Assembly: GCF_900105905.1 (NCBI RefSeq)
Contig: NZ_FNSV01000005.1
Span: 6,448,001-6,512,000, forward strand
Length of the DNA stretch: 64,000 nucleotides
Reading direction: 5' to 3'
Origin: Rhodococcus koreensis
GTDB lineage: Bacteria; Actinomycetota; Actinomycetes; Mycobacteriales; Mycobacteriaceae
This document shows, in pieces, positions 1-64,000 of the stretch; within the stretch, counting starts at the first letter, position 1; each line of letters starts with the position of its first letter. The notes beneath the pieces are model-generated. The model was not told the DNA's origin. It did no database searches and saw nothing but the letters and a program-made list of their open reading frames with translations. A program made the translations under genes and the position numbers.

Positions 1-2115
1 GAGGCGTTGCCGGGGACCGGGATCGACGTCGACGGTTTCTGGTCGGGTGCGGTGAAGGTGATCGAGGACCTGGCGCCGAAGAACCGGGCCCTGCTCGCCA
101 CCCGCGACGAGCTGCAGGCGCAGATCGACCGGTGGCACCGCGACCACACCGGCACCCCCGACCCGGCCGAGTACCAGCAGTTCCTGACCTCGATCGGCTA
201 CCTGGTGCCGGCGCCGGCCCCGTTCACGGTGTCCACGGCGAACGTGGACGCCGAGATCACCTCGACCGCCGGCCCGCAGCTGGTGGTCCCGGTCCTCAAC
301 GCCCGCTTCGCCCTGAACGCCTCCAACGCCCGCTGGGGGTCGCTGTACGACGCCCTGTACGGCACCAACGCCATCCCCGAGGATGGCGGCGCCGAGCCGG
401 GCACCTCCTACAACACGGTCCGCGGCGACCGGGTCATCGCCTGGGCCCGCACGTTCCTCGACACCGCCGCCCCCCTCACCGAGGGCTCGCACGCCGACGC
501 CACCGGCTACACCGTGGACGGGGACACCCTGCGGGTGGAGTTGGCGGACGGCACGATCACCGGGCTGGCCGAGCCGGGCAAGTTCGTCGGCTACCTCGGC
601 GACCCGGCCACCCCGACCGGGGTGCTGCTGCGCAACCACGGCCTGCACGCCGAAATCCAGATCGACCCGACCTCCCCGATCGGGTCCACCGACCGGGCCG
701 GGATCAAGGACGTGGTGCTCGAGTCCGCGGTCACCACCATCATGGACTTCGAGGACTCCGTCGCCGCCGTCGACGCCGACGACAAGGTCATCGGCTACCG
801 CAACTGGCTCGGCCTGAACCGGGGTGATCTGACCGAGGAGATGACCAAGGGCGGGAAGTCGTTCACCCGCCGGCTGAACCCGGACCGCACCTACACCGCC
901 CCCGACGGCACGCACCTCACGTTGCACGGGCGGTCGCTGCTGTTCGTCCGCAACGTCGGGCACCTGATGACCACCCCGGCGATCCTGCACGGCGACGGCA
1001 CCGAAATCCCCGAGGGCATCCTCGACGCCCTGCTCACCTCCCTGTGCGCCGTCCACGGGCTGTCCCGCTCGGAGGCGTCGGGGCCGTTGGTCAACTCCCG
1101 CACCGGGTCGATCTACATCGTCAAACCCAAACAGCACGGCCCCGACGAGGTCGCGTTCACCACCGAACTGTTCGGCCGCGTCGAACAGGTCCTGAACCTG
1201 CCCGCCAACACGTTGAAGGTGGGGATCATGGACGAGGAGCGGCGCACCACCGTCAACCTCGCCGCCTGCATCCACGAGGCCCGCGAGCGGGTGGTGTTCA
1301 TCAACACCGGGTTCCTCGACCGCACCGGCGACGAGATCCACACCTCGATGGAGGCCGGGCCGATGATCCGCAAGGCCGAGATGAAGCAGCAGACCTGGAT
1401 CACCGCCTACGAGGACTGGAACGTCGACACCGGTTTGGCCGCCGGCCTGCAGGGCAAGGCGCAGATCGGCAAGGGCATGTGGGCGATGACCGAACTGATG
1501 GCCGAGATGCTCGAGCAGAAGATCGGCCACCCGAAGGCGGGCGCGAACACCGCGTGGGTGCCGTCGCCGACCGGGGCCACCCTGCACGCCACCCACTACC
1601 ACCAGGTCGACGTGTTCGCCGTCCAGGACCGGTTGAAGGGGGCCCCGCGGGCCACCCTCGAGCAGATCCTCACCATCCCCCTGGCCCCGGACACCGACTG
1701 GACCGCGGAGCAGAAGCAGCAGGAACTCGACAACAACTGCCAGTCCATCCTCGGGTACGTGGTCCGGTGGATCGACGCCGGCGTCGGCTGCTCCAAGGTC
1801 CCCGACATCCACGACGTCGCCCTGATGGAGGACCGCGCCACCCTCCGCATCTCCAGCCAGTTGCTGGCGAACTGGATCCGGCACGGCGTCGTCACCGCCG
1901 ACCAGGTCGTGGCCTCGCTGCAACGGATGGCGCCGGTGGTGGACCGGCAGAACCAGGACGACCCGACGTATCGGCCGCTGGCCCCGGACTTCGACACCAA
2001 CATCGCGTTCCAGGCCGCCAAGGAACTCATCCTCGACGGCACCGCCCAGCCGTCGGGCTACACCGAACCGATCCTGCACCGCCGCCGCCGCGAATACAAA
2101 GCCGCCAACGCCTGA
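1..2115 (+). CDS. glcB: Malate synthase G, 5'-truncated by window edge
   Basis: Condenses glyoxylate and acetyl-CoA to malate in the glyoxylate shunt, in the cytoplasm; needed for growth on fatty acids, alkanes or acetate. The frame is already open at base 1 and the first residues (EALPGTGID) match the internal EALPGT region of mycobacterial GlcB, so about two dozen N-terminal codons lie outside the window. Family motifs are present in order: [57 protein letters not shown], and the C-terminal [16 protein letters not shown] and [10 protein letters not shown]. The visible part is 704 codons, consistent with the usual 720-740 residues. It is followed directly by a long palindrome and a convergent rskA. 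The first in-frame alternative start (TTG at 7) is not credible because homology continues upstream. Confidence 0.97.
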
Positions 2116-2119
2116 CCCC

Positions 2120-2165
2120 CACGTGAGCGGCAAAGCGTGCTCGCGCACGCTTTGCCGCTCACGTG
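2120..2165. repeat. Family A palindrome, 21-bp perfect arms
   Basis: Left arm 2120-2140 (CACGTGAGCGGCAAAGCGTG plus C) and right arm 2145-2165 are exact reverse complements around a TCGC loop. It fills the gap between convergent glcB and rskA. The hairpin could end transcription from both sides, but there is no T-tract. Near-copies lie at 9842-9887 and 48769-48814. Confidence 0.9.
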
Positions 2166-2903
2166 TCAGGTGAGGTTCACCGTCGCGAAGATGTCGCCGG
2201 TGGGCTGGGTCGAACCGCCGGGCGGTTCCACACTGAATCCGAGTGCCGTGGACTGGTCGATGTCGTTCACGACCGCGGTCGTCGACGGTGACACGTCGTC
2301 GGCCTCCATGATCCCGGCGGACACCGGTTCGTGCGACGGTCCGAGCAGCCACATCTGATAGACCGAACCGGGCTCAGGCGGTGGGACGTCGTTCATGACC
2401 AGCAGTCCGGCGTCGACGTCCTTGGAGTACACGACGGTGGCCGAACCGCCGCCGGCGATCGGCGCTGCCGCGGTGCGGACGTCGTCGGCCGCGAGGATCT
2501 GCGCGGGAACGGGTTGGGTTTCGTCGCTCTGCAACTGCTGGGCGACGGTGATGCCACCGACGGCGAGGACGACCACGGCGGCCGCCGCACCCAGAGCGCC
2601 GAGGAGACGCCTGCGCCGGCGCGCACGAACCTCGTCCAGCGCCACCGGCGCGGGTGCCGAGGCAGTGCCGGGCAGGGCATCGAGGATGCGCCCGAGCAGG
2701 TAGTCGGGCGGTTCGACCGCGGTGGACGCGGACTGGGCGGCCATCGTCTCGCGCACCCCGCGCACCGCGTTGTCGAACTCCAGACGAAGGTGGGGCGGTG
2801 CGCCCTGGAGCGCGGTGTCGATCTCTCGGCGCTGCTGATCGTCGACGGCGTCGAGTGCATACACCTGAGCGAGGTCGAGGATGTCGTGCTGGGACTCATC
2901 CAT
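2166..2903 (-). CDS. rskA: Anti-sigma-K factor RskA
   Basis: Membrane-bound anti-sigma factor that sequesters SigK. About 245 residues: a cytoplasmic N-terminal anti-sigma domain (HDILDLAQVYALDAVDD near the start), an Arg cluster near residue 88, one transmembrane helix around residues 94-116 (LLGALGAAAAVVVLAVGGIT), and an extracytoplasmic RskA C-terminal domain with MWLLGPSHEPVSAG and SVEPPGGS motifs. The start codon overlaps the end of sigK by 8 nt, so the two are translationally coupled as in mycobacteria. Release of SigK by stepwise proteolysis of RskA is known for the family and is inferred here. Confidence 0.95.
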   Translation of the reverse strand: MDESQHDILDLAQVYALDAVDDQQRREIDTALQGAPPHLRLEFDNAVRGVRETMAAQSASTAVEPPDYLLGRILDALPGTASAPAPVALDEVRARRRRRLLGALGAAAAVVVLAVGGITVAQQLQSDETQPVPAQILAADDVRTAAAPIAGGGSATVVYSKDVDAGLLVMNDVPPPEPGSVYQMWLLGPSHEPVSAGIMEADDVSPSTTAVVNDIDQSTALGFSVEPPGGSTQPTGDIFATVNLT

Positions 2904-3474
2904 CGAACTGCACCCCCAGACATTGCTTGAGCCTGATCAATCCGTCTCGAATTCGTGATTTCACCGTGGGAAGCGCCACGGACAACCGCTCCGACACTTC
3001 CCGGTAGGTCAGCCCCCCGTAATACGCGAGGACCACGGTTCGCTGCTGGACTTCGGTGAGCGTGCCGAGGCAGTCGACGACGTCGCTGGTGTCGCCCCGC
3101 CGGGTGACTTCCTCCGACACCGCGTCGAACGGTCCGTACCAACTCGAGGCGCCGTAGGCGGCTTCCCGTTCGGATCCGGACTGCTCGGACCGCACCCGGT
3201 CGACGGCGCGGCGGTGGGCGAGGGTGATCAGCCACGACAGCGGCGACCCCTGCTTCGGATCGAATTTCGCCGCGTTGTTCCAGACCTGCAGGTACACCTC
3301 CTGGGTGGTTTCCTCGCTGTATCCGGGATCGCGCAGCACCCGCAGCACCATGCCGTACACCCGCGCGCTGGTGCGTTCGTAGAAGTCGCTGAACGCATCC
3401 CGCTCGCCGCGCGAGATACGCGCCAGCAATGTCGTCAGCGTCACGTTCTCCGTGTCCCTGTCGACGCCGGTCAT
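2896..3474 (-). CDS. sigK: ECF RNA polymerase sigma factor SigK
   Basis: ECF sigma factor of 192 residues. Region 2 runs from about residue 25 (FSDFYERTSARVYGMVLRVL) through ETTQEVYLQVW and the WLITLAHRRAVDRVR segment; region 4 holds LTEVQQRTVVLAYYGGLTYR and the helix-turn-helix LPTVKSRIRDGLIRLK. The ATG at 3474 gives MTGVDRDTEN; a longer open frame upstream is only GC-rich read-through. It partners with the overlapping rskA, and the adjacent genes carry SigK-type promoters (9799-9825, 10613-10639, 10663-10689). Gene order matches the mycobacterial sigK locus (DUF1295, ufaA1, DUF1365, FAD oxidoreductase). No CCATCC/CCGAAT promoter is visible directly upstream, so sigK may be read from the operon promoter near 9800. 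Confidence 0.95.
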   Translation of the reverse strand: MTGVDRDTENVTLTTLLARISRGERDAFSDFYERTSARVYGMVLRVLRDPGYSEETTQEVYLQVWNNAAKFDPKQGSPLSWLITLAHRRAVDRVRSEQSGSEREAAYGASSWYGPFDAVSEEVTRRGDTSDVVDCLGTLTEVQQRTVVLAYYGGLTYREVSERLSVALPTVKSRIRDGLIRLKQCLGVQFDG

Positions 3475-3572
3475 CGGCCCATTCCGTTCATCGATCCACA
3501 GCCTAATAGCAGGTTGCGGCCGGTGTGACCAGGACAGGACCTGGGGAGGGGCGAGCGATGCCGGCACGGTGC

Positions 3573-4373
3573 TCACCGCTTCGGCGGCAGGGGAAGGAAG
3601 TAACTGGTTCGCTGCTGGTATTCGGGGTAGCCGGGACGCTGCGACATCGACTTCTCGAGCAGCCGCGCACCCGTCGCGAACACCAGGAAATACGTCATGA
3701 CCACGGGGGACAGCACGGTGACGGCGCCGGGCCACACGCTTGCCGCGATCAGCCACAGCCCCCACCACACGCAGGAGTCGCCGAAGTAGTTCGGGTGCCG
3801 CGTCCACGCCCACAGGCCGACGTCCATGATCTCGCCCTTGTGGGACGGGTCGGCCTTGAACGTCTTCAACTGGTGGTCGCCGACCGATTCGAACACGACG
3901 CCGATCACCCACAGGAGGACACCGAGCACCACCGCCACCGCGCCGACTCCAGATGCCGGACCGAGCACGGCCGACACCTGCAGCGGCAGCGAGACGAACC
4001 ACTGCGCGAGTCCCTGGGTGAGGAAGATCTTCCTGATGACGACGCCCGGCGAGTCGCCGCCGGCCCGGTCGAGCATCTCCTCGTACCGCGGGTCCTCGCC
4101 CTTCCCGGCGGACTTCGTGTACATGTGCCAGGTCAGCCGCAGACCCCACACCGCGACGAGCACGAACACCAGCCACCGGCGCAGCGCGTCGCCGTCGCCG
4201 AGGACGGCGGCCACGAACGCCACCAGGACGAAACCGAGGCCCCACGTCACGTCGACGACGTTGTAGCGCCCGATCCGGCGGCCGACGAGGAACGTCGCGG
4301 CCTGCAGGATTGCGAGCACCAGCAGGCTCGCCGCGGTGACGGCGCCGAAACCCGACCAGTCGAACCCGTTCAT
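3573..4373 (-). CDS. DUF1295 membrane protein (isoprenylcysteine carboxyl methyltransferase-like)
   Basis: A 266-residue polytopic membrane protein. Hydrophobic segments lie near residues 8-30, 38-60, 65-82, 130-160 and 205-235. The DUF1295/steroid-5-alpha-reductase-type core is seen in the C-terminal half: KTFKADPSHKGEIMDVGLW, WTRHPNYFGD (conserved RHPNY) and the final P-E-Y-Q-Q-R-T-S. Its ATG overlaps the stop of the upstream cyclopropane synthase (ATGA), so it ends the six-gene leftward operon. Family members are thought to act on lipid or isoprenoid substrates; the exact reaction is not known. Orthologous neighbour of sigK in mycobacteria (Rv0446c-like). Confidence 0.9.
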   Translation of the reverse strand: MNGFDWSGFGAVTAASLLVLAILQAATFLVGRRIGRYNVVDVTWGLGFVLVAFVAAVLGDGDALRRWLVFVLVAVWGLRLTWHMYTKSAGKGEDPRYEEMLDRAGGDSPGVVIRKIFLTQGLAQWFVSLPLQVSAVLGPASGVGAVAVVLGVLLWVIGVVFESVGDHQLKTFKADPSHKGEIMDVGLWAWTRHPNYFGDSCVWWGLWLIAASVWPGAVTVLSPVVMTYFLVFATGARLLEKSMSQRPGYPEYQQRTSYFLPLPPKR

Positions 4374-5674
4374 CGGAGCACGCCGGAACCTGTGGAATCG
4401 ACCCGCACCGCGGGCATCAGCGACCGGCCCGCCGCGGTCGGCTTCACGGCCAGGATCTGATCGACGCCCATGCGGCCCTGCGCGAAGCTCATCCCGCCGC
4501 CGACGAGGTACAGCCGCCACACCCGGGCCATCTCCAGCCCGACCATCGCGACGACGTCGTCCCAGCGGGACTCGAACTGCTCCAGCCACGCGTCGACGGT
4601 CCAGACGTAGTGCTCGCGAAGGCCATGCACGTCGCGCACCTCGAGCCCGGCTCGTTCGAGGTACGCGACGCTCTCGCCGACCGGACGCATGGTCATGTCG
4701 GGAGCTATGAACGACTCGATGAACGGGCCGCCGCCGGGATGGCGTCCGGTGCGCGACATCTGCTGGATCAGCACCCGCGCACCGGGCTTCGCGTTGTCGT
4801 AGAGGGCCTGCGCGTACCGGGCGTAGTTCTTCTCGCCCACGTGCTCACCCATTTCGAGGGAGGCGACGGCGTCGAACGGCCCGTCGGGGACCTCCCGGTA
4901 GTCCTGCAGTCGGATCTCGACGCGGTCCTGCAACCCGCGTTCGGTGATCCGCTCGTCGATAAAGGCCTTCTGCTCCCGGGAGATCGTGACCCCGACGACC
5001 CGGGCACCGTACGCGGATGCGGCGTGCAGGCTCAGCGACCCCCATCCGCAGCCGACGTCGAGCAACCGCATGCCGGGTTCGAGCCCGATCTTGCGGCACA
5101 CCAGGTCCAGCTTGTCCCGCTGTGCGTCCTCGAGCCGGTAGTCCGGATCCTGCGGTGCGCCCGGCGCATTCCGGGTGAAGTACGCGCAGGAGTAGGCCAT
5201 CTGCGGGTCCAGGATCAACGAGTAGAAATCGTTGGAGAGGTCGTAGTGGTGGCTGATCGCTGCGCGGTCGCGCAGCAGGCTGTGCAGCCGGCCGCGGATG
5301 TTCGCCTGCGTGGCGGGTGCGGGGAGGGGGCCGCCCACGACACCCAGTTTCGCGGCGACGCGCAGCACCTTCGCGATCGTCGACGGGCTCGGCCGCACTC
5401 CGCTCAGCCCGCGCTCGCGGGCCACCGCCCACACGTGTGCCAGGGCCTCGCTCAGGTCGCCCTCGACGTCGATCTCACCCGTCACGTAGGCCTGCGCTGC
5501 CCCGAGTTCGCCCGGGTTCCACAGCAATCGGCGCAGGGCGTCGGGACTGCGCAGCACCACCTTCGGCGCCGTCGCCGGGCCGGCGGTGCTGCCGTCCCAC
5601 GCGGTCAGGTGCACGGGCAGTTCGCCGCGGACGAGCGGACGCAACGCCTTGTCGAGTTCGGCGGCCACGGTCAC
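4370..5674 (-). CDS. ufaA1: Cyclopropane-fatty-acyl-phospholipid synthase (UfaA1-like)
   Basis: SAM-dependent methyltransferase of 434 residues (mycobacterial UfaA1 is about 427). It is predicted to add a methylene or methyl carbon to double bonds of membrane fatty acids. Landmarks are a CFA N-terminal region, SHHYDLSNDFYSLILDP, MAYSCAYF, the SAM-binding loop LLDVGCGWGSLSLHAA, SLEMGEHVG, and a C-terminal HYVWTVDAWLEQFE segment. The GTG at 5674 overlaps the preceding stop by 4 nt (GTGA), and this gene's stop overlaps the DUF1295 ATG, giving tight coupling. It sits next to a second, diverged CFA-type synthase, so the pair may carry out sequential or alternative modifications. Likely under SigK control through the operon promoter near 9800. 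Confidence 0.93.
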   Translation of the reverse strand: MTVAAELDKALRPLVRGELPVHLTAWDGSTAGPATAPKVVLRSPDALRRLLWNPGELGAAQAYVTGEIDVEGDLSEALAHVWAVARERGLSGVRPSPSTIAKVLRVAAKLGVVGGPLPAPATQANIRGRLHSLLRDRAAISHHYDLSNDFYSLILDPQMAYSCAYFTRNAPGAPQDPDYRLEDAQRDKLDLVCRKIGLEPGMRLLDVGCGWGSLSLHAASAYGARVVGVTISREQKAFIDERITERGLQDRVEIRLQDYREVPDGPFDAVASLEMGEHVGEKNYARYAQALYDNAKPGARVLIQQMSRTGRHPGGGPFIESFIAPDMTMRPVGESVAYLERAGLEVRDVHGLREHYVWTVDAWLEQFESRWDDVVAMVGLEMARVWRLYLVGGGMSFAQGRMGVDQILAVKPTAAGRSLMPAVRVDSTGSGVLR

Positions 5675-7074
5675 GGTCGTGCTCCCGTCTTGTCGAGGAC
5701 GAGCTGCTGGACGTCGATGTAGCCGGAGCGGAACCCGGCTTCTGAGTAGCAGAGGTAGAAATGCCACATCCGGCGGAACGTCTCGTCGAATCCGAGTTCC
5801 TCCGCCTGCGTGCTGTGCGCGGCGAACCGCTCCTTCCACAGCCGCAGCGTCTCCGCGTAGTGCTGTCCCATGCTCAGGCGTTCCCGCACCCGCAGCCCGG
5901 TGTGTTCGGCGGTGACGGATTCGATCGCCTCGGTCGACGGGAGGAACCCGCCGGGGAAGATGTACTTGTGCACCCAGGTGTAGGTGTTGCGGGTCTGGAG
6001 CATCCGATCGTGCGGCATGGTGATCGCCTGCAGCGCAACCCTTCCGCCCGAGGCGAGGAGCTTGTCGAGTACCCGGAAGTAGGTGGCCCAGTACTGGTGC
6101 CCGACGGCTTCGATCATCTCGACGGAGACGATGGCGTCGTATTCGCCGTCGACGTTGCGGTAGTCGAGCAGGTCGATCTGCACGGCGTCCGAGTGTCCGG
6201 CCTCTGCGACACGCCGGCGGGCCAGGCTCTGCTGTTCGCTGGACAGCGTCACGGAGCGGACCACGGCGCCGCGTTCCGCCGCCCGGATGCACAACTCTCC
6301 CCAGCCGGTCCCGATCTCGAGCAACCGGGTGCCCGCGCCGACACCGGCCTCGTCGAGCAGCCGATCGATCTTGCGGCGCTGCGCGTCCGCGAAGTCGTCC
6401 CACTTCGGGGTGACCTGCGGGACGGGTGCCCGCAGGACGGTCACGTCCCGGACCTGCCCCACACGCGTCGGCGTCGACGAGAACAGCGCGCTCGAGTACG
6501 TCAGCGTCTCGTCGAGGAACGTCTCGAACATCTCGTTGGACAGGTCGTAGTGCCGGGAGATATTGGAGCGGGTGTTCTGCTCGGTGTTACGTTCCTGCGC
6601 CGGGTGTTTGGCGACATACAGTGCGCGCAACCGCTGCAGTGGGCGAGGAATGAGCGTCGCCATCCGGGAGGCGAACACGCTGAGCACCGCGGCGAGATCC
6701 GGTGACGTCCAGTCGCCGGCCATGTAGGACTCGCCGAATCCGATCAGTCCCCCCGTCCCGACCCGCCGGGCGAATGCGTCGGGATTGCGGATGATCATGC
6801 GGGGCAGGATCTCCTGCTCCCGGCGTGCCCCCACCAGGGTGCCGTCGGGATACTCGATGCGGACGTCGAGGTCGGCGGCCGCGCGGCGGAACAGGCGGTC
6901 GGCGACCTTCGCCGACGCCGCGGCACGCACACCGGTCGGCACGTCGGCCAGCCCGGGCCAGATCCGGTTGTCGATCCCCGGGTCCTCGCCGGTGAACTCC
7001 TCGTCGACGAACCCCTCACCGGCCGTGCTCACGGCAGGCGACCCGTCCGTGTCGGTGTCCTTGTTCCTTCTCAC
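5671..7074 (-). CDS. Second cyclopropane-fatty-acid synthase family protein
   Basis: 467-residue CFA/mycolic-acid-methyltransferase-type enzyme, longer at the N-terminus than its neighbour. Seen in order: a CFA N-terminal domain (FARRVGTGGLIGFGESYMAGDW), SNISRHYDLSNEMFETFLDE, LTYSSALFSS, SAM-binding loop LLEIGTGWGELCIRAA, VSVEMIEAVGHQYW, YIFPGGFLPS and YLCYSEAGFRSGYIDV. An insertion between ALFSS and the SAM loop (about residues 205-235) is absent from the neighbour. GTG start at 7074 overlaps the DUF1365 stop (GTGA). The ICMT-like and FAD genes in the same operon suggest a lipid-tailoring pathway. The FAD/CFA/DUF1365 trio is a recurring set in bacteria; the product here is not established. 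Confidence 0.92.
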   Translation of the reverse strand: MRRNKDTDTDGSPAVSTAGEGFVDEEFTGEDPGIDNRIWPGLADVPTGVRAAASAKVADRLFRRAAADLDVRIEYPDGTLVGARREQEILPRMIIRNPDAFARRVGTGGLIGFGESYMAGDWTSPDLAAVLSVFASRMATLIPRPLQRLRALYVAKHPAQERNTEQNTRSNISRHYDLSNEMFETFLDETLTYSSALFSSTPTRVGQVRDVTVLRAPVPQVTPKWDDFADAQRRKIDRLLDEAGVGAGTRLLEIGTGWGELCIRAAERGAVVRSVTLSSEQQSLARRRVAEAGHSDAVQIDLLDYRNVDGEYDAIVSVEMIEAVGHQYWATYFRVLDKLLASGGRVALQAITMPHDRMLQTRNTYTWVHKYIFPGGFLPSTEAIESVTAEHTGLRVRERLSMGQHYAETLRLWKERFAAHSTQAEELGFDETFRRMWHFYLCYSEAGFRSGYIDVQQLVLDKTGARP

Positions 7075-7811
7075 TGAACTGTCTCCTTCTGACGGCCGTC
7101 GGGCCGGGCCATGACGGGAAGTCCACGGGCCCACAACGTGATTCCCTGGATGCGGATACGAGCCGACACCACGAGAGGTGCCAGGGGAGTGCGCAGTTGA
7201 GTCCTCAGAACCGTCCGGCTCGTGGCCGGTTGCCGCGTCCCCCGCACCGTCGCGGTGAACGGTCCGTGCCCGTCGCGGTGGAGAACCACGTTCAGGGAGA
7301 GGGTGTCGCCGGGTTCGGGGAACCGCATGGTGTAACGACCGCTCACGTCGTTGAACGGTGAGACGTAGAACTGCTTGTCCACCTCGGCGCGGTCGTCGCC
7401 GTCGGGCCGGATCAGGTAGCTGTGCCGCTGACCGTACGTGTTGTGCACCTCGGCGATCACGCATCTCAGGCTGCCGTCGGCGTCGTGGCACCAGTACACG
7501 CTGAGCGGGTTGAACACGTAGCCGAGCACCCGCGCGTTGAGAAGGGCCGTCACCCGGCCCCCGCAGAGGTCGACTCCCTGTCCGGCGAGGAACGCATCCA
7601 CCCTGCTGCGCAGCGTGTCCGTGGCGGCGGCCGGATCCGGTTCGAGGTGGTCCTCGGCGCGGAAGCGGGCGAACGGTCCGAGCCACCGCGGGAGGCGAGG
7701 AAGGGCGTCCACGTCGACGTACCAGCTGTAGCTCGTGTAGTCGAAGCTGTTGCGGACCGGTTCGATGCGCGTGTGCCGGATCCTCGTCGAGTAGATTGCC
7801 GGCGCGGTCAC
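7071..7811 (-). CDS. DUF1365 family protein
   Basis: 246-residue DUF1365 protein. It has the family N-terminus (APAIYSTRIRHTRIEPVRNS followed by F-Y-T), the R-V-L-G-Y-V-F-N-P-L-S-V-Y-W-C segment near residue 95, AEVHNTYGQRHSYLI near 120 and QFYVSPFND near 145. The biochemical role of DUF1365 is unknown, but it almost always sits beside a CFA-type methyltransferase and an FAD-dependent amine-oxidase-like protein, exactly as here. GTG start at 7811 overlaps the preceding stop by 4 nt. I infer a role in fatty-acid modification in the membrane with its neighbours. Confidence 0.9.
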   Translation of the reverse strand: MTAPAIYSTRIRHTRIEPVRNSFDYTSYSWYVDVDALPRLPRWLGPFARFRAEDHLEPDPAAATDTLRSRVDAFLAGQGVDLCGGRVTALLNARVLGYVFNPLSVYWCHDADGSLRCVIAEVHNTYGQRHSYLIRPDGDDRAEVDKQFYVSPFNDVSGRYTMRFPEPGDTLSLNVVLHRDGHGPFTATVRGTRQPATSRTVLRTQLRTPLAPLVVSARIRIQGITLWARGLPVMARPDGRQKETVQ

Positions 7812-9151
7812 GACACCGTCTCCCGTTCGTGGGGTCGTGCCGTCTGCGCATCCCACGAGCGGCCGATGCGTTCGGCGGCGCGCAGTCCCGAGAGCGCCCC
7901 GTCCTCGTGGAACCCCCAGCCGTGGTAGGCGCCGGCGAAAGCGAACGTGCCGGAGCCGAGTTCGTGCAACCGCGACTGCGCCGCGACGGATTCGGGGGTG
8001 TAGACGGGATGTTCGTACGTCATCTCCGCGACGACCTTCGACGGGTCGACGAGGTGCTTCCCGCCGAGCGTGACGAGGAACCGCCGGTCGCGCACCGTGT
8101 CGAGGCGCATGAGCCGGGTCATGTCGTAGGTGACGACGACGCCCGCCGCGTCGTCCTTGTCGTCGGCGGGAGTCAGGTAGTTCCAGGAGGCCCGGGCGTG
8201 CTCGGCGCGGGGCAGCAGCGACACGTCGGTGTGCAACTGCGCGTGGTTCACCGAATACGGCATGGCGCCCAGGATCTCCGCCTCGAGATCGGAGGCGTCG
8301 CCGAGCATGGCGAGCGCCCGGCGGGGGTGAACGGCGATCACCACGGCGTCGAAGTACCGGACGTCGCCGCGGCCGTCGACGACGCACGTGCCGCCGTCCG
8401 GGGTGCGCTCCACCTGCTGCACCGGGGTTTCGAGAAGAATCTCGTCGACGTGTGCCGCCACCTTCTCGACGTAGCGGGCGGACCCGCCGGTCACGGTGCG
8501 CCAGGTGGGTGAGCCGAAGACGGTGAGCATTCCGTGGTGGTCGAGGAAGGTGAACAGGTAGCGGGCCGGGTAGCGCGCGGCGGTCGCGGGATCGCACGAC
8601 CACACGGCCGCGACGAGCGGGGTCATGAAGTTTTCGACGAAGTACGGGCTGAAACCGTTGCGGGCCAGGAATTCGCCCAGCGGTTCCTGCGCGCCGGACT
8701 CGCCGGCCGGGGTGTCGAGCACGGTCCGGGCACGGCGGTGGAACCGGAGCACCTCGCCGAGCATGCGCCAGTAACGTGGCCGGGCCAGGTTGCGGGCGGT
8801 CGGGAACAGTCCGCGGAGGCCCTTCGCGCCCGCGTACTCGAGCCCGCTCGCATCGGATCGGATCGACATCGACATGTCGGAATCCTGGGTGGCCACGTCG
8901 AGTTCGGCGAACAGGCGCAGCAGGGTGGGGTAGGTGCGGTCGTTGTGCACGATGAAGCCGGTGTCGACGTCCACCTCCACACCCGAGCCCAGCGTCAGGT
9001 GGTGAGTGTGGGCGTGGCCGCCGAGACGGGCGTCGGACTCGTAGAGGGTGACGCGGTCGTGGCGGGACAGAACGTAGGCGGCGGTCAACCCCGCGACGCC
9101 GCTGCCGATCACGGCGACGTTCCTGCGTCCGAGCTTCTCCGAATCATGCAT
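7808..9151 (-). CDS. FAD-dependent amine-oxidase-like oxidoreductase
   Basis: 447 residues with an N-terminal Rossmann dinucleotide-binding motif (VAVIGSGVAGLTAAYVLSR), then YESDARLGGHAHTH, the usual FAD-contact region of NAD(P)-binding-8/amine oxidase proteins. Further family marks are GFIVHNDRTYP near residue 66 and the C-terminal FAGAYHGWGFHEDG. Homologous to the mycobacterial protein next to DUF1365/ufaA1 (Rv0449c-like). Start ATG at 9151 overlaps the upstream hydrolase stop by 8 nt. Substrate unknown; conserved linkage with CFA-type methyltransferases suggests oxidation or desaturation-type chemistry on a lipid. Transcription probably starts at the SigK-type promoter 9799-9825. Confidence 0.92.
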   Translation of the reverse strand: MHDSEKLGRRNVAVIGSGVAGLTAAYVLSRHDRVTLYESDARLGGHAHTHHLTLGSGVEVDVDTGFIVHNDRTYPTLLRLFAELDVATQDSDMSMSIRSDASGLEYAGAKGLRGLFPTARNLARPRYWRMLGEVLRFHRRARTVLDTPAGESGAQEPLGEFLARNGFSPYFVENFMTPLVAAVWSCDPATAARYPARYLFTFLDHHGMLTVFGSPTWRTVTGGSARYVEKVAAHVDEILLETPVQQVERTPDGGTCVVDGRGDVRYFDAVVIAVHPRRALAMLGDASDLEAEILGAMPYSVNHAQLHTDVSLLPRAEHARASWNYLTPADDKDDAAGVVVTYDMTRLMRLDTVRDRRFLVTLGGKHLVDPSKVVAEMTYEHPVYTPESVAAQSRLHELGSGTFAFAGAYHGWGFHEDGALSGLRAAERIGRSWDAQTARPHERETVS

Positions 9152-9791
9152 GGCGACCTGCCTTCCGGTCTGTCGGTGCGGGGACGACGCCTTCCGCGGC
9201 GAAGGCGTCGAGAACGAAATCGGCGGTGATGCGATGCCACCACCACGGCCGGGTGAGCATGAAATGGCCGGCTCCGGAGAGCGGATGCCAGGAGGCGTTC
9301 ACTCCGCGCGCCAGTGCCTGTTCGGTCTGGATCCGGGAGGCGACGGGGTCCGTCCAGCGGTCGGCGGTTCCGTGCGCGACCATCAGGCTGCGGTCGGCAG
9401 GCACCAGATCGGCGTCGGATTCGGGCCACCAGGGTGCGAGGGCGGCGATCGCCCGGACGTTGTCGAGGTCGGCGAGGTGCGCGGCGACGCGGCCGCCCAT
9501 CGAATGCCCGACGACGGCGACGGGGACGTCCCCGAACCGCAGTCGGGCCCGCTCGAGGGCTATCCGGGCGTCGTGCAACGGGCTGGCCTCGGGGGCGTTC
9601 CATCCGCGGACCCGGTACTGCAGCCGTTGCACGGCGATGCCGTGGGGTCCGAGCGTCGACCTCAGGGACCGGGCCAACCAGATCATGCGCAGGTTAGACA
9701 GGTGCCAGCAGCGTGACGGGTCCTGACTGCGTGGTTTGCCGCCGGGCAGCACGAGCACGTACGCCGGGGCGGTGGGTGAGCCTCTCTCCAT
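9144..9791 (-). CDS. Alpha/beta hydrolase, first gene of the SigK operon
   Basis: 215-residue alpha/beta hydrolase. Nucleophile elbow GHSMGG near residue 95, followed by GTADRWTDP (Asp region) near 142 and GAGHFMLTRP (His) near 175; an HGTAD-type dienelactone hydrolase-like arrangement. The N-terminus YVLVLPGGKP holds the oxyanion-hole strand. No signal peptide, so cytoplasmic. ATG at 9791 is chosen because homologous sequence starts there and because a SigK-type -10 (CCGAAT, 9804-9799) ends only 7 nt upstream, which implies a leaderless or near-leaderless transcript. Not part of the mycobacterial gene order as I know it, so a local addition to the regulon. Substrate unknown. Confidence 0.85.
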   Translation of the reverse strand: MERGSPTAPAYVLVLPGGKPRSQDPSRCWHLSNLRMIWLARSLRSTLGPHGIAVQRLQYRVRGWNAPEASPLHDARIALERARLRFGDVPVAVVGHSMGGRVAAHLADLDNVRAIAALAPWWPESDADLVPADRSLMVAHGTADRWTDPVASRIQTEQALARGVNASWHPLSGAGHFMLTRPWWWHRITADFVLDAFAAEGVVPAPTDRKAGRHA

Positions 9792-9798
9792 ATCAATT

Positions 9799-9825
9799 AT
9801 TCGGAGCTGACTGTGCATCGGATGG
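9799..9825 (-). promoter_or_regulatory. SigK-type promoter P1 for the lipid operon
   Basis: On the minus strand CCATCC (9825-9820), a 15-nt spacer and CCGAAT (9804-9799). The two hexamers match the mycobacterial SigK consensus. The ATG of the hydrolase follows 7 nt after the -10, so the mRNA would have little or no leader. Drives 9791 leftward, possibly through sigK-rskA. Confidence 0.8.
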
Positions 9826-9841
9826 GCGGACCCCGCACCCG

Positions 9842-9887
9842 CACGTGAGTGGGAAAGCGTGCCGGACCACGCTTTCCCACTCACGTG
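9842..9887. repeat. Family A palindrome, 20-bp perfect arms
   Basis: CACGTGAGTGGGAAAGCGTG at 9842-9861 and its exact reverse complement at 9868-9887, loop CCGGAC. Lies 9 nt beyond the stop of the MPT83-like gene and upstream of promoter P1. Compared with the copy at 2120 the arms differ at paired positions, with compensatory changes that keep the stem. Confidence 0.9.
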
Positions 9888-9896
9888 GGGGGATGC

Positions 9897-10562
9897 CTAC
9901 TGGGGCATCAGGACGGAGTCGACGAGGTACACCGTGGCGTTGGCGGTCTGGACGCCGCCGCAGATGACGCCTGCGTCGTTGACCTTCAGGTCGTCACCCG
10001 AACCGGTGACGGTGACCGTGCCGCCCTCGACGGTCGTGTGCTCGCCGGCGATGTCACTCGGCGCGATCTGGCCGGGGACCACGTGGTACGTCAGGACCTT
10101 GGTGAGCAGGGCCGGGTCGGTCTTGAGGGTCTCGATCGTGGCCGGGTCGACCTTCGCGAACGCGGCATCCACCGGCGCGAAGACCGTGAACTGCCCGCTG
10201 TTCAGCGTGTCGACGAGGTTGACCTGCGGGTTGAGCTGACCGGACACGGCGGCGGTGAGCGTGGTGAGCAGCGGGTTGTTGGACGCGGCCGTCGCAACCG
10301 GATCCTGCGCCATGCCACTGACCGAACCTGCGCCGTCCGGAACCGTCTTCGCGTACTCGGCGCAGCCCGGGCCGACCAGGTTGGCGGCGGGATCGGCCAT
10401 CGCGGACGAGGTCATCGAACCGGACGACATCGACTCGGACGTCATCGCCTCCGAAGCGGAGCCGCTGCTGGACGAGCCGCTGTCGTCCGACGAACACGCC
10501 GAGCCCAGCAGGGCCAGGGACGTGCTCGCGGCGACTGCCAGGACTCGTGTGGTGATCTTCAT
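9897..10562 (-). CDS. mpt83: MPT83/MPT70-like fasciclin-domain lipoprotein
   Basis: 221-residue secreted lipoprotein. Signal peptide with lipobox ALLGSAC (Cys near residue 23), a Ser/Met-rich linker, then one FAS1 domain (about residues 85-221) with [20 protein letters not shown] (H1 box) and LTYHVVPGQ (H2 box). The stretch [15 protein letters not shown] is nearly identical to that of mycobacterial MPT83/MPT70, the classic SigK-regulated antigens. Its own SigK-type promoter lies at 10613-10639. Known mycobacterial counterparts are abundant surface or secreted proteins; the function here is inferred to be cell-surface adhesion or envelope. In mycobacteria mpt83/mpt70 are far from sigK; here the regulator and target are neighbours. 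Confidence 0.93.
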
Positions 10563-10612
10563 CAGAATTTGCCTCTCTCCGGTGTGAGTGCGGGGGAGCA
10601 CCATCGACAGGC

Positions 10613-10639
10613 ATTCGGAGCGGTCTTCCGAACGGATGG
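10613..10639 (-). promoter_or_regulatory. SigK-type promoter P2 for the MPT83-like gene
   Basis: Minus strand: CCATCC (10639-10634), 15-nt spacer, CCGAAT (10618-10613), within the longer shared -10 context GCTCCGAAT also seen at P1. Leaves a leader of about 45 nt before the ATG at 10562 with a purine-rich GGAGAGAGG Shine-Dalgarno region. Confidence 0.82.
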
Positions 10640-10662
10640 GTCGAAAGTTCTCTCGCAGCGAC

Positions 10663-10689
10663 CCATCCGATCCGGAATGGGCATCGAAT
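10663..10689 (+). promoter_or_regulatory. SigK-type promoter P3 for the lipocalin gene
   Basis: Plus strand: CCATCC (10663-10668), 15-nt spacer, TCGAAT (10684-10689; one change from CCGAAT). It is back-to-back with P2; their -35 regions form an inverted repeat GGATGGGTCG/CGACCCATCC (10634-10643 and 10659-10668). Confidence 0.7.
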
Positions 10690-10768
10690 ACCCCGAGAGA
10701 GGGTGCTGCGCCGGCCCTCTGTTTTGGCTGCCCGTTTCGTCGACCGCATGATGTTGAAAGGATTCGAG

Positions 10769-11371
10769 ATGACACCGTCGAAGGTCCGTGGGATCGCCGC
10801 CGCACTGTCGGCCGCCGCCGCGGCTGTGCTGCTGGCGGCCGGCCCCGCACACGCTCAACCGGGTGCGCTCGCCCCCGTACCATCCCTCGACGTCCAGAGG
10901 TACCTGGGCACGTGGTATCAGTTGGCCGCTGTGCCACAGCCGTTCAATCTCGACTGCGCGCGGGACACGAGGGCGACGTACGGACTGATCGACCCGTCGA
11001 ACGTCAGCGTCGCCAACAGGTGCACCACGTGGGCGGGTGGGACGAACGGGATCACGGGCAACGCGCGCGTCAACGATCCGGTCACCAATGCGCAACTCCA
11101 CGTGAGTTTCCCGGACGTGCCGTTCCAGAGTGCGGCGGACGGTCCCACCAACTATGTGGTCACCTACATCGCCGACGACTATTCGTGGGCGCTGGTCGGT
11201 GACCCGGCACGGGTGTCGGGTTTCGTGCTCTCCCGCACTCCGGCGGTCGACGACGCGGGGTGGCAGCAGATCCGGCAGGTGGTGGAATCGCGGGGCTACA
11301 ACTCGTGCCTGTTGCTGACGTCCCCGACCACCGGTGGCAGAGAGGGGATTCAGCCGCTCTGCACGGTCTGA
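10769..11371 (+). CDS. Secreted lipocalin family protein
   Basis: 200 residues with a Sec signal peptide (hydrophobic stretch about 8-24, cleavage after AHA) and a bacterial Blc-type lipocalin domain. The hallmark [14 protein letters not shown] near residue 48 is followed by [34 protein letters not shown] and [12 protein letters not shown]. Such proteins bind fatty acids or other lipids outside the membrane. ATG at 10769 has AAAGGA 7 nt upstream; a longer frame from 10703 would place the start on the promoter and is rejected. Divergent from the MPT83-like gene and preceded by a SigK-type promoter, so it is a likely SigK target. Its last 22 nt overlap the convergent gene. Confidence 0.9.
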
Positions 11372-12831
11372 CGGGCCGCCGACCCGGTGATGTTCTCCAT
11401 CATGCCTTTGAAGATGATTCCGTGGAACGGCAGGATCGAGTACCAGTACAGCCGCCCGGCCAACCCTTTGGGGAAGAAGATTGCCCGCTGATCGAGGCGG
11501 GACCGGTCGGGATCCACACTGTGGACGGTCCATTCGAGCCACGCCCCGCCCGGTGCCCGCATCTCGGCGCGCAGCCGGAGCAGCGACCCCCGGTCGATGC
11601 GTTCGACCCGCCAGAAGTCCAGGGGGTCACCGGTGTTGAGCTGCGCGGGGTTCCGGCGTCCACGCGTGAGACCGACGCCGCCGACGACGCGGTCGAGCCA
11701 GCCGCGCACGGACCACGCGAGTGGGAACGAGTACCAGCCGTTCTCGCCGCCGATGCTCTCGACGACGGTCCACAGCGTTGCGGCGTCGGCGTCGCAGTCC
11801 TTGGTGCGTTCGTCGGTGTAGACGACCTCACCGGCCCAGTCGGGATCGGACGGCAACGGATCGGAGGGGGCGCCGACCGGGGACGCACTGGCCCACGTCG
11901 TCTCCACCTCGCCGTTGTCGATGCGCCGCAACGCCAATCGGACAGCGTCCCGGTACGTCGTCAGGCCGGCCTTCGGCGGCGGGATCACGTCGTCGATGTC
12001 GTGCTCGCCTGCGACGGCGTCGTTGTGGAGTGATTCGATCAGGGCCCGCCCGAGTGAGCGGGGGATCGGGGTGACCAGACCGATCCACAGGCCCGCGAGT
12101 TTCGGGGTCAGCACCGGGAGGACGAGGATGCGACGCTGACGCAAACCGGCGACCTCGGCGTACGTCTGCATCATCTCGCCGTAGCGGAGGACGTCGGGGC
12201 CACCGATGTCGAACGTGCGACTGCGCGGCAACGGCGCCTCGGCCGCGGCGACGAGGTAGTGCAGCACGTCGCGGACCGCGATCGGCTGGATCTTGTTGTT
12301 CACCCACCGCGGCGTCGTCATCACGGGGAGCCGGTTGGTGAGGTGGCGGATCATCTCGAACGATGCCGAACCGGAGCCGATGACCACCCCGGCCTGCAGA
12401 ACCATTGTGGGGACACCGGAGTCGACGAGGATCCGTCCCACCTGGGTGCGGGACCGCAGGTGCGGCGAGAGATCCGCCGAATCGGGATGCAGTCCGCCGA
12501 GGTAGACGATCCGGCCGACACCTGCCGTGCGGGCCGCCTCGGCCACGTTCTCCGCGCTGATGCGTTCGGCCTTCTCGAACTCGTCCGCCCCTCCCATCGA
12601 GTGCACGAGGTAGTAGACGACATCCATGTCTGCGAAAGCGGCAGAAAGGGATTCGGGGTCACTCAGATCGCCGCGAGCGATTTCGACATCGGACGCCCAC
12701 GGAACGTCGGTCAGTTTTTCCGGTGAACGCACCAGTACCCGCACCCGGTGGCCGGCTTCCGCGAGCCGGGGAGCGAGGCGTCCGCCGATGTATCCGGTGG
12801 CTCCGGTGACCAGTACACGTAACTGCGTCAT
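11350..12831 (-). CDS. SDR (NAD(P)-binding) domain fused to DUF2867
   Basis: 493-residue two-domain protein. N-terminal atypical SDR with VLVTGATGYIGGRLAPRLAE and an internal YYLVHSMGG segment, and a region around 135-160 with QAGVVIGSGSASFEMIRHL. The C-terminal half from about residue 330 matches DUF2867/SRPBCC-like: Y-S-F-P-L-A-W-S-V-R-G-W-L-D, DPLDFWRVERIDRGSLLRL, and the final WYSILPFHGIIF. Widespread in Rhodococcus and mycobacteria; function not known. Start ATG at 12831 (MTQLRVL) preferred over the GTG two codons earlier. Convergent with the lipocalin, overlapping by 22 nt. Divergent from the next SDR-like gene, suggesting shared control. Confidence 0.88.
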   Translation of the reverse strand: MTQLRVLVTGATGYIGGRLAPRLAEAGHRVRVLVRSPEKLTDVPWASDVEIARGDLSDPESLSAAFADMDVVYYLVHSMGGADEFEKAERISAENVAEAARTAGVGRIVYLGGLHPDSADLSPHLRSRTQVGRILVDSGVPTMVLQAGVVIGSGSASFEMIRHLTNRLPVMTTPRWVNNKIQPIAVRDVLHYLVAAAEAPLPRSRTFDIGGPDVLRYGEMMQTYAEVAGLRQRRILVLPVLTPKLAGLWIGLVTPIPRSLGRALIESLHNDAVAGEHDIDDVIPPPKAGLTTYRDAVRLALRRIDNGEVETTWASASPVGAPSDPLPSDPDWAGEVVYTDERTKDCDADAATLWTVVESIGGENGWYSFPLAWSVRGWLDRVVGGVGLTRGRRNPAQLNTGDPLDFWRVERIDRGSLLRLRAEMRAPGGAWLEWTVHSVDPDRSRLDQRAIFFPKGLAGRLYWYSILPFHGIIFKGMMENITGSAARQTVQSG

Positions 12832-12890
12832 TCCCACACGCTACCCGTCGTTGTCACCGCCGCGCGGCCTGTCGCGACTATGGTCGGGTC

Positions 12891-14243
12891 ATGGGCATCG
12901 TGCATTCGAGCGTGGTCGAGGCCTCGCGGGACGAGTTGTTCGCCTGGCACACCAGGGCCGGGGCGTTCGCCCGGCTCTCACCGCCGTGGCAGCCGCTCAG
13001 TCTCGCGAAGGAATCCGAGTCTCTGGAATCGGGTCGTGCCGAATTGCGCATGCCCGGCGGCCTGACGTGGGTCGCGCAGCACGACGCGAAGGAATACGAC
13101 CCTCCGCACCGGTTCGTCGACTATTCGGCCGCCCTGCCGCTGCGCCTGCTGGTGCCGTGGCGGCACACGCACACGTTCGACGTGGTGTCCGAGGACCGGA
13201 CCCGGGTCACCGACCGGGTCGACACCATCGTGCCCGGTCAGTTCCTCCGGTCGACGTTCGTCTACCGGCACCGTCAACTCGCCGACGACGTAGACCGGCA
13301 CCACTGGGCGTCCACGCTCCTGCCCGGCCCCCTCACGATCGCGGTGACGGGCAGTTCGGGGCTCGTCGGCTCCGCCCTGACGGCGTTCCTGAGCACGGGC
13401 GGGCATCGGGTGATCCGTCTCGTGCGCCGCGCTCCCAGCACGCCCGACGAGCGGCGCTGGAATCCGGATGCGCCTGCCGCGGACCTGCTCGACGGCGTCG
13501 ACGCGGTGATCCACCTGGCAGGCGCGTCCATCGCGGGACGGTTCACCGACGGTCATCGCCGGGCGATCAGGGACAGTCGTATCGAACCCACGCGGCGGCT
13601 CGCGGAGGTGGCGGCCGCATCCGGGCAGGGACCGAAGGCGTTCGTCAGTGCGTCGGCGATCGGGTACTACGGGCCCGACCGCGGCGACGAGGTGCTGCAC
13701 GAGCAGGATGCGCGGGGCGACGGCTTCCTCGCCGACGTCGTGGCGGACTGGGAGGACGCGGCGACGCCGGCAGCGGACGCCGGACTGCGGGTGGTGCAGG
13801 TCCGCACGGGGATCGTCCAGTCGCCGAGCGGCGGTGTGCTGCGCCTGCAGCGGCCGCTGTTCGAGGTCGGACTCGGGGGTCGCCTGGGCGCCGGAACGCA
13901 GTGGCTGTCGTGGATCGACATCGACGATCTGATCGACGTCTACCACCGCGCCGTCGTGGATTCGGGGTTGAGCGGGCCGGTGAACGCGGTGGCGCCGAAT
14001 CCTGTTCGCAACGAGGAGTACACCGCGGTCCTGGCGTCGGTGCTGCATCGACCGGCCTTTCTTCCGGTGCCCGATTTCGGTCCGAAACTGCTGCTCGGGG
14101 AACAGGGTGCGCGTGAGCTCGCCCTGGCCGATCAGCGGGTCGCCCCCGGCAAGCTCGAGGGCCGCGGCCACCGGTTCCGGCGGCCCGACCTCGACGCGGC
14201 GCTGCGCCACCAGCTCGGCCGGTTCAGGACGGACGAGGGGTAG
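12891..14243 (+). CDS. SRPBCC domain fused to TIGR01777/YfcH-type epimerase
   Basis: 450 residues. Residues 1-145 form a SRPBCC/START-like ligand-binding domain; from about 150 an atypical SDR begins (LTIAVTGSSGLVGSALTAFL), with HLAGASIAGRF, SASAIGYYG near 255, QWLSWIDIDDLIDVY near 335, and a C-terminal DUF1731 segment ending EGRGHRFRRPDLDAALRH. This fusion is the standard actinobacterial form of YfcH-like proteins; the reaction is unknown. The start ATGGGCATCGTG is the only one that keeps the full SRPBCC domain. It is divergent from the DUF2867 protein 59 nt away. Confidence 0.9.
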   Translation: MGIVHSSVVEASRDELFAWHTRAGAFARLSPPWQPLSLAKESESLESGRAELRMPGGLTWVAQHDAKEYDPPHRFVDYSAALPLRLLVPWRHTHTFDVVSEDRTRVTDRVDTIVPGQFLRSTFVYRHRQLADDVDRHHWASTLLPGPLTIAVTGSSGLVGSALTAFLSTGGHRVIRLVRRAPSTPDERRWNPDAPAADLLDGVDAVIHLAGASIAGRFTDGHRRAIRDSRIEPTRRLAEVAAASGQGPKAFVSASAIGYYGPDRGDEVLHEQDARGDGFLADVVADWEDAATPAADAGLRVVQVRTGIVQSPSGGVLRLQRPLFEVGLGGRLGAGTQWLSWIDIDDLIDVYHRAVVDSGLSGPVNAVAPNPVRNEEYTAVLASVLHRPAFLPVPDFGPKLLLGEQGARELALADQRVAPGKLEGRGHRFRRPDLDAALRHQLGRFRTDEG

Positions 14244-14264
14244 CGCAGCGCAACCGACGATCGA

Positions 14265-15590
14265 TCAGGTGGTCGCCGGCACCTGCGGGGTGTGCACCGG
14301 AGCCTTGGTGGAGATCTTCGCCGCCGCCGCGGCGAGGAGGCAGATGCCGGCGATCGCCGTGGCGGCCAGCACCCAGTTGTCGTCGCCGCCGATCAGGGCA
14401 TAGCAGATGGTGGGTGCGAATCCGGTCAGCAGGAAGCTCAACTGGGTGGACACCGCGACGCCGGTGTATCGCACGTTCGGGGTGAACATCTCGGCGAAGA
14501 ACGACGGCCACAGCGCGTTCGGGGCGGAATACACGACGCCCTTGAGCGCCACCGTCGCGATGACGATGAGAACGGTGCTGCCGGTGGCGATCGCACCGAG
14601 GAATCCGTAGACACCGACTGCGCAGAGCAGGCAGCCGCTGGCATACACCACTTTCCGGCCGATGCGGTCCGCGATGAAACCGAACAGCGGATGGAAGAAC
14701 AGGGCAACCACCTGGCTCGCCGCGATCGCCGAGAGCATCGTGGAGCGATCGACGCCGTGTTCCTGCGTCGCGTAGGACAGGCCGAAGACGATGACGATCG
14801 TCGAGATGACCGTGTTGAATGCGGCGACGAAGACGATCACGGTCGCGCGGAGCTGAGTGCGCAGGAGGGTCGTCACCGGGAATTCGGCTACAGCGTCTTC
14901 CTTTTCGGCCTCGACGAATTCGGGAGACTCGTCCACTCCGCGCCGCACGAGCAGGGTGATGAACACCATGATGAAGCTGAGCAGGAACGGGATCCGCCAT
15001 CCCCAGGTCAGCAATTGCTCCTCCGGGAGCGCTCCCACCGGAATGAAGATCAACGTGGCCAGGATCGAACCGGTGGCGGCTCCGTTCAGGAGCCAACTCG
15101 TGTAGAAGCCGCGGCTCTTCTCGGGGGAGTGTTCCATGGTGAGCAGGCTGGCCCCGACCTGCTCGCCGCCTGCGGAGATTCCCTGCAGCAGTCGGCACAC
15201 GACGAGGAGAGCCGGGGCGGCGGCGCCGATGGTCGCATGGGTGGGCAGCAGTCCGATGGCGAACGTCGACGCGCCCATCAGGAGCAGCGTGAAGAGCAGC
15301 ACGTTCTTGCGGCCGATCCGGTCGCCGGCGTGCCCGAACAGCAGGGCGCCGACGGGCCGTGCGATGTACGCGGCCCCGAACGTCGCGAGCGACGCGAGCG
15401 TGCCTGCGGCGGAATCGCTGTTGGGGAAGAAGATCTTGCCGAACACCAGGGCGGCGGCGGTGCCGTAGACGAAGAAGTCGTAGTACTCGACGACGCTGCC
15501 GAGGAAACTTCCCAGTGCGGCTCTGCGGGCCATCTTCTTGCTGGGGTGCGGTGTCGGTTCCGCGACGAGGGGACGTTCAGGGGTGGGCAT
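14265..15590 (-). CDS. MFS transporter, metabolite:H+ symporter (MHS/shikimate-type)
   Basis: 441 residues with 12 predicted transmembrane helices. MHS-family signature parts are visible: SFLGSVVEYYDFFVYG near residue 30, FGHAGDRIGRKNVLL near 90, RLLQGISAGGEQ near 135, and GFIADRIGRKVVYASG near 305. MHS members import shikimate, proline/betaine, citrate, alpha-ketoglutarate or protocatechuate-type acids. Third gene of a leftward set with a TIM-barrel isomerase and an SDR and probably brings in their substrate. Start ATG at 15590 follows GGACCACTCCCG on the coding strand, a weak ribosome site. Confidence 0.9.
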   Translation of the reverse strand: MPTPERPLVAEPTPHPSKKMARRAALGSFLGSVVEYYDFFVYGTAAALVFGKIFFPNSDSAAGTLASLATFGAAYIARPVGALLFGHAGDRIGRKNVLLFTLLLMGASTFAIGLLPTHATIGAAAPALLVVCRLLQGISAGGEQVGASLLTMEHSPEKSRGFYTSWLLNGAATGSILATLIFIPVGALPEEQLLTWGWRIPFLLSFIMVFITLLVRRGVDESPEFVEAEKEDAVAEFPVTTLLRTQLRATVIVFVAAFNTVISTIVIVFGLSYATQEHGVDRSTMLSAIAASQVVALFFHPLFGFIADRIGRKVVYASGCLLCAVGVYGFLGAIATGSTVLIVIATVALKGVVYSAPNALWPSFFAEMFTPNVRYTGVAVSTQLSFLLTGFAPTICYALIGGDDNWVLAATAIAGICLLAAAAAKISTKAPVHTPQVPATT

Positions 15591-15655
15591 CGGGAGTGGT
15601 CCTTTGGCTGTGTCACCCGGCGGTGGGTGAGGCGACGGTGTGGTGACGGGGCCGG

Positions 15656-16426
15656 TCACGGCGCGGCAGCGAGTTGGGCTCCCCCGCAGACGTGCAGGAC
15701 TTCGCCCGAGACGAACCGGGCCTTGTCGGAGGCGAGGAATTCGACGGCGTCGACGATGTCGTCTGCTGTCGCGAGGCGGCCCAGCGGCGACATCCTGGTG
15801 TGCTTCTCGACGAAGAGAGCGAACTCCTCGTCCGTGCGCCCGCCCTTCGTGAACGGTGTGACGACCATGCTGGGAGCGACGGCATTGGCGGTCACGCCGA
15901 GCGGTCCGAGTTCGACTGCGAGCGAGCGGGTGAGACCGACGACGCCGGCTTTGGACGTGACGTAGGCGGTGGGCCCGCCGCTCAACCAGGTGCGTGAGGT
16001 GATGTTGACGACGCGCCCGGTTCCGGTGCGCGTCCAGATCGGGATGGCGGAGCGGCACAGCGACATCGGACCGCGGAGGTTCACCGCCATCGCGGTGTCC
16101 CATTCGGTGTGGTCGACGTCTCCGAGTCGTGCCCGCGGGTTGACGGCCGCGTTGTTGACCAGGCGGTCCAGCCGGCCGAACTCTTCGTCGATTCGCTTGA
16201 CGGCGAGGCGGATCGATTCGTCGTCGGAGATGTCGACCACCCAGCCGTGGACCTGCGCACCGGTCTCCTCGGACAGTTGCCCGGCGACCGTCTGCACGGC
16301 CTCCGCGTTGTTGTCGAGGAGGATGACGGTGTCTCCGTCCCGGGCGAATCGGCGGCTGATCGCCGAGCCGAGGGCGCCTGCTCCTCCCGTCACGACGGAG
16401 AGTGGGAAACGGTGAAGCTCGTTCAT
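15656..16426 (-). CDS. Short-chain dehydrogenase/reductase
   Basis: 256-residue classical SDR. Cofactor loop TGGAGALGSAIS near residue 14, NNAA motif (LVNNAAVNPRA) near 92, active site Ser in NITSRTWLSGG and YVTSK near 155-159, and a C-terminal ASDKARFVSGEVLHVCGG. An Asp (LLDNN) after the second beta strand suggests NAD preference. Lies between the transporter and the TIM-barrel isomerase in one leftward set with 29-65 nt gaps. Likely oxidises or reduces a hydroxyl of a cyclic acid or sugar derivative; substrate not identifiable from sequence. Confidence 0.92.
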   Translation of the reverse strand: MNELHRFPLSVVTGGAGALGSAISRRFARDGDTVILLDNNAEAVQTVAGQLSEETGAQVHGWVVDISDDESIRLAVKRIDEEFGRLDRLVNNAAVNPRARLGDVDHTEWDTAMAVNLRGPMSLCRSAIPIWTRTGTGRVVNITSRTWLSGGPTAYVTSKAGVVGLTRSLAVELGPLGVTANAVAPSMVVTPFTKGGRTDEEFALFVEKHTRMSPLGRLATADDIVDAVEFLASDKARFVSGEVLHVCGGAQLAAAP

Positions 16427-16456
16427 GGTGGTCCTGTCGATATGCGATGGGTGGGT

Positions 16457-17308
16457 TCAGAGTCGTTGCGTCAGAGGGGTTTCGAAGTCTGCGTGTTGCC
16501 GCAGGAACCGGGCGTTGAAGTGCAGCCGGTCGTGAACGGGCCGGGAGTCGCTGAAATCTTCGACGGAGACCCACCCGCGGTAGCCGGCCTCGGCGAGCAG
16601 GCCGAGAACCCGGGGGATGTCGGCGACGCCGTCGTCCATGGGTGACCACCGGTGGGTCCACACCCCGCCTCCGGCCGGCCTGACGTACTGGGCGTTCTTG
16701 ACGTGGACGTGGGCGAGGTGGTCACCGAGAATCTGCAGGGCCATGCGGTGGTCTTCGTACCCTTCCACCACCAGATTCCCGACGTCGTAGATCACTCCCA
16801 CCCGGTCGGGTGACAGGTGGCCGATGAGCTGATGGGCGAGTGAGACGCTGGGGCAGAGGGAACGCTGATGGATCTCGAGCAGCGCCTGCACGTCGTACCG
16901 CGCGGCCAGGGTCGCGACGTGGTCGAAGAACTCCCGTGCTTCGGCGAACAGCCGGTGGAAACCGCTGTCGTCCATCCACGGCGCGCGTAGCCGAATGCTC
17001 GGAACCGCATTGTCCCGGGCGATCCGCATCATGTCCTCGACGCCGGCGACGTCACCGCACTCGACGTACGGGCTGAGTGCGACCACCTCCAACTCTGCGG
17101 CCCGGGTTCGCGTGCAGATGTCGGAGACCGCGCGAGGCTCGGGAGCGACGGTGCAGCGGTTGTTGGTGAGGAAGTGCGGGGTGCCGGAGTTGCCGATGTC
17201 GTGTGCGACGCGCCATTCGATACCCGCATAGCCCGCCCCGGCCGCCGCGTCGATCGCTTCGGCCGGGGACAGGGACGGCAGGCATGCGGAATAGATCCCG
17301 AGCTTCAT
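16457..17308 (-). CDS. TIM-barrel sugar-phosphate isomerase/dehydroshikimate dehydratase-like protein
   Basis: 283 residues of the AP-endonuclease-2/xylose-isomerase-like TIM barrel. It starts MKLGIYSACLPSLSPAEAID; metal-ligand segments are LLEIHQRS (Glu), VGVIYDVGNL (Asp), HLAHVHVKNA (His) and GWVSVEDFSD (Glu). The family includes sugar and inositol isomerases/epimerases, hydroxypyruvate isomerase and 3-dehydroshikimate dehydratase. With an MHS transporter, an SDR and a LysR regulator beside it, breakdown of a shikimate/quinate-like acid is one reading, but not proven. First gene of the leftward set; the LysR-type operator at 17415-17433 lies 107 nt upstream. Confidence 0.85.
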   Translation of the reverse strand: MKLGIYSACLPSLSPAEAIDAAAGAGYAGIEWRVAHDIGNSGTPHFLTNNRCTVAPEPRAVSDICTRTRAAELEVVALSPYVECGDVAGVEDMMRIARDNAVPSIRLRAPWMDDSGFHRLFAEAREFFDHVATLAARYDVQALLEIHQRSLCPSVSLAHQLIGHLSPDRVGVIYDVGNLVVEGYEDHRMALQILGDHLAHVHVKNAQYVRPAGGGVWTHRWSPMDDGVADIPRVLGLLAEAGYRGWVSVEDFSDSRPVHDRLHFNARFLRQHADFETPLTQRL

Positions 17309-17414
17309 CGGTCTCCTACGGGTGAGTGGGGCTTCGGAGGGCGGTTCGTCCTCGACTGCATTCCATTAGAGACCGCCATCACAGCGCTTGTCCAAGCCCT
17401 GTTGAGCACATCGC

Positions 17415-17433
17415 TTATGCCCTGAAGGCATAA
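17415..17433. promoter_or_regulatory. LysR-type operator (TTATGCC-N5-GGCATAA)
   Basis: Perfect 7-bp inverted repeat TTATGCC CTGAA GGCATAA centred 56 nt before the LysR start and in the only intergenic space shared with the divergent isomerase operon. It fits the T-N11-A rule for LysR binding sites. The only strong inverted repeat I saw in this gap. Confidence 0.75.
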
Positions 17434-17479
17434 CCGGTGTCGTATTCTGGTCGAACGACGGTAGTGGAGGTAACCGACC

Positions 17480-18343
17480 GTGGAGTTTCGCCATCTTCAT
17501 TACTTCCTGGCTATAGCGGAGGAAGGATCATTCAACCGCGCCGCCGACCGGTTGCGGATCTCGCAACCGTCGCTCAGCCGGCAGGTGCAGGCGCTGGAAC
17601 GGGAGCTGGGGCAGTCCCTGTTCGACAGAACGGCACGCGGAGCCACCCCGACCGCCGCGGGCGATGCCCTTCTTCAGCACGCGCGGCAGCTGCTGGCGCT
17701 CGAGGCTTCGACGCAGGAGGTGGTGTCGGGTGCGACCAAGATCCGGGAAGTCGTCACCATCGGCGTCCCGCCCGGCACCTCCAGCGAATGGCTCGTGAAC
17801 CTGGTCGGCCGGCTCGACGAGGAGGTGCCGGGGTGCGCGCTGCAACTCGTCGAGGCGAACAGCACGAACCAACTGCGCATGCTTCGTGAAGGGCGGCTCG
17901 ACCTGTGCATGGTGCACCAGGCGCCGCCCAGCGATTGCTCCTCGTGGAAGCTCCGCGAAGAACCGTTCGGTCTCGCCGTGCGCCCCGGTCACGCCCTGGC
18001 GTCGGCGGCGTCCTGTTCGCTGCGGGACCTCGACGGGCTGCGGGTGCTCGTCCACAGCCGCGACCAGGTCCCCACCCAGCAGGACGGGTTGATGAGCGCG
18101 GCGGTGGAGGCCGGTATCCGGCCGTACTGGCAATTCGCGCAGTTCGTCGAGCACGCGCTCGCCGGTGCGGCCGCGGCGAAAGCGGACGCCGTCCTGGTGA
18201 GTCGGTACACGGCGCAGAAACAGATGCCGGGGTGGCCCTGGCACCCGTTGACCGAGTTACCGCTGGCGATGACGACGTGGCTGGTCTGCCAGCGGCACAC
18301 GCGGGCCGTGGTCAGCGACGTGACCACGGCCATCATGTCCTGA
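17480..18343 (+). CDS. LysR-family transcriptional regulator
   Basis: 287 residues. N-terminal winged helix-turn-helix typical of LysR: FRHLHYFLAIAEEGSFNRAA, LRISQPSLSRQVQALERELG and LFDRTARGATPTAAG. The rest is a periplasmic-binding-like effector domain. GTG start at 17480 directly follows GGAGGTAACCGACC, an excellent ribosome site (GGAGG). Divergent from the isomerase/SDR/transporter set, with a strong palindrome between them, so it most likely activates that set in response to its substrate and represses itself. Confidence 0.95.
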   Translation: MEFRHLHYFLAIAEEGSFNRAADRLRISQPSLSRQVQALERELGQSLFDRTARGATPTAAGDALLQHARQLLALEASTQEVVSGATKIREVVTIGVPPGTSSEWLVNLVGRLDEEVPGCALQLVEANSTNQLRMLREGRLDLCMVHQAPPSDCSSWKLREEPFGLAVRPGHALASAASCSLRDLDGLRVLVHSRDQVPTQQDGLMSAAVEAGIRPYWQFAQFVEHALAGAAAAKADAVLVSRYTAQKQMPGWPWHPLTELPLAMTTWLVCQRHTRAVVSDVTTAIMS

Positions 18344-18363
18344 GACTCACGAGGGCGTTCCTG

Positions 18364-18720
18364 TCAGGTCTGCCGCCCCGCGTCGTACGCCGCCACGACC
18401 CGTTTCGGGGCGGTGAGACGCCACGCCTCCTCGACGAGTTCGGCCAGTTCTTCGGAGTCGACGCGGTCGAGGACGACGTCGATCCAGCCCCACCGTCCGA
18501 AGAACGGTGCGACCAGGAACACGTCGGGATCCTCCTGCAGCAGCGCGGCCTGCGTTTCCTTCGTCGCCTTGAGGCAGACGGTGGGCGCGCCGTACCCGAT
18601 GAGGCCGAACATTTTCTTGCGCACCCGGAACGTCGGTTGGTCGCCCCAGTTCGCGATCACCACCTCGTGCGCCTCCGGCAATGCCAGCATCATCGCGCGA
18701 ACGTCGTGTTCGGTGGGCAT
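18364..18720 (-). CDS. MmcQ/YjbR-like (DUF419) protein
   Basis: 118 residues of the MmcQ/YjbR family (double wing fold). Visible: MPTEHDVRAMMLALPEAHEV at the start, FRVRKKMFGLIG near 35, VCLKATKETQAALLQEDPD near 48, VAPFFGRWGWIDVVLD near 75, and the final W-R-L-T-A-P-K-R. These are small DNA-binding-like or cytoplasmic proteins of unknown function. Stands alone between the LysR gene (convergent) and an acyl-CoA-dehydrogenase-like gene. ATG at 18720 chosen from homology; frames further upstream are read-through. Confidence 0.88.
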   Translation of the reverse strand: MPTEHDVRAMMLALPEAHEVVIANWGDQPTFRVRKKMFGLIGYGAPTVCLKATKETQAALLQEDPDVFLVAPFFGRWGWIDVVLDRVDSEELAELVEEAWRLTAPKRVVAAYDAGRQT

Positions 18721-18797
18721 CACAGCTCCTGGTCCGGCGGTCGGTGGTTCGCAGACCTTTATAGCCCCGATCACCGACAGCCCGGACCGCGGCACGC

Positions 18798-19913
18798 TCA
18801 GACGAAGGCGAACTCGTCGCCGGCGTGGAACTTGGCGAGCGATTCGGAGACCGACCGCCGCGACGGCGGATGGAAGGCGAACGCGTGCACGGCGGCGGTG
18901 AGGTAACCGATGTCGGAGGACTTGATGAACGCGATCCCGCCGAGCGATTCGACGGCCGCCGAGGACGCGCGGACCAGCGCGTCGCGAATCGCGATGCGCG
19001 AGAAGAGGAGACGCACCGAGATGTCCTGCCCGCGTTCGCCCTCGTCCACCGCGCGGGCGATGTTCTCGACGGCGCCCATGGCGTTCTCGATATCGGCGGC
19101 GGCGCGCACATAACCCTCGTAGTCGTCCTTGCCTGCGGCCAGCAGTCGTTCGAGCAGCGCGCTCGCCGCACCCAGGTAGTTGGCGGTGACGAGCATCCCG
19201 AACCACAGATATCCGGTCATCTCGTGTTGCCCGTCCGGGTCGTCGGCACCGTTGAGGAGGACGAGGTCGGCCGGTATCTCGACGTCCTCGAGGTGTACCT
19301 CGTCGCTTTCGGCACCGGCAAGAATCCAGCTCTCCCAGAACGGCCGCACCGTGATCCCCGGTGTGTTGGCCGGGATCAGCGCGATCGCCCTCGCACCGGT
19401 GTCGACCTCGACGCTCGCGGTGAGCAGGTCCATCGACCCCGACAGGCTGCACGGCTTCTTGCTGCCGTTGACGATGTAGCTCGAGCCCTTCTTCCTGGCG
19501 GTCATGGTGGGAATGAACACACTGCCCCCGGTGACGCCCTCGGAGAAGCCGGAGGCGACGACGGCGCGTTGTTCGACGAGGCTCTTGATCAACGCGCGGT
19601 CGTCGTCCGTGGCCTCCTGCGCGAACTCGTTGAGCGTGGCGAGCGACAGATGATGCATCGTGGTGGCGGCGCCGAGCGAGGGCGACCTGCTGCCGATGGC
19701 CCGCTGGACGCGCACGGAATCCAGCGCGGAGGCGCCCAGCCCACCGGATTCCTTCGGGATGGTCAGAGCGGTGCCGCCTGCGTCCCGGAAGCGCCCGATT
19801 GCGCCGCTGCCTCTACCTTCCAGCGTGAGCAGTGGCGTCTCGTCCAGATAGGCGGCGAGATCGGGCAGGTAGGACTGCAGCGCTGCGTGTTCGCGGGCCA
19901 TCAATGCGGTCAT
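18798..19913 (-). CDS. Acyl-CoA dehydrogenase-like flavoprotein
   Basis: 371 residues with the acyl-CoA dehydrogenase fold: GTALTIPKESGGLGASALD near 48, SGFSEGVTGGSVFIPTMTAR near 120 (substrate/FAD region), YIVNGSKKPCSLSGSMDLL near 145, and a C-terminal helical domain ending in SSDIGYLTAAVHAFAFHPPS. The canonical catalytic Glu motif of beta-oxidation enzymes is not evident and the C-terminus is short, so it may be a diverged dehydrogenase or hydroxylase-type member. Divergent from the serine-palmitoyltransferase-like gene at 20082, sharing a mirror-image promoter region (19971-20036), which suggests co-regulation and a common pathway. Confidence 0.85.
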   Translation of the reverse strand: MTALMAREHAALQSYLPDLAAYLDETPLLTLEGRGSGAIGRFRDAGGTALTIPKESGGLGASALDSVRVQRAIGSRSPSLGAATTMHHLSLATLNEFAQEATDDDRALIKSLVEQRAVVASGFSEGVTGGSVFIPTMTARKKGSSYIVNGSKKPCSLSGSMDLLTASVEVDTGARAIALIPANTPGITVRPFWESWILAGAESDEVHLEDVEIPADLVLLNGADDPDGQHEMTGYLWFGMLVTANYLGAASALLERLLAAGKDDYEGYVRAAADIENAMGAVENIARAVDEGERGQDISVRLLFSRIAIRDALVRASSAAVESLGGIAFIKSSDIGYLTAAVHAFAFHPPSRRSVSESLAKFHAGDEFAFV

Positions 19914-19970
19914 GACACTCCTCGAATGTGTTCGCGGAAATTCTGGATTTCCAGGGATATCCATAGGCAC

Positions 19971-20036
19971 ATTCGGAGCGAGGTGTGGTGGCGGTTTGGT
20001 CGGCGCCACCAAACCGCATCGGCCACCGCTCCGAAT
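19971..20036. promoter_or_regulatory. Nested inverted repeats and divergent CCGAAT promoter-like elements
   Basis: Outer arms ATTCGGAGCG (19971-19980) and CGCTCCGAAT (20027-20036) are exact reverse complements; inner arms GCGGTTTGGT (19991-20000) and ACCAAACCGC (20008-20017) form a second perfect repeat with loop CGGCGCC. Each strand thus reads AAACCG, 14-15 nt, then GCTCCGAAT. The -10-like part equals that of the SigK promoters P1/P2, but the -35 is AAACC instead of CCATCC. Confidence 0.6.
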
Positions 20037-20081
20037 CAACGGAGTAATCCCGATCATGCACACCGCGAGGAGTTGGTATCG

Positions 20082-21314
20082 ATGCCTGTGAACAGATTGA
20101 TCCAGAGGCTGGGTGGCGACGACCGGGTGGATCTACTCCGCGCAGTTCGTGAGTCCGACGTGAGTCCCTACTTCCGGGTGATGGAGTCCGCCACCGCACC
20201 CGTCGTCCAGGTGGAGGGCGCCGACCGGATCATGCTCGGTTCCAACAACTATCTCGGTCTCGCCGATCACCCCGCCATTCGTCAGGGAGCGCAGGACGCC
20301 CTCGACACGTTCGGCGGCGCGATCACCGGAAGCCGGCTCCTGAACGGCACCATGGACCTGCATCTCGACCTCGAGTCGGAGATCGCCGAATGGCACGGCA
20401 CCGAGGACGCGATGGTCTTCACCACCGGCTATCAGACGAATCTGGGCACCATCAGTGCCGTCGTAGGGAAGGGCGACGTCGTCGCCGTCGACTCCGCTGC
20501 GCACGCGTCGATCCGGGACGGTTGTGCTCTGTCCGGTGCCACGATCCGCAAGTTCCGTCACAACGACGTCGCCGACCTGGAGAGCATCCTCGCGGACACG
20601 GCAGACGGGGACGGCGCGGTGCTGGTGATCGTCGACGGGTTGTATTCGATGGAGGGCGATCTCGCGCCACTCGGCGCCGTCTCCGCACTCTGTGACCGGT
20701 ACGGTGCGGCCCTGATGGTGGACGAGGCGCACAGTCTCGGCATCTTCGGTGAGAAGAGGACCGGCGCCGCCGAACTCCTCGGTATCGACGGCGACACCGA
20801 CATCCGGATGGCGTCGCTGTCCAAGAGTCCCAGCTCCACAGGAGGATTCATCGCTGGGTCCCACGATCTCCTCGACTCGCTGCGGGTGAATGCCCGTGCT
20901 TTCCTGTTCACGACGTCCGGTGTTCCCGCCGCGGTGGGAGCGTCCCTCGCCGCGGTGCGACTGATCCGCAGCGAGGAGGGGGAACAACGCGCACGACGCG
21001 CACTGGACAACGCCGCCGTCCTGCGGTCCGGTCTGGCGGACAACGGACTCGACGTGGGTGCGCTGTCGCCGCTGCCCGGCGGCGGTGAGACGGTGACGCC
21101 CATCGTGTCCGTCCACGTCGGCGACGACCTCGAGGCGATGAACCTCTGGCGGACCCTGTTCGACAAGGGTGTGTTCACCAGCGCGGCACTCTATCCCGCC
21201 GTTCCGCGGTCGGGTGCGATGCTCCGGCTGTGCGTCATGGCCACCCACACCGACGCCCAGTTGCGGCGGGCGGTGGACGTGATCTCCGAGACCGTCACGG
21301 AAGCCGCGGCCTGA
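20082..21314 (+). CDS. Alpha-oxoamine synthase, serine palmitoyltransferase-like
   Basis: 410-residue PLP enzyme of the alpha-oxoamine synthase family (BioF, KBL, HemA, SPT), which joins an amino acid and an acyl-CoA with loss of CO2. Features: SPYFRVMES near 27, GSNNYLGLADHP near 52, ITGSRLLNGTMDLH near 82, TGYQTNLGTISAVVG, AAHASIRDG (His stacking on PLP), VDEAHSLG near 212, Lys of the Schiff base in SLSKSPSSTGG near 250, and VMATHT near 388. The SRLLNGT, HASI and MATHT segments resemble bacterial serine palmitoyltransferase more than BioF as I recall these proteins. Start ATG follows a GAGGAG site. Overlaps the next gene by one base (TGATG). Confidence 0.88.
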   Translation: MPVNRLIQRLGGDDRVDLLRAVRESDVSPYFRVMESATAPVVQVEGADRIMLGSNNYLGLADHPAIRQGAQDALDTFGGAITGSRLLNGTMDLHLDLESEIAEWHGTEDAMVFTTGYQTNLGTISAVVGKGDVVAVDSAAHASIRDGCALSGATIRKFRHNDVADLESILADTADGDGAVLVIVDGLYSMEGDLAPLGAVSALCDRYGAALMVDEAHSLGIFGEKRTGAAELLGIDGDTDIRMASLSKSPSSTGGFIAGSHDLLDSLRVNARAFLFTTSGVPAAVGASLAAVRLIRSEEGEQRARRALDNAAVLRSGLADNGLDVGALSPLPGGGETVTPIVSVHVGDDLEAMNLWRTLFDKGVFTSAALYPAVPRSGAMLRLCVMATHTDAQLRRAVDVISETVTEAAA

Positions 21315-22837
21315 TGAAGGTGGCGGTCACCGGGGCGACGAGCGATTTCGGCGCCGCGATCCTGCCCGTGCTGCTGGACGATCCGGATATCGACACCGTG
21401 ATCGGTCTCGGCAGGCGGGAACTGCCGATCGAACATCCGAAACTCGAGTTCGTCCGGATGGACATCCGCGACCCGGGCATCGAGGAGGTGTTCCGCGGCT
21501 GCGAGGCCGTGGTCCACCTGGCGTTCGTGGTGGAGGAGATCCGGGACAAGGCGGCGACCCACGACATCAACCTGAGGGGTTCGCGCAACGTCATCGATTC
21601 CGCCTACCGGGCCGGCGTGCTGCGCGTCGTGATCGCGTCGAGCATCAACGCGTACGGTCCGGAGTTGCGCCCGAAGCCGGTGAACGAGGACGTCTATCCC
21701 GCAGGCGATCCCGACCGATACTATTTCCACGACAAGGCCGAGGTCGAGCATTACGCCGAGTGGTGGCTGCGCCGCCATCCGGGGGAGATGGCGATCTCGA
21801 TGCTGCGTCCCACCTACATCATCGGGCCGGACTTCTCCAACGACGGCATCGAACAGCTCACCGGCCCGGTCGGGGCCTTTCCGCGGGCCGACGACGCCGC
21901 GTACCAATTCCTGCACCAGCGGGACATGGCGGATGCGTTCCATCGCGCCGTGAAGCAGGATCTGGTGGGCCCGTTCAACCTCGGACCGCGGGACTGGGTG
22001 GGTGTCCGCGAGCTCGCGGCGATGCAGGGGCAGCGGATGTTCGACGTGCCCGAGCGGCCGGCGGTCGTGGCGGCGAACGTCGCGTTTCGACTCGGACTCA
22101 CCGCGTTCTCCGGCCAGTGGGTAACCGCGGGGGAGACCGTCGTCGATTCGACGCGCCTCACCGAGGCGACCGGCTGGGCGCCGACGCTGACTGCCCGGGA
22201 GTCGGCGGCCGTCATGATCCTGCTGCAGGGGAAACCCCTGTTGCGCAGAGAGGATGCCCTGGAACGCCGCATCGCCTGCGAGGCCGCGCTGGAGCCGGCG
22301 TCCGAATTCGTCGGAGTCGACGGCCGCGGGCTCGAACACGTCCAGATTCCCGCGGCCACCGGAGCCGTGCACGCCGAGGTCCACGCGGCCCGGCGGGGTG
22401 GCGGGACCACTGTGGTGCTGCCCGCGCCGCCCGGGCTCCATGCGCGGTATCTCACTCCGCTCGCCGTGGAGTTGGCGGAGAACGGCGTGAACGTCGTCGT
22501 CGCGGATCTCCCCGGGCACGGGCCGAGCACCGGGAAGCGCGGTCTTGCGACGGCGGCCGGGGTGCACGACGCCCTGGCGGTCGCGCTCGGCTATGCGCGG
22601 ATCCGGTTCGGCGGCACGCCGCACGTGGTCAGGGTGGGCGACACGACCGCGCCCGTGTCGCGGCCCGGACGCCGGCGGTCGTGGGTCGCCCGCTCGCGGA
22701 CCCGCGTCGTCGTCAACCCGGCCGACGGACTGCTCCCGCGCAGACTGCGCTACGAGGGCGGGCTTGAGCACCTCCCGCACGCGTATTCGGCCCGCGGCGT
22801 CACCTCGGTCATCCACACCGATCGAGTCGACTCGTAG
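21314..22837 (+). CDS. Extended SDR epimerase with C-terminal partial alpha/beta-hydrolase-like region
   Basis: 507 residues. Residues 1-300 are an extended SDR: VAVTGATSDFGAAILPVLLD (cofactor loop with TGATSDFG), VVHLAFV, SSINAYGP, the active Tyr in YYFHDKAEVE, and ISMLRPTYIIGP. From about residue 350 the protein continues into VVLPAPPGLHARYLTPLAVE and VVADLPGHGPST, which looks like the first strands of an alpha/beta hydrolase (oxyanion strand and the D-L-P-G-H-G turn), but the sequence ends without a G-x-S-x-G elbow or catalytic His. Start overlaps the oxoamine synthase stop by one base. A reductase working on the 3-keto product of the upstream enzyme is a natural inference. Confidence 0.8.
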   Translation: MKVAVTGATSDFGAAILPVLLDDPDIDTVIGLGRRELPIEHPKLEFVRMDIRDPGIEEVFRGCEAVVHLAFVVEEIRDKAATHDINLRGSRNVIDSAYRAGVLRVVIASSINAYGPELRPKPVNEDVYPAGDPDRYYFHDKAEVEHYAEWWLRRHPGEMAISMLRPTYIIGPDFSNDGIEQLTGPVGAFPRADDAAYQFLHQRDMADAFHRAVKQDLVGPFNLGPRDWVGVRELAAMQGQRMFDVPERPAVVAANVAFRLGLTAFSGQWVTAGETVVDSTRLTEATGWAPTLTARESAAVMILLQGKPLLRREDALERRIACEAALEPASEFVGVDGRGLEHVQIPAATGAVHAEVHAARRGGGTTVVLPAPPGLHARYLTPLAVELAENGVNVVVADLPGHGPSTGKRGLATAAGVHDALAVALGYARIRFGGTPHVVRVGDTTAPVSRPGRRRSWVARSRTRVVVNPADGLLPRRLRYEGGLEHLPHAYSARGVTSVIHTDRVDS

Positions 22838-22880
22838 AGTGTCTCCTGACCACGTCGACGCCGTGAGCAGGAGTGAACCC

Positions 22881-23300
22881 ATGACCAGTGAAGAACCCGG
22901 CAAGCGGAGCCCGGCCGTCGAGGCGGGTCTGACGGTGCGGCGTGAGGTGATGGGTCCCGACTTCGTCGAGCGGGCGCTCACCCGGACCGCGGGGACCGAC
23001 AGCGAGCAATTGCAGGAATTCGTCACCGAGCACGTGTGGGACGCCGTGTGGAATCGGCCCGGGCTGGACCGACGCAGCCGCAGTCTCCTCAACCTCGGCA
23101 TGCTCATCGCGCTACGGGCGCACGGTGAGCTGAAGGGCCACGTGCGGGGTGCACTGCGCAACGGTCTGACCCGCACCGAGATCGTCGAAGCGGTGATCCA
23201 CGCGAGCGCCTACTGCGGGGCCCCCGCCGGTCTGTCGGCGATGGCCGTGGTGCAGGAGGCGCTCGACGCGGAACTGGGACCGCTCGAATCCCAGGACTGA
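22881..23300 (+). CDS. Carboxymuconolactone decarboxylase family protein
   Basis: 139-residue CMD/AhpD-like protein. The segment NRPGLDRRSRSLLNLGMLIA near 58, then HGELKGHVRGALRNGLTRTE and EIVEAVIHASAYCGAPAG near 100-117, match 4-carboxymuconolactone decarboxylase (PcaC-type) rather than the CxxC peroxidase type; a single Cys is seen. ATG at 22881 with GGAG 8 nt upstream. It follows the epimerase by 43 nt in the same direction and may belong to that transcript. No other beta-ketoadipate genes adjoin it, so the PcaC function is only a family assignment. Confidence 0.85.
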   Translation: MTSEEPGKRSPAVEAGLTVRREVMGPDFVERALTRTAGTDSEQLQEFVTEHVWDAVWNRPGLDRRSRSLLNLGMLIALRAHGELKGHVRGALRNGLTRTEIVEAVIHASAYCGAPAGLSAMAVVQEALDAELGPLESQD

Positions 23301-23309
23301 CGACCCGAC

Positions 23310-24497
23310 TCAGCCCGTCACACCGGTGATCTCGTTCGGGGTCTCCGGCAGATCGGCGTGTCCGGACACTGACCAGGTGTCGAGGTCGATCGTGTGGATC
23401 TTCTTGTTCGCGGGATCGGTCACGTAGGCCGTGTGGTCCTGCACGTACAGCGCGGGACGCGGCGACTGCCACTGGTCCGGCTCGGTCCACGGCTCGAGGA
23501 TGTCGACGGTGCGGCTCACGGCCTTGGTGTTCGGGTCGATCACGTGCAGGGCGCCGTCGGTGCCGAGGACGAGGGCCTCACCGTGCGGGGCGCGCCCGAG
23601 CGACCGGAACGTGTAGCTGGTGCCCAGGTCGACGAGGGTGAGCTGTCCCGTGGCGGTGTCGGTGAGGGAGACCCGTTCGGGGCGTTCGAGTTCGGCGTCC
23701 GGGTCGGTCTTGTAGTCGCCCAGCAGGATCGGGGAGTTCTCGTCGCCGGCCTGGTTGCCGATGCGCCCGTAGGGGTCGGGGCTCGTCACCTTGGTGATGA
23801 CGCCGTCCCGGTAGATCAGCAGGCCGTTCTGGCATCCCACGACCACCGTCTCGTCGGCGGCAACGGCCTCCCCGTGCACGCCGGGGCAGTCCTCGTTGCG
23901 CGCGATCTCCTTGCGGTCGCGGTCGAGTACGACGATGCCGGTGCGCTCGTCCTCGTTGCCCACGGTGGTGAGCAGGCTGCCGTCGGAGAGTTCCACGGCC
24001 ACACCGTGATGCGCTTCCGGGGTCGTGAACTCGGTGGTGTCCGGGGTGCCCTGGGAGAGTGCGGCCGGGTCGAACACGCGCACCAGTCCGGTGCCGTCGT
24101 CGAACAGCACGGTCTTGCCGTCGTGCCGGACCACGTGCCCGGGCGTCTTCGCCTCGAACGCGACGTCGGTGAGTGCGGGTGCGGTGGTGTAGTGGCTGCC
24201 GCCGTCGGTCCAGGTTCCGGTGTCGAGGGCGGTGAAGCTGTTGCCGGTGCTGATCAGCACGTGCCGGTCGTCGCCCGCGGGGTTGAGCCGGGTGAAGCCG
24301 TCCACCTCGGCCGAGCCGACCACGTCGAGGCTCTGCGTGTCGAGGACGAGCACCCCGCCGTCGTAGCTCAGTGTCAGTCGTGGCGTGGCCGCGTCGGTGG
24401 TGGTCGCTTCGGCGGTGCCGGAGTCGGTGGAGCAGGACGTGAGAAGTGCCGCCGAGAGTGCCACGGCGGCAACGGCGGTGGGTCGGGGTCTACGCAT
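23310..24497 (-). CDS. aztD: AztD-like zinc metallochaperone lipoprotein (copy 1)
   Basis: 395 residues with a lipoprotein signal peptide (lipobox LLTSC, Cys near 23) and a beta-propeller body with repeated VLD/HVIDP blade motifs (LVLDTQSLDVVGSAEV, HVLISTGNSFTALD, LHVIDPNTKAVSRTVD). His-containing turns such as GHVVRHDGKTV, AHHGVAVEL and CPGVHGEA fit the zinc sites of AztD, the extracytoplasmic protein that hands zinc to the AztC binding protein. Start ATG at 24497 puts the signal peptide at the N-terminus; a longer frame is rejected. A second AztD is encoded at 25491. Separated from aztC by 76 nt holding a palindrome (24525-24543), so it may have its own promoter. Confidence 0.85.
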   Translation of the reverse strand: MRRPRPTAVAAVALSAALLTSCSTDSGTAEATTTDAATPRLTLSYDGGVLVLDTQSLDVVGSAEVDGFTRLNPAGDDRHVLISTGNSFTALDTGTWTDGGSHYTTAPALTDVAFEAKTPGHVVRHDGKTVLFDDGTGLVRVFDPAALSQGTPDTTEFTTPEAHHGVAVELSDGSLLTTVGNEDERTGIVVLDRDRKEIARNEDCPGVHGEAVAADETVVVGCQNGLLIYRDGVITKVTSPDPYGRIGNQAGDENSPILLGDYKTDPDAELERPERVSLTDTATGQLTLVDLGTSYTFRSLGRAPHGEALVLGTDGALHVIDPNTKAVSRTVDILEPWTEPDQWQSPRPALYVQDHTAYVTDPANKKIHTIDLDTWSVSGHADLPETPNEITGVTG

Positions 24498-24524
24498 AAG
24501 GGTCACCCAGGAGAAGTAACCCTT

Positions 24525-24543
24525 TTTGCAAACGGTTGTCAAA
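24525..24543. promoter_or_regulatory. Candidate operator upstream of aztD copy 1
   Basis: Imperfect 19-bp inverted repeat TTTGCAAACGGTTGTCAAA with half-site TTTG-N2-AAC, 28 nt before the aztD start. On the coding strand it contains TTGACA-like sequence, so operator and -35 would overlap. It differs from the Zur-like box at 27633. Low certainty. Confidence 0.4.
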
Positions 24544-24573
24544 GTCGTAAGTGTGCATGTGGCGATGCATCGA

Positions 24574-25494
24574 CTACGACAACCCCTGCGCGATCGCCAG
24601 GGAATTGGAATCCATCATCTCGATGTACGTGCCGGCCCCCGAGCCGGGTTCACCCAGTGATTCCGTGAACAGCGAGACCACGTCCACCGGAACGCGTGCT
24701 TCCGACGCCAGCACCTGTGCGAGTCGATCGGGCTGGGAGGAGTCGACGAAGATCGCGGGCACCCTCGCCGCCGTGACGGTCGCGGCCAGGTCCGACAGAT
24801 CCGACGCGCTGGGCGACGCCAGGGTGGTACCGCTGGGAATCACCGCCCCGATCGTGTCGAAGCCGAAACGCTGTGCCAGATAGCCGAACACGTGATGGTT
24901 GGTCACCAGTTTGCGTCGATCGGGCGGGACGGTCGCGAACCTGTCCGTCATTCGGGCGGTGAGTTCCGCGAGTCTCCGGGCGTAGCCGTCCGCGTTCGTG
25001 CGGACAGCATCCGCGTCGATGTCCGGCACGTGTTCGATCACCGCGTCGCGGATCAGGGCGACCGCGTCCCGCATGCGGTCCGGATCGGTCCAGACGTGCG
25101 GATCCATGGTGCCCGAGGACTTTCCGGAGCGATATTCGATCGGTCGCACGGCCTCACCGATCTGCAGGATCGGGACTCCCTCCGCGCGCGCGGTGTCGAC
25201 GGTCTTGCCGATTCCTTCCTCGAGGCCGAGCCCGTTCGATACGAGGAGGTCGGCGCGTTCCACCCGCGCGGCGTCCGAGGCGGAGATCTCGAACGAATGG
25301 GGATCGGCGCCCCTCGGCATCAGCACCGTCACGTCGGCCCGGTCGCCGACGACGTTCTGCACCATGTCACCCAGAATGTTGGTGGTCACCACGACGACGG
25401 GCCCGTCGGACGAGCCCGGGGCGCACGCGGTCACCGGCAGCGCCGCGAGTGCGGTCAGGAGGGCCAGCGGCAGCAGGCGCCGCATCCTCGTCAC
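24574..25494 (-). CDS. aztC: Zinc ABC transporter substrate-binding lipoprotein AztC
   Basis: 306-residue cluster A-I (ZnuA/TroA-type) metal-binding protein anchored as a lipoprotein: signal PLALLTALAALPVTAC (lipobox Cys near 24). Metal-binding His residues lie in ADPHSFEIS (about 66), MDPHVWTDPD (about 130) and LVTNHHVFGY (about 195), with the fourth ligand in FVDSSQ (about 270). The His-rich loop of ZnuA is short, as expected for the AztC type that depends on AztD. GTG at 25494 overlaps the aztD stop (GTGA); the ATG 9 nt later is an alternative. Delivers zinc to AztB. Confidence 0.93.
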   Translation of the reverse strand: MTRMRRLLPLALLTALAALPVTACAPGSSDGPVVVVTTNILGDMVQNVVGDRADVTVLMPRGADPHSFEISASDAARVERADLLVSNGLGLEEGIGKTVDTARAEGVPILQIGEAVRPIEYRSGKSSGTMDPHVWTDPDRMRDAVALIRDAVIEHVPDIDADAVRTNADGYARRLAELTARMTDRFATVPPDRRKLVTNHHVFGYLAQRFGFDTIGAVIPSGTTLASPSASDLSDLAATVTAARVPAIFVDSSQPDRLAQVLASEARVPVDVVSLFTESLGEPGSGAGTYIEMMDSNSLAIAQGLS

Positions 25495-26765
25495 AGCCCG
25501 ACCACGCCGAGGGTGGACGCCGAGACGCCGACGTCGAGGATTCGCGCGACCCGGGCATTGTCCCGGAAGTCGATCTCGGCCACCGACTTCGACGCGGGAT
25601 CCGACACGTACGCGCGGGTGCCACCGACGACGATCACCGGTGGGGTCGAGGATGCATGGCTCGGGTCGTGAGGGTGTGCCAGGACGCGGGACGACGCGGT
25701 CTCCGCGCCGGACTGCACGTCGTACACGCGGAAGGTGCCGTCGGCGAGGACGGCGAACACCGAGCGTCCGTCGCCCGCGAGCGCGACATCCAGCGCCCGG
25801 TCCGGGGTCCGGACGTGCGTCCACCCGCGGGTGCGCGCATCGAAGACCAGCAGCCCGTCGTTGGTGGCGGCGGGTCCCGCGGTGGCGACGTGAAGCGGCA
25901 GGCCGTCGTGTCCGCGGAGCGCGGTGGGACGGGTGGCGGCGCCGATGCCCGCCGGGTACGCAACCTTCTCCGACGTCCAGGTGCCGTCGCCGGCGGTCGC
26001 GAGGAACAGTCCGTCCTCGCACGCGCCCAGCACATGCGTGTCGGATACGGCCGCGCCGTTCAGGTTCGGGCAGGCGGTGTCGAAGCGCTGCGGGACCGCA
26101 CCGTCTGTGGTGTGGAGTTCGAGCGTGCCGGTTCCGGTCGCGGCCGAGTGCGAGACCACGAATCCGTCGGCGATCGGCAGGGCGACCCCGTGGTGCGGGG
26201 CGTCGGCCCGCACGACCGTGTCGACGTCGATGCTGTCCTTGCGGAGGGCGGCGAAGTCGATCACGCGGGCGACGCCGTCGCCGTCGAAGAACGTCGCGAC
26301 CTTGTCGTCGCCCTCGATCACGCGCCCGGGGCCGTCGCCCTCGAGAACGCCGAGTTCGACCGGGTCCTTGGTGTACGAGTGGGTGTGGTCCCCGTGGTCG
26401 ATGGTCCAGGTGCCGGCGTCCACGACGTGCACGGCGCCGCCGGTGCCGTCGACGGCGAACGCGTAGCGGTCCTTGACCGTCGTCACCTGTGCCGGGTTGT
26501 CGTACTCGAACGAATGGAGGGTCTCGGCGGTCGCGAGGTCGAGGACGGTCACGCGGCCGGAGTCGGCGTCCGACACGACGAGCCGGGGTTCCGGCCCCTC
26601 CACCTCGGTGGATCCCGCCTCGGCGGCGAGGTCGCTACCCGGCTGGGTCCGGCCGCCGGGGGAGGCCGCCTCCTCCGGTGGGGACGCGCAGGCGCCGACG
26701 GTCAGCGCGGCGACCGCGGCAATCGCTGCGCGGGCGAGGGTCGTGTTCGGCATTCGGGGCTCCAT
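25491..26765 (-). CDS. aztD: AztD zinc metallochaperone lipoprotein (copy 2, in operon)
   Basis: 424 residues with a lipoprotein signal (LTVGAC, Cys near 26) and a beta-propeller like copy 1: VLDLATAETLHSFEYD, VHVVDAGTWTIDHGDHTHSY (a His-Asp-His-x-His cluster near 120), DAPHHGVALPIADG near 190, CPNLNGAAV and DARTRGWTHVRT. The His cluster suits the flexible zinc site of AztD. It lies between aztB and aztC, its ATG directly after the aztB stop and its stop overlapping the aztC start, which is the usual place for aztD. Copy 1 lies outside the tight unit, so this copy is probably the ancestral one. Confidence 0.88.
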   Translation of the reverse strand: MEPRMPNTTLARAAIAAVAALTVGACASPPEEAASPGGRTQPGSDLAAEAGSTEVEGPEPRLVVSDADSGRVTVLDLATAETLHSFEYDNPAQVTTVKDRYAFAVDGTGGAVHVVDAGTWTIDHGDHTHSYTKDPVELGVLEGDGPGRVIEGDDKVATFFDGDGVARVIDFAALRKDSIDVDTVVRADAPHHGVALPIADGFVVSHSAATGTGTLELHTTDGAVPQRFDTACPNLNGAAVSDTHVLGACEDGLFLATAGDGTWTSEKVAYPAGIGAATRPTALRGHDGLPLHVATAGPAATNDGLLVFDARTRGWTHVRTPDRALDVALAGDGRSVFAVLADGTFRVYDVQSGAETASSRVLAHPHDPSHASSTPPVIVVGGTRAYVSDPASKSVAEIDFRDNARVARILDVGVSASTLGVVGL

Positions 26766-27620
26766 CTATCGAACGGGTATCGGAGTGGGTGACACGGCAG
26801 GTCGGAGTCGTCGCGATGCCGACCGGATGACGGCGGCGACGAAGAATTGGAGAACGGCGAGCCCGGTGATCGTCGCGCCCGCGGCGGTGTCGGCGTTCCA
26901 CGACACGATCAGTCCTGTGAGCGTCGCGGACCAGCCGAGCAGTACGGCAATGGCCATCGTGGCGCCGATCGACCTGCCGAACAGCGCCGCGGTGGCCGAC
27001 GGAGCGACGAGAAGTCCGAACACGAGCAGGGTGCCGACGATGCGGAACGACGCGACCACGGCGAGGACCACCAGCGCGAGCAGGGCGAGGTGCGCCCACC
27101 GGGGCCGCAGCCCCAGGGTGTGGGCCTTGCGTTCGTCGAAGACGAGGGCGACGAACGGGCGGTACGCGATCACCGAGACGATCCCGGCTACCGCGGCCGC
27201 CGCGGCGAGCCAGATCAGGTCGCCGCGCGTCGCGGACAGGACGTCACCGAAGAGGAAGGCGGTGAGATCGACCGCGAACGATCGTGCGCGCGAGACGATC
27301 ACGACACCCAGTGCGAGCATGCCGACGAACAGCAGGCCGATCCCGGTGTCCTCGGACAGTCGCGAGTTCTTCGACACCCACGCGACGCCGAGAATCATGA
27401 CGACCGCGCTGGCGGCCGCGCCGACGAGGAGATTGGCGCCCGCGAGATAGGCGACTGCCACGCCGGGCAGCATGCCGTGCGAGATGGCCTCGCTCATGAA
27501 GGCCATGCCCCGCAACACGACCCACGTGCCGACGAGTCCGCAGAGGACGGACACCAGCATGCCCGCGAGCAGGGCGCGCTGGACGAAGGACACCGTCAGG
27601 GGGTCGAGTAGCCATTCCAC
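26766..27620 (-). CDS. aztB: Zinc ABC transporter permease AztB
   Basis: 284-residue ABC-3-type permease with eight or so transmembrane helices. The conserved EAA-like region G-M-L-P-G-V-A-V-A-Y near residue 50 follows M-S-E-A-I-S-H; further segments are SFRIVGTLLVFGLLVAPSAT near 210 and GWSATLTGLIVSW. GTG start at 27620. First gene of the leftward aztB-aztD-aztC unit and divergent from aztA, whose start lies only 18 nt away; the Zur-like box 27633-27649 sits between and could repress both directions when zinc is plentiful. Confidence 0.93.
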   Translation of the reverse strand: MEWLLDPLTVSFVQRALLAGMLVSVLCGLVGTWVVLRGMAFMSEAISHGMLPGVAVAYLAGANLLVGAAASAVVMILGVAWVSKNSRLSEDTGIGLLFVGMLALGVVIVSRARSFAVDLTAFLFGDVLSATRGDLIWLAAAAAVAGIVSVIAYRPFVALVFDERKAHTLGLRPRWAHLALLALVVLAVVASFRIVGTLLVFGLLVAPSATAALFGRSIGATMAIAVLLGWSATLTGLIVSWNADTAAGATITGLAVLQFFVAAVIRSASRRLRPAVSPTPIPVR

Positions 27621-27632
27621 TCTGCTAATCTA

Positions 27633-27649
27633 ACGATAATGATTGTCGT
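27633..27649. promoter_or_regulatory. Zur-like box between aztB and aztA
   Basis: ACGATAATGATTGTCGT, an inverted repeat with 7 of 8 half-site pairs matching around a central G, of the GATAAT-N-ATTGTC type known for Fur-family regulators. It covers the aztA start codon (27639). Divergent zinc-uptake genes make Zur the likely ligand. Confidence 0.65.
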
Positions 27650-28274
27650 AAGCGAAATCGCGGTCCGATACGGTTCGACCCCGGCGTTGAACGGTGTGAG
27701 TGTGTGCCTCACACCGGGCACCGTCACGGCTGTGGTGGGGCACAACGGTTCGGGGAAGTCGACGCTCCTGCAGTGCCTCGCCGGCATCGCGCGTGTCACG
27801 TCGGGGCGGATCGACGGCACGGACGGGCTGCGCACGGCGTATGTGCCGCAACGACATGCGGTGAGCGAACAGCTACCGCTGACCGTGCGTGAGGTGGTGG
27901 CGATGGGCGCCTGGCAACGGCGCGGAGTGTGGCGGCGGCTCACCCCCGGCGACCGCGACGCCGTGGATGCGGCACTGTCCAGGCTGGGTCTCGCGGATCT
28001 CGGCGCGCGGCCGATCGGCGCGCTCTCGGGCGGGCAGCGTCAACGCGCCCTGCTCGCGCAGGCACTCGTGCAACGCGGCGACCTGCTGCTCCTCGACGAG
28101 CCGACCACCGGACTCGACGCGCACGCCCGCGCGGTGATCGGCGACGTCGTCGGCGAAGAGGCCGCGCGGGGTGCGATCGTCGTGACGGCCACGCACGACT
28201 CCGGCGACGCGGAACGCGCCGATCAGGTGCTGACCCTGTCGGCGGGGATGCCGCTCACCCCACTTCGACGATGA
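27639..28274 (+). CDS. aztA: Zinc ABC transporter ATP-binding protein AztA
   Basis: 211-residue ABC ATPase. Walker A GHNGSGKST near 35, Q-loop YVPQRHAV near 69, signature LSGGQRQRA near 130, Walker B LLLLDEPTTGLD near 150 and switch His in TATHDSGD near 187. Powers zinc import with AztB and AztC. It is divergent from the other azt genes. The ATG lies inside the Zur-like palindrome with no room for a normal ribosome site, so translation from a leaderless mRNA is likely. The 3' end overlaps the convergent VOC gene by 20 nt. Confidence 0.94.
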   Translation: MIVVSEIAVRYGSTPALNGVSVCLTPGTVTAVVGHNGSGKSTLLQCLAGIARVTSGRIDGTDGLRTAYVPQRHAVSEQLPLTVREVVAMGAWQRRGVWRRLTPGDRDAVDAALSRLGLADLGARPIGALSGGQRQRALLAQALVQRGDLLLLDEPTTGLDAHARAVIGDVVGEEAARGAIVVTATHDSGDAERADQVLTLSAGMPLTPLRR

Positions 28275-28647
28275 CGAGTTTGTTGCCGTCCGGATCGCGG
28301 AAGTAGAACATGGGCGGCACGTAGTCGCCCATCCGCAGGACCTCCGCATCCACGTCGATGCCGCTCGCCGACAGGGTGGCATGGTCGGCGTCGGCGTCCG
28401 AGGTGGTGAGCCGGATGCCGGTCTCGACGCCCACCGGGACACCGTCACGGGTTGGCACGAGCGCGATCGACGTGGCCGAACCCGGCGGCGCCACCTCCAC
28501 CCACCGCTGACCGGGGCTGAACTCCGCATCCATGCGACGCTCGAAACCGAGTGTGCCCACATAAAATTCGAGCGACCGATCCTGATCGGTCACGGGAACC
28601 GCCACCGTGTGCACCCCGTTGATGTGGGTCTTGCCGTCTTCGGTCAT
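28255..28647 (-). CDS. VOC/glyoxalase-bleomycin-resistance family protein
   Basis: 130-residue single-module VOC protein: GVHTVAVPVTDQDRSLEFYV at the N-terminus, LGFERRMDAEF, VEVAPPGSATSIALVP near 48 and MFYFRDPDGNKLVIVEVG at the C-terminus, where the Glu of the metal site sits. It could be a small dioxygenase, glyoxalase or antibiotic-binding protein; sequence does not tell. It forms a leftward pair with a second VOC protein 24 nt upstream. Overlaps the aztA 3' end by 20 nt on the opposite strand. Confidence 0.88.
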   Translation of the reverse strand: MTEDGKTHINGVHTVAVPVTDQDRSLEFYVGTLGFERRMDAEFSPGQRWVEVAPPGSATSIALVPTRDGVPVGVETGIRLTTSDADADHATLSASGIDVDAEVLRMGDYVPPMFYFRDPDGNKLVIVEVG

Positions 28648-28671
28648 GCGTCCACCTCCCGTCGGCAGGCG

Positions 28672-29145
28672 TCACGCCTGCTCGGCTGCCTTCTCGAGTT
28701 CGGCGACGTCGAGTTTGCGCATCTTCAGCATCGCCTGCATGGCACGCTGCACCTTCGCGTCGTCCGGGTCGCGCATGAGTTCGTACAGCCGCTCCGGGAC
28801 CACCTGCCAGGACACGCCGAAACGGTCCTTGACCCAACCGCATTGGCTCTCCTCGCCGCCGTCGGTGAAGGCGTCCCAGTACCGGTCCACTTCGTCCTGG
28901 TCGGCACACAGGATCTCGAAGGAGATGGCCTCGTCGAACGTGAACTGCGGGCCGCCGTTGAGTGCGATGAACGGTTGTCCGTTGATCTCGAAGGACACGG
29001 TCAGCACCTGTCCCTCCGGGCCGGGAGTGTTCGGACCGTAGTGGGTGACCTCCGTGATTCGCGAGTTGGGAAACAAGGAGGTGTAGAACTTCGCGGCCTC
29101 TTCGCCTCGAGTGTCGAACCAGAGACAGGGGGTGATGGGTTTCAT
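28672..29145 (-). CDS. PhnB-like VOC protein (3-demethylubiquinone methyltransferase-like)
   Basis: 157 residues of the PhnB-type VOC family: MKPITPCLWFDTRGEEAAKF, YTSLFPNSRITEVTHYG, FEINGQPFIALNGGP near 50, SFEILCADQDEVDRYWDAF near 75, CGWVKDRFGVSWQVVPERL near 100, and a helical tail V-Q-R-A-M-Q-A-M-L-K-M-R-K-L-D. Fold is clear but the catalytic role is unknown; no SAM-binding motif is present, so the methyltransferase label common in databases is not supported by what is seen. Upstream partner of the VOC protein at 28255. Confidence 0.88.
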   Translation of the reverse strand: MKPITPCLWFDTRGEEAAKFYTSLFPNSRITEVTHYGPNTPGPEGQVLTVSFEINGQPFIALNGGPQFTFDEAISFEILCADQDEVDRYWDAFTDGGEESQCGWVKDRFGVSWQVVPERLYELMRDPDDAKVQRAMQAMLKMRKLDVAELEKAAEQA

Positions 29146-29235
29146 GGCGCATTCCTCTCGCGGGTCCTCGTCGGTTCATCCTCGCCGATATAGACCGCGC
29201 CTGCGCCCGAAACTCATCGGACCGCTGTCAGGAGT

Positions 29236-30513
29236 TCAGTGCACCGTCCGGGTGGACGAGATGGCGATCGCTCCGAGCAGCCCGACCAGGGCGAAGGCGT
29301 AGAACCCCCACGGGACCGCGTAGCCGGCGCCGAGCAGGACGCCGCCGAGGATGGGGCCGCAGATCGCGCCCACCCGGCCGACACCCGCCGACCAGCCGAG
29401 GGCCGTCGCGCGGATCTGCGGCGGGTGGTTGGCGCTCGTGAACGCGTAGACGAGAACCTGTGCGCTGAACACGAAGCAGCCTGCGAGGAACACCAGGGCG
29501 TAGATGCCGAACGACACCTTGACGCTGAGCAGGGCGAGGAACACCGCGGCGCCCGCGAACCAGATGATGGCCGCGGTGCGCGGACCGATCTTGTTGGCGA
29601 CGCCGCCCGCGATCAGCAGTCCGACCACCGCGCCGGCGTTGAGGATCAGCAGGAACGTCAGCGACGCGCCGAGGTCGTAACCCGCCTCGCGCATGATCGT
29701 CGGCAGCCACGTGTTGAGGCCATAGACGAGCAGAAGTCCCATGAACGAGGTGACCCAGATGGCGATGCTGTTGCGCAGGAACGGCCGCGAGAACAGGGCG
29801 CGCACCGGGTTCGCCGACGCCGCGACGGGAGCGTCGGCGGCGGGGGCCGCTTCCAGTTCCAGGCCGTACTGCTTCGCGATGGCCTCCGCCTCGGCGCGCT
29901 TGCCGTGCGACAGCAGGTACGAGGGGGACTCGGGGAGGTGGCGGAGCATCAGCGGGATCAGGACCACCGCGGGAAGGGCGCCGACGACGAACATCGAACG
30001 CCAGCCGAACGGTTCGATCAGGACGATCGCCAGCGCCGCCGTCGCGACGGCACCCACGTGGTATCCGGTCATCAGCAGCGTCGACGCGGATCCGCCGCCC
30101 TGCTTCTTCGAGAATTCGTTGACGAGGGCGAGCGCGGTCGGCAGCGCGCCGCCGAGGCCGACACCGGCGAGGAAGCGGAACAGTCCGAACAGGAACGGGT
30201 TAGGCGCGACCGCGCAGAGGAGAGTGAGGATCGAGAACGCCGCCACCGCGTACAGCAGGGCGCGCCTGCGTCCGATGACGTCGGTGAGCGTGCCGATGAC
30301 GAGCGCGCCGATGGTCATGCCGACCAGGCCGAACGTCGAGATGAACGTGATCGCGCCCGTCGACAGATTCCAGTCGCTGTACTCGCGGAGCGAGGGGATG
30401 ACGGCACCGAGGACGACCAGGTCGAACCCGTCGAGCAGCACGGCCACCCAGCAGAGGGGCGCGACCCAGAGGGCGGTGGAGGCGCGGGCGGCGCTTCGTT
30501 GGGAAGTGGTCAT
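29236..30513 (-). CDS. MFS transporter, aromatic acid:H+ symporter (AAHS) type
   Basis: 425 residues, 12 predicted helices. AAHS features: LCWVAVLLDGFDLVVLGAVI in helix 1 (the DG-F-D motif), GTLTDVIGRRRALL loop 2-3 near 75, GLGGALPTALALVNEF near 125, and a cytoplasmic loop rich in Ala around residue 225. Family members import 4-hydroxybenzoate, protocatechuate, benzoate, gentisate or similar acids; pobA lies 3 kb away, so 4-hydroxybenzoate is a fair but unproven guess. ATG at 30513 chosen; a longer frame lacks homology. A TTGACA-N18-CACAAT promoter is seen at 30612-30583. Confidence 0.9.
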   Translation of the reverse strand: MTTSQRSAARASTALWVAPLCWVAVLLDGFDLVVLGAVIPSLREYSDWNLSTGAITFISTFGLVGMTIGALVIGTLTDVIGRRRALLYAVAAFSILTLLCAVAPNPFLFGLFRFLAGVGLGGALPTALALVNEFSKKQGGGSASTLLMTGYHVGAVATAALAIVLIEPFGWRSMFVVGALPAVVLIPLMLRHLPESPSYLLSHGKRAEAEAIAKQYGLELEAAPAADAPVAASANPVRALFSRPFLRNSIAIWVTSFMGLLLVYGLNTWLPTIMREAGYDLGASLTFLLILNAGAVVGLLIAGGVANKIGPRTAAIIWFAGAAVFLALLSVKVSFGIYALVFLAGCFVFSAQVLVYAFTSANHPPQIRATALGWSAGVGRVGAICGPILGGVLLGAGYAVPWGFYAFALVGLLGAIAISSTRTVH

Positions 30514-30582
30514 GATGTCCTCGACATTCGGTGATCTCCGCAGGGTGTTCGCGATGCGAACCCTAGTTCTGTAGGCGCACTC

Positions 30583-30612
30583 ATTGTGTGGCGCGCCATA
30601 GTTGCCTGTCAA
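30583..30612 (-). promoter_or_regulatory. Sigma-70-type promoter for the MFS transporter
   Basis: Minus strand TTGACA (30612-30607), 18-nt spacer, CACAAT (30588-30583), about 70 nt before the ATG at 30513. The rest of the 230-nt gap to the acyltransferase holds no gene; a GGATAAT near 30700 could be the -10 for the rightward gene. Confidence 0.5.
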
Positions 30613-30743
30613 ACATGGCCACTCCACATGTGGGCGGTCCGCCGACCTGGGCGTGCGCCCAAAATCACCGCCGGTTGGTCAAGGCTTGGTAAACCCCGTG
30701 TGGATAATCGACCGGGTACCGAGTCGATGAGCCAGGACGGACT

Positions 30744-32810
30744 GTGAGAACCAACCACCAGGTGGCTACCAGCCGTCCGCGCGCCGCCGCGTCACCGTCG
30801 ACGGCCGGCGGCTACCGGTACGACCTCGACGGACTGCGCGGCATCGCGATCGCCCTGGTCGTCGTCTATCACGTGTGGTTCGGGCGGGTGTCCGGCGGCG
30901 TCGACATCTTCCTGGTGCTCTCCGGCTTCTTCTTCACCGGCATGCTCGTGCGCCGAGTGGGTGCGAACTCCGGTCCGTCGATCCCGGCCGTCCTGCGGCG
31001 CACGGCCCGGCGGCTGCTGCCCGCACTGGTGGTGGTGACGGCCGCGACGGCCGTCGTCACTGTCGTGCAGCGGCCCTTCACACAGTGGTCCGGGATCGCC
31101 GATCAACTCCTCGCGTCGCTGCTGTATGTGCAGAACTGGCAACTGGCCCGGACCGCATCCGACTACGCCGCCGCCGACGCGTCCGTCAGTCCGCTGCAGC
31201 ACCTGTGGTCGATGTCCGTGCAGGGGCAGTTCTACGTGCTCGCGCTCGCGGTGGTCGCGGGAGTGGCCTGGACGTGCCGGCGCCGGACCGGTCTCGTGCG
31301 TCCCCTGCTCGGCGGCATCCTCGGTGCGGGGTTCCTGGTGTCGTTCGGCTACGCCGCGACGCTGTCGCAGGACCGCCAGTCGTGGGCGTACTTCGACACG
31401 TTCGCGCGACTGTGGGAGTTGCTCGCGGGCGCACTGCTCGCGCTCGTCGTGCACCGGGTCGACCTGCCCCGCGGGTGGCGGGTGGCTCTCGCGGTGTCGG
31501 GGTTCGCCGTCGTGCTCGGGTGCGGATTCCTCGTCGACGGCGCCGCGCTGTTCCCCGGACCGGCGGCCCTGATCCCGGTGGGCGCTGCGGTCGCGCTGAT
31601 CCTCGCCGGAACCGGCCGGTCCGACCAGCCGGGGGTCGTGAGGATGCTGGCGTCCCGGCCGTTCGTCGAACTCGGTGGCCTGGCCTATTCGCTGTACCTG
31701 TGGCACTGGCCGATCCTCATCTTCTACCTCACGTGGCGGGAGCGGCCCGCGGTCGGAGCGCTCGGCGGACTCGCGGTGATCCTCGTGTCGCTGGTGCTGG
31801 CGTGGCTCACCCAGCGGCTGATCGAAGCGCGCTTCCAGACGGGGTCGGCCCGTCCGGGTCGGGCGCTCACCGCGCTGATCGCGATCCTCGGCGTTGCCGT
31901 GGTCGGCGCGGCGTCCGGCTGGAACGTGTATCTGGTCCGCAACCCGGAGACCACCGCGCGGGTCGGCGAGCTGGACCCGTGGCTGTACCCGGGCGCGGCG
32001 TCGCTGACCGATGGCGCGTTCGCGCCGCGCACCGACATGCGGCCCACCCTGCTCGAGGCGCCGGGAGATCTTCCGCCGCCGACCGTCGACGGCTGTATCT
32101 CCGATCTGAGCACCCGCGACGTCGTGACCTGCGTGTACGGCGACGTCACCGCCGATCGGACGATCGCCGTGGTGGGCAGTTCCCACGCCGAGCACTGGAT
32201 GCCCGCGCTCGACCGCATCGGGCAGCAGCGCGGCATCCGTGTCGAGACGTATCTGAAGATGGGGTGCCCGCTGACCGTCGCGGACGTCCCGCTGCTCGCC
32301 GGCGAGCCGTATCCCGACTGCGGCGACTGGTCCCGCGACGTCCTGGACCGGCTGCGTGACCACCGGCCGGACTGGGTGTTCTCGACGTCCTCGCGTCCCA
32401 ACGAGGAGGGGGCCGGCGACGTCACCCCCACCGACTACGTGGGCCTGTGGGAGCGGCTCGCCGATTTCGGGCTCCCGTTCCTCGGCATCCGCGACACCCC
32501 GTGGCTGCACCACGACGGCGTCCCGTACTCGGCGGTCGACTGCCTGGCCGACGGCGGCGACGCCGACAGTTGCGGACTGCCCCGCGACGACGTGCTGGCC
32601 CCGGACAACCCGACGGTCGAGGCGGCCCGCGACCTGCCGTCGGTGCATCCGCTCGACCTCACCGACGCCGTCTGTGACGTGGCGATCTGCCGTGCGGTGC
32701 AGGGAAACATCCTCGTCTACCACGATTCGCACCACCTCTCGGCGACGTATGTCCGGAGCCTCGCCCCCGAACTGGACCGGCAGGTCGGCATGGCCACCCG
32801 CTGGTGGTGA
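30744..32810 (+). CDS. Membrane acyltransferase 3 with C-terminal SGNH domain (OafA/OatA-like)
   Basis: 688 residues. N-terminal acyltransferase-3 domain with about ten transmembrane helices: YRYDLDGLRGIAIALVVVYH near 22 (catalytic His region), GGVDIFLVLSGFFFTG near 52, R-R-T-A-R-R-L-L-P-A, and YSLYLWHWPILIF near 315. An extracytoplasmic SGNH hydrolase-like domain follows from about 440: VVGSSHAEHWMPAL (Ser block) near 475 and YHDSHHLSATYV (Asp/His block) near 660. Such enzymes move acyl groups, often acetate, from the cytoplasm onto surface glycans or lipids. GTG start at 30744. A single gene with IclR following 16 nt later. Confidence 0.92.
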   Translation: MRTNHQVATSRPRAAASPSTAGGYRYDLDGLRGIAIALVVVYHVWFGRVSGGVDIFLVLSGFFFTGMLVRRVGANSGPSIPAVLRRTARRLLPALVVVTAATAVVTVVQRPFTQWSGIADQLLASLLYVQNWQLARTASDYAAADASVSPLQHLWSMSVQGQFYVLALAVVAGVAWTCRRRTGLVRPLLGGILGAGFLVSFGYAATLSQDRQSWAYFDTFARLWELLAGALLALVVHRVDLPRGWRVALAVSGFAVVLGCGFLVDGAALFPGPAALIPVGAAVALILAGTGRSDQPGVVRMLASRPFVELGGLAYSLYLWHWPILIFYLTWRERPAVGALGGLAVILVSLVLAWLTQRLIEARFQTGSARPGRALTALIAILGVAVVGAASGWNVYLVRNPETTARVGELDPWLYPGAASLTDGAFAPRTDMRPTLLEAPGDLPPPTVDGCISDLSTRDVVTCVYGDVTADRTIAVVGSSHAEHWMPALDRIGQQRGIRVETYLKMGCPLTVADVPLLAGEPYPDCGDWSRDVLDRLRDHRPDWVFSTSSRPNEEGAGDVTPTDYVGLWERLADFGLPFLGIRDTPWLHHDGVPYSAVDCLADGGDADSCGLPRDDVLAPDNPTVEAARDLPSVHPLDLTDAVCDVAICRAVQGNILVYHDSHHLSATYVRSLAPELDRQVGMATRWW

Positions 32811-32826
32811 CCGGGATACTGACGGC

Positions 32827-33564
32827 ATGTCCGAAGACGACCGCAGCATGCTGGGACGGGCCTTCCTGGTGCTGGGGTCGTTCACGTCGGAACGTCCGCG
32901 GCTGTCGCAGTCGGAGCTGAGCCGTCGCACCGGGCTGCCGCTGCCCACCGTGCACCGGCTGTGCCGTCAGCTCGTCGCCAACGGCGCGCTCGAACGCATC
33001 GACGACGGGCACTACGAGATCGGGGTGCGGCTGTGGGAGTTGGGTGCGCTCGCGCCCCGCGCCCACGGGCTGCGGCAGGTGGCGTTGCCGTATCTCGAGG
33101 ACCTGTACGAGGCGACACGCGAGAACGTGCAGCTCGTGGTCCGGGAAGATCTCGAGGCGCTGTACATCGAGCGGTTGTCGGCGCGCGGGGCCGTGACCGT
33201 CGTCGGCAGGGCCGGTGGCCGGCTGCCGCTGCACGCGTCGAGCGGCGGTCTCGTGCTGCTGGCGTTCGGCGGCAAGGACCTGCTCGACGGGGTCCTCGCG
33301 GCGGGCCTCGAACGCTTCACCCCGTCGACCATCACCACCGAACATCGGCTGCGCAGCACCCTCGACGACATCCGCCGGACCGGGTGGGTCACGTGCCGCG
33401 AACACCTCAACATCGGAACGCTCGCCGTGGCCGCGCCGGTGTCGCGGTCGACGGGGGAGGTGGTGGCCGCCGTCTCCGTCGTGGTTCCGGCGGAAAAGGA
33501 TCCCGCGCCCCTGATCCCGGCCGTGCGGGCGGCGGCGCGGGGCATTTCCCGTGGCGTCGCGTAG
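32827..33564 (+). CDS. IclR-family transcriptional regulator
   Basis: 245 residues. N-terminal winged helix-turn-helix (LGRAFLVLGSF, SQSELSRRTGLPLPTVHRLC near 27-47, L-V-A-N-G-A-L-E-R) and a C-terminal IclR effector domain (LGALAPRAHGLRQVALPYLE, LYIERLSARGAVTVVGRAG, GRLPLHASSGGLVLLAFGG near 135). Directly upstream of pobA in the same direction with a 17-bp perfect palindrome between them, so it is the likely regulator of 4-hydroxybenzoate use (PobR role). IclR-type PobR regulators are known from other bacteria; the assignment is by context. Confidence 0.92.
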   Translation: MSEDDRSMLGRAFLVLGSFTSERPRLSQSELSRRTGLPLPTVHRLCRQLVANGALERIDDGHYEIGVRLWELGALAPRAHGLRQVALPYLEDLYEATRENVQLVVREDLEALYIERLSARGAVTVVGRAGGRLPLHASSGGLVLLAFGGKDLLDGVLAAGLERFTPSTITTEHRLRSTLDDIRRTGWVTCREHLNIGTLAVAAPVSRSTGEVVAAVSVVVPAEKDPAPLIPAVRAAARGISRGVA

Positions 33565-33569
33565 CTCGT

Positions 33570-33586
33570 CTTTCACTCAGTGAAAG
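33570..33586. promoter_or_regulatory. Operator palindrome CTTTCACT-C-AGTGAAAG
   Basis: Perfect 8-bp arms around one C, in the 91-nt gap between the IclR gene and pobA, 70 nt before the pobA ATG. The only strong repeat in the gap, so the likely binding site of the IclR regulator for pobA. Confidence 0.7.
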
Positions 33587-33655
33587 TGGGGGTGTTGCTG
33601 GCCGTTTCTTCGAAGGACAGTGACTGGTGTCACGAACTACGCGAGGAGTCTGCTC

Positions 33656-34834
33656 ATGAACACACAGGTCGGGATCGTCGGCGGGGGCCCCGCAGGACTG
33701 ATGCTCTCCCATCTCCTGCACCTGAAGGGCATCGATTCCGTCGTGCTCGAAAGCCGCACCCGCGAGGATGTGGAGGGCACCATCCGGGCCGGTGTGCTCG
33801 AGCAGAACACCGTCGACCTCATGGTCGACACCGGACTCGGCGACCGCGTCAAGCGTGAAGGACTCACCCACCACGGCATCGAACTGCGCTTCGGCGGCCG
33901 CGGCCACCGCATCGACTTCGACGAACTGACGGGCGGCCGCGCCGTCACCGTCTACCCGCAGCACGAGGTCCTCAAGGACCTCATCGCCCGGCGTCTCGAA
34001 GACGACGGCGACATCCGCTTCGGCGTCTCCGACGTACAGGTGCACGGCCACACCACCGACAACCCGAAGATCACGTACGTCGACGCCGACGGCAACGAGC
34101 AAACCCTGACGTGCGCACTCGTCGCCGGCTGCGACGGCTCGCGGACCACGACCCGCGGCCTCATCCCCGAAACCACCGTGCGCACCGACCACTTCCGGCA
34201 GTACCCGTTCGCCTGGTTCGGCATCCTCGCCGAGGCTCCGCCGTCCTCCGAGGAACTGATCTACGCCAACCACCCGCGAGGCTTCGCGCTCATCAGCACC
34301 CGCACCCCCGACGTCCAGCGGCACTACCTGCAGGTCGACCCCGATGACTCCGTCGACAACTGGTCCGACGACCGCATCTGGTCCGAACTGCACGCCCGCG
34401 TCGACGGCGAAGGCGCAGAGATCAAGGACGGCAAGATCTTCCAGAAGTCGATCCTCCAGTTCCGCAGCTTCGTGTGCGAACCCATGCAGCACGGCAACCT
34501 CTTCCTCGCCGGCGACGCCGCCCACACCGTGCCCCCCACCGGCGCGAAGGGCATGAACCTCGCCATCGCAGACGTCTACTTCCTGTCCGAGGCGATGTCC
34601 GAGTACTTCGCCACCCGCAGCCGCGCCGGGCTCGAGGGCTACACCGACAGCGTCCTCCCGCGCGTGTGGCGGACCCAGCACTTCTCCTGGTGGATGTCCT
34701 CGATGCTGCACCGCCTCCCCGACGACACCGGCTTCGGCCACAAGCGGCAGGTCGCCGAACTCGACATGGTCACCCGCTCCGCCGCCGGTCGCACCCTCAT
34801 CGCGGAGAACTACGTCGGCACTCCTTTGCGCTGA
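33656..34834 (+). CDS. pobA: 4-hydroxybenzoate 3-monooxygenase
   Basis: 392-residue FAD monooxygenase turning 4-hydroxybenzoate into protocatechuate with NAD(P)H and O2. FAD-binding GIVGGGPAGLMLSHLLHL at the N-terminus, ESRTREDVEGTIRAGVLEQN (the R-x-G-V-L-E-Q segment typical of PobA) near 33, CDGSRTTTRGLIP (DG motif) near 159, YPFAWFGILAEAPPSSEEL near 183, and LFLAGDAAHTVPPTGAKGMN near 280. Length equals that of known PobA. ATG at 33656 follows GCGAGGAG. The protocatechuate ring-cleavage genes are not in this window. The 3' end abuts a family B palindrome. Confidence 0.96.
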   Translation: MNTQVGIVGGGPAGLMLSHLLHLKGIDSVVLESRTREDVEGTIRAGVLEQNTVDLMVDTGLGDRVKREGLTHHGIELRFGGRGHRIDFDELTGGRAVTVYPQHEVLKDLIARRLEDDGDIRFGVSDVQVHGHTTDNPKITYVDADGNEQTLTCALVAGCDGSRTTTRGLIPETTVRTDHFRQYPFAWFGILAEAPPSSEELIYANHPRGFALISTRTPDVQRHYLQVDPDDSVDNWSDDRIWSELHARVDGEGAEIKDGKIFQKSILQFRSFVCEPMQHGNLFLAGDAAHTVPPTGAKGMNLAIADVYFLSEAMSEYFATRSRAGLEGYTDSVLPRVWRTQHFSWWMSSMLHRLPDDTGFGHKRQVAELDMVTRSAAGRTLIAENYVGTPLR

Positions 34835-34837
34835 CGC

Positions 34838-34885
34838 ACCCGTGAGTACTTATTAACGTGGGGCGGTTAATAAGTACTCACGGGT
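34838..34885. repeat. Family B palindrome, 20-bp perfect arms
   Basis: ACCCGTGAGTACTTATTAAC (34838-34857) and its exact reverse complement (34866-34885), loop GTGGGGCG. Between convergent pobA and alkX. The TGA inside the right arm, read on the minus strand, is the stop codon of alkX (His-Pro-stop). Copies at 39018 and 41116. Confidence 0.92.
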
Positions 34886-35492
34886 GGCGGAGCCGCAAGA
34901 AGGGGGCAAAGAGCCGGGCCGTGTTCGCCGATGCCGTCGCGGTGTCTTCCGGCGGGTTGGCTATGAAACTCAAGGCAAGCCGGACGATGGCGTGCGCGAT
35001 GATGTCCGCGTCTTCGGGGGAGGCGTTCACCCACGACCGCTGCAACGTCTCGGCGAGCCGCTCGGCCGCGGGCCGGATGATGATGTCGCTGTCCGTGGTG
35101 ATCAGGCGCAGCAGATCCTCGGGCGCCTGCCCCTGGTGCAGCGACAACACCAGGGGATCGGCGCCGCTGAGTGCGAAGAACGTCGCATAGCCTTGTCGCA
35201 GAGCGGTTGTCACGTCGTCGGGGTTGTCGTACAGCGCGGACTCGATGACGGTGACGAGGCTGTCGGTCAGCCGAAGGGCGTATCCCTCCGCCAGGCCGCG
35301 CCGCGAGCGGAACTCCTTGTAGATCGTCTGCCTGCTCATGCCGGCGGCGACCGCGACGTCGGTCATGGTGATCGTCGGCCACGGACGTTCGAGGAGAAGT
35401 TCCCGCAGCGCATCGAGGGTCGTCTCCCGCATCAGCGACGTCGCGGCGAGCCGGTACCGGCTCTGTCGTTCGGCGCGGTCGTGTGCGGACAT
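34878..35492 (-). CDS. alkX: TetR-family regulator of the alkane operon (AlkX/AlkU-like)
   Basis: 204 residues. N-terminal TetR helix-turn-helix: TTLDALRELLLERPWPTITM, TDVAVAAGMSRQTIYKEFRS near 45-64. The C-terminal ligand domain holds an A-E-R-L-A-E-T-L-Q-R helix. Last gene of alkB-rubA-rubA-rubB-alkX, 10 nt after rubB, the standard position in Rhodococcus, Dietzia and mycobacteria, where it represses the operon and is released by fatty-acid or alkane products. The stop codon lies inside a family B palindrome. Confidence 0.9.
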   Translation of the reverse strand: MSAHDRAERQSRYRLAATSLMRETTLDALRELLLERPWPTITMTDVAVAAGMSRQTIYKEFRSRRGLAEGYALRLTDSLVTVIESALYDNPDDVTTALRQGYATFFALSGADPLVLSLHQGQAPEDLLRLITTDSDIIIRPAAERLAETLQRSWVNASPEDADIIAHAIVRLALSFIANPPEDTATASANTARLFAPFLRLRHP

Positions 35493-35502
35493 GAGGTCGA
35501 TG

Positions 35503-36765
35503 CTAGCGGGCGGGTGTTGCCAAGCCTTCCCGGTCGCCGGCGAGCACGTCCGTCAGGGCGACCGACTCGTCAGCCAACGCGACGCGGTCGACCGTGCCGC
35601 CCCGGGCGATCATCGTGCGCACGGTCCGGAGGTCTTTCGGACGGCCGACGGCGATGGCCCCGACCGGGGTGTCCTCGCGCACCGCGACCGCCGTGAAATC
35701 GCGATCCGCGATCGAACCGCGGACCACGTAGTCGTCGTCGACACGGGTTGCGCCTGCGAATTGCACGGTGTGGCCGTACTGCGTGGACCACCCCCACGGA
35801 ACGTCCGTGAACGGTGTGGGTTTGCCGAGGATGGAGTGCGCGGCGGCAATCCCTTGTGCCTGAGCGCCGTTCCAGTGTTCGGAGCGATACCGCTCGTCGC
35901 CGCGCGCCCCGGGAATGTTGGCGGCGTCGCCGGCGGCGAACACGCCGTCGGCCGACGTGCGGAACAGCTCGTCGACGGTGATGCCGTTGTGGACCCGCAG
36001 GCCCGCCGCGACGGCCAGCGACACCTCGGGGACGGTGCCGACCGACACGAGGACGGTCCCGGCACTCCAGGTGCGACCATCGGCCGCGGTGGCCAGGGCG
36101 GCGCCGTCGTCGCCCACGTCCAGCGAGGCGAGCGTGACGTTCGTGCAGACGTCGACGTCGTTCTCGGAGTGCAGCGAGGCGATCATCGTCGAGACGTCCG
36201 GGGGCACGATGCGACTGAGGAGCGACGCGTCCCGTTCGAGAACGGTGACGTCCGCGCCCAGCGACCGCGCCGTCGCGGCGACCTCGCATCCGATGAGACC
36301 CCCGCCGATCACGAGGAGCGAACCGGTGCGCCGAATCGACTCCCGAAGCGAATCCGCATCGACCATCGACCGAAGGGTGAAGACGTCCGCACCGGAGACG
36401 CCGTCGAGTCGGCGCGCCCGGCCGCCCGTCGCGAGCAGCAGTGCACTGAAGTGCAGTGTCTCGCCGGACGAGAGTGTCAGCACCTTCCGTCGTGCGTCGA
36501 GTTCGACTGCCGTTGCACCGGTGACCAATTCGATGTCTTGTTCTTTCCAGAACGAGTCGGGCCTCAGTGCCGTCTTCTCCGCCGCCGTGGCACCCGACAG
36601 GAGATCCTTCGACACCGTCGGACGTCGGTACGGCGGCGCGGGTTCGTCGCCGATCAGGACGACGCGCCCGGCGAAACCTTCAGAGCGGAGCGTCTGCGCG
36701 GCGCTCGCCCCGGCGATGCCGGACCCGACGATGACGACCGTCGACAGTTCCGTGGAAGGACTCAT
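35503..36765 (-). CDS. rubB: Rubredoxin-NAD(+) reductase
   Basis: 420-residue FAD/NAD(P)H oxidoreductase passing electrons from NADH to rubredoxin for AlkB. FAD motif [20 protein letters not shown] near 10, [14 protein letters not shown] near 48, second dinucleotide motif [20 protein letters not shown] near 150, and the FAD-contact [13 protein letters not shown] near 280. ATG start at 36765 overlaps the second rubredoxin stop by 4 nt (ATGA). A second, unrelated reductase of the same fold at 60452 serves the P450 system. Placement in the alk operon makes the rubredoxin role firm. Confidence 0.94.
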
Positions 36766-36947
36766 GCCCGGCTGACCTCGACCATGTCGAAATCGGCCTT
36801 GGCGGCCCCGCAGTCGGGGCACGACCAGTCGTCGGGGATGTCGTCCCACCGGGTGCCTGGCTCGATGCCGTCCTCCGGCCAGCCCTCGGCCTCGTCGTAC
36901 TCGAATCCGCACTGGGCGCAGCGAAAAAGCTTGAAATCGGTACTCAT
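36762..36947 (-). CDS. rubA: Rubredoxin, second copy (AlkG2-type)
   Basis: 61-residue rubredoxin with two Cys pairs ligating one iron: [20 protein letters not shown] near 8-27 and [18 protein letters not shown] near 41-58. The spacing C-x2-C, then 29 residues, then C-x2-C, and the acidic [12 protein letters not shown] segment match the AlkG2 type that transfers electrons to AlkB. Start ATG at 36947 lies one base after the first rubredoxin gene; the longer open frame upstream is a shadow of that gene. Confidence 0.94.
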
Positions 36948-36948
36948 G

Positions 36949-37116
36949 TCATGCCACCTTCGTTTCGAAATCGATCTTCTCGCGGACCCCGCAATCGGGG
37001 CAGCACCAGTCGTCGGGCACATCGGCCCACGGGGTGCCGGCGGGGAATCCTTCACGGGGTGCGCCGGACGCTTCGTCGTAGACGTAGTCGCAGACCGGGC
37101 ACCGGTAGGCGGCCAT
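36949..37116 (-). CDS. rubA: Rubredoxin, first copy (AlkG1-type)
   Basis: 55-residue rubredoxin, short but clear: [18 protein letters not shown], then [20 protein letters not shown], and [17 protein letters not shown]. An extra Cys precedes the second pair (W-C-C-P-D-C) and the insertion E-A-S-G-A-P between the pairs is typical of AlkG1 proteins, which often do not support AlkB in reconstitution tests; that behaviour is family knowledge, not seen here. ATG at 37116 shares its first base with the alkB stop (TGATG arrangement). Confidence 0.92.
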
Positions 37117-38348
37117 CACCGAACTCCGCCGTCGTACTTGGCCAGAACCTTCTCGCGCTTACCGGGTTGGATGTTCACGCGGGTGATGTCGCCGTCGTAG
37201 TGGTCGAGCACCCGGTGGTCCATCACCTTGCGCCACAGCGGCGGGAAGTACGCGAGCGTGATCATGCTGGCGTATCCGCTGGGCAGGTTGGGGGCGCCGT
37301 CCATGCTCCGCAGCGTCTGGTACCGCCGCGTCGGGTTCGCGTGGTGGTCACTGTGGCGCTGCAGGTGGTACAGGAAGATGTTGGTCACGATGTGGTCGGA
37401 GTTCCAGCTGTGCGCGGGTGCGCAGCGCTCGTAGCGGCCGCTGGCCGTCTTCTGACGCATCAGGCCGTAGTGCTCGAGGTAGTTGACCGTTTCGAGGAGC
37501 GAGAAACCGTAGACGGCCTGGATGATCAGGAACGGGATGACGACCGGACCGAATATCGCGGTGAGCGCGCCGAACAGCACCACCGACATGAGCCACGCAT
37601 TGAGAACGTCGTTGTGAATGCTCCACGTGCTCTTGCCGAGTCGTTGCATTCGAGTCTTCTCGAGCTCCCACGACGACTTCAGGCTTCCCCACACGCTGCG
37701 GGGCAGGAACGCCCAGAAGCTTTCTCCGAAACGTGAACTCGCCGGGTCCTCGGGTGTCGCGACCCGGACGTGGTGGCCGCGGTTGTGCTCGATGTAGAAA
37801 TGGCCGTAGAAGGTCTGCGCGAGAGTGATCTTGGCCAGCCAGCGTTCGAGGTCGGTCTTCTTGTGGCCCATCTCGTGGGCGGTGTTGATGCCGATGCCGC
37901 CCATGACGGCGACGCTGAACGCGACACCGATCTTCGACCACAGCCCGAGGCCGCCGTCGATGCCGAGCCAGGACAGGCTGTCCGCCGACCAGAGGTAGCA
38001 CGCGAACACCAGGCTCGCCAGCTGGAACGGGATGAACACGTACGTGCAGTACCGGTAGTATCTGTCGTTCTCGAGCTGTTCCATCACTTCCTCGGGCGGG
38101 TTCTGGCCGTCGGGTCCGAAGAACCTGTCGAGGACCGGGAGCACGATGAACAGCAACAGCGCGCCGATCCACCACCACACCGGAGCCGCCGCCGACCATC
38201 CGAGTTGGTTGAAGGCCCACACGAGCCCTGCGGCGAGGAACAGCGCGGTCGGGGGTATCAACCCCATCAGCCACAGGTAGCGCTTGCGGTCGCGCCAAGC
38301 GTCCGGGGGTGCTTCCTCTGTCGTCCTGCCGATATCCGACGTCGTCAC
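37116..38348 (-). CDS. alkB: Alkane 1-monooxygenase AlkB
   Basis: 410-residue integral-membrane di-iron hydroxylase oxidising n-alkanes at the terminal carbon. About six transmembrane helices and all His boxes: NTAHEMGHKK near 155, EHNRGHHVRVATPEDPAS near 185, the NYLEHYGLMR segment near 288 and LQRHSDHHANPTRRYQ near 328. GTG at 38348 follows GAGGAGG by 8 nt; a longer frame from 38396 is unlikely. Followed without gaps by two rubredoxins, rubredoxin reductase and a TetR repressor, forming one operon. Supplies fatty alcohols that enter beta-oxidation and ultimately the glyoxylate shunt (glcB at the window start). Confidence 0.97.
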   Translation of the reverse strand: MTTSDIGRTTEEAPPDAWRDRKRYLWLMGLIPPTALFLAAGLVWAFNQLGWSAAAPVWWWIGALLLFIVLPVLDRFFGPDGQNPPEEVMEQLENDRYYRYCTYVFIPFQLASLVFACYLWSADSLSWLGIDGGLGLWSKIGVAFSVAVMGGIGINTAHEMGHKKTDLERWLAKITLAQTFYGHFYIEHNRGHHVRVATPEDPASSRFGESFWAFLPRSVWGSLKSSWELEKTRMQRLGKSTWSIHNDVLNAWLMSVVLFGALTAIFGPVVIPFLIIQAVYGFSLLETVNYLEHYGLMRQKTASGRYERCAPAHSWNSDHIVTNIFLYHLQRHSDHHANPTRRYQTLRSMDGAPNLPSGYASMITLAYFPPLWRKVMDHRVLDHYDGDITRVNIQPGKREKVLAKYDGGVR

Positions 38349-38436
38349 GGTCCGAACCTCCTCGTCCAGTAGCTGTCGCGGTATGAACCAGCTCACTCTC
38401 AGTTGGACAGTACACGGACTTCGATCCAGGGTCTAG

Positions 38437-38454
38437 ACAAAACTAGCTATTTGT
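38437..38454. promoter_or_regulatory. Candidate AlkX operator upstream of alkB
   Basis: ACAAAACTAGCTATTTGT: arms ACAAA/TTTGT around an AT-rich centre with TAGCTA, in the AT-richest part of the 268-nt region upstream of alkB. It overlaps CTAGACAAAACTAG. Position 89-106 nt before the GTG fits an operator or promoter. Weak evidence. Confidence 0.4.
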
Positions 38455-38543
38455 AAATCCCGACATGGGCAGCGCTCTAACACCGGGGTCACCCCGGCCG
38501 ATAGAAAGTGCGACACTGTTTCGCCGTGCGGAGGAGGCGCTCG

Positions 38544-38612
38544 ATGTTCCGCGACCCGGGACTGCCCGACTGGCTCGAATTCGTTCTCGGCCTGCTCGGG
38601 TACCGCTGGTAG
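38544..38612 (+). CDS. Possible 22-residue hydrophobic small protein
   Basis: ATG-to-TAG frame of 23 codons with an ideal ribosome site: GGAGG at 38533-38537, six bases before ATG. The product starts MFRDPGLPDWLEF and ends VLGLLGYRW: amphipathic/hydrophobic with three aromatic residues near the ends, like membrane-associated micropeptides. It lies in the space between the alkB promoter region and the convergent DUF2568 gene (4 nt apart). A perfect hairpin (CCGGGGT-C-ACCCCGG, 38483-38497) precedes it. No homologue is known to me; it could be chance, but the Shine-Dalgarno quality is striking. Confidence 0.45.
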   Translation: MFRDPGLPDWLEFVLGLLGYRW

Positions 38613-38616
38613 TCCT

Positions 38617-38967
38617 CTACTCCGGCGTGCGCGAGCGCGCCGCGAACGTCGCCGTCGCCACGACGGCGAAGGCCAGCCCCCACCATTGGTGACCGGCGAA
38701 TGCGACGAGCACGCCGGTCGCCGCGAACAGTACGGTCTGGGCGACCAGTCGCGCTGGGTTGGGTAGTCGTCGGGTCGATTTCGGGGCCATCGCGACACCC
38801 CAGATCACGGCCGCTACCACCGGGAGGAGCACCGCGAGTGCCACCTGCACGACCGTCGAGTTCGCGAGCGACCACCCCGCGACGGCGAGCAGGACCAGCA
38901 TCGCGATCTCACAGGCGAACGCCACGACGTCGAGAGCGCCCACTCGTTGCGCGCCGGCTTCGCTCAT
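38617..38967 (-). CDS. DUF2568 (YrdB-like) small membrane protein
   Basis: 116 residues with four predicted transmembrane helices: ALDVVAFACEIAMLVLLAVA (11-30), VVQVALAVLLPVVAAVIWGV (38-57), the central motif WGVAMAPKSTRRLPNPARLV near 56-75 that marks the family, LFAATGVLVAFAGHQ and WGLAFAVVATATFA. Function unknown. Single gene facing the possible small protein on one side and, 89 nt away, a family B palindrome on the other. Confidence 0.88.
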   Translation of the reverse strand: MSEAGAQRVGALDVVAFACEIAMLVLLAVAGWSLANSTVVQVALAVLLPVVAAVIWGVAMAPKSTRRLPNPARLVAQTVLFAATGVLVAFAGHQWWGLAFAVVATATFAARSRTPE

Positions 38968-39017
38968 CGATCCAGCTTAGATGCGTGCGGTGGAAGCGAG
39001 GCTGGTGCAGATCGGGG

Positions 39018-39063
39018 CCCGTGAGTAGTTATTAACCACGGGCGGTTAACAAGTACTCACGGG
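39018..39063. repeat. Family B palindrome, 18 of 20 arm positions paired
   Basis: CCCGTGAGTAGTTATTAACC (39018-39037) and GGTTAACAAGTACTCACGGG (39044-39063), loop ACGGGC, two mismatches. The minus-strand TGA in the right arm (39059-39057) is the stop codon of the phosphotransferase gene (Arg-Pro-stop). The other flank is the start side of DUF2568, so here only one gene ends in it. Confidence 0.9.
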
Positions 39064-39941
39064 CGAAGCATGACGGCGACGCGGGAGAGCCGGGGCTCGT
39101 CGATCGAACCCTCCACGCAGCGTGCGAATATCCACAGGCGTAGCCGCTCGCAGTCGAGGTCGAGCAGGCCGGCCATCCGGTTCGAGAATCCGACGGGGTC
39201 GGCGGCGAGGCGGTCGACATGGTCGAGCATGTGCTGCAGCACGTCGTACGTCGGATCCCCGACATGCGGTTTGGGATCGATCATCAGCCACGGCTCACGC
39301 GCGGCGGACAGCACGTTGTCGGGGTGAAGGTCCGTGCACAGCAGCCGCGACTGCGTTGCCGTCCGCGGTAGTTCGCGGAACAGTTCCATGCCGGTTTGCG
39401 CGAGGCCCGGATCCAGGCGCGGTGCTCGGGCGAGTTTCTCCTCGAACTCGTCGGCCCACACGTCGCACATGCCGGCAAGCGGGCGGAACGGGTTGTCAGC
39501 GGCTGGTTCGATCCACAGCCTGCGCAGCAACCCGGCAATCACGACGTCCTGTTCCTCGGGCGGCCGGACGTCGGACAGCGGGGTGCCGGGTTCGCAGGAT
39601 TCGAGGAGCAAGGCCGTGGTGTGGTCGAGCACGCGGTGGTCGAGCAGCCGGACGGCGCCGCCACCGTTCCATGCCGCGAGTCCGTCCGCCTCGTGCAGCG
39701 CCTCGTCGTGTCGCCAGCCGATCTTCAGCACCACGCGTTCGCCGGCGATTGTGCGTGCGGGCGCCGTCCAGGACGTCACGCCGCCGGGTTGGAACGGGCG
39801 ACCGACCTCCAGTGACCACTCCCGACTCACCGTCTCGACGACGGCAGGGAGGTCGGCCAGCCACGTTCGGCGCGGCGCGTCGGGGGCGTCGAACTCGGCC
39901 ATCTCTCGCACGAGGTTCGTCGGCAGTTCCAGATCTGGCAC
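39057..39941 (-). CDS. Aminoglycoside/hydroxyurea-type phosphotransferase family protein
   Basis: 294 residues of the APH(6)/hydroxyurea-resistance kinase-like family. Kinase features: RVVLKIGWRHDEALHEADGL (ATP-site Lys) near 70, catalytic loop CTDLHPDNVLSA near 205 (D-x-x-x-x-N) and IDPKPHVGDPTYDVLQHML near 225 (metal-binding Asp with the GDPxYD motif). Could inactivate streptomycin-like compounds or phosphorylate a housekeeping metabolite. GTG at 39941 is chosen as the first start that gives a normal-length N-terminus; an ATG 48 nt upstream is an alternative. The stop is supplied by a family B palindrome. Confidence 0.87.
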   Translation of the reverse strand: MPDLELPTNLVREMAEFDAPDAPRRTWLADLPAVVETVSREWSLEVGRPFQPGGVTSWTAPARTIAGERVVLKIGWRHDEALHEADGLAAWNGGGAVRLLDHRVLDHTTALLLESCEPGTPLSDVRPPEEQDVVIAGLLRRLWIEPAADNPFRPLAGMCDVWADEFEEKLARAPRLDPGLAQTGMELFRELPRTATQSRLLCTDLHPDNVLSAAREPWLMIDPKPHVGDPTYDVLQHMLDHVDRLAADPVGFSNRMAGLLDLDCERLRLWIFARCVEGSIDEPRLSRVAVMLRP

Positions 39942-39991
39942 ACCCGCATTGTGCCTCGCGAACTGTTCTGCAATCGCGCACCGGCACAAAC

Positions 39992-40005
39992 TAGAACCTG
40001 TTACA
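39992..40005. promoter_or_regulatory. KstR-like box TAGAACCTGTTACA
   Basis: Matches T-N2-AAC-N2-GTT-N2-A, the 14-bp motif of the cholesterol regulon repressor KstR in mycobacteria and Rhodococcus. It lies 44 nt before the ATG of the gene at 40049 and 51 nt from the divergent phosphotransferase start. Confidence 0.6.
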
Positions 40006-40048
40006 TTCGCGGGAGGGGTACTACTTCTGAAACTCGGAGAGAGAACTC

Positions 40049-41122
40049 ATGAGCTACCGCGTCGTCGAATGGTCCACCGGTACGGTCGGGCGTCACGCCA
40101 TCGCAGGCATCGACGCCCGCGACGACCTCGAACTGGTCGGCGTGTGGGTGTCCAACCCCGAGAAGGTCGGGAAGGACGCCGGGGAACTGGCGGGCCTCGG
40201 AAGAGAACTCGGCGTGAAGGCGACCGAAGACAGGGCGGCACTTCTCGCACTGAAACCGGACTGCATCGTGCACACCGCGATGACGGACGACCGCATCTTC
40301 GACGCCATCGAGGACCTGATCGCGTTCCTCGAGGCGGGCATCAACGTCGTGTCCTCGGGACCCGTTCTGTTGCAGTACCCGATCGGGGTGGTCCCGGACG
40401 AACTCGTCGACCGCATCCGCCGCGCCGGCGAACAGGGAGGCGCGAGCCTCCACGTGAACGGTATCGACCCCGGGTTCGCGAACGACGTTCTCCCGCTGGC
40501 CATGACCAGCCTGTCGCAGCGGATCGACGAGGTGCGGTGCTCCGAGATCGCCGATTACTCCACCTACTACCAGCCGGTGGTGATGAGCGAGATCTTCGGC
40601 TTCGGCAAACCCGTCGAGGAGACGCCGATGCTGTTCCAGCCGGGCGTGCTGTCGCTGGCGTGGGGGAGCGTCGTCCGCCAGATCGCCGCGGGACTGGGCC
40701 TCACACTCGACGAACCGCTGGTGGAGAAATTCGAACGCATCCCCGCCGACGACGACCTCGACATTCTGTCGTGCCACATCGCGAAGGGAACTGCGGCGGC
40801 GGTGCGGTTCGAAGTCGTCGGCACGGTCGACGGGGTGCCGCGCGTGGTCCTCGAGCACGTCACCCGCACCCACCCCGAACAGAAACCCGACTGGCCGAAG
40901 CCCACTCGCGGCGACGGGTGCTACCGCATCGACATCACGGGCGAGCCCGTGATGTCCGTCGAGTTCAACCACCACGGCGAGCACGGCGACCACAACGTAT
41001 CGGGGATGATCGTCACCGCGATGCGGCTGGTGAATTCGGTGCCCGCAGTGGTCGAGGCGAAGCCCGGGCTGGTGACCGCACTCGACCTGCCCCTCGTCAC
41101 CGGTCGCGCTTCGCACCCGTGA
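40049..41122 (+). CDS. Dihydrodipicolinate-reductase-like NAD(P)-binding protein
   Basis: 357 residues. It begins YRVVEWSTGTVGRHAIAGID, the Rossmann motif of DapB-like/2,4-diaminopentanoate dehydrogenase-like proteins, followed by L-V-G-V-W-V-S-N-P-E-K-V-G, D-C-I-V-H-T-A-M-T-D-D near 72, GINVVSSGPVLLQYP near 92 and VNGIDPGFANDVLPL near 130. Such genes are common in mycolate actinomycetes, often with steroid or fatty-acid genes; the reaction is unknown. ATG follows GGAGAGAG. A KstR-like box upstream suggests sterol control. Its last codons (Ser-His-Pro-stop) run into a family B palindrome that supplies TGA. Confidence 0.85.
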   Translation: MSYRVVEWSTGTVGRHAIAGIDARDDLELVGVWVSNPEKVGKDAGELAGLGRELGVKATEDRAALLALKPDCIVHTAMTDDRIFDAIEDLIAFLEAGINVVSSGPVLLQYPIGVVPDELVDRIRRAGEQGGASLHVNGIDPGFANDVLPLAMTSLSQRIDEVRCSEIADYSTYYQPVVMSEIFGFGKPVEETPMLFQPGVLSLAWGSVVRQIAAGLGLTLDEPLVEKFERIPADDDLDILSCHIAKGTAAAVRFEVVGTVDGVPRVVLEHVTRTHPEQKPDWPKPTRGDGCYRIDITGEPVMSVEFNHHGEHGDHNVSGMIVTAMRLVNSVPAVVEAKPGLVTALDLPLVTGRASHP

Positions 41123-41161
41123 GTACTTGTTAACCGCCCGTGGTTAACAAGTACTCACAGG
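41116..41161. repeat. Family B palindrome, 19 of 20 arm positions paired
   Basis: CCCGTGAGTACTTGTTAACC (41116-41135) and GGTTAACAAGTACTCACAGG (41142-41161), loop GCCCGT, one mismatch. Both flanking genes end inside it: plus-strand TGA at 41120-41122 (gene at 40049) and minus-strand TGA at 41157-41155 (HAD gene). Confidence 0.92.
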
Positions 41162-41853
41162 CCGAAGGCACTGAGGGCAGTTCGGAGACCGTCCGGGCGC
41201 TCGGCGATGGAAACGGGTTCGACGAGTGCGAACGCGCAGCCCACCTTTCGCGCGGCACCGTCGGCTTCCTCGCTGTCGCCGATCATCAGAGTCCGTTCGG
41301 GTGCGGAACCGAGTGCGGCGAGGGCGTGCTCGAAGATCTTCGGGTCCGGTTTGATCGCACCCACCTCGAACGACAGCACGAACTCGTCGACGAGATGCTC
41401 GACTCCCAGATCTGCGAACGCGGGCCGGATGTCGAATGCGATGTTGCTCAGCACCGCGATCTTGATTCCGCGGTCCTTCAGTGACGCAAGGACTTCCGCG
41501 GTATCGGGGTATGCGCTCCAGCATCCCGGGTCGATCAGCCGTTCGTACAGCCCGACCGCCTGGACCTCGTGCGCGACCCCGGACTTGCGCAGAACGTCGA
41601 GGTACGCCTGCCGGTGGAACCGAGGGTCGAGGTCCCGGTTGGTCCACGCGTGGTGCTCGGCGGCGTCCATCTCGACGGTCTGACCGACCGGCGCCGTCAT
41701 GCGCCGCATCAACTCGGCCTGCTGGTGGAGGTCGAACGGTTCACCTTCGTGGTCGGTGAGGTCGGCCATCCAGCTGTCGTCCTCCTCCAGCCGGAACAGC
41801 GTGCCGGAGAAGTCGAAGATCACTGCGTCGAGTTCGGTGAGATCGGAAGCCAC
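41155..41853 (-). CDS. HAD-superfamily hydrolase
   Basis: 232 residues. HAD motif I is VIFDFSGTLFR near 11 (nucleophile Asp; the usual second Asp is Ser, as in dehalogenase or phosphonatase-type members), motif II IAVLSNIAFD near 131, motif III Lys in GAIKPDPKIFEHALAALG near 164, motif IV MIGDSEEADGAARKVGCAF near 190. A cap domain fills residues 25-110. Substrate unknown: a small phosphate ester or haloacid. The stop codon is in the family B palindrome shared with the convergent gene at 40049. Confidence 0.9.
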   Translation of the reverse strand: MASDLTELDAVIFDFSGTLFRLEEDDSWMADLTDHEGEPFDLHQQAELMRRMTAPVGQTVEMDAAEHHAWTNRDLDPRFHRQAYLDVLRKSGVAHEVQAVGLYERLIDPGCWSAYPDTAEVLASLKDRGIKIAVLSNIAFDIRPAFADLGVEHLVDEFVLSFEVGAIKPDPKIFEHALAALGSAPERTLMIGDSEEADGAARKVGCAFALVEPVSIAERPDGLRTALSAFGL

Positions 41854-41905
41854 GTGTTCAGGCTAACGCGCGGTGCACGCGACTTCAGGGTGAAGCCGGA
41901 CGGGG

Positions 41906-42229
41906 TCAGTCGACTTCGAGTTCACCCATCAGCGACCACTCGGTGCCGTCGATCGTGGTGTTGATGATCCGCGGCGTCTGTGCGAGGGCGGGCTTCAGCT
42001 CGCGCAGCGCGTTCCGGAAATGCTCGCTCTGCACGTGGGCGACGGCGGCGTCGTCGTCGCGGAACGCTTCGACGAGGACGTACAGGTTCGGATCCTCCAC
42101 CGCGCGCGACCAGTAGAACCACAGGTTGCCCGGTTCGTTCCGGGTCGCGTCGGTGAACGGCTGCACCAGGTCGAGCCAGCCGTCGGCGTGGTCCGGTTTC
42201 ACGGTGAAGTTGACGACGATGAAGATCAC
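41906..42229 (-). CDS. Antibiotic biosynthesis monooxygenase (ABM) domain protein
   Basis: 107-residue single ABM/YgiN-type domain: IFIVVNFTVKPDHADGWLDL at the start, T-R-N-E-P-G-N-L-W-F-Y-W-S near 32, YVLVEAFRDDDAAVAHVQSE near 50 and HFRNALRELKPAL near 70. These ferredoxin-fold dimers act as small quinone or haem-type monooxygenases or as stress proteins. GTG at 42229 preceded by GAGG 7 nt upstream; longer frames are read-through. Lies 41 nt downstream of the TetR gene in the same direction, so it may be the third gene of the NTF2-TetR unit. Confidence 0.87.
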   Translation of the reverse strand: MIFIVVNFTVKPDHADGWLDLVQPFTDATRNEPGNLWFYWSRAVEDPNLYVLVEAFRDDDAAVAHVQSEHFRNALRELKPALAQTPRIINTTIDGTEWSLMGELEVD

Positions 42230-42270
42230 GGCTGCCTCACTTCTCGAGTTTCCGTATTCCGGGTCGAATC

Positions 42271-42843
42271 CTACGCGCGCGATTGCGTCGAATCCGCGAC
42301 CGCGCGGCGAAGCCGGGTGAGGATGCGCGTGAAGCTGTCGGGGTCGTCCAGGGCACGCGCCAGGACCAGCGCGCCCTGGATCCCCGCGACGACCTCCTCG
42401 GCAAGTGGCCGCGACTGCCTGCCGTGGCCGGCGTCGGAGAGGGCACCCGCGAGCGAATCGACCCAGTCGGTGAAGTAGGCGCGGACCCGGTCGGCGAAGC
42501 GGTCGCGTTCGAGGCCGAGCGCGAACGCGCCGAACAGGCAGATTCGGCGACCCGACCGGAAGTATGTCTCGACCTCGTCGAACATCCGATCGAGACGGGC
42601 GGCGGCGGGCTCGGACCCACGCAGCGGCCGGTTGACGTTGGCCTGGAACCAAGCGTCGACCTCGTCGAGGACGGCCTCGGCCATCTCGTCCTTTCCGCGG
42701 GGGAAGAAGTTGTACAGGCTGCCTTTGCCGAGTCCGGTGTGTTCGGTGATGACGGCCAGACTCGCGCCGTCGAACCCGTGGGATCGGAACACCTCCGCCA
42801 GCACGGGGACGACGTCGCCGCGCTCGGCTACTGCTCGTGGCAT
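42271..42843 (-). CDS. TetR-family transcriptional regulator
   Basis: 190 residues. Helix-turn-helix region VLAEVFRSHGFDGASLAVIT and EHTGLGKGSLYNFFPRGKDE near 15-52; the C-terminal domain matches the TetR_C_16/QacR-like group with RICLFGAFALGLERDRFAD near 100. Lies 20 nt downstream of the NTF2-like gene in one transcript. Two perfect TGTACC-N4-GGTACA palindromes just upstream of that transcript (43360-43394) are the evident operator, giving autoregulation. Inducer unknown. Confidence 0.92.
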   Translation of the reverse strand: MPRAVAERGDVVPVLAEVFRSHGFDGASLAVITEHTGLGKGSLYNFFPRGKDEMAEAVLDEVDAWFQANVNRPLRGSEPAAARLDRMFDEVETYFRSGRRICLFGAFALGLERDRFADRVRAYFTDWVDSLAGALSDAGHGRQSRPLAEEVVAGIQGALVLARALDDPDSFTRILTRLRRAVADSTQSRA

Positions 42844-42863
42844 GACTACTCCTCGTGTGCCGG

Positions 42864-43334
42864 TCAGAGGCCGAGATCGCTCAGCCCGGGATGATCCGCC
42901 GGTCGCACGCCGGACATGTCCCAGAAGAACTTGCGGTCGGATTCGTCGATCGGTACGTCGTTGATGCTGGCGTGGCGCCACCGCATCAGCCCGTTGTCGT
43001 CGAACTGCCAGTTCTCGTTGCCGTACGCGCGGAACCACTGCCCGTCGGTGTCGTGGAACTCGTACGCGAACCGGACCGCGATCCGATTCCCGTCGTGCGC
43101 CCACAGCTCCTTGATCAGACGGTATTCCAGCTCGCGGTCCCATTTCCCGGCGAGGAAGTCGATGATCTCGCGGCGTCCCTGCAGAAAGGTGGACCGATTG
43201 CGCCACCAACTGTCCTCGGTGTACGCCTGCGCGACCTTCTCGGGATCGCGGGAATTCCAGCCGTCCTCGGCGGCGCGAACCTTCGCGATTGCGGTGTCGA
43301 GTGTGAACGGTGGGGCGGGTGGGCGAATTGACAT
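42864..43334 (-). CDS. DUF1348/NTF2-like (SnoaL-fold) protein
   Basis: 156 residues of the DUF1348 group of NTF2-like proteins: [40 protein letters not shown] near 32, [20 protein letters not shown] near 60, [20 protein letters not shown] near 88 and W-R-H-A-S-I-N-D near 118. The cone-shaped fold binds small ligands; no catalytic role is known. First gene of a leftward unit with TetR and probably ABM, under the twin operator at 43360-43394 located 26-60 nt upstream of the ATG. Ligand degradation or sensing of a xenobiotic is possible. Confidence 0.88.
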
Positions 43335-43359
43335 GGGGTGCGCTCCTTCGGGGAGGTCC

Positions 43360-43394
43360 TGTACCTTTCGGTACAGACTGTACCGATAGGTACA
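43360..43394. promoter_or_regulatory. Twin TetR operators TGTACC-N4-GGTACA
   Basis: Two perfect 16-bp palindromes, TGTACCTTTCGGTACA (43360-43375) and TGTACCGATAGGTACA (43379-43394), separated by GAC, so 19 bp centre to centre. They lie just upstream of the NTF2-TetR unit and overlap its probable promoter, the classic layout for autorepression by two TetR dimers. Confidence 0.82.
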
Positions 43395-43476
43395 AGCGCT
43401 GTCCAGGGTCGTGACGGGCACGCTTCACGGCAGATGCCCCCGCCGGCTTGGCGAGGGCATCGGCCGAGCGTGAAAC

Positions 43477-45081
43477 CTAGTGCTTCTCGGCGAGTTCCGC
43501 GCCGATACCGGTTTCGGCACGCACCAGCATTTCGGCGAACTTCTCGTCCCGGTCCGCCGACCGTCCGTGACGGCGTTCGGCGGCGAGCGAGCCGATCACG
43601 GCCGCGGCCAGCCCGAGCGGCATTGTGATGATCACCGGCAACTGAATGGTCAGCGGTGCCGGTCCACTACCCAGCCAGAGCGCCTCCGTGAACATCAGGC
43701 TGACCACGGTGGAGGTCAATCCCACCGAGATGCCCCACACTGCGCCCGTGCTGTTGAACCGGCGCCAGCCCAGGCTGAGCAGCAGGCTCGGCAGGTGCGC
43801 ACTGCCCGCGACCATGAAGGCCATTCCCATGAAGTAGGTGATGTTCGTGGTGTCGCCGATTGCCATCGTCAGTCCGATTGCGAGGACGCTGAACGCGACC
43901 GCCGCGTACCGGGCGACCTTCGCCTCGCGGGCATCCGCCGTCTCCGTGCCGGCGTCGGAGGACTTCCGGCGGGTGAGGGTGGGCCACACGTCGTGGGCGA
44001 ACGTTCCCGCCGCCGAGATCACCACGCCCGCGACGACGGCGACGATGCTCGCGAATGCCACGGCCGCCACCATGGCCAGTGCGATGGAACCGCCGATGGT
44101 GCCGACGCCGCCGCCGAGTTCCGTGACCAGTGTGGGTGCCGCGAGGTTGCCGCCTGCGCCGACGCGATCCGCCCCGTCGGGACCGAGGAGTGCTGCGGTG
44201 CCGAAGCCCATCACGATGACGATCAGGTAGAAGACGCTACACAGCGCGACGGTCCAGCCGAGCGACTTCCGCGCCGTCGCGGCCTCGGGGACGGTGAAGA
44301 AGCGAATGAGGATGTGCGCCATCCCGGCCGTGCCGAGCGCGAACGCCAGTGAGTACGAGATCAGGTTGATCGCACCGGTCTGCCCGAAGATCAGGCCCGG
44401 CGAGAGGATCGCGTCACCGGCGGCGGCGTTCGACGTGGCCGCCCCGAGCATGCCGGGGACGCTGAAACCGAACTTCGCCAGGATTCCCAGGCACACCACG
44501 ATCGCCAGGATCGACAGGATGGACGATTTGATCACCTGAACCCACGTGGTCGCGAGCATGCCGCCGACGAAGACATAGATGCCCATGAGCGAACCGGCCA
44601 CCACGACGGACAGGCCGAACGGAATCCCCGAGACTGATTCGAGTAGGACGCCCGCCGCCACGAGTTGGGCGAGCAGCACGAACGTGCCGGTGACGATGGT
44701 ACTGAGCGCGACCACCACCCGGACCCGTCGTGCACCGGTCCGGAACACCAGAACGTCGGCGAGAGTGAACTTTCCGACGTTGCGCATCTTCTCGGCGAGG
44801 AGGATGAGGACGGGGAGGAACGAGACCACCGACGTGCAGAGAATGACGGCACCGTCGACGCCCTTGTAGAAGATCAATCCCGTGGTGCCCAGGAAGCTGC
44901 CCGCGGAGATGAACTCGCCGGCGATCGCGAAACCGTTCTGCCACCCGGTGATCGAGCGGCCAGCCGCGAAGAATCCGGTGGCGCTGCGGCTTCGGCGCGA
45001 CGCGGCGAACGTCACCCACAGGGTGAGGGAGATGACGGCGGCACAGATGCCGATGGCGAGGAAATCGGCGTCGCCGGTCAT
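43477..45081 (-). CDS. Sodium:solute symporter (acetate/monocarboxylate type, MctC/ActP-like)
   Basis: 534 residues, about 13 transmembrane helices. SSS-family features: GFFAAGRSITGWQNGFAIAG near 36, FISAGSFLGTTGLIFYKGVD near 57, and GTAGMAHILIRFFTVPEAAT near 245 (the R-F-x-T-V-P region of ActP/MctC). Paired with a small DUF485 protein whose stop overlaps its start, exactly as in actP-yjcH loci. Predicted substrates are acetate, propionate, pyruvate or another carboxylate. Third gene of a leftward unit controlled from 45947-45962. Confidence 0.93.
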   Translation of the reverse strand: MTGDADFLAIGICAAVISLTLWVTFAASRRSRSATGFFAAGRSITGWQNGFAIAGEFISAGSFLGTTGLIFYKGVDGAVILCTSVVSFLPVLILLAEKMRNVGKFTLADVLVFRTGARRVRVVVALSTIVTGTFVLLAQLVAAGVLLESVSGIPFGLSVVVAGSLMGIYVFVGGMLATTWVQVIKSSILSILAIVVCLGILAKFGFSVPGMLGAATSNAAAGDAILSPGLIFGQTGAINLISYSLAFALGTAGMAHILIRFFTVPEAATARKSLGWTVALCSVFYLIVIVMGFGTAALLGPDGADRVGAGGNLAAPTLVTELGGGVGTIGGSIALAMVAAVAFASIVAVVAGVVISAAGTFAHDVWPTLTRRKSSDAGTETADAREAKVARYAAVAFSVLAIGLTMAIGDTTNITYFMGMAFMVAGSAHLPSLLLSLGWRRFNSTGAVWGISVGLTSTVVSLMFTEALWLGSGPAPLTIQLPVIITMPLGLAAAVIGSLAAERRHGRSADRDEKFAEMLVRAETGIGAELAEKH

Positions 45082-45425
45082 GACGCATGCTCCTGATCAC
45101 GTTGTGCGATGGCCAGGACGGCGGCATCGGCGGCGGGTTGGATGTAGGTGCGGGAGAGTCGGAAGTACGCGTACACCAGCACCCAGGTGCCGGCGAACTG
45201 GGAGAACACCACCCACAGCGACAGCGGAATGCCGAATGCCGTGTTGTGGCCCAGGAACTCGGGGAAGTAGGCGAACCCGACGAGGAAGCCCGCGAACATC
45301 GCGATGGCGATCAGGCCGAGTGCGGTGGTGACGGCACGCCGCCGACGCCGCAGTTCGACGAACTCCGGCAGCGCGAGGATCGGCGACCATGCTCTCGACG
45401 CGGTAGTGGGCGACTCGGTGGTCAT
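45078..45425 (-). CDS. DUF485 membrane protein partner of the symporter (YjcH-like)
   Basis: 115 residues with two transmembrane helices (about 38-58 and 72-95) and the DUF485 marks FVELRRRRRAVTTALGLIAI and PLSLWVVFSQFAGTWVLVYA, then YFRLSRTYIQPAADAAVLA. It is the accessory subunit found before acetate/monocarboxylate symporters. ATG at 45425 overlaps the SnoaL-like stop and its own stop overlaps the symporter start (ATGA at both joints), so all three genes are translationally coupled. Confidence 0.92.
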   Translation of the reverse strand: MTTESPTTASRAWSPILALPEFVELRRRRRAVTTALGLIAIAMFAGFLVGFAYFPEFLGHNTAFGIPLSLWVVFSQFAGTWVLVYAYFRLSRTYIQPAADAAVLAIAQRDQEHAS

Positions 45426-45901
45426 GCGTTCACCGCCGCGCGCCGTGCCGAATCCAGGGCGAACCGGTTCTCGTCCCAGCCCTCGGCCAGCGGCCCGAAG
45501 TAGTGGAAACGAACCTGCTTGACGCGATACAACCAGCGACCGTCGACTCTCACCGCTTCGTCCGTGTAGCGGCCGGCGGCAATCGAGGCGGTGCCGTCGG
45601 TCACGCACGGCTGCCACAGGAACGAGCGGACGGTGGCGCGGTCGCCGTCGAGATCGACCTCCAGGTTGGTGATGAAGTGCCAGAACGCGGTGAGCCCACC
45701 GGGGGCGAGTCCGGCGAAGAACTCCCGCATCTCGCTCTTGCCCTTCGGGTTGGACAGCCCGTCGAATTCGCCGTCGTCGGTGAACAGGTCCATCAGGGCG
45801 TCCCAGTTGCCGTCGTCGAGATGGCGGCAGTACTGCGCATCGAGGTATCGGATGGCCTCCAGGTCTTCCAGACGGCCAATTCGTTCTTCGAGGGTGCTCA
45901 A
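45422..45901 (-). CDS. SnoaL/NTF2-like protein
   Basis: 159 residues, SnoaL_4-type NTF2 fold: STLEERIGRLEDLEAIRYLD, Q-Y-C-R-H-L-D-D-G-N-W-D-A-L near 24 (typical of hydroxylating-dioxygenase small-subunit-like members), LFTDDGEFDGLSNPKG near 41, FWHFITNLEVDLDGDRATV near 72 and YTDEAVRVDGRWLYRVKQVR near 112. TTG at 45901 is chosen since GGAGG lies 9 nt upstream; the ATG at 45949 would sit inside the operator 45947-45962. First gene of the leftward unit with the symporter, so a ligand-modifying enzyme for the imported acid is possible. Confidence 0.82.
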   Translation of the reverse strand: MSTLEERIGRLEDLEAIRYLDAQYCRHLDDGNWDALMDLFTDDGEFDGLSNPKGKSEMREFFAGLAPGGLTAFWHFITNLEVDLDGDRATVRSFLWQPCVTDGTASIAAGRYTDEAVRVDGRWLYRVKQVRFHYFGPLAEGWDENRFALDSARRAAVNA

Positions 45902-45946
45902 GGCGGCATACCTCCACGGTGCGATGTGCGGAATGTGCGAAGCAGT

Positions 45947-45962
45947 CATTAACGACCGTTCA
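45947..45962. promoter_or_regulatory. TetR-type operator, site 1 (leftward unit)
   Basis: CATTAACGACCGTTCA; on the minus strand TGAAC-GGT-CGTTAATG. Shares 13 of 16 positions, all but the N3, with 46761-46776 on the other side of the TetR gene. Core T-N-AAC-N4-GTT-N-A symmetry. Confidence 0.65.
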
Positions 45963-46104
45963 TGTGATGGGGACCATAATCGACGTTGTGTCGCGGGTCA
46001 AGGCCGAGCGTCGTTCACGCGATTCCCTCCCACTGAGGGTTGCTGAACTGCGATTTCCGGCCGGATCGTTGCTCGTTCACCGCGATGCCTCTACCCTCCG
46101 GGGG

Positions 46105-46710
46105 ATGAACACTCGGTCAAGCAGTGCGGTGATTCCCCACGTCAGGCAGCGGATTCTGGACGCAGCGCTGGAGGAGTTCTACACCGCCGGCTTCCACGCC
46201 GCGACCATGCGCACCATCGCCAAACGCGCCGGGTGCAGCGCCGCCAACGTCTACAACCACTTCGACAACAAGGACGAACTTCTCGTCGAGATCCTGCGCG
46301 CGGCCAGCGACGAGCAGTTCACCGCCACCCGGAACGCCCTGCGCAAGGCGGGTGCCGCGCCCGCTGAGCAGTGGACGGCCGCGGTGGTCGCGCATTCGCT
46401 GTACACCGCACGCAACCAGCGTGCGTGCCTGGTGGCCAACACCGAACTGCGATATCTCGACGAGGTGGATCGCAAACGGGTGGTGGGCTCGCGCGACGCC
46501 CAGGAGCACCTGTTCGTCACCATCGCCGAGGCGGGGGTAGCGGGCGGTGACTTCGACGTCCCGCACGTCCACCAGGCAGTGACCGCCGTACTGACCATGT
46601 GTGCAGGCATCGCGCTCTGGTACCGGCCGGACGGCCCCCTGTCCGCGCAGGCGGTAGCGGATTCGTACGGCGTCTACGCGCTCAACCTGGTGGGGTACCG
46701 CCCCGCCTGA
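46105..46710 (+). CDS. TetR-family transcriptional regulator
   Basis: 201 residues. Helix-turn-helix R-I-L-D-A-A-L-E-E-F-Y-T-A-G-F near 17, then MRTIAKRAGCSAANVYNHFD near 35-54 and NKDELLVEILRAA. The C-terminal domain resembles TetR_C_17/AefR-like (AGVAGGDFDVPHVHQAVTAV). ATG at 46105 preceded by CTCCGGGGG; upstream frame is not homologous. It sits between two catabolic units, and the same 16-bp motif precedes both, which points to it as their shared repressor with an acyl-CoA or free acid as inducer. Confidence 0.9.
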   Translation: MNTRSSSAVIPHVRQRILDAALEEFYTAGFHAATMRTIAKRAGCSAANVYNHFDNKDELLVEILRAASDEQFTATRNALRKAGAAPAEQWTAAVVAHSLYTARNQRACLVANTELRYLDEVDRKRVVGSRDAQEHLFVTIAEAGVAGGDFDVPHVHQAVTAVLTMCAGIALWYRPDGPLSAQAVADSYGVYALNLVGYRPA

Positions 46711-46760
46711 ATCGGGCGGGTTCGGCATTGACGGTGCGCTCCCGGGCGTGCTCTACTGGG

Positions 46761-46776
46761 TGAACAAGCGTTAATG
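46761..46776. promoter_or_regulatory. TetR-type operator, site 2 (rightward unit)
   Basis: TGAAC-AAG-CGTTAATG, 67 nt before the acyl-CoA dehydrogenase ATG. Near-identical to site 1 at 45947-45962 but on the opposite strand, as expected for one regulator facing two units. Confidence 0.65.
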
Positions 46777-46842
46777 TGATTCGAGTGCGGAACCGCGAGT
46801 TCCCCGTTTCACGCGCCCCGTAGTTCGAGTGGAGGAGTATCC

Positions 46843-48036
46843 ATGACGCATCGGCCGTCGCAGCCGCGGACAGATTCACCGCGGTATCTCACCGAGGACC
46901 GCCTGGCGATCCGGGACCTGGCTCGCGAGTTCGCGATGACGCAGGTGCTGCCGGTCGCGAACGAGTTGGATCCGGTGCAGGGCACGATCCCGGACACGTT
47001 GAAGAAGGCGATGGCCGAGGTCGGGTTCTTCGGGATCATGATCCCCGAGGAGCACGGCGGTCTGGGCTTGGGCGTGTTCGAGTACTGCCTGGTCGCGGAG
47101 GAGTTGTCGCGGGCGTGGATGAGTGTGTCCGGGCTGCTGGCCCGCGGCAACGGGATGGGCGGCGGCTTCACCGCAGAGCAGGAGGCGGCGCTGCTGCCGA
47201 AGGTGGCCCGCGGTGAGTACCTCGGCGCGTACGCCCTGTCCGAGGCCGAGGCCGGCTCGGACGTCGCGAACATCTCCTGCCGCGCGACCCGCGACGGCGA
47301 CGACTGGGTGATCAGTGGCACGAAGATGTGGTGCACCTACGCCGACGAGGCCGACTACCTGGTGTTGTTCGCGCGCACCGACCCGAACAAGGATCCGGCG
47401 AAACCGCACCGCGGGATCAGCGCGTTCCTGATCGACAAGCAGCGCGGAGGCTTCCCCGAAGGGATCAGCGGGACGAAGATCCGCAAGATCGGGTATTTCG
47501 GGTGGAGCACGTGGGAGTTGTCGTTCGACGGCTTCCGGGTGCCCGCGTCCGCGATGCTCGGCGAGGAGGGCAAGGGTTTCTACCTGGCGGTCTCCGGTCT
47601 CGAGGTCGGGCGGGCGCACACCGCGGCCCGGGCGATCGGTCTGGCTCGGGGTGCGTTGGAGGATTCGATCGCGTACCTGCACACCCGCCGTCAGTTCGGG
47701 CACGAGTTGGCCGACTTCCAGCATCTGCGGTTCAAGATCGCGACGATGGCCGCCGACATCGAGGCCGCGCGGCAGTTGATGTATGCGGTGGCCACCGATA
47801 TCGATACCGGCCGTCGGTGCTCGCTGGAGGCGTCGATGTGCAAGCTGGTGGCCACGGAGATGGCCGAGCGGGTGACCAGTGAAGCCGTGCAGATTCACGG
47901 CGGTGCCGGGTACACCACCGACTTCCAGGTGGAGCGGCACTGGCGCGATGCCCGGTTGACGAAGATCTTCGAGGGCACCAGCGAGATCCAGATGCGGATC
48001 ATCTCCGACGAACTCCTGGGAAGGGCTGCCGAATGA
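46843..48036 (+). CDS. Acyl-CoA dehydrogenase
   Basis: 397-residue FAD enzyme: GFFGIMIPEEHGGLGLGVFE near 63, AYALSEAEAGSDVANISCRA near 128 (FAD/substrate site), WVISGTKMWCTYADEADYLV near 154, GRAHTAARAIGLARGALEDS near 252 (the catalytic-base Glu region), RRQFGHELADFQHLRFKIA near 282 and IFEGTSEIQMRIISDELLG at the end. Oxidises an acyl-CoA to an enoyl-CoA. GGAGGAG lies 9 nt upstream of the ATG. First of five genes joined by 4-8 nt overlaps (SCP2 protein, hydrolase, ligase, thiolase). Confidence 0.96.
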   Translation: MTHRPSQPRTDSPRYLTEDRLAIRDLAREFAMTQVLPVANELDPVQGTIPDTLKKAMAEVGFFGIMIPEEHGGLGLGVFEYCLVAEELSRAWMSVSGLLARGNGMGGGFTAEQEAALLPKVARGEYLGAYALSEAEAGSDVANISCRATRDGDDWVISGTKMWCTYADEADYLVLFARTDPNKDPAKPHRGISAFLIDKQRGGFPEGISGTKIRKIGYFGWSTWELSFDGFRVPASAMLGEEGKGFYLAVSGLEVGRAHTAARAIGLARGALEDSIAYLHTRRQFGHELADFQHLRFKIATMAADIEAARQLMYAVATDIDTGRRCSLEASMCKLVATEMAERVTSEAVQIHGGAGYTTDFQVERHWRDARLTKIFEGTSEIQMRIISDELLGRAAE

Positions 48037-48836
48037 GCACACTCATCACAAGCATCGCCGTCGGCGATCGCGCTGTGAGCGACGCCCGGCGAGTCTCCGA
48101 ACTCGCACTGGCCTTGCCGGAAGCATCGTTGACGGGAATCGCCGTGGCGGGGCTGCTCGCCCCACGACCGGCGGTCGCAGCCACACGTACCGGGCTGCAA
48201 TGGAATTCGCAGTCTGCGGTGACGGATGACGACGTCGTCCGCGTCGAATCCGTCGTCACCCGGGTCGAACAGTCGGCGGACGGAGCGGTTCTCGACCGCC
48301 ACGTGCGGCTCGTCGACGACGGCGGGTCGGTCCGCGAGCAGGGTATCGAGACGTGGCGCCTGCCCGACCCCGCCGGCGTCCGATACGACCCGGCGGTGGA
48401 CTTCTGCACCCCCGCCTGGGGAGAGGTTCTCCGCGAATCGCTCTCCGCCGACCCTGCCTTCGCGTCCTCGCTGGCGACGTGGGATGGCACGGTGGGCCTG
48501 CGCTGCACCGACGCCTCGGGCGGGTCCCGCGAGGTGCACCTGCGGATCTACCGCGGCCGGATCATCGACGTCGCGCGCCGCGTCCCGGGTGGGGCCACGT
48601 TCACGCTCGTCATCCCGGCCGTGACGTGGGTCGACCTGATGGTCGCCGAACACAACGACTTCATGCGCCGCGCGATCAGCGGTGAATTCTCCTCCAGCGG
48701 TGACGGGTACGAGTACCTGCGACTCACCAAGCCGCTCGACATCGTCATCGCCCATGCCCGCACCGCCGCACGTGAGTGGCAAAGCGTGTCGGGGCACACT
48801 TTGCCACTCACGTGCGGAAGGGAGGCCCAGTCGTGA
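48033..48836 (+). CDS. SCP2-like protein with palindrome-encoded C-terminus
   Basis: 267 residues. The first 90 resemble a small acyl-binding or MaoC-like module (ALALPEASLTGIAVAGLLAP, R-T-G-L-Q-W-N-S-Q-S-A-V); residues 115-245 look like an SCP2 sterol-transfer-like domain with EVHLRIYRGRIIDVARRVPG, VTWVDLMVAEHNDFMRRAIS and GYEYLRLTKPLDIVIAHART. I do not recognise an exact family. From residue 246 on, the protein is translated from a family A palindrome (EWQSVSGHTLPLTCG), so the natural tail was probably shorter. ATG overlaps the dehydrogenase stop; the stop overlaps the hydrolase GTG. Confidence 0.8.
   Translation: MSTLITSIAVGDRAVSDARRVSELALALPEASLTGIAVAGLLAPRPAVAATRTGLQWNSQSAVTDDDVVRVESVVTRVEQSADGAVLDRHVRLVDDGGSVREQGIETWRLPDPAGVRYDPAVDFCTPAWGEVLRESLSADPAFASSLATWDGTVGLRCTDASGGSREVHLRIYRGRIIDVARRVPGGATFTLVIPAVTWVDLMVAEHNDFMRRAISGEFSSSGDGYEYLRLTKPLDIVIAHARTAAREWQSVSGHTLPLTCGREAQS
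48769..48814. repeat. Family A palindrome inside a coding region
   Basis: CACGTGAGTGGCAAAGCGTG (48769-48788) and CACACTTTGCCACTCACGTG (48795-48814), one C-A mismatch. Lies within an operon and is translated as the last part of the SCP2-like protein; the Shine-Dalgarno of the next gene (GGAAGGGAGG) begins right after it. Confidence 0.9.
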
Positions 48837-49681
48837 TCGAGGCCCGGTACCTGGAAATCGACGGCGCGCTCGGCTTCGTCGAAATCGTCACCCCCGACAA
48901 TCGTCGGGACATCGAAACGCCCACCGTCCTGTGCCTGCACACCGCGGGGCAGAGCGGAGTCCAGTGGCGCCACGCCGCGTCCGCACTGGCAGACCGCGGC
49001 TACCGGGTGATCGTCCCCGACCTTCCGGGCCACGGGCGTTCCGAGCCCGCGGTCGACGGCCCGATCACCAGCATCGTGGTGTTCGCGGACTGGCTCGGGA
49101 AGGTCCTCGACGCCCTCGCCGTCGAGCGGCCGTTCGTGATGGGATGTTCCATCGGGGGCAAGCTGACACTCGAACTCGCGACCCGCCCGTCGCGGCCGCT
49201 GGCCGGGGCGATCGCGATGGAGGCGGAGGCCGGTCCCGGCCGCGTCAACGTCGGCGGATTGCGCCGCGAACTCGAGGACGTCGCCGGACCCAGCCGCGCT
49301 GACCGCACGTACCTGGGCACCCTGGCGTCCATCGGGCGGTCCGTGCCCGAAGCGCAGGCCCGCCTGATCGCCACGATGCACAAGCGCGAGGACCCGGAGA
49401 TCTCGTCCTCGGACCTCATCGCCTGGGGAACGCACGACGTGCGGGACCGTCTCGCCGACATCACCTGCCCCATCAGGCTCGTCGCCGGAGCGCAGGACCC
49501 GTGGATCCAGGCCGGACTCGTCGAGCAGGCCGCAGCGAGAATCGAGGCTGCCCGGCCGGGATCTGCGACGTTCACCCTGCTCGACGACATCGGCCACTAC
49601 CCGATGGAGGAGATCGACGATTTCGCGTCGGTGGCGGACGGCTGGCTGACGGAACTGCGCACCACGGCGGTGCTCTCGTGA
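48833..49681 (+). CDS. Alpha/beta hydrolase (3-oxoadipate enol-lactonase-like)
   Basis: 282 residues. Oxyanion strand VLCLHTAGQSGVQWRHAASA near 33, RVIVPDLPGHGRSEP near 61, nucleophile elbow MGCSIGGKLTLELA near 103 (Ser in G-C-S-I-G-G), acid LVAGAQDPWIQAGL near 222 and His IGHYPMEEIDDFA near 255. The triad is complete. GTG at 48833 overlaps the SCP2 stop by 4 nt and has GGAAGGGAGG just upstream; an earlier in-frame ATG lies inside the palindrome and is rejected. May hydrolyse a ring-cleavage product or thioester in the acid pathway of this operon. Confidence 0.9.
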   Translation: MIEARYLEIDGALGFVEIVTPDNRRDIETPTVLCLHTAGQSGVQWRHAASALADRGYRVIVPDLPGHGRSEPAVDGPITSIVVFADWLGKVLDALAVERPFVMGCSIGGKLTLELATRPSRPLAGAIAMEAEAGPGRVNVGGLRRELEDVAGPSRADRTYLGTLASIGRSVPEAQARLIATMHKREDPEISSSDLIAWGTHDVRDRLADITCPIRLVAGAQDPWIQAGLVEQAAARIEAARPGSATFTLLDDIGHYPMEEIDDFASVADGWLTELRTTAVLS

Positions 49682-51384
49682 CGGCGCACGACACGGCCAC
49701 GCGCCGTGACACTCTCGCCGCGTTGCTCGACGCACTCGTGACGGCCGACCCGACGGCCCCCGCCACGATCGACGTCGTCGACGGCGAACCGATCGTCTCG
49801 GGCCGCGCCGACCTCCGCGACCGCGTCGAGGCTCTGAAATCGGAACTCTCGAGGGTAGGTGTGCGCCGCGGCCAGTGTGTGGCTGTGCTGCTGCCGAACT
49901 GGTCCGATGCCATCGTCTGGCAGCTCGCCTCGTCGGCCGTCGGCGCACACGTCATCGGCGTCAACACCCGCTACAACACGCACGAGATCGCGCACATCCT
50001 CACCTCCGCGCGACCCGCGGTCGTGGCCGTGGCCGACCACTTCCACGGCCTCGACTTGTTCGGGCGACTCGGCGAGGCGCAGCAGTCCGTCGACCTCCCG
50101 GCACCGGCGGTCGCGGTGGTGCGCGGCCCCGCGGCCGCGGGCGAGGCTCCCGATCCGGCGCGATTCGACCTCGGCGGCGGCGCCTGGACCGCGGGCAGCG
50201 CGGACACCGGTGGTGTTCGGGTGCCGGAGACACCCGACATTGCCACCACGACCGCCGCGGGCGAGCGGGCGGACCCCGGCGACCCGCTCGCGGTCGCGTT
50301 CACCACGTCCGGCTCCACCGGCGTTCCGAAACTCGCGGCCCATCGGGAATCCGCGGTGGTCCGGCACGCCCGCGCCGACGCCGTCGTCCTCGACGTCGAG
50401 CCCGGCGACGTCACGCTCTGCGTGCTGCCGGTGTCGGGAGTGTTCGGATTCAGCACGGCCCTGGCGACTCTCGCCGGCGGCGGCGCGCTGCTGATGGAGC
50501 CCGTCTTCGAGGCCGCGGCCACGCTGGGCCGCATGCAGTCGCTGAAGGTGACACACGTGGTCGGCGGCGACGACCTCTTCACCCGCCTCCTCGACACGTG
50601 GCACGGGGGTGACCGCGCCGACCTTTCTTCGTTGAAGCGGCTCGGGATCGCCGACTTCCTCGGCCGTTCGCACGAGGTGGCCGCATGGGTCCGGGACGAA
50701 TTCGACGCCGTCACCACGGGCGTCTTCGGGTCCTCCGAGGTGTTCGCCCTGATGCTGCTGTGGGATGTCACCGATCCGGAAGCCGTGCGCTGGAACGGCG
50801 GCGGGCGTCCGGTGGAACCCGCCATCGAGATCCGGATCGCCGACCCACTGGACGATTCCGTTCTCCCCGACGGCGAGCAAGGCGAGCTTCAGGTGCGCGG
50901 ACCGAACGTCGTCGACGCGTACCTCGGCAATCCGGAGGCGGCCGCGCGAGCATTCACGTCGGACGGCTGGTTCCGCAGCGGCGACCTCGCCGTCGCGACC
51001 GGAGACGGCGGCTATACATACGTATGCCGGATGGGGGATGTGCTCCGGCTGCGCGGATTCCTGGTGGATCCGGCCGAGATCGAGCACCGGATCGCCGAAC
51101 ACGACGGCGTCCACCTCACGAAGGTCGTCGGAGTCACCGGCACCGGCGGATACACCGAAGCCGTCGCGTTCGTCGTCCCGGCCGAGAACGCCGACGTCGA
51201 CGCCGCCGAACTCAAGTCGTGGTGCGCAGAGTCGTTGGCGGCGTTCAAGGTTCCGGCCGCCGTGCACATGATCGAGGAAATGCCGACCACCGTGGGCGGT
51301 AACGGGGCCAAGATCCGAGCGGTCGAACTGCGCGAATGGGCGCAGCGCTGGACCGATCACGAAAGGGATTTCCGCAGTGCCTGA
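49678..51384 (+). CDS. AMP-dependent acyl-CoA synthetase/ligase
   Basis: 568-residue ANL-superfamily enzyme activating a carboxylic acid to its CoA thioester. P-loop-like motif VAFTTSGSTGVPKLAAH near 206 (A3), substrate-pocket segment VTTGVFGSSEVFALML near 345 (A5), WFRSGDLAVATGDGGYTYV near 433 (A7: SGDL), C-terminal hinge RLRGFLVDPAEIEHRI near 458 (A8), and AMP-releasing Lys region GGNGAKIRAVELREW near 540 (A10). GTG at 49678 overlaps the hydrolase stop. Fits an operon importing and oxidising an unknown acid. Confidence 0.93.
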   Translation: MTAHDTATRRDTLAALLDALVTADPTAPATIDVVDGEPIVSGRADLRDRVEALKSELSRVGVRRGQCVAVLLPNWSDAIVWQLASSAVGAHVIGVNTRYNTHEIAHILTSARPAVVAVADHFHGLDLFGRLGEAQQSVDLPAPAVAVVRGPAAAGEAPDPARFDLGGGAWTAGSADTGGVRVPETPDIATTTAAGERADPGDPLAVAFTTSGSTGVPKLAAHRESAVVRHARADAVVLDVEPGDVTLCVLPVSGVFGFSTALATLAGGGALLMEPVFEAAATLGRMQSLKVTHVVGGDDLFTRLLDTWHGGDRADLSSLKRLGIADFLGRSHEVAAWVRDEFDAVTTGVFGSSEVFALMLLWDVTDPEAVRWNGGGRPVEPAIEIRIADPLDDSVLPDGEQGELQVRGPNVVDAYLGNPEAAARAFTSDGWFRSGDLAVATGDGGYTYVCRMGDVLRLRGFLVDPAEIEHRIAEHDGVHLTKVVGVTGTGGYTEAVAFVVPAENADVDAAELKSWCAESLAAFKVPAAVHMIEEMPTTVGGNGAKIRAVELREWAQRWTDHERDFRSA

Positions 51385-52612
51385 AAACTCGAACGCCCAG
51401 GCGACCGATGTCGTCGTCTGTGAGCCCCTCCGCACCCCCGTCGGCAGATACGGCGGCCAGTTCACGGACGTTCCCGCCGCCGACCTCGGCGCCCGTGTGG
51501 TGTCCGAACTGCTCGACCGCACCGGCGTGGATCCGGGCAGCATCGACGACGTGATCTTCGGTCAGTGCTACCCGAACGGCGAGGCACCTGCCATCGGCCG
51601 CGTCGTGGCCCTCGATGCGGGCCTGCCGGTGACGGTTCCCGGTCAGCAACTCGACCGCCGCTGCGGATCGGGTCTGCAGGCCGTGCTCGACGCGGCGATG
51701 CGGGTACAGACGGGGGTCGCCGAACTGGTGATCGCCGGTGGCGTGGAGTCGATGAGCCGCGCCGAGTACTACACCGAGTCGATGCGCTGGGGAGTTAAGG
51801 GCGCCCCGGCAGCGCTCCACGACCGGCTCGCCCGCGGACGTGTCACCGCCGGCGGACGCAACTATCCGGTGCCCGGCGGCATGCTGGAGACGGCGGAGAA
51901 CCTGCGCCGCAGGTACGGCATCAGCCGCCGGGAACAGGACGAACTCGCGGTCAGCTCCCACCAGCGGGCGGTCGCCGCCATCGACTCGGGAAAGTTCGCC
52001 GAGGAGATCGTGCCGGTGGAAGTCCCGGTCCGCAAGGGTGATCCGCGGCTCGTCGACCGGGACGAGCATCCCCGCGCCGACACGACGCTCGAGTCACTCG
52101 CGCGTCTACGGCCAATCATGGGCGCCACCGACCCCGACGCGACCGTCACTGCAGGCAACGCCAGCGGACAGAACGACGGTGCGGCAGCATGTCTCGTCAC
52201 CACCCGGGCGCAGGCGGAGCGTCTCGGTCTCCGGCCGCTCGCCCGCCTGGTCACCTGGGCGGTGGCGGGTGTGGAGCCGTCCGAGATGGGCATCGGACCG
52301 GTGCCGTCCACCGAACGGGCCCTGAAGCGCGCCGGGCTGACGCTCGCCGACATCGACCTCATCGAACTGAACGAGGCCTTTGCAGCGCAGGCGCTGGCCG
52401 TCACCCGTGAATGGAATTTCGGTGCGCAGGATTTCGACCGCACCAACGTCAACGGTTCGGGAATCTCGCTCGGGCATCCCGTCGGCGCTACGGGAGTGCG
52501 GATCCTCACCACGCTTCTGCGCGAGATGGACCGTCGTGGAGTCCGTTACGGTCTCGAGACGATGTGTATCGGCGGCGGCCAGGGGCTGACCGCGATCTTC
52601 GAGAGGATCTGA
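51377..52612 (+). CDS. Thiolase (acetyl-CoA C-acyltransferase)
   Basis: 411 residues. Catalytic Cys in LDRRCGSGLQAVLDAAMRV near 95, ELNEAFAAQALAV near 334, His in GISLGHPVGATGVRIL near 363, and second Cys in ETMCIGGGQGLTAIFE near 395, so a complete, degradative-type thiolase. GTG at 51377 overlaps the ligase stop by 8 nt. Last gene of the five-gene unit; it ends beta-oxidation by releasing acetyl-CoA or propionyl-CoA. No enoyl-CoA hydratase or hydroxyacyl dehydrogenase is seen in the unit, so those steps must come from elsewhere. Confidence 0.95.
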   Translation: MPENSNAQATDVVVCEPLRTPVGRYGGQFTDVPAADLGARVVSELLDRTGVDPGSIDDVIFGQCYPNGEAPAIGRVVALDAGLPVTVPGQQLDRRCGSGLQAVLDAAMRVQTGVAELVIAGGVESMSRAEYYTESMRWGVKGAPAALHDRLARGRVTAGGRNYPVPGGMLETAENLRRRYGISRREQDELAVSSHQRAVAAIDSGKFAEEIVPVEVPVRKGDPRLVDRDEHPRADTTLESLARLRPIMGATDPDATVTAGNASGQNDGAAACLVTTRAQAERLGLRPLARLVTWAVAGVEPSEMGIGPVPSTERALKRAGLTLADIDLIELNEAFAAQALAVTREWNFGAQDFDRTNVNGSGISLGHPVGATGVRILTTLLREMDRRGVRYGLETMCIGGGQGLTAIFERI

Positions 52613-52616
52613 CCCC

Positions 52617-53411
52617 TCAGCTGTCGAGACCCCGAATCCAGTCGGTGAGCGCCCGCACAACCTGTGCGGGCGCTTCCGGCATCAGCGCATGGCTCGCGTT
52701 CGGGACGACGCTCACGGTGACCAATTCGCCGAACCGGTCCCGCAATTCGTTCGCCGTCTCGCGCGGCCGGAACGGGTCGAGAGCGGACTGCAGGTCGAGA
52801 ATCGGCTGGTGCGCGACCGCCCACCATTCGTCCTTGGGTGTGGCGGCCGACGCGGCGAGCTGCCCCTTCGACACCTCCGGATACCAGCCGCTGAGCCATT
52901 CCGCCGGGTCGTTGCCCGGCGCGAAGAATCCGGTCTGCAGGTAGCCGATCCGCTCCGCGTCGGGCAGTGAGGGATCGGCGCACTTCACCGCCAGCGCGGT
53001 CAGTGCGGCCGGGTAGTTGCGGGCGCCCGCCGCCGCGACGACGACGCCGCGCACCAGGTCGGGCCGGTCGGCGGCGAGCATTCGTGCGACGTAGTGCCCG
53101 TAGGCGTGACCGACGACGACGGCCGCGCCGTTGTCCTGTGTCTCGATCACCGCTCCGACGTCGGCGGCCAGGTCGTGCAGCGTGATGTCCTCCAGCGGAC
53201 CGGTGCTTCGGCCGATGCCGCGCGGTTGCGGACGGGAGACCCGGAACCCGTTGCGCGCGAGCCCACTCGCGACGTCGTCGTAGTCGTACGACTCGCGGCC
53301 GAGCGAGGGCAGCAGGATCACCGAGGGGCCGATGCCCTCGACGACGACCTCGATCACGGCCGACGCGGTGTGCACGAATTCCGTCGTCCGCGCTTCGGAT
53401 GTGTTCGCCAT
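52617..53411 (-). CDS. Alpha/beta-hydrolase-fold protein lacking the nucleophile Ser
   Basis: 264 residues. Fold marks: VILLPSLGRESYDYDDVASG near 31 (oxyanion strand), FRVSRPQPRGIGRSTGP near 57, elbow VVVGHAYGHYVARMLA near 98, and a C-terminal PNASHALMPEAP near 240 with the His. The elbow reads G-H-A-Y-G: the nucleophile position is Ala instead of Ser/Asp/Cys. The Asp strand is also unclear. It may be non-hydrolytic, for example a cofactor-free lyase or binding protein. Downstream of catA by 73 nt in the phenol unit, so possibly linked to aromatic breakdown. ATG at 53411. Confidence 0.85.
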   Translation of the reverse strand: MANTSEARTTEFVHTASAVIEVVVEGIGPSVILLPSLGRESYDYDDVASGLARNGFRVSRPQPRGIGRSTGPLEDITLHDLAADVGAVIETQDNGAAVVVGHAYGHYVARMLAADRPDLVRGVVVAAAGARNYPAALTALAVKCADPSLPDAERIGYLQTGFFAPGNDPAEWLSGWYPEVSKGQLAASAATPKDEWWAVAHQPILDLQSALDPFRPRETANELRDRFGELVTVSVVPNASHALMPEAPAQVVRALTDWIRGLDS

Positions 53412-53484
53412 GTTGATTCCTCCACAAACGTCGAGACCCCGGGCGACGCGATCTCTCGCGTCGCCCGGGGGAATGGGCCGTGGC

Positions 53485-55972
<2,488 letters not shown>

Positions 55973-55993
55973 GGTGTTTTCCTTTCGTCAGGA

Positions 55994-56566
55994 TTACGAG
56001 GCAGCCTGGGCGAGCTGCAAGTGGAGGGGCGTGAAGGACGCGGCGGCGTCGAACCATCCGCTGTGGGGGTCGTCGAGGCAGCCGTTCCACGCCGTGGTGC
56101 CGGACGCGGCGCCGAGATCGTGGAAGGTACTGCGGTAGAACAGCAGTGGGTCCTTGGCCGAGTCGACAGAGGCGTCGACGATCTCCCCGATGAAGATGAT
56201 GTGATCGCCGCCATCGTAGGAGGCCCAGGGTGCGCAGGTCAGCGTCGCCGCGTTGCCGGACAGTGCGGGAGCGATGCCGGAGTCGTCCCACACCGGTTCC
56301 GTTCGTTGTGGTTTGCCTGCGAAATGCATGGCGGTATCGAGCTGATCGGCGGCCAGAATGTTCACCGCGAACGGCGCGTCACTCAGGTAGCTGCACGCCT
56401 TCGATTTCCGGGTCAACGTCACCTGGCACAGCCGAGGTTCGATCGAGATCGCAGTGAACGCGGTGACGGTGGCCCCGTGCGGCTCGCCGTCGGAGTTGGC
56501 GCACGTGATCACGGTGACGCCACTGGCGAACTGACCGAAAATGTTACGGAGAGTGCGCTGATCCAT
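55994..56566 (-). CDS. pheA2: Phenol hydroxylase flavin reductase component
   Basis: 190-residue HpaC-like flavin:NADH reductase. Flavin-reductase-like domain with ASGVTVITCANSDGEPHGAT near 14-33, AFTAISIEPRLCQVTLTRKS near 36, FAVNILAADQ near 66, and a C-terminal GDHIIFIGEIVDASV near 125 plus PLLFYRSTFHDLG. Makes the free reduced FAD used by PheA1, 21 nt downstream. ATG at 56566; a longer frame is read-through. First gene of the leftward pheA2-pheA1-catA unit; AraC-type repeats and a CRP-like box lie upstream. Confidence 0.92.
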   Translation of the reverse strand: MDQRTLRNIFGQFASGVTVITCANSDGEPHGATVTAFTAISIEPRLCQVTLTRKSKACSYLSDAPFAVNILAADQLDTAMHFAGKPQRTEPVWDDSGIAPALSGNAATLTCAPWASYDGGDHIIFIGEIVDASVDSAKDPLLFYRSTFHDLGAASGTTAWNGCLDDPHSGWFDAAASFTPLHLQLAQAAS

Positions 56567-56654
56567 TTTTCGTGACCGCCTTTCTGCACGATTCGTGCGA
56601 TCACCCCTGCGTTTGGGGGCACCTGCACAACGTATGACGGGCATCACAGTCCGT

Positions 56655-56690
56655 CGATCCGCATTGCGAACCGCCGATCCGGAACGCGAA
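56655..56690. promoter_or_regulatory. AraC-type tandem operator CGATCCG-N4-GCGAA x2
   Basis: Two direct repeats, 56655-56670 and 56675-56690, each CGATCCG-N4-GCGAA, with a 20-bp period (two helix turns), 89 nt upstream of pheA2 and 118 nt before pheR. Direct repeats on one DNA face are the usual binding sites of AraC activators. Confidence 0.7.
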
Positions 56691-56724
56691 ACGGGATTGG
56701 CGGAGGTGCGGCGCAGGGCCTTGC

Positions 56725-56740
56725 AGTGACGTGAGTCACA
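56725..56740. promoter_or_regulatory. CRP/GlxR-like box
   Basis: AGTGA-CGTGAG-TCACA, one mismatch from TGTGA-N6-TCACA, between the AraC repeats and the pheR start. Suggests cAMP-dependent (carbon-status) control of phenol genes or of pheR. Confidence 0.55.
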
Positions 56741-56807
56741 GGCGATGCTAGGGTCGGGAGTTGCTCGAACGCCGCCGAAGCGCGAGGTGAGAGGTCTGGA
56801 CGTACGT

Positions 56808-57755
56808 ATGCGAGGACAGCTGGAGGGCCCCGGTTTCACCGACTGGGACGAGGTTCACGAGGTGGTCGCGGACGCGTACTTCCCCCATGAACTGCGTCCG
56901 CTGTCGCGTGACAACGCCGCGCGGTCGTCGCTGGAATCGTCCGACGTGGGGGCGTCGCGGCTTGCCCGGATCGGATTCGGGGCAGCCGTGGCCATCGAGT
57001 CCGACCATCCCGGCGCGTACGGCATCAACATCCCCCTGACCGGTCACATCGTGTCCGTCACCGGCGGCATGGAAGTGACGTCGACGCCGGGACTGGCGAC
57101 AATCTGTCCGCCCGACACCCGGACCGTGATCACCAACTGGAGCAGTTCCTGCGAGATCATCGGCTTCAAGGTGGACCGGGACTACCTGCAGAGGGAGATG
57201 GACCGCGTGCTCGCCAGGCCGGGTCAGGTGTTGCCGCGGCAACTCGACCTGCGCGCGGGCGCCGGAGCGGAGTGGCTCAGACTCGTCCGTTCCATCGCCG
57301 ACCAGGCATTGCACGACAGCGTCCTCCTGCGCAGTGAGATGGTGTCGCAGCAATTGTGTGGTGCCCTGACCACCGCTCTCGTGCTCACCGCGATGCCGGA
57401 CGACGACACCGGCTCGTCGGGAATCCGCCCCCGCATCGTCAAGCGGGTCATCGACGCGATCCATGAGGATCCGGCACGCCCCTGGACGGCGGGCGAGATG
57501 GCCGAACTCGTCGGCGTGAGCGTCCGGCGCATGCAGCAGGGGTTCCGCGAATACGTGGGCATGACGCCGATGGAGTTCCTCGTCGACGTGCGCCTCGAAC
57601 GTGTGCACGCCGATCTGACCGGAAGCGCTTCCTGTGCAACCGTTTCCGAAGCCGCCACCCGCTGGGGGATCATGCACACCGGCAGATTCGCCGCCGCCTA
57701 CCGCCGCAAGTACGGTGTGACGCCGTCCGAGTCGCTGCGGGACCGCGGCCTCTGA
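56808..57755 (+). CDS. pheR: AraC-family activator of phenol genes
   Basis: 315 residues. N-terminal AraC-binding-domain-2 (cupin-like) region with the GVASRLARIGFG-type segment (VGASRLARIGFGAAVAIESD near 44) and INIPLTGHIVSVTGG near 71; the C-terminal double helix-turn-helix has PWTAGEMAELVGVSVRRMQQ near 225, GFREYVGMTPMEFLVDVRLE and a second helix ending WGIMHTGRFAAAYRRKYGVT near 285. Divergent from pheA2 as pheR is in other rhodococci, where it activates with phenol as inducer. ATG at 56808 chosen; a GTG at 56787 is possible. Confidence 0.9.
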   Translation: MRGQLEGPGFTDWDEVHEVVADAYFPHELRPLSRDNAARSSLESSDVGASRLARIGFGAAVAIESDHPGAYGINIPLTGHIVSVTGGMEVTSTPGLATICPPDTRTVITNWSSSCEIIGFKVDRDYLQREMDRVLARPGQVLPRQLDLRAGAGAEWLRLVRSIADQALHDSVLLRSEMVSQQLCGALTTALVLTAMPDDDTGSSGIRPRIVKRVIDAIHEDPARPWTAGEMAELVGVSVRRMQQGFREYVGMTPMEFLVDVRLERVHADLTGSASCATVSEAATRWGIMHTGRFAAAYRRKYGVTPSESLRDRGL

Positions 57756-57787
57756 AACTTGTCGGACCCTCGCGATAGTATTCGCAC

Positions 57788-59329
57788 ATGAGTTCGACTG
57801 GGGGGTCGGTGGGGAGTCGGGTGGCGGAGCATCTGTCGATGCTCGCTGCCGCGGTGGACGGGTTGCTCGATGCAGGCTTGACCGAGCTGTCGGACGGCGA
57901 GGTGGTCGAGGTGATGCGCGGGGTGGAGCAGTCCCTTCGCCGCACGGAGGCGGTCTCCCACCGATTGGTGGTGGAGACCGTGGAGCGCTCCGTCCCGGCG
58001 AGTCTGGGGTATACCTCGCCGAAGAAGCTGCTGATCGAGGCGCTCCGGATCTCGGGCGCGGACGCGTCCGCCCGGGTCACCGCCGCCCGTGAGCTGGGGG
58101 TGTGGCACACCCTGGCGGGCGATCCGATGCCACCCGTCTTGCCGGAAACCGCTGCGGCACAGAGTGATGGCGACATCGGAGCGGATCATGTGCGGGCGAT
58201 CGCGAAAGTGATGCGCAAGATTCCCCACGCCGTCGACAACGACGCGGTAGCCGACGCCGAGGCCGTCCTGGCCACCTTGGCGCGAAGCGCAACTCCTGAG
58301 GACGTGGAGCAGGCCGGGCACCGGCTGCTGGCGTACCTGAATCCGGACGGGAGTCTCGGCGACGACCGCGACCGGAAACGCCGGCGTGGCATTTCGATCG
58401 GTCGGCAGGACACCGAACTGATGTCGAGAATCTCCGGTGAACTCGATCCCGTCGCACGGGCGATGCTCGATCCGATCCTCGCCAAGTGGGCGCGACCCGG
58501 AATGAACAACCCGGACGATCCCGACTCACCGGCCGGCGACGGCGAGAACCCGGCGATCGATCGTGACGTGCTGGCTGCCGCGGCCGCACGCGATACCCGC
58601 ACCGCGGCGCAGCGCAATCACGACGCGTTCAGCGCGGTGTTCCGGACGCTGCTCGAGTCGGGGGTGCTCGGCCCGCACCGGGGCCTGCCGACGACGGTGA
58701 TCGTCACCATGACCCTCGAGCAGTTGGAGAAGGCGACCGGCGGGCTGGCCACGACGGCCACCGGCGGCCTGCTCCCGATCGAGGACGCACTGGCCCTGGC
58801 AGAGAAAGCGCATCCGGTGCTCGCACTGTTCGACCATGCGGGTCGTCCGTTGCACCTGGGTCGACGGCGTCGTCTGGCCAGTGCCGACCAGCGGCTCGCG
58901 CTGATCGCGGCAGACGGGGGCTGCACCCGGCCGGGGTGTTCGGCGCCGGCGAGTCTGTGTGCGGTGCACCATGTCACGGACTGGCACAAAGGCGGGCGCA
59001 CCGACATCGAAGGTCTGGCCCTGGTCTGCGACGCATGCCATGCCCAGGTCAACGACGGACCGGCCGGCTGGGCGACGAGGTCCGCGCCCGCGCATTCCAC
59101 ACACGCGGGCCGGACCGAATGGATCCCACCGCCGCGCATCGACCCCACCCGAAGACCGCGCATCAACCACCGGAATCATCCTGGTGAGTTGATCGAGCAT
59201 GCGCGGGCGAGCCGGTCAGCCCCTGTCACCCACAGTCCACCAACAGGTGCCGGGGACCCCGCAGTACCGGGTTGGGCCGGTAGGGCGGCGGATCCTCGAC
59301 GAGCCGCGGATTCGGGAGGCGGCGGATGA
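57788..59329 (+). CDS. DUF222/13E12-repeat family protein with HNH endonuclease domain
   Basis: 513 residues. The N-terminal DUF222 domain spans about 10-330 (LTELSDGEVVEVMRGVEQSL, VETVERSVPASLGYTSPKKL, LDPVARAMLDPILAKWARP). The HNH nuclease core follows at 375-425: DGGCTRPGCSAPASLCAVHH (H-H pair), VTDWHKGGRTDIEGLALVCD (Asn replaced by Asp in the usual N position) and ACHAQVND. Zinc Cys pairs are complete. Multi-copy genes of this family are typical of mycobacteria and Rhodococcus and may be mobile (REP13E12-like) but no repeats flank it here. Its last 104 nt lie antisense to the 3' end of the P450 gene; the low-complexity tail may be non-functional. Confidence 0.88.
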   Translation: MSSTGGSVGSRVAEHLSMLAAAVDGLLDAGLTELSDGEVVEVMRGVEQSLRRTEAVSHRLVVETVERSVPASLGYTSPKKLLIEALRISGADASARVTAARELGVWHTLAGDPMPPVLPETAAAQSDGDIGADHVRAIAKVMRKIPHAVDNDAVADAEAVLATLARSATPEDVEQAGHRLLAYLNPDGSLGDDRDRKRRRGISIGRQDTELMSRISGELDPVARAMLDPILAKWARPGMNNPDDPDSPAGDGENPAIDRDVLAAAAARDTRTAAQRNHDAFSAVFRTLLESGVLGPHRGLPTTVIVTMTLEQLEKATGGLATTATGGLLPIEDALALAEKAHPVLALFDHAGRPLHLGRRRRLASADQRLALIAADGGCTRPGCSAPASLCAVHHVTDWHKGGRTDIEGLALVCDACHAQVNDGPAGWATRSAPAHSTHAGRTEWIPPPRIDPTRRPRINHRNHPGELIEHARASRSAPVTHSPPTGAGDPAVPGWAGRAADPRRAADSGGGG

Positions 59330-60437
59330 GTTCGGCGAGCGCCATCTGCCCTTCGAGGCGGGCGAGGGGAGCGCCGAAGCAACTGTGGATGCCGCTGCCC
59401 AGACCCACGTGCTGGTTGTCCTCGCGGTCGGGGACGAACCGGTCGGCGTCGATGAAGCGTTCCGGATCGCGATTGGCCGACGCCAATGCCAGGACAAGGG
59501 GCGACCCCTTCGGAACGGTGACGCCGTCGATCTCGATGTCGACGATCGGCGTTCGCTGGCCCAGCAGGTGCACGGGCGGTTCGAAGCGGAGCAATTCCTC
59601 CACAGCCTGCGGCATCAACTCCGGTTCCGCGCGAAGCCGCTCGAGAACGTCGGGATTGCGCAGCAGGGTCAGCATGCCGTTGGTGATGAGGTTGACGGTC
59701 GTTTCGTGCCCGGCGATGAACAGCAGGATGGAGTTGGTGACCAACTCGACGGTGTTCAACTGGCCGTCGGGCCCCGAGTCGTTGGCCAGCCCCGACAGCA
59801 TGTCGTCGCCGGGACTGCGGCGACGGTCCTCGATGAGACCGGCCATGAACATGGCCATTTCCATCTGGGCCTGCTGCGCCGCCTTCACCTGCTCGTTGTC
59901 GGCGCTGTTGCGCCGCGGGTCGATGGCCGCCACCAACGCGTCGGCCCAGACGTGGAACCGGGGTTCCTCCTCGTGAGGCACCCCGAGCAGACGGCAGATG
60001 ACGGAGACGGGGAAGGGGTACGCGAAGTCGTCGACGATGTCGATGCGACCCTTCCCGTCGAGCCCGTCGACGAGGCTCGTGACGAGTTCTGCGAGTTCGC
60101 CACGCATGGAGTCGATCCGGTCGGGGCTGTGCGGCGGACCGAACTGTCGCGTCGTCAATCGGCGCAACCGATCGTGCTCGGGCGGATCGAGTTTGAGGAA
60201 GGACTCCGGCCCGTCGCCGGCACGATCCGCCCCGGGAAGCCCCGGCCCCCGGTTGTGCAGGTCGGAGCTGATCCTCGGATCGTGCAGAAGCGCCATCACG
60301 TCGTAGTACCGGCCCACGAGGAAGGAACCGTTATCCTGTGGCGCCACCCGCGTCTCACGAAGTTCCTCGTACAGCGGATACGGATTCGGCCGGTTCGCCT
60401 GGTCGGTGATCCGCTCGAACAACTGAGCACGCGACAT
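59226..60437 (-). CDS. Cytochrome P450 (class I, bacterial)
   Basis: 403 residues. I-helix oxygen-binding motif LLFIAGHETTVNLI near 235, E-x-x-R in EELLRFEPPVHLLG near 278, PERF-type segment D-P-E-R-F-I-D-A-D-R-F near 323, and haem loop GLGSGIHSCFGAPLARLEG near 342 with the Cys ligand; the first residue of the usual F-G-x-G signature is Leu. ATG at 60437 has AGGGAG 7 nt upstream. Followed upstream by its own ferredoxin reductase and ferredoxin, so a complete electron chain is encoded. Substrate unknown (steroid, terpene or fatty acid are common). Confidence 0.94.
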   Translation of the reverse strand: MSRAQLFERITDQANRPNPYPLYEELRETRVAPQDNGSFLVGRYYDVMALLHDPRISSDLHNRGPGLPGADRAGDGPESFLKLDPPEHDRLRRLTTRQFGPPHSPDRIDSMRGELAELVTSLVDGLDGKGRIDIVDDFAYPFPVSVICRLLGVPHEEEPRFHVWADALVAAIDPRRNSADNEQVKAAQQAQMEMAMFMAGLIEDRRRSPGDDMLSGLANDSGPDGQLNTVELVTNSILLFIAGHETTVNLITNGMLTLLRNPDVLERLRAEPELMPQAVEELLRFEPPVHLLGQRTPIVDIEIDGVTVPKGSPLVLALASANRDPERFIDADRFVPDREDNQHVGLGSGIHSCFGAPLARLEGQMALAELIRRLPNPRLVEDPPPYRPNPVLRGPRHLLVDCG

Positions 60438-60451
60438 GGACACTCTCCCTG

Positions 60452-61816
60452 TTACTTCGGTAGCGAGACGAACTCGACACGACGTTCGGTGGGCAGATGA
60501 CCGGTCACCGCGACGGTCGGGCCGTGGCTGAGTACGGCCGGGTCCGGCAACTCGGACGGCCGCACCTCGAACGGCTCCGCCCGGTCCATGACGTCGAAGT
60601 CCGGTGGGAACTCCGCCGCCGACTCGATCAGCCCCCGATAGAAGTCGAGCCACTTCCCCTGATTGAACGCCACCGCCGCGGTGACGCGACCACGGAAGCC
60701 GTACGCCGCCACGAAGCGCCGGTCGGCGACCGAACCCTGGGTGATCACCACCTGATCGGAGTAGGTGGGGATGCCGACGGACTTGATGTTGACGCCGAAC
60801 TGGCTGGACCAGAACGCCGGAATCTCCAGGTGCGGTCGCCGGCGGAGGCCGTCGTGGATCATGTTGTGCGCCGCCACCTCGGCCTGGCCGATCGCGTTGC
60901 CCCAGTGCTCCAGTGCCAGCAACTGGTAGTCGTAGAGCGGATGCGGTTGCCGTGCAACGTCACCGGCGACGAACACGTTGTCGGTGACGATGCCGTTGAT
61001 GTCGAATGCCCGGCAGCCGGCGTCGCACGTGACCCCGCGGGGCCCGGCGGCGAGACCGGATCCGAACAGCCAGTCGGTGTTGCGGATGCTGCCCTGCGCG
61101 ACGATCGCCACGTCGACGTCGAGTGTGGTCCCGTCCGAGAGGTGCGCGCGGCACAGCCGTCCGTCGCTGTCGCCGTCGAGTCCGGTCACCGTGACCCCGG
61201 TGCGCAGGTCGACGCCGTGGTCGCGTTGCATGTCGGCGGCGACCGCCGCCACCACCCCGCCGAGCGCACCGACCAGCGGTGCCGGGCCGCGCTCGGTGAC
61301 CGTCACGGACAGCCCGCGCTCCCGGCACACCGACGCGATCTCCGAACCGGTGAAGCCGGCGCCGATCACCAGGACGTGGCGCGGTCCGGCAGACAGTCGC
61401 TCGCTCAGTCGGCGGGAGTCGTCGCAGGTGCGGACGGTGAAGACGCCGTCGAGTGCCGCCTCGGACGAGTTCGACCACGGCCGGGCGCGGACACCGGTCG
61501 CGATCAGCACCTTGTCGAACTCGACGGTGTCGCGGTCGCTGAGCACCACCCGGTTGTTCTCCAGATCGAGGGTGGTGGCCCGCACGCCGAGCAGCCACTT
61601 CGCGTCGAGGTCGGGATGGTAGGGGAGCGCCGAGTGTTCGGGCGGCATGATCCCGAGGAGCACGGCCTTCGACAGCGGCGGCCGGTCGTACGGTTCGTAG
61701 GGTTCGTCGCCGATCAGAGTCAGCGAACCGTCGAAGCCCTGCGCCCGAAGCGCCTCCGCGGCGCGCACCCCGGCGAGCGACGCGCCGACGATGACGATCC
61801 GCACGTCATTCCCCAT
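60452..61816 (-). CDS. Ferredoxin reductase (FAD/NADH) of the P450 system
   Basis: 454 residues. FAD-binding IVIVGASLAGVRAAEALRAQ near 7, PYDRPPLSKAVLLG near 43, ATGVRARPWSN near 110, NAD-binding HVLVIGAGFTGSEIASVCRE near 147, FAD-contact NVFVAGDVARQPHPLYDY near 282 and a C-terminal reductase domain with F-W-S-S-Q-F-G-V-N-I-K. This type moves electrons from NADH to a [3Fe-4S] or [2Fe-2S] ferredoxin. Between the ferredoxin gene (11 nt overlap at the start) and the P450 (14 nt gap), so one operon ferredoxin-reductase-P450. Confidence 0.94.
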   Translation of the reverse strand: MGNDVRIVIVGASLAGVRAAEALRAQGFDGSLTLIGDEPYEPYDRPPLSKAVLLGIMPPEHSALPYHPDLDAKWLLGVRATTLDLENNRVVLSDRDTVEFDKVLIATGVRARPWSNSSEAALDGVFTVRTCDDSRRLSERLSAGPRHVLVIGAGFTGSEIASVCRERGLSVTVTERGPAPLVGALGGVVAAVAADMQRDHGVDLRTGVTVTGLDGDSDGRLCRAHLSDGTTLDVDVAIVAQGSIRNTDWLFGSGLAAGPRGVTCDAGCRAFDINGIVTDNVFVAGDVARQPHPLYDYQLLALEHWGNAIGQAEVAAHNMIHDGLRRRPHLEIPAFWSSQFGVNIKSVGIPTYSDQVVITQGSVADRRFVAAYGFRGRVTAAVAFNQGKWLDFYRGLIESAAEFPPDFDVMDRAEPFEVRPSELPDPAVLSHGPTVAVTGHLPTERRVEFVSLPK

Positions 61817-62024
61817 CGTGGTGGGTGGGGATGTCCGTGGTGATGGCGTGCACCGGGCAGGCCGCGGCGGCCTGCGACACGTGGTCGCGTTCGCCGTCGG
61901 CGGGGCCCGCGTCGTAGAGGAGGGCCTCTTCGCCGTGCAGAGTGAAGACGTCGGGTGCGAGGAACACGCACTGCGCGTAACCCTGGCACCGATTGAGGTC
62001 GACGACGAGTTTCACGTCAATCAT
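61806..62024 (-). CDS. [3Fe-4S]-type ferredoxin
   Basis: 72-residue ferredoxin starting KLVVDLNRCQGYAQCVFLAP. Cluster Cys pattern C-Q-G-Y-A-Q-C near 13-19 and A-C-P near 56, that is three Cys with a non-Cys at the second position, typical of actinobacterial P450 ferredoxins (C-x2-G-x2-C...C-P). Delivers electrons from the adjacent reductase to the P450. First gene of the leftward operon; 159 nt separate it from the next lipoprotein gene, and the promoter should be there, but no clear -35/-10 pair was found. Confidence 0.93.
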   Translation of the reverse strand: MIDVKLVVDLNRCQGYAQCVFLAPDVFTLHGEEALLYDAGPADGERDHVSQAAAACPVHAITTDIPTHHDGE

Positions 62025-62183
62025 CCCGATTCTGAACAGTTCTGGTCACACGGGTCCACAGGGACTGCGCGGCGCACGGCCGTCCGATCGCGTCGGGCGG
62101 AGACCTCCACCCGGAAACCAGTATTCCGGAATGGCCGGTCTGCTCGGTTTCGATCCGCTGTTCTGGAGCCATTCAGAAATGCG

Positions 62184-62666
62184 CTATTCGGTCAACGGGA
62201 AGGCGTGCGACACGTGGATCTTCCAGCTGCCGTCCGGCTGGCGGCGGAACACGTCGACACCCGATTCGCGGACACTCTCGAGTACAGTGCCCGAAGCGTC
62301 GGTGACGGTGAGCGGCCACACCAGGCGCACCGCGGCGAGGTCGCCGTCGACGAGCACTTCGGCGATCTCGGGCGCCGCATAGGTGAACGTCCGGTCGGGG
62401 ACGGTGAGTACCCGCTGAAACTGCGCGCACGTGGCGTCGTAGTTGCGGTCCTCGGTGCCGGGGTAGATCACGACGACGTCCGGGGCGAACAGCGAGCAGA
62501 CCGCAGCCACGTCCTTGTTCGCGAAGTCGCGCGGCCACTGATTCAGGGCGTCCACGATCGATGCCTCGTCTCGGCCTGGTTCCGGCGACGCGGCGTATTC
62601 GTCGGCGCAACCCGAGGCCGCCGCGAGGACGAGAACGGCGACCACAGGAAAGCGCCGTGCGCCCAT
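62184..62666 (-). CDS. SnoaL-like lipoprotein
   Basis: 160 residues. Lipoprotein signal peptide VVAVLVLAAASGC (lipobox A-S-G-C, Cys near 20), then an NTF2/SnoaL-like domain: IVDALNQWPRDFANKDVAAV near 38, CSLFAPDVVVIYPGTEDRNY near 57, F-T-Y-A-A-P-E-I-A-E-V near 95 and W-K-I-H-V-S-H-A-F-P near 147. The family includes Calx/keto-steroid-isomerase-like proteins; here it is exported and anchored outside the membrane, unlike the cytoplasmic NTF2 proteins elsewhere in the window. ATG at 62666 with GGAGG 5 nt upstream. Function unknown. Confidence 0.86.
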   Translation of the reverse strand: MGARRFPVVAVLVLAAASGCADEYAASPEPGRDEASIVDALNQWPRDFANKDVAAVCSLFAPDVVVIYPGTEDRNYDATCAQFQRVLTVPDRTFTYAAPEIAEVLVDGDLAAVRLVWPLTVTDASGTVLESVRESGVDVFRRQPDGSWKIHVSHAFPLTE

Positions 62667-62883
62667 CCGGCCTCCGTTCGGTGGCACCGTCCGTCCCCTA
62701 CCGACGGGTAGAACCAGGGAGTAGTAACGAGAGTTACAAGTATCTTGCCGGAGTTCGTATCCTCCTGTCGAGAAACAACTTTCGGACACGGTCTCGATTC
62801 GGCAACGTAGACCACCGGATCGTGATGTGATGTGGTCACACCAGACCGGCAACGCCCAGTGGCGACACCTCAGAGGCGGAATA

Positions 62884-63156
62884 TTGACGATCGAAGCTCA
62901 CCGCGACACCCGCGCGACACGGCACCTGTCCGCATTGGACGCTGCAATTCAGATCCTGACCACCGCGCGCGGAAGCTCGTACAGCGCGGACCAGGCCTTC
63001 GACGAACTCCTCGACTCCTCCATGCGGCATCAGGTCGATGTCGGCGATCTGGCCGAAGCCCTCGCCGACCTCGCCGACGGCATCCGTCCCGAGGCCGACG
63101 ACCACCGCCGGGCCCGCGACGTGGCTGCGCGCGAGTGGGGAGCCTTCCTGCCCTAA
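62884..63156 (+). CDS. ANTAR-domain-like small protein
   Basis: About 90 residues. The central part (LDAAIQILTTARGSSYSADQ then AFDELLDSSMRHQVDVGDLA and EALADLADG) has the spacing of the three-helix ANTAR RNA-binding domain (aromatic/Ala-rich helix, S-A-D-x-A-F, final D-x-A-E-A-L). ANTAR proteins act as antiterminators in mycobacteria and relatives, normally with a sensor domain; here none is present. Start TTG at 62884 has GAGG 7 nt upstream; an ATG at 62827 in the same frame adds 19 unlikely residues. Convergent with the DksA-like gene, 4-nt overlap. Confidence 0.7.
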   Translation: MTIEAHRDTRATRHLSALDAAIQILTTARGSSYSADQAFDELLDSSMRHQVDVGDLAEALADLADGIRPEADDHRRARDVAAREWGAFLP

Positions 63157-63494
63157 CCGGCGCAGTCGATACACGTCAGGGCGGCGGGGAGCGCGTCGAG
63201 CCGAACCTCGGCGATCGGCCGGCCGCACCGGATGCAGAGGCCGTACGTCCCGCTGTCGAGCCGCTGCTGCGCCGCCGCCAGATCCTCGACCTCGCGCCGG
63301 GCGTCGGCCAGCAGCGCCGACACCTGGGCCCGTTCGAACGCGATGGTCGAGCCCTCCGGATCGTGTTCGTCGTCGTCCGTGGTGAATTCCGAACCCTCCA
63401 CGATCGCGGTGAAACGCCCGGTCAGCGACGCGATGCGACGCTCGGCGTCGGCGCGTTCCTCGGCGATTCGGGTGCGCTGCTCCGGGACGGTCAT
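63153..63494 (-). CDS. TraR/DksA-type C4 zinc-finger protein
   Basis: 113 residues. A coiled-coil helical hairpin (residues 3-75: RTRIAEERADAERRIASLTG, F-E-R-A-Q-V-S-A-L-L-A-D-A-R-R-E-V) precedes a C4 zinc finger, CIRCGRPIAEVRLDALPAAL then TCIDC, with C-x2-C, 17 residues, C-x2-C. DksA-like proteins enter the RNA polymerase secondary channel; actinobacterial short forms are poorly studied. The acidic tip residues are TTDDDEHDPEG near 38-48. Overlaps the ANTAR-like gene end by 4 nt. Confidence 0.9.
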   Translation of the reverse strand: MTVPEQRTRIAEERADAERRIASLTGRFTAIVEGSEFTTDDDEHDPEGSTIAFERAQVSALLADARREVEDLAAAQQRLDSGTYGLCIRCGRPIAEVRLDALPAALTCIDCAG

Positions 63495-63577
63495 GTCTGG
63501 GTCAACATCGATGACTGCCCGGTGCTTCCCCGATAATCCGCTCGATCGATCCGGATCTTTCTGTCAGGCTTCCCGGC

Positions 63578-64000
63578 ATGGCGCGCACATTCGAGGATCT
63601 GGTGGCCGAGGCGGAATCCGTCTCGGTGGACGGCTGGGATTTCTCCTGGCTCGACGGCCGGGCCACCGAACAGCGGCCGTCGTGGGGGTATCAGCGCCTG
63701 ATGGGTGAACGGCTCGCGCGGGCGAAGGCTGCTCTGGACATCCAGACCGGCGGTGGGGAGGTCCTCGCCGGCGCCGCGACGATGCCTCGCGTGATGGTGG
63801 CGACGGAATCGTGGCCGCCGAACGTCGCGAAGGCCACGGCACTACTGCATCCGCTCGGCGCGGTTGTCGTGGCCGACGCGGACGAGCCGCCGCTGCCGTT
63901 CGCCGACGGCGCGTTCGACCTGGTGACCAGCAGGCACCCCGCCACGGTGTGGTGGGACGAGATCGCCCGCGTCCTGCAACCCGGAGGCACGTACCTCTCC
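63578..64000 (+). CDS. SAM-dependent methyltransferase, cut by window end
   Basis: First 141 codons of a class I methyltransferase. MARTFEDLVAEAESVSVDGW and F-S-W-L-D-G-R-A-T-E-Q-R-P-S-W-G-Y start the protein; the SAM-binding loop is DIQTGGGEVLAGAA near 48, acid VVADADEPPLPFADGAFDLV near 97-116 (motif II/III), then SRHPATVWWDEIARVLQPGG near 118. This TRP/WxGY N-terminus is typical of an uncharacterised actinobacterial group. The stop is beyond the window. Divergent from the DksA-like gene with 83 nt between. Confidence 0.88.
   Translation, partial: MARTFEDLVAEAESVSVDGWDFSWLDGRATEQRPSWGYQRLMGERLARAKAALDIQTGGGEVLAGAATMPRVMVATESWPPNVAKATALLHPLGAVVVADADEPPLPFADGAFDLVTSRHPATVWWDEIARVLQPGGTYLS

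Follow-up and report, generated by a model that had tools for sequence, protein, structure and literature searches.

A putative cassette for an N-oxygenated sphingoid-type lipid, built on an SPT-like alpha-oxoamine synthase, in Rhodococcus koreensis

Gene content and layout of the locus

The window, a 64,000-nucleotide stretch of the Rhodococcus koreensis genome (NZ_FNSV01000005.1), carries the four genes that the original prediction had listed, each where it had placed them (Table 1). The SRLLNGT, HASI and MATHT segments are present in the alpha-oxoamine synthase (AOS), and the AOS and the extended SDR (P0002) share exactly one base, the AOS stop codon TGA occupying 21312-21314 and the SDR start ATG 21314-21316. 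Divergent from this pair is a flavoprotein gene (P0004), whose likely start is the ATG at 19913 and not that of a longer GTG open reading frame reaching 20063. The intergenic region contains inverted repeats, ATTCGGAGCG/CGCTCCGAAT and GCGGTTTGGT/ACCAAACCGC, that are possible operators. In a scan of ten divergent regions compared by eye, from which the L148 region was left out, palindromes appeared only in the window and at L029, each different, and a close palindrome of comparable size was absent from eight of the nine relatives.

Table 1. Genes and intergenic features of the locus, in window coordinates
Feature	Position	Strand	Basis
VlmH-type flavin-dependent amine N-hydroxylase candidate (P0004; ACAD fold, 371 aa)	18798-19913	-	Pfam, residues, grouping, structural matches
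Divergent intergenic region, 168 bp, with inverted repeats	19914-20081		palindrome scan
SPT-like PLP-dependent alpha-oxoamine synthase (AOS), 410 aa	20082-21314	+	NCBIfam, trees, AU tests, residues
Extended SDR (P0002) with C-terminal extension; putative 3-keto reductase	21314-22837	+	Pfam, model, clade
Carboxymuconolactone decarboxylase-family protein (CMD)	22881-23300	+	PF02627

The oxoamine synthase and its co-inherited partners

Among NCBIfam models the AOS is best matched by SPT (360 bits), with BioF at 330, two KBL models at 309 and 258, and CqsA at 194 bits. It shares a clade, the PLP site and the GSRxLNGT and MATHT-type segments with bacterial Spt (PDB 8guh/3a2b, 2jg2), yet it lies below every NCBIfam cut-off (SPT models 360/640, 352/500 and 292/670 bits), and because no SPT equivalog cut-off is passed we call it SPT-like and not SPT. 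In alignment the AOS keeps the PLP Lys, the family His, Asp and Arg, and GSRLLNGT. The Arg of BioF's RPPTVP is missing, a Leu standing there in ALYPAVP, so a mono-acid acyl group fits; the Arg of RPPATP in 2jg2 is likewise replaced by Leu in the AOS, a change that the Roseomonas and Pseudomonas rows share. A solved enzyme named both BioF and KBL (8s1y) scores 252 bits against the AOS, near SPT's 275.

The phylogeny that the original prediction had proposed as its check places the AOS within the SPT-containing clade (support 99/95), joined to the 2jg2-type SPT clade at 86/83 only; SPT is represented by four rows, with L158 and L159 labelled through 56-58% identity to 8guh. AU tests reject grouping with BioF (p 0.0023), with KBL (p 0.0025) and with ALAS (p 0.0025 or less), and a separate BioF in the source genome (L003) pairs with BioF 3wy7 at 100/100. 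By these sequence comparisons the AOS is outside BioF, KBL and ALAS, so the prediction is not refuted; roles in biotin, threonine or ALA metabolism are rejected by the AU tests. Two AOS loci (L140, L142) carry an AMP-binding ligase and ACP-like proteins, the latter below ACP cut-offs, in place of the usual partners, which indicates a fatty acyl thioester substrate.

Such a gene set had been considered unexpected in Rhodococcus, and the AOS does occur in only 3 of 10 same-genus genomes; across the family sample, however, 27 of 151 genomes, spread over 12 of 31 genera, carry it at E values up to 1e-90. For all three genes, the best 10-13 first-look candidates per genome were scored. P0002-like SDRs reached at least 196 bits in 26 of the 151 genomes, all within the 27 with an AOS, the next-best SDR score being 119 bits; the VlmH-like gene was present in 29 (E values up to 1e-40), comprising 26 with the AOS and 3 others. 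Hypergeometric p values over the 151 genomes (2e-28 for AOS-SDR, 8e-25 for AOS-flavoprotein) are too small: the genomes share ancestry, and the limit for the SDR was chosen once the score gap had been seen. The linkage of AOS, SDR and flavoprotein is far above chance. In the DNA read, 26 of 28 AOS loci retain both partners, and their gene orders fall into four types: 8 loci are colinear, 9 combine AOS-SDR with a flavoprotein gene that diverges from it, 7 have an SDR facing the AOS, and in 2 the SDR sits roughly 10 kb away. The predicted coupling of an SPT-like oxoamine synthase to an SDR is supported, and the SDR is a near-constant partner of the AOS. The CMD gene does follow the SDR here, but it accompanies the cassette in only 2 of 28 loci, and we reject it as a probable non-member; the protein matches PF02627 and scores 115 bits against the PcaC model (cut-off 155.7). 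In an uncontrolled count, MMPL proteins lie within 11 of 27 fetched AOS stretches, and a Pfam scan of 13 proteins of the window detected none. Searching 296 genomes of the Actinomycetota sample with the A1 profile yielded 3, a number too low to support broader statistics.

The SDR core (residues 1 to about 310) matches Pfam Epimerase and has Ser-Tyr-Lys. Its C-terminal extension, which Dietzia-type members lack, weakly resembles half an alpha/beta hydrolase by sequence (PF12146, 20.2 bits, cut-off 27). Structural matches of its model (pLDDT 84) are to UDP-sugar epimerases, for the most part across residues 1-307, and as modelled the fold is uninformative on substrate. Extended SDRs also comprise epimerases and dehydratases, so the reductase assignment is a guess. 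In the tree, P0002 belongs to a 16-row clade of AOS-linked SDRs (100/100); those that neighbor the AOS at L160, L163 and L174 lie outside it, at positions that are unsure because of long branches.

The flavoprotein and its relatives in azoxy-type clusters

The divergent gene had been described as acyl-CoA-dehydrogenase-like. The fold holds, Pfam finding the ACAD N and middle domains only; the dehydrogenase role is unsupported. In the 13 members of the A1 alignment, window included, the catalytic Glu is absent at both the YEGT position and the IVD-type helix, and the KKPCSL-type and FHPP motifs of P0004 recur in the genes that occupy the VlmH position in azoxy-type clusters. We reject an acyl-CoA dehydrogenase role on these residues, and the name is probably wrong. 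His348, in FHPPS, matches the His of DszC-like monooxygenases, rows that were named by NF043015 scores all below the cut-off of 850; ACAD-type rows were named by the YEGT/FEGT motif alone. Other rows from the same genome carry Glu (L198, L194, L195), His (L187/L188, one ORF; L189, L190, L192, L199), Gly (L197) or neither Glu nor His (L200), and L193 is misaligned. The top structural matches are TdsC, KijD3, DszC and DnmZ, with ACADs tied within 1 Z, and the fold search is therefore used only alongside the residues.

In its tree, where VlmH-position genes stand in for VlmH, the flavoprotein shares with them one 28-row group, separated from 3 ACAD-type rows at 100/100 and with inner branching mostly open; there is no DszC-like row, so the tree does not separate VlmH-type from DszC-type enzymes. 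Valanimycin/azodyrecin-type clusters have, at the VlmH position, a gene with 40-45% identity to P0004. These relatives lie in azoxy-type clusters on five Streptomyces plasmids, with DUF2156 (VlmA type) and VlmB-like proteins in all five and a flavin reductase and SerRS in four of five each. Of the 12 loci read that have no AOS, 9 encode an amine-making enzyme, either a class III aminotransferase or a PLP decarboxylase, close to the flavoprotein relative. The residue after a conserved Trp-Phe is Gly in cassette members (WFG) and Glu in VlmH-position genes (WFE), and the two active sites therefore differ. On motifs and grouping, P0004 is a probable flavin-dependent amine N-hydroxylase. In published work, VlmH is described as hydroxylating amines at nitrogen, N-hydroxylation is proposed for the ACAD-like protein AlnG, and the ACAD domain is common to group D monooxygenases.

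Searches for a VlmR-type flavin reductase gave no match in the window, nor at the other loci that carry the trio, and this partner may be encoded in trans. None of VlmA, VlmB or VlmO is in the window; in the source genome a VlmB search run without a positive control was empty, and a VlmA search gave only 24-27% paralogues. An azoxy product from the window cassette itself is unsupported, with no VlmA/B/O nearby. L136 and L137 have VlmA- and VlmO-like genes and no VlmB match.

A proposed pathway, its alternatives and known systems

Gene content, families, clades, active-site residues and co-inheritance are direct observations. Because the supposed dehydrogenase resembles the amine-oxidizing family of azoxy clusters, an amine-oxidized, sphingolipid-like product is suggested: at a probability of roughly one half, tempered by the WFE/WFG difference and by what the flavoprotein tree can resolve, AOS, SDR and flavoprotein would together make up a three-gene cassette whose product is a sphingoid-type lipid oxygenated at nitrogen. 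The AOS would join Ser, Ala or Gly to a long acyl thioester and release CO2, giving a 2-amino-3-ketone, which the coupled SDR would reduce to a 2-amino alcohol. The VlmH-type monooxygenase, supplied with reduced flavin by a reductase encoded elsewhere, would convert the primary amine to a hydroxylamine and perhaps further to an oxime or nitroso group, and the product would be exported, in many relatives via an adjacent MMPL or MFS protein. We infer all of the substrates, the order of the SDR and N-hydroxylation steps, the product and its export.

The product of the AOS and SDR might instead be an ordinary sphingoid base or a precursor of ceramide, the flavoprotein acting as a desaturase or as a C-hydroxylase, for example in 4-hydroxylation, which occurs in phytosphingosine. 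We consider this unlikely, although the AOS sits in the SPT clade, the flavoprotein has WFG where VlmH-position genes have WFE, structural matches mix C-, S- and N-oxygenases with dehydrogenases, and flavoprotein relatives at L185, L186 and L225 adjoin NRPS genes. Those relatives whose context has known chemistry occupy the VlmH position, the amine-making PLP enzymes nearby point the same way, and there is no GNAT-type N-acyltransferase among the four genes. The original prediction saw here a resemblance to the first two steps of sphingoid-base or long-chain alpha-oxoamine synthesis; since the SDR is not close to those of L160, L163 and L174, the sphingoid-base reading may hold as chemistry while a ceramide operon is unsupported, and in sequence the cassette does not look like one.

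CqsA-type enzymes make short- or medium-chain 2-amino ketones, and the same AOS chemistry, with a mono-acid acyl group, could yield an N-hydroxylated short- or medium-chain compound serving as a small diffusible signal or pyrazine-type product. This seems improbable: the CqsA model scores only 194 bits, and the MMPL neighbors, together with the ligase and ACP-like proteins of two sister loci, fit long acyl chains. Least probable by far, despite the BioF and KBL model scores, is a BioF (biotin) or KBL (threonine catabolism) enzyme with unrelated neighbors, against which stand the AU tests, the genome's own BioF and the co-inheritance with SDR and VlmH-like gene.

The proposed N-oxygenating cassette differs from each known system with which we compared it. 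Valanimycin and azodyrecin clusters, with the isobutylamine N-hydroxylase VlmH/VlmR and Ady3/Ady10 respectively (PMC9379638), likewise place an amine-making PLP enzyme beside the VlmH-type gene; their amine comes from a decarboxylase or transaminase, whereas in the cassette it would come from the AOS, and no VlmA, VlmB, VlmO or VlmR homologue is near. The Caulobacter-type genes spt-bcerS-cerR, as published (PMC11087976, PMC11324152), also pair an oxoamine synthase with an SDR-type reductase; none of the four genes here is an N-acyltransferase, and a flavin monooxygenase is added. For the reductase, P0002 was compared with the SDRs of L160, L163 and L174 rather than with CerR itself, and an L163 GNAT query, run without a positive control, had no match in the source genome. 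The SgaAB sphinganine cluster of Pseudomonas fluorescens MYb115, a two-gene set (PMC12134224), likewise places an SPT-like AOS in a compact biosynthetic locus of an organism that is not a classical sphingolipid producer, but is PKS-fed and without an N-hydroxylase. BioF2 (Rv0032), according to PMC12910592, is most similar to bacterial SPTs, lacks BioF activity, has an extra N-terminal domain and is restricted to the M. tuberculosis complex; going by that description, it is an oxoamine synthase from the same taxonomic order as the AOS, which lacks the extra domain.

In the literature searched, decarboxylative oxoamine condensation and VlmH-type N-hydroxylation were not found joined in print and no mention of N-hydroxy-sphingoid compounds was found; the work found there on oxoamine synthases and Rhodococcus did not deal with the cassette. 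A published azoxy-cluster survey sought VlmA-VlmH pairs (PMC9379638) and would therefore miss a VlmH-like gene without VlmA, as here. An undescribed lipid pathway, as originally proposed, is plausible for a gene set outside BioF and KBL. More tentatively, and at somewhat less than even odds, the family may make an unreported class of N-hydroxylated, long-chain sphingoid-type bases (hydroxylamine, oxime or nitroso), exported to the actinobacterial envelope and formed by the SPT-like enzyme, the SDR and the VlmH-type oxygenase; in clusters of the L136/L137 type, VlmA- and VlmO-like proteins would carry the N-hydroxy intermediate onward to an N-N bonded, hydrazine- or azoxy-type lipid.

If the proposed cassette is real, sphingoid-type condensation and VlmH-type amine N-hydroxylation would meet in one pathway, and the gene read as an 'acyl-CoA dehydrogenase' would gain a function. 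The model would also predict N-O lipids in Rhodococcus, Rhodococcoides, Antrihabitans and Dietzia.

The locus and its alpha-oxoamine synthase

The four-gene set that the original prediction placed at 18798-23300 is borne out by the window DNA: a divergent flavoprotein gene, an alpha-oxoamine synthase (AOS), an extended SDR and a CMD-family gene. So are the one base shared by the AOS stop and the SDR start and all of the AOS motifs claimed (SRLLNGT, HASI, MATHT). The host genome measures 10.3 Mb and encodes two more AOS-type genes, one pairing with BioF 3wy7 at 100/100 (L003), the other with a Streptomyces protein on a branch separate from the window AOS (L002). Pieces of the intergenic repeat, TTCGGAGCG or CTCCGAAT, are seen again by eye in relatives L026, L028, L029 and L033; in the same comparison the window palindromes themselves do not recur.

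Coordinates of window features and of loci in relatives
Feature	Sequence	Coordinates	Strand
Flavoprotein gene (P0004)	window	18798-19913	-
Inverted repeat ATTCGGAGCG...CGCTCCGAAT, enclosing second inverted repeat	window	19971-20036	
AOS gene	window	20082-21314	+
SDR gene (P0002)	window	21314-22837	+
C-terminal SDR extension	window	22274-22834	
CMD-family gene	window	22881-23300	+
AOS, flavoprotein, SDR and MMPL genes together	L136 (same genus)	2729-17292	
AOS, flavoprotein, SDR and MMPL genes together	L137	5000-19998	
AOS locus with ligase	L140	7037-10843	
AOS locus with ligase	L142	7566-12446	
Row AOS-GNAT-epimerase	L163 (Streptomyces sp. NBC_01001 plasmid)	5962-9244	
Row AOS-hypothetical-oxidoreductase-LTA synthase	L160 (Rubrobacter radiotolerans plasmid)	5872-11464	
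VlmH-like gene, class III aminotransferase, fatty acid desaturase, SDRs	L220 (Nostoc sp. C052 plasmid)	1475-15722	
AOS	L060 (record titled Mycobacterium sp. MAG)	7202-8371	

The best NCBIfam model for the AOS is one for serine palmitoyltransferase (SPT, 360 bits; two others 352 and 292), with BioF at 330, TIGR01825 at 320, KBL at 309 and 258, ALAS at 214 and CqsA at 194; no model among these reaches its cut-off. The top solved relatives are the SPTs 8guh (275 bits) and 2jgt (261), followed by 8s1y (252, listed under both names, BioF and KBL), a KBL (210) and BioF 3wy7 (197). When the proposed placement against SPT, BioF and KBL was carried out in a 79-row tree, the AOS fell in a 66-row clade (99/95) with all four SPT rows, two of which (L158, L159) carry that label by our own assignment from 56-58% identity to 8guh, and apart from BioF, KBL and ALAS. 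Groupings with BioF (AU test 0.0023), KBL (0.0025) and ALAS (0.0002) are rejected, and a grouping with Bacteroidota SPTs is likewise disfavoured (0.0135). One clade of this tree (100/97) unites 42 rows, all actinobacterial or nearly so, and adjoins 2jg2, Roseomonas and Pseudomonas enzymes at 86/83. The PLP lysine and the family His, Asp and Arg are retained together with GSRLLNGT; the Arg of the BioF segment RPPTVP is Leu in the window AOS. Judged from sequence, the enzyme very probably performs a non-BioF, non-KBL condensation of an acyl thioester with an amino acid.

Co-inheritance with the SDR and flavoprotein

Of 151 family genomes, with the best 10-13 candidates scored in each, 27 carry an AOS (E up to 1e-90), covering 12 of 31 genera and 3 of 10 same-genus genomes. 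An SDR of 196 bits or more is found in 26 genomes, all among these 27 (exception G031), and the next-best match lies at 119 bits; the flavoprotein (E up to 1e-40) occurs in 29, comprising 26 of the 27 plus G075, G095 and G135. Hypergeometric values, which ignore the kinship of genomes, are 2e-28 (AOS-SDR) and 8e-25 (AOS-flavoprotein). Both partners are present at 26 of 28 AOS loci, window included: eight are colinear AOS-SDR-flavoprotein, nine window-like, seven have the SDR turned towards the AOS and two have it ~10 kb off. The CMD-family gene adjoins this trio at only 2 of the 28: in the window and in L148, a relative 97% identical to it. MMPL genes match in 11 of 27 AOS-locus stretches of relatives (a raw count; confirmed by Pfam in L137, L138, L142, L145, L149 and L155), and MFS genes adjoin the SDR in all three turned-SDR loci scanned (L143, L144, L150).

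The SDR has the Ser-Tyr-Lys residues. Sixteen AOS-linked SDRs, including that of the window, form one clade (100/100) apart from twelve paralogues; those beside the AOSs of L088/L097, L160, L163 and L174 fall outside it, the last three on long branches. In window-type SDRs the C-terminal extension includes stretches that resemble the first half of an alpha/beta hydrolase (HARYLTPLA...GHGxSTG); the sole GxSxG-like string of the window SDR sits within GHGxSTG, and there is no separate nucleophile elbow. One clade of rhodococcal relatives keeps the extension, and Dietzia-type members have none. Because the SDR is coupled to the AOS, ketone reduction is its likely role.

At the two AOS loci without SDR and flavoprotein, L140 and L142, an AMP-binding ligase takes their place, accompanied by one or two genes for acyl-carrier-protein-like proteins (scores below ACP cut-offs) and, in L142, by an FMO-like gene; these loci are a second AOS route within the same family. 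Further afield, two actinobacterial plasmids, L163 and L160, carry rows with the look of ceramide-type gene sets. Most of L039-L086 (from Solirubrobacterales and related groups) keep a neighbourhood around an AOS of ~49-57% identity, in which no SDR- or flavoprotein-like gene was matched; L082, the one Pfam-scanned, has a divergent GNAT-type gene, MMPL, NMT1/THI5-like and ABC genes. The AOS of L060 nests among Solirubrobacterales AOSs in the 79-row tree, and its contig is perhaps mis-binned.

The flavoprotein: dehydrogenase or N-hydroxylase

The only Pfam domains in the flavoprotein are ACAD N and middle, and its AlphaFold model (pLDDT 83) first matches TdsC, KijD3, DszC and DnmZ, with ACADs tied within 1 Z. 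At the catalytic position, an alignment with the host's own proteins shows YEGT or FEGT in three of five ACAD-type rows (Gly or neither in the other two) and His in the host's DszC-like rows; all 13 members of the flavoprotein alignment have HPP with His348, and the IVD-type Glu is missing too. A 31-row tree, built without DszC-like rows, sets the 28 rows of the family apart from three ACAD-type ones with 100/100 support, inner branching being mostly open. Family rows share KKPCSL-type and FHPP motifs, with variants KKPCSM (L136, L144, L184), KKPCTL (L225), KRPCSL (L185, L216), KQPCSL (L186), KAPCSL/KMPCSL together with YHPP (Dietzia-type), LHPP (L216) and HPG (L185).

VlmH is described as a flavin-dependent isobutylamine N-hydroxylase of 378 aa with partner VlmR, AlnG as an ACAD-like protein with proposed N-hydroxylation, and group D monooxygenases as having the same ACAD domain (PMC6165268); VlmH would presumably belong to that group. 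Azoxy-cluster flavoproteins have WFE where cassette members have WFG or LFG, a difference that counts against simple transfer of function. An amine N-hydroxylase is still the probable identity, from comparison with genes in the VlmH position, VlmH itself entering by description.

Azoxy-type relatives and the proposed pathway

Only 17 plasmid records match the flavoprotein, and seven were examined. The five from Streptomyces are azoxy-type clusters, each with DUF2156 (VlmA type), VlmB-like and small VlmO-type proteins; flavin reductase, APC permease and SerRS are each present in four of the five. We assigned the labels VlmA and VlmO ourselves, after the gene list in PMC9379638. L223, one of these clusters, also has ilv genes, a pyridoxal-dependent decarboxylase, MmgE/PrpD and a gene of the diacylglycerol-kinase family, as expected of a valanimycin-type cluster. 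At the two Nostoc loci the flavoprotein gene is accompanied by a class III aminotransferase or a PLP decarboxylase; L220, which also encodes a nitric oxide synthase oxygenase and a DevAC-type exporter, is an unexplored cyanobacterial lipid-amine cluster. Orphan members lie near class III aminotransferases (L183, L184, L216), VlmA/VlmO homologues (L184, L216) or NRPS genes (L185, L186). Overall, of the 12 non-AOS loci examined, 9 encode a class III aminotransferase or a PLP decarboxylase close to the flavoprotein (exceptions L185, L221, L222).

At E up to 1e-6, DNA of the 64-kb window and 23 other trio loci (of 26) gave no match to VlmA, B, O, R, K or L. L136 and L137 are the meeting point of two systems, an AOS within an azoxy-like gene set. 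Beside the AOS, flavoprotein, SDR and MMPL genes, each stretch encodes VlmA- and VlmO-like proteins as well as a class III aminotransferase, with DAO, PPDK_N/PEP-utilizer and SBF proteins in L137. Since neither contains a match to VlmB, VlmR, VlmK or VlmL, their product need not be an azoxide. It is possibly an N-N bonded lipid.

The literature searched, as far as its text was available, held no report of an AOS combined with a VlmH-type enzyme. In the pathway we propose, the AOS would condense an acyl thioester with an amino acid, the SDR would reduce the ketone and the flavoprotein would N-hydroxylate the amine; for this model as a whole, with substrates and product predicted, we put the probability at slightly better than even (about 0.52).
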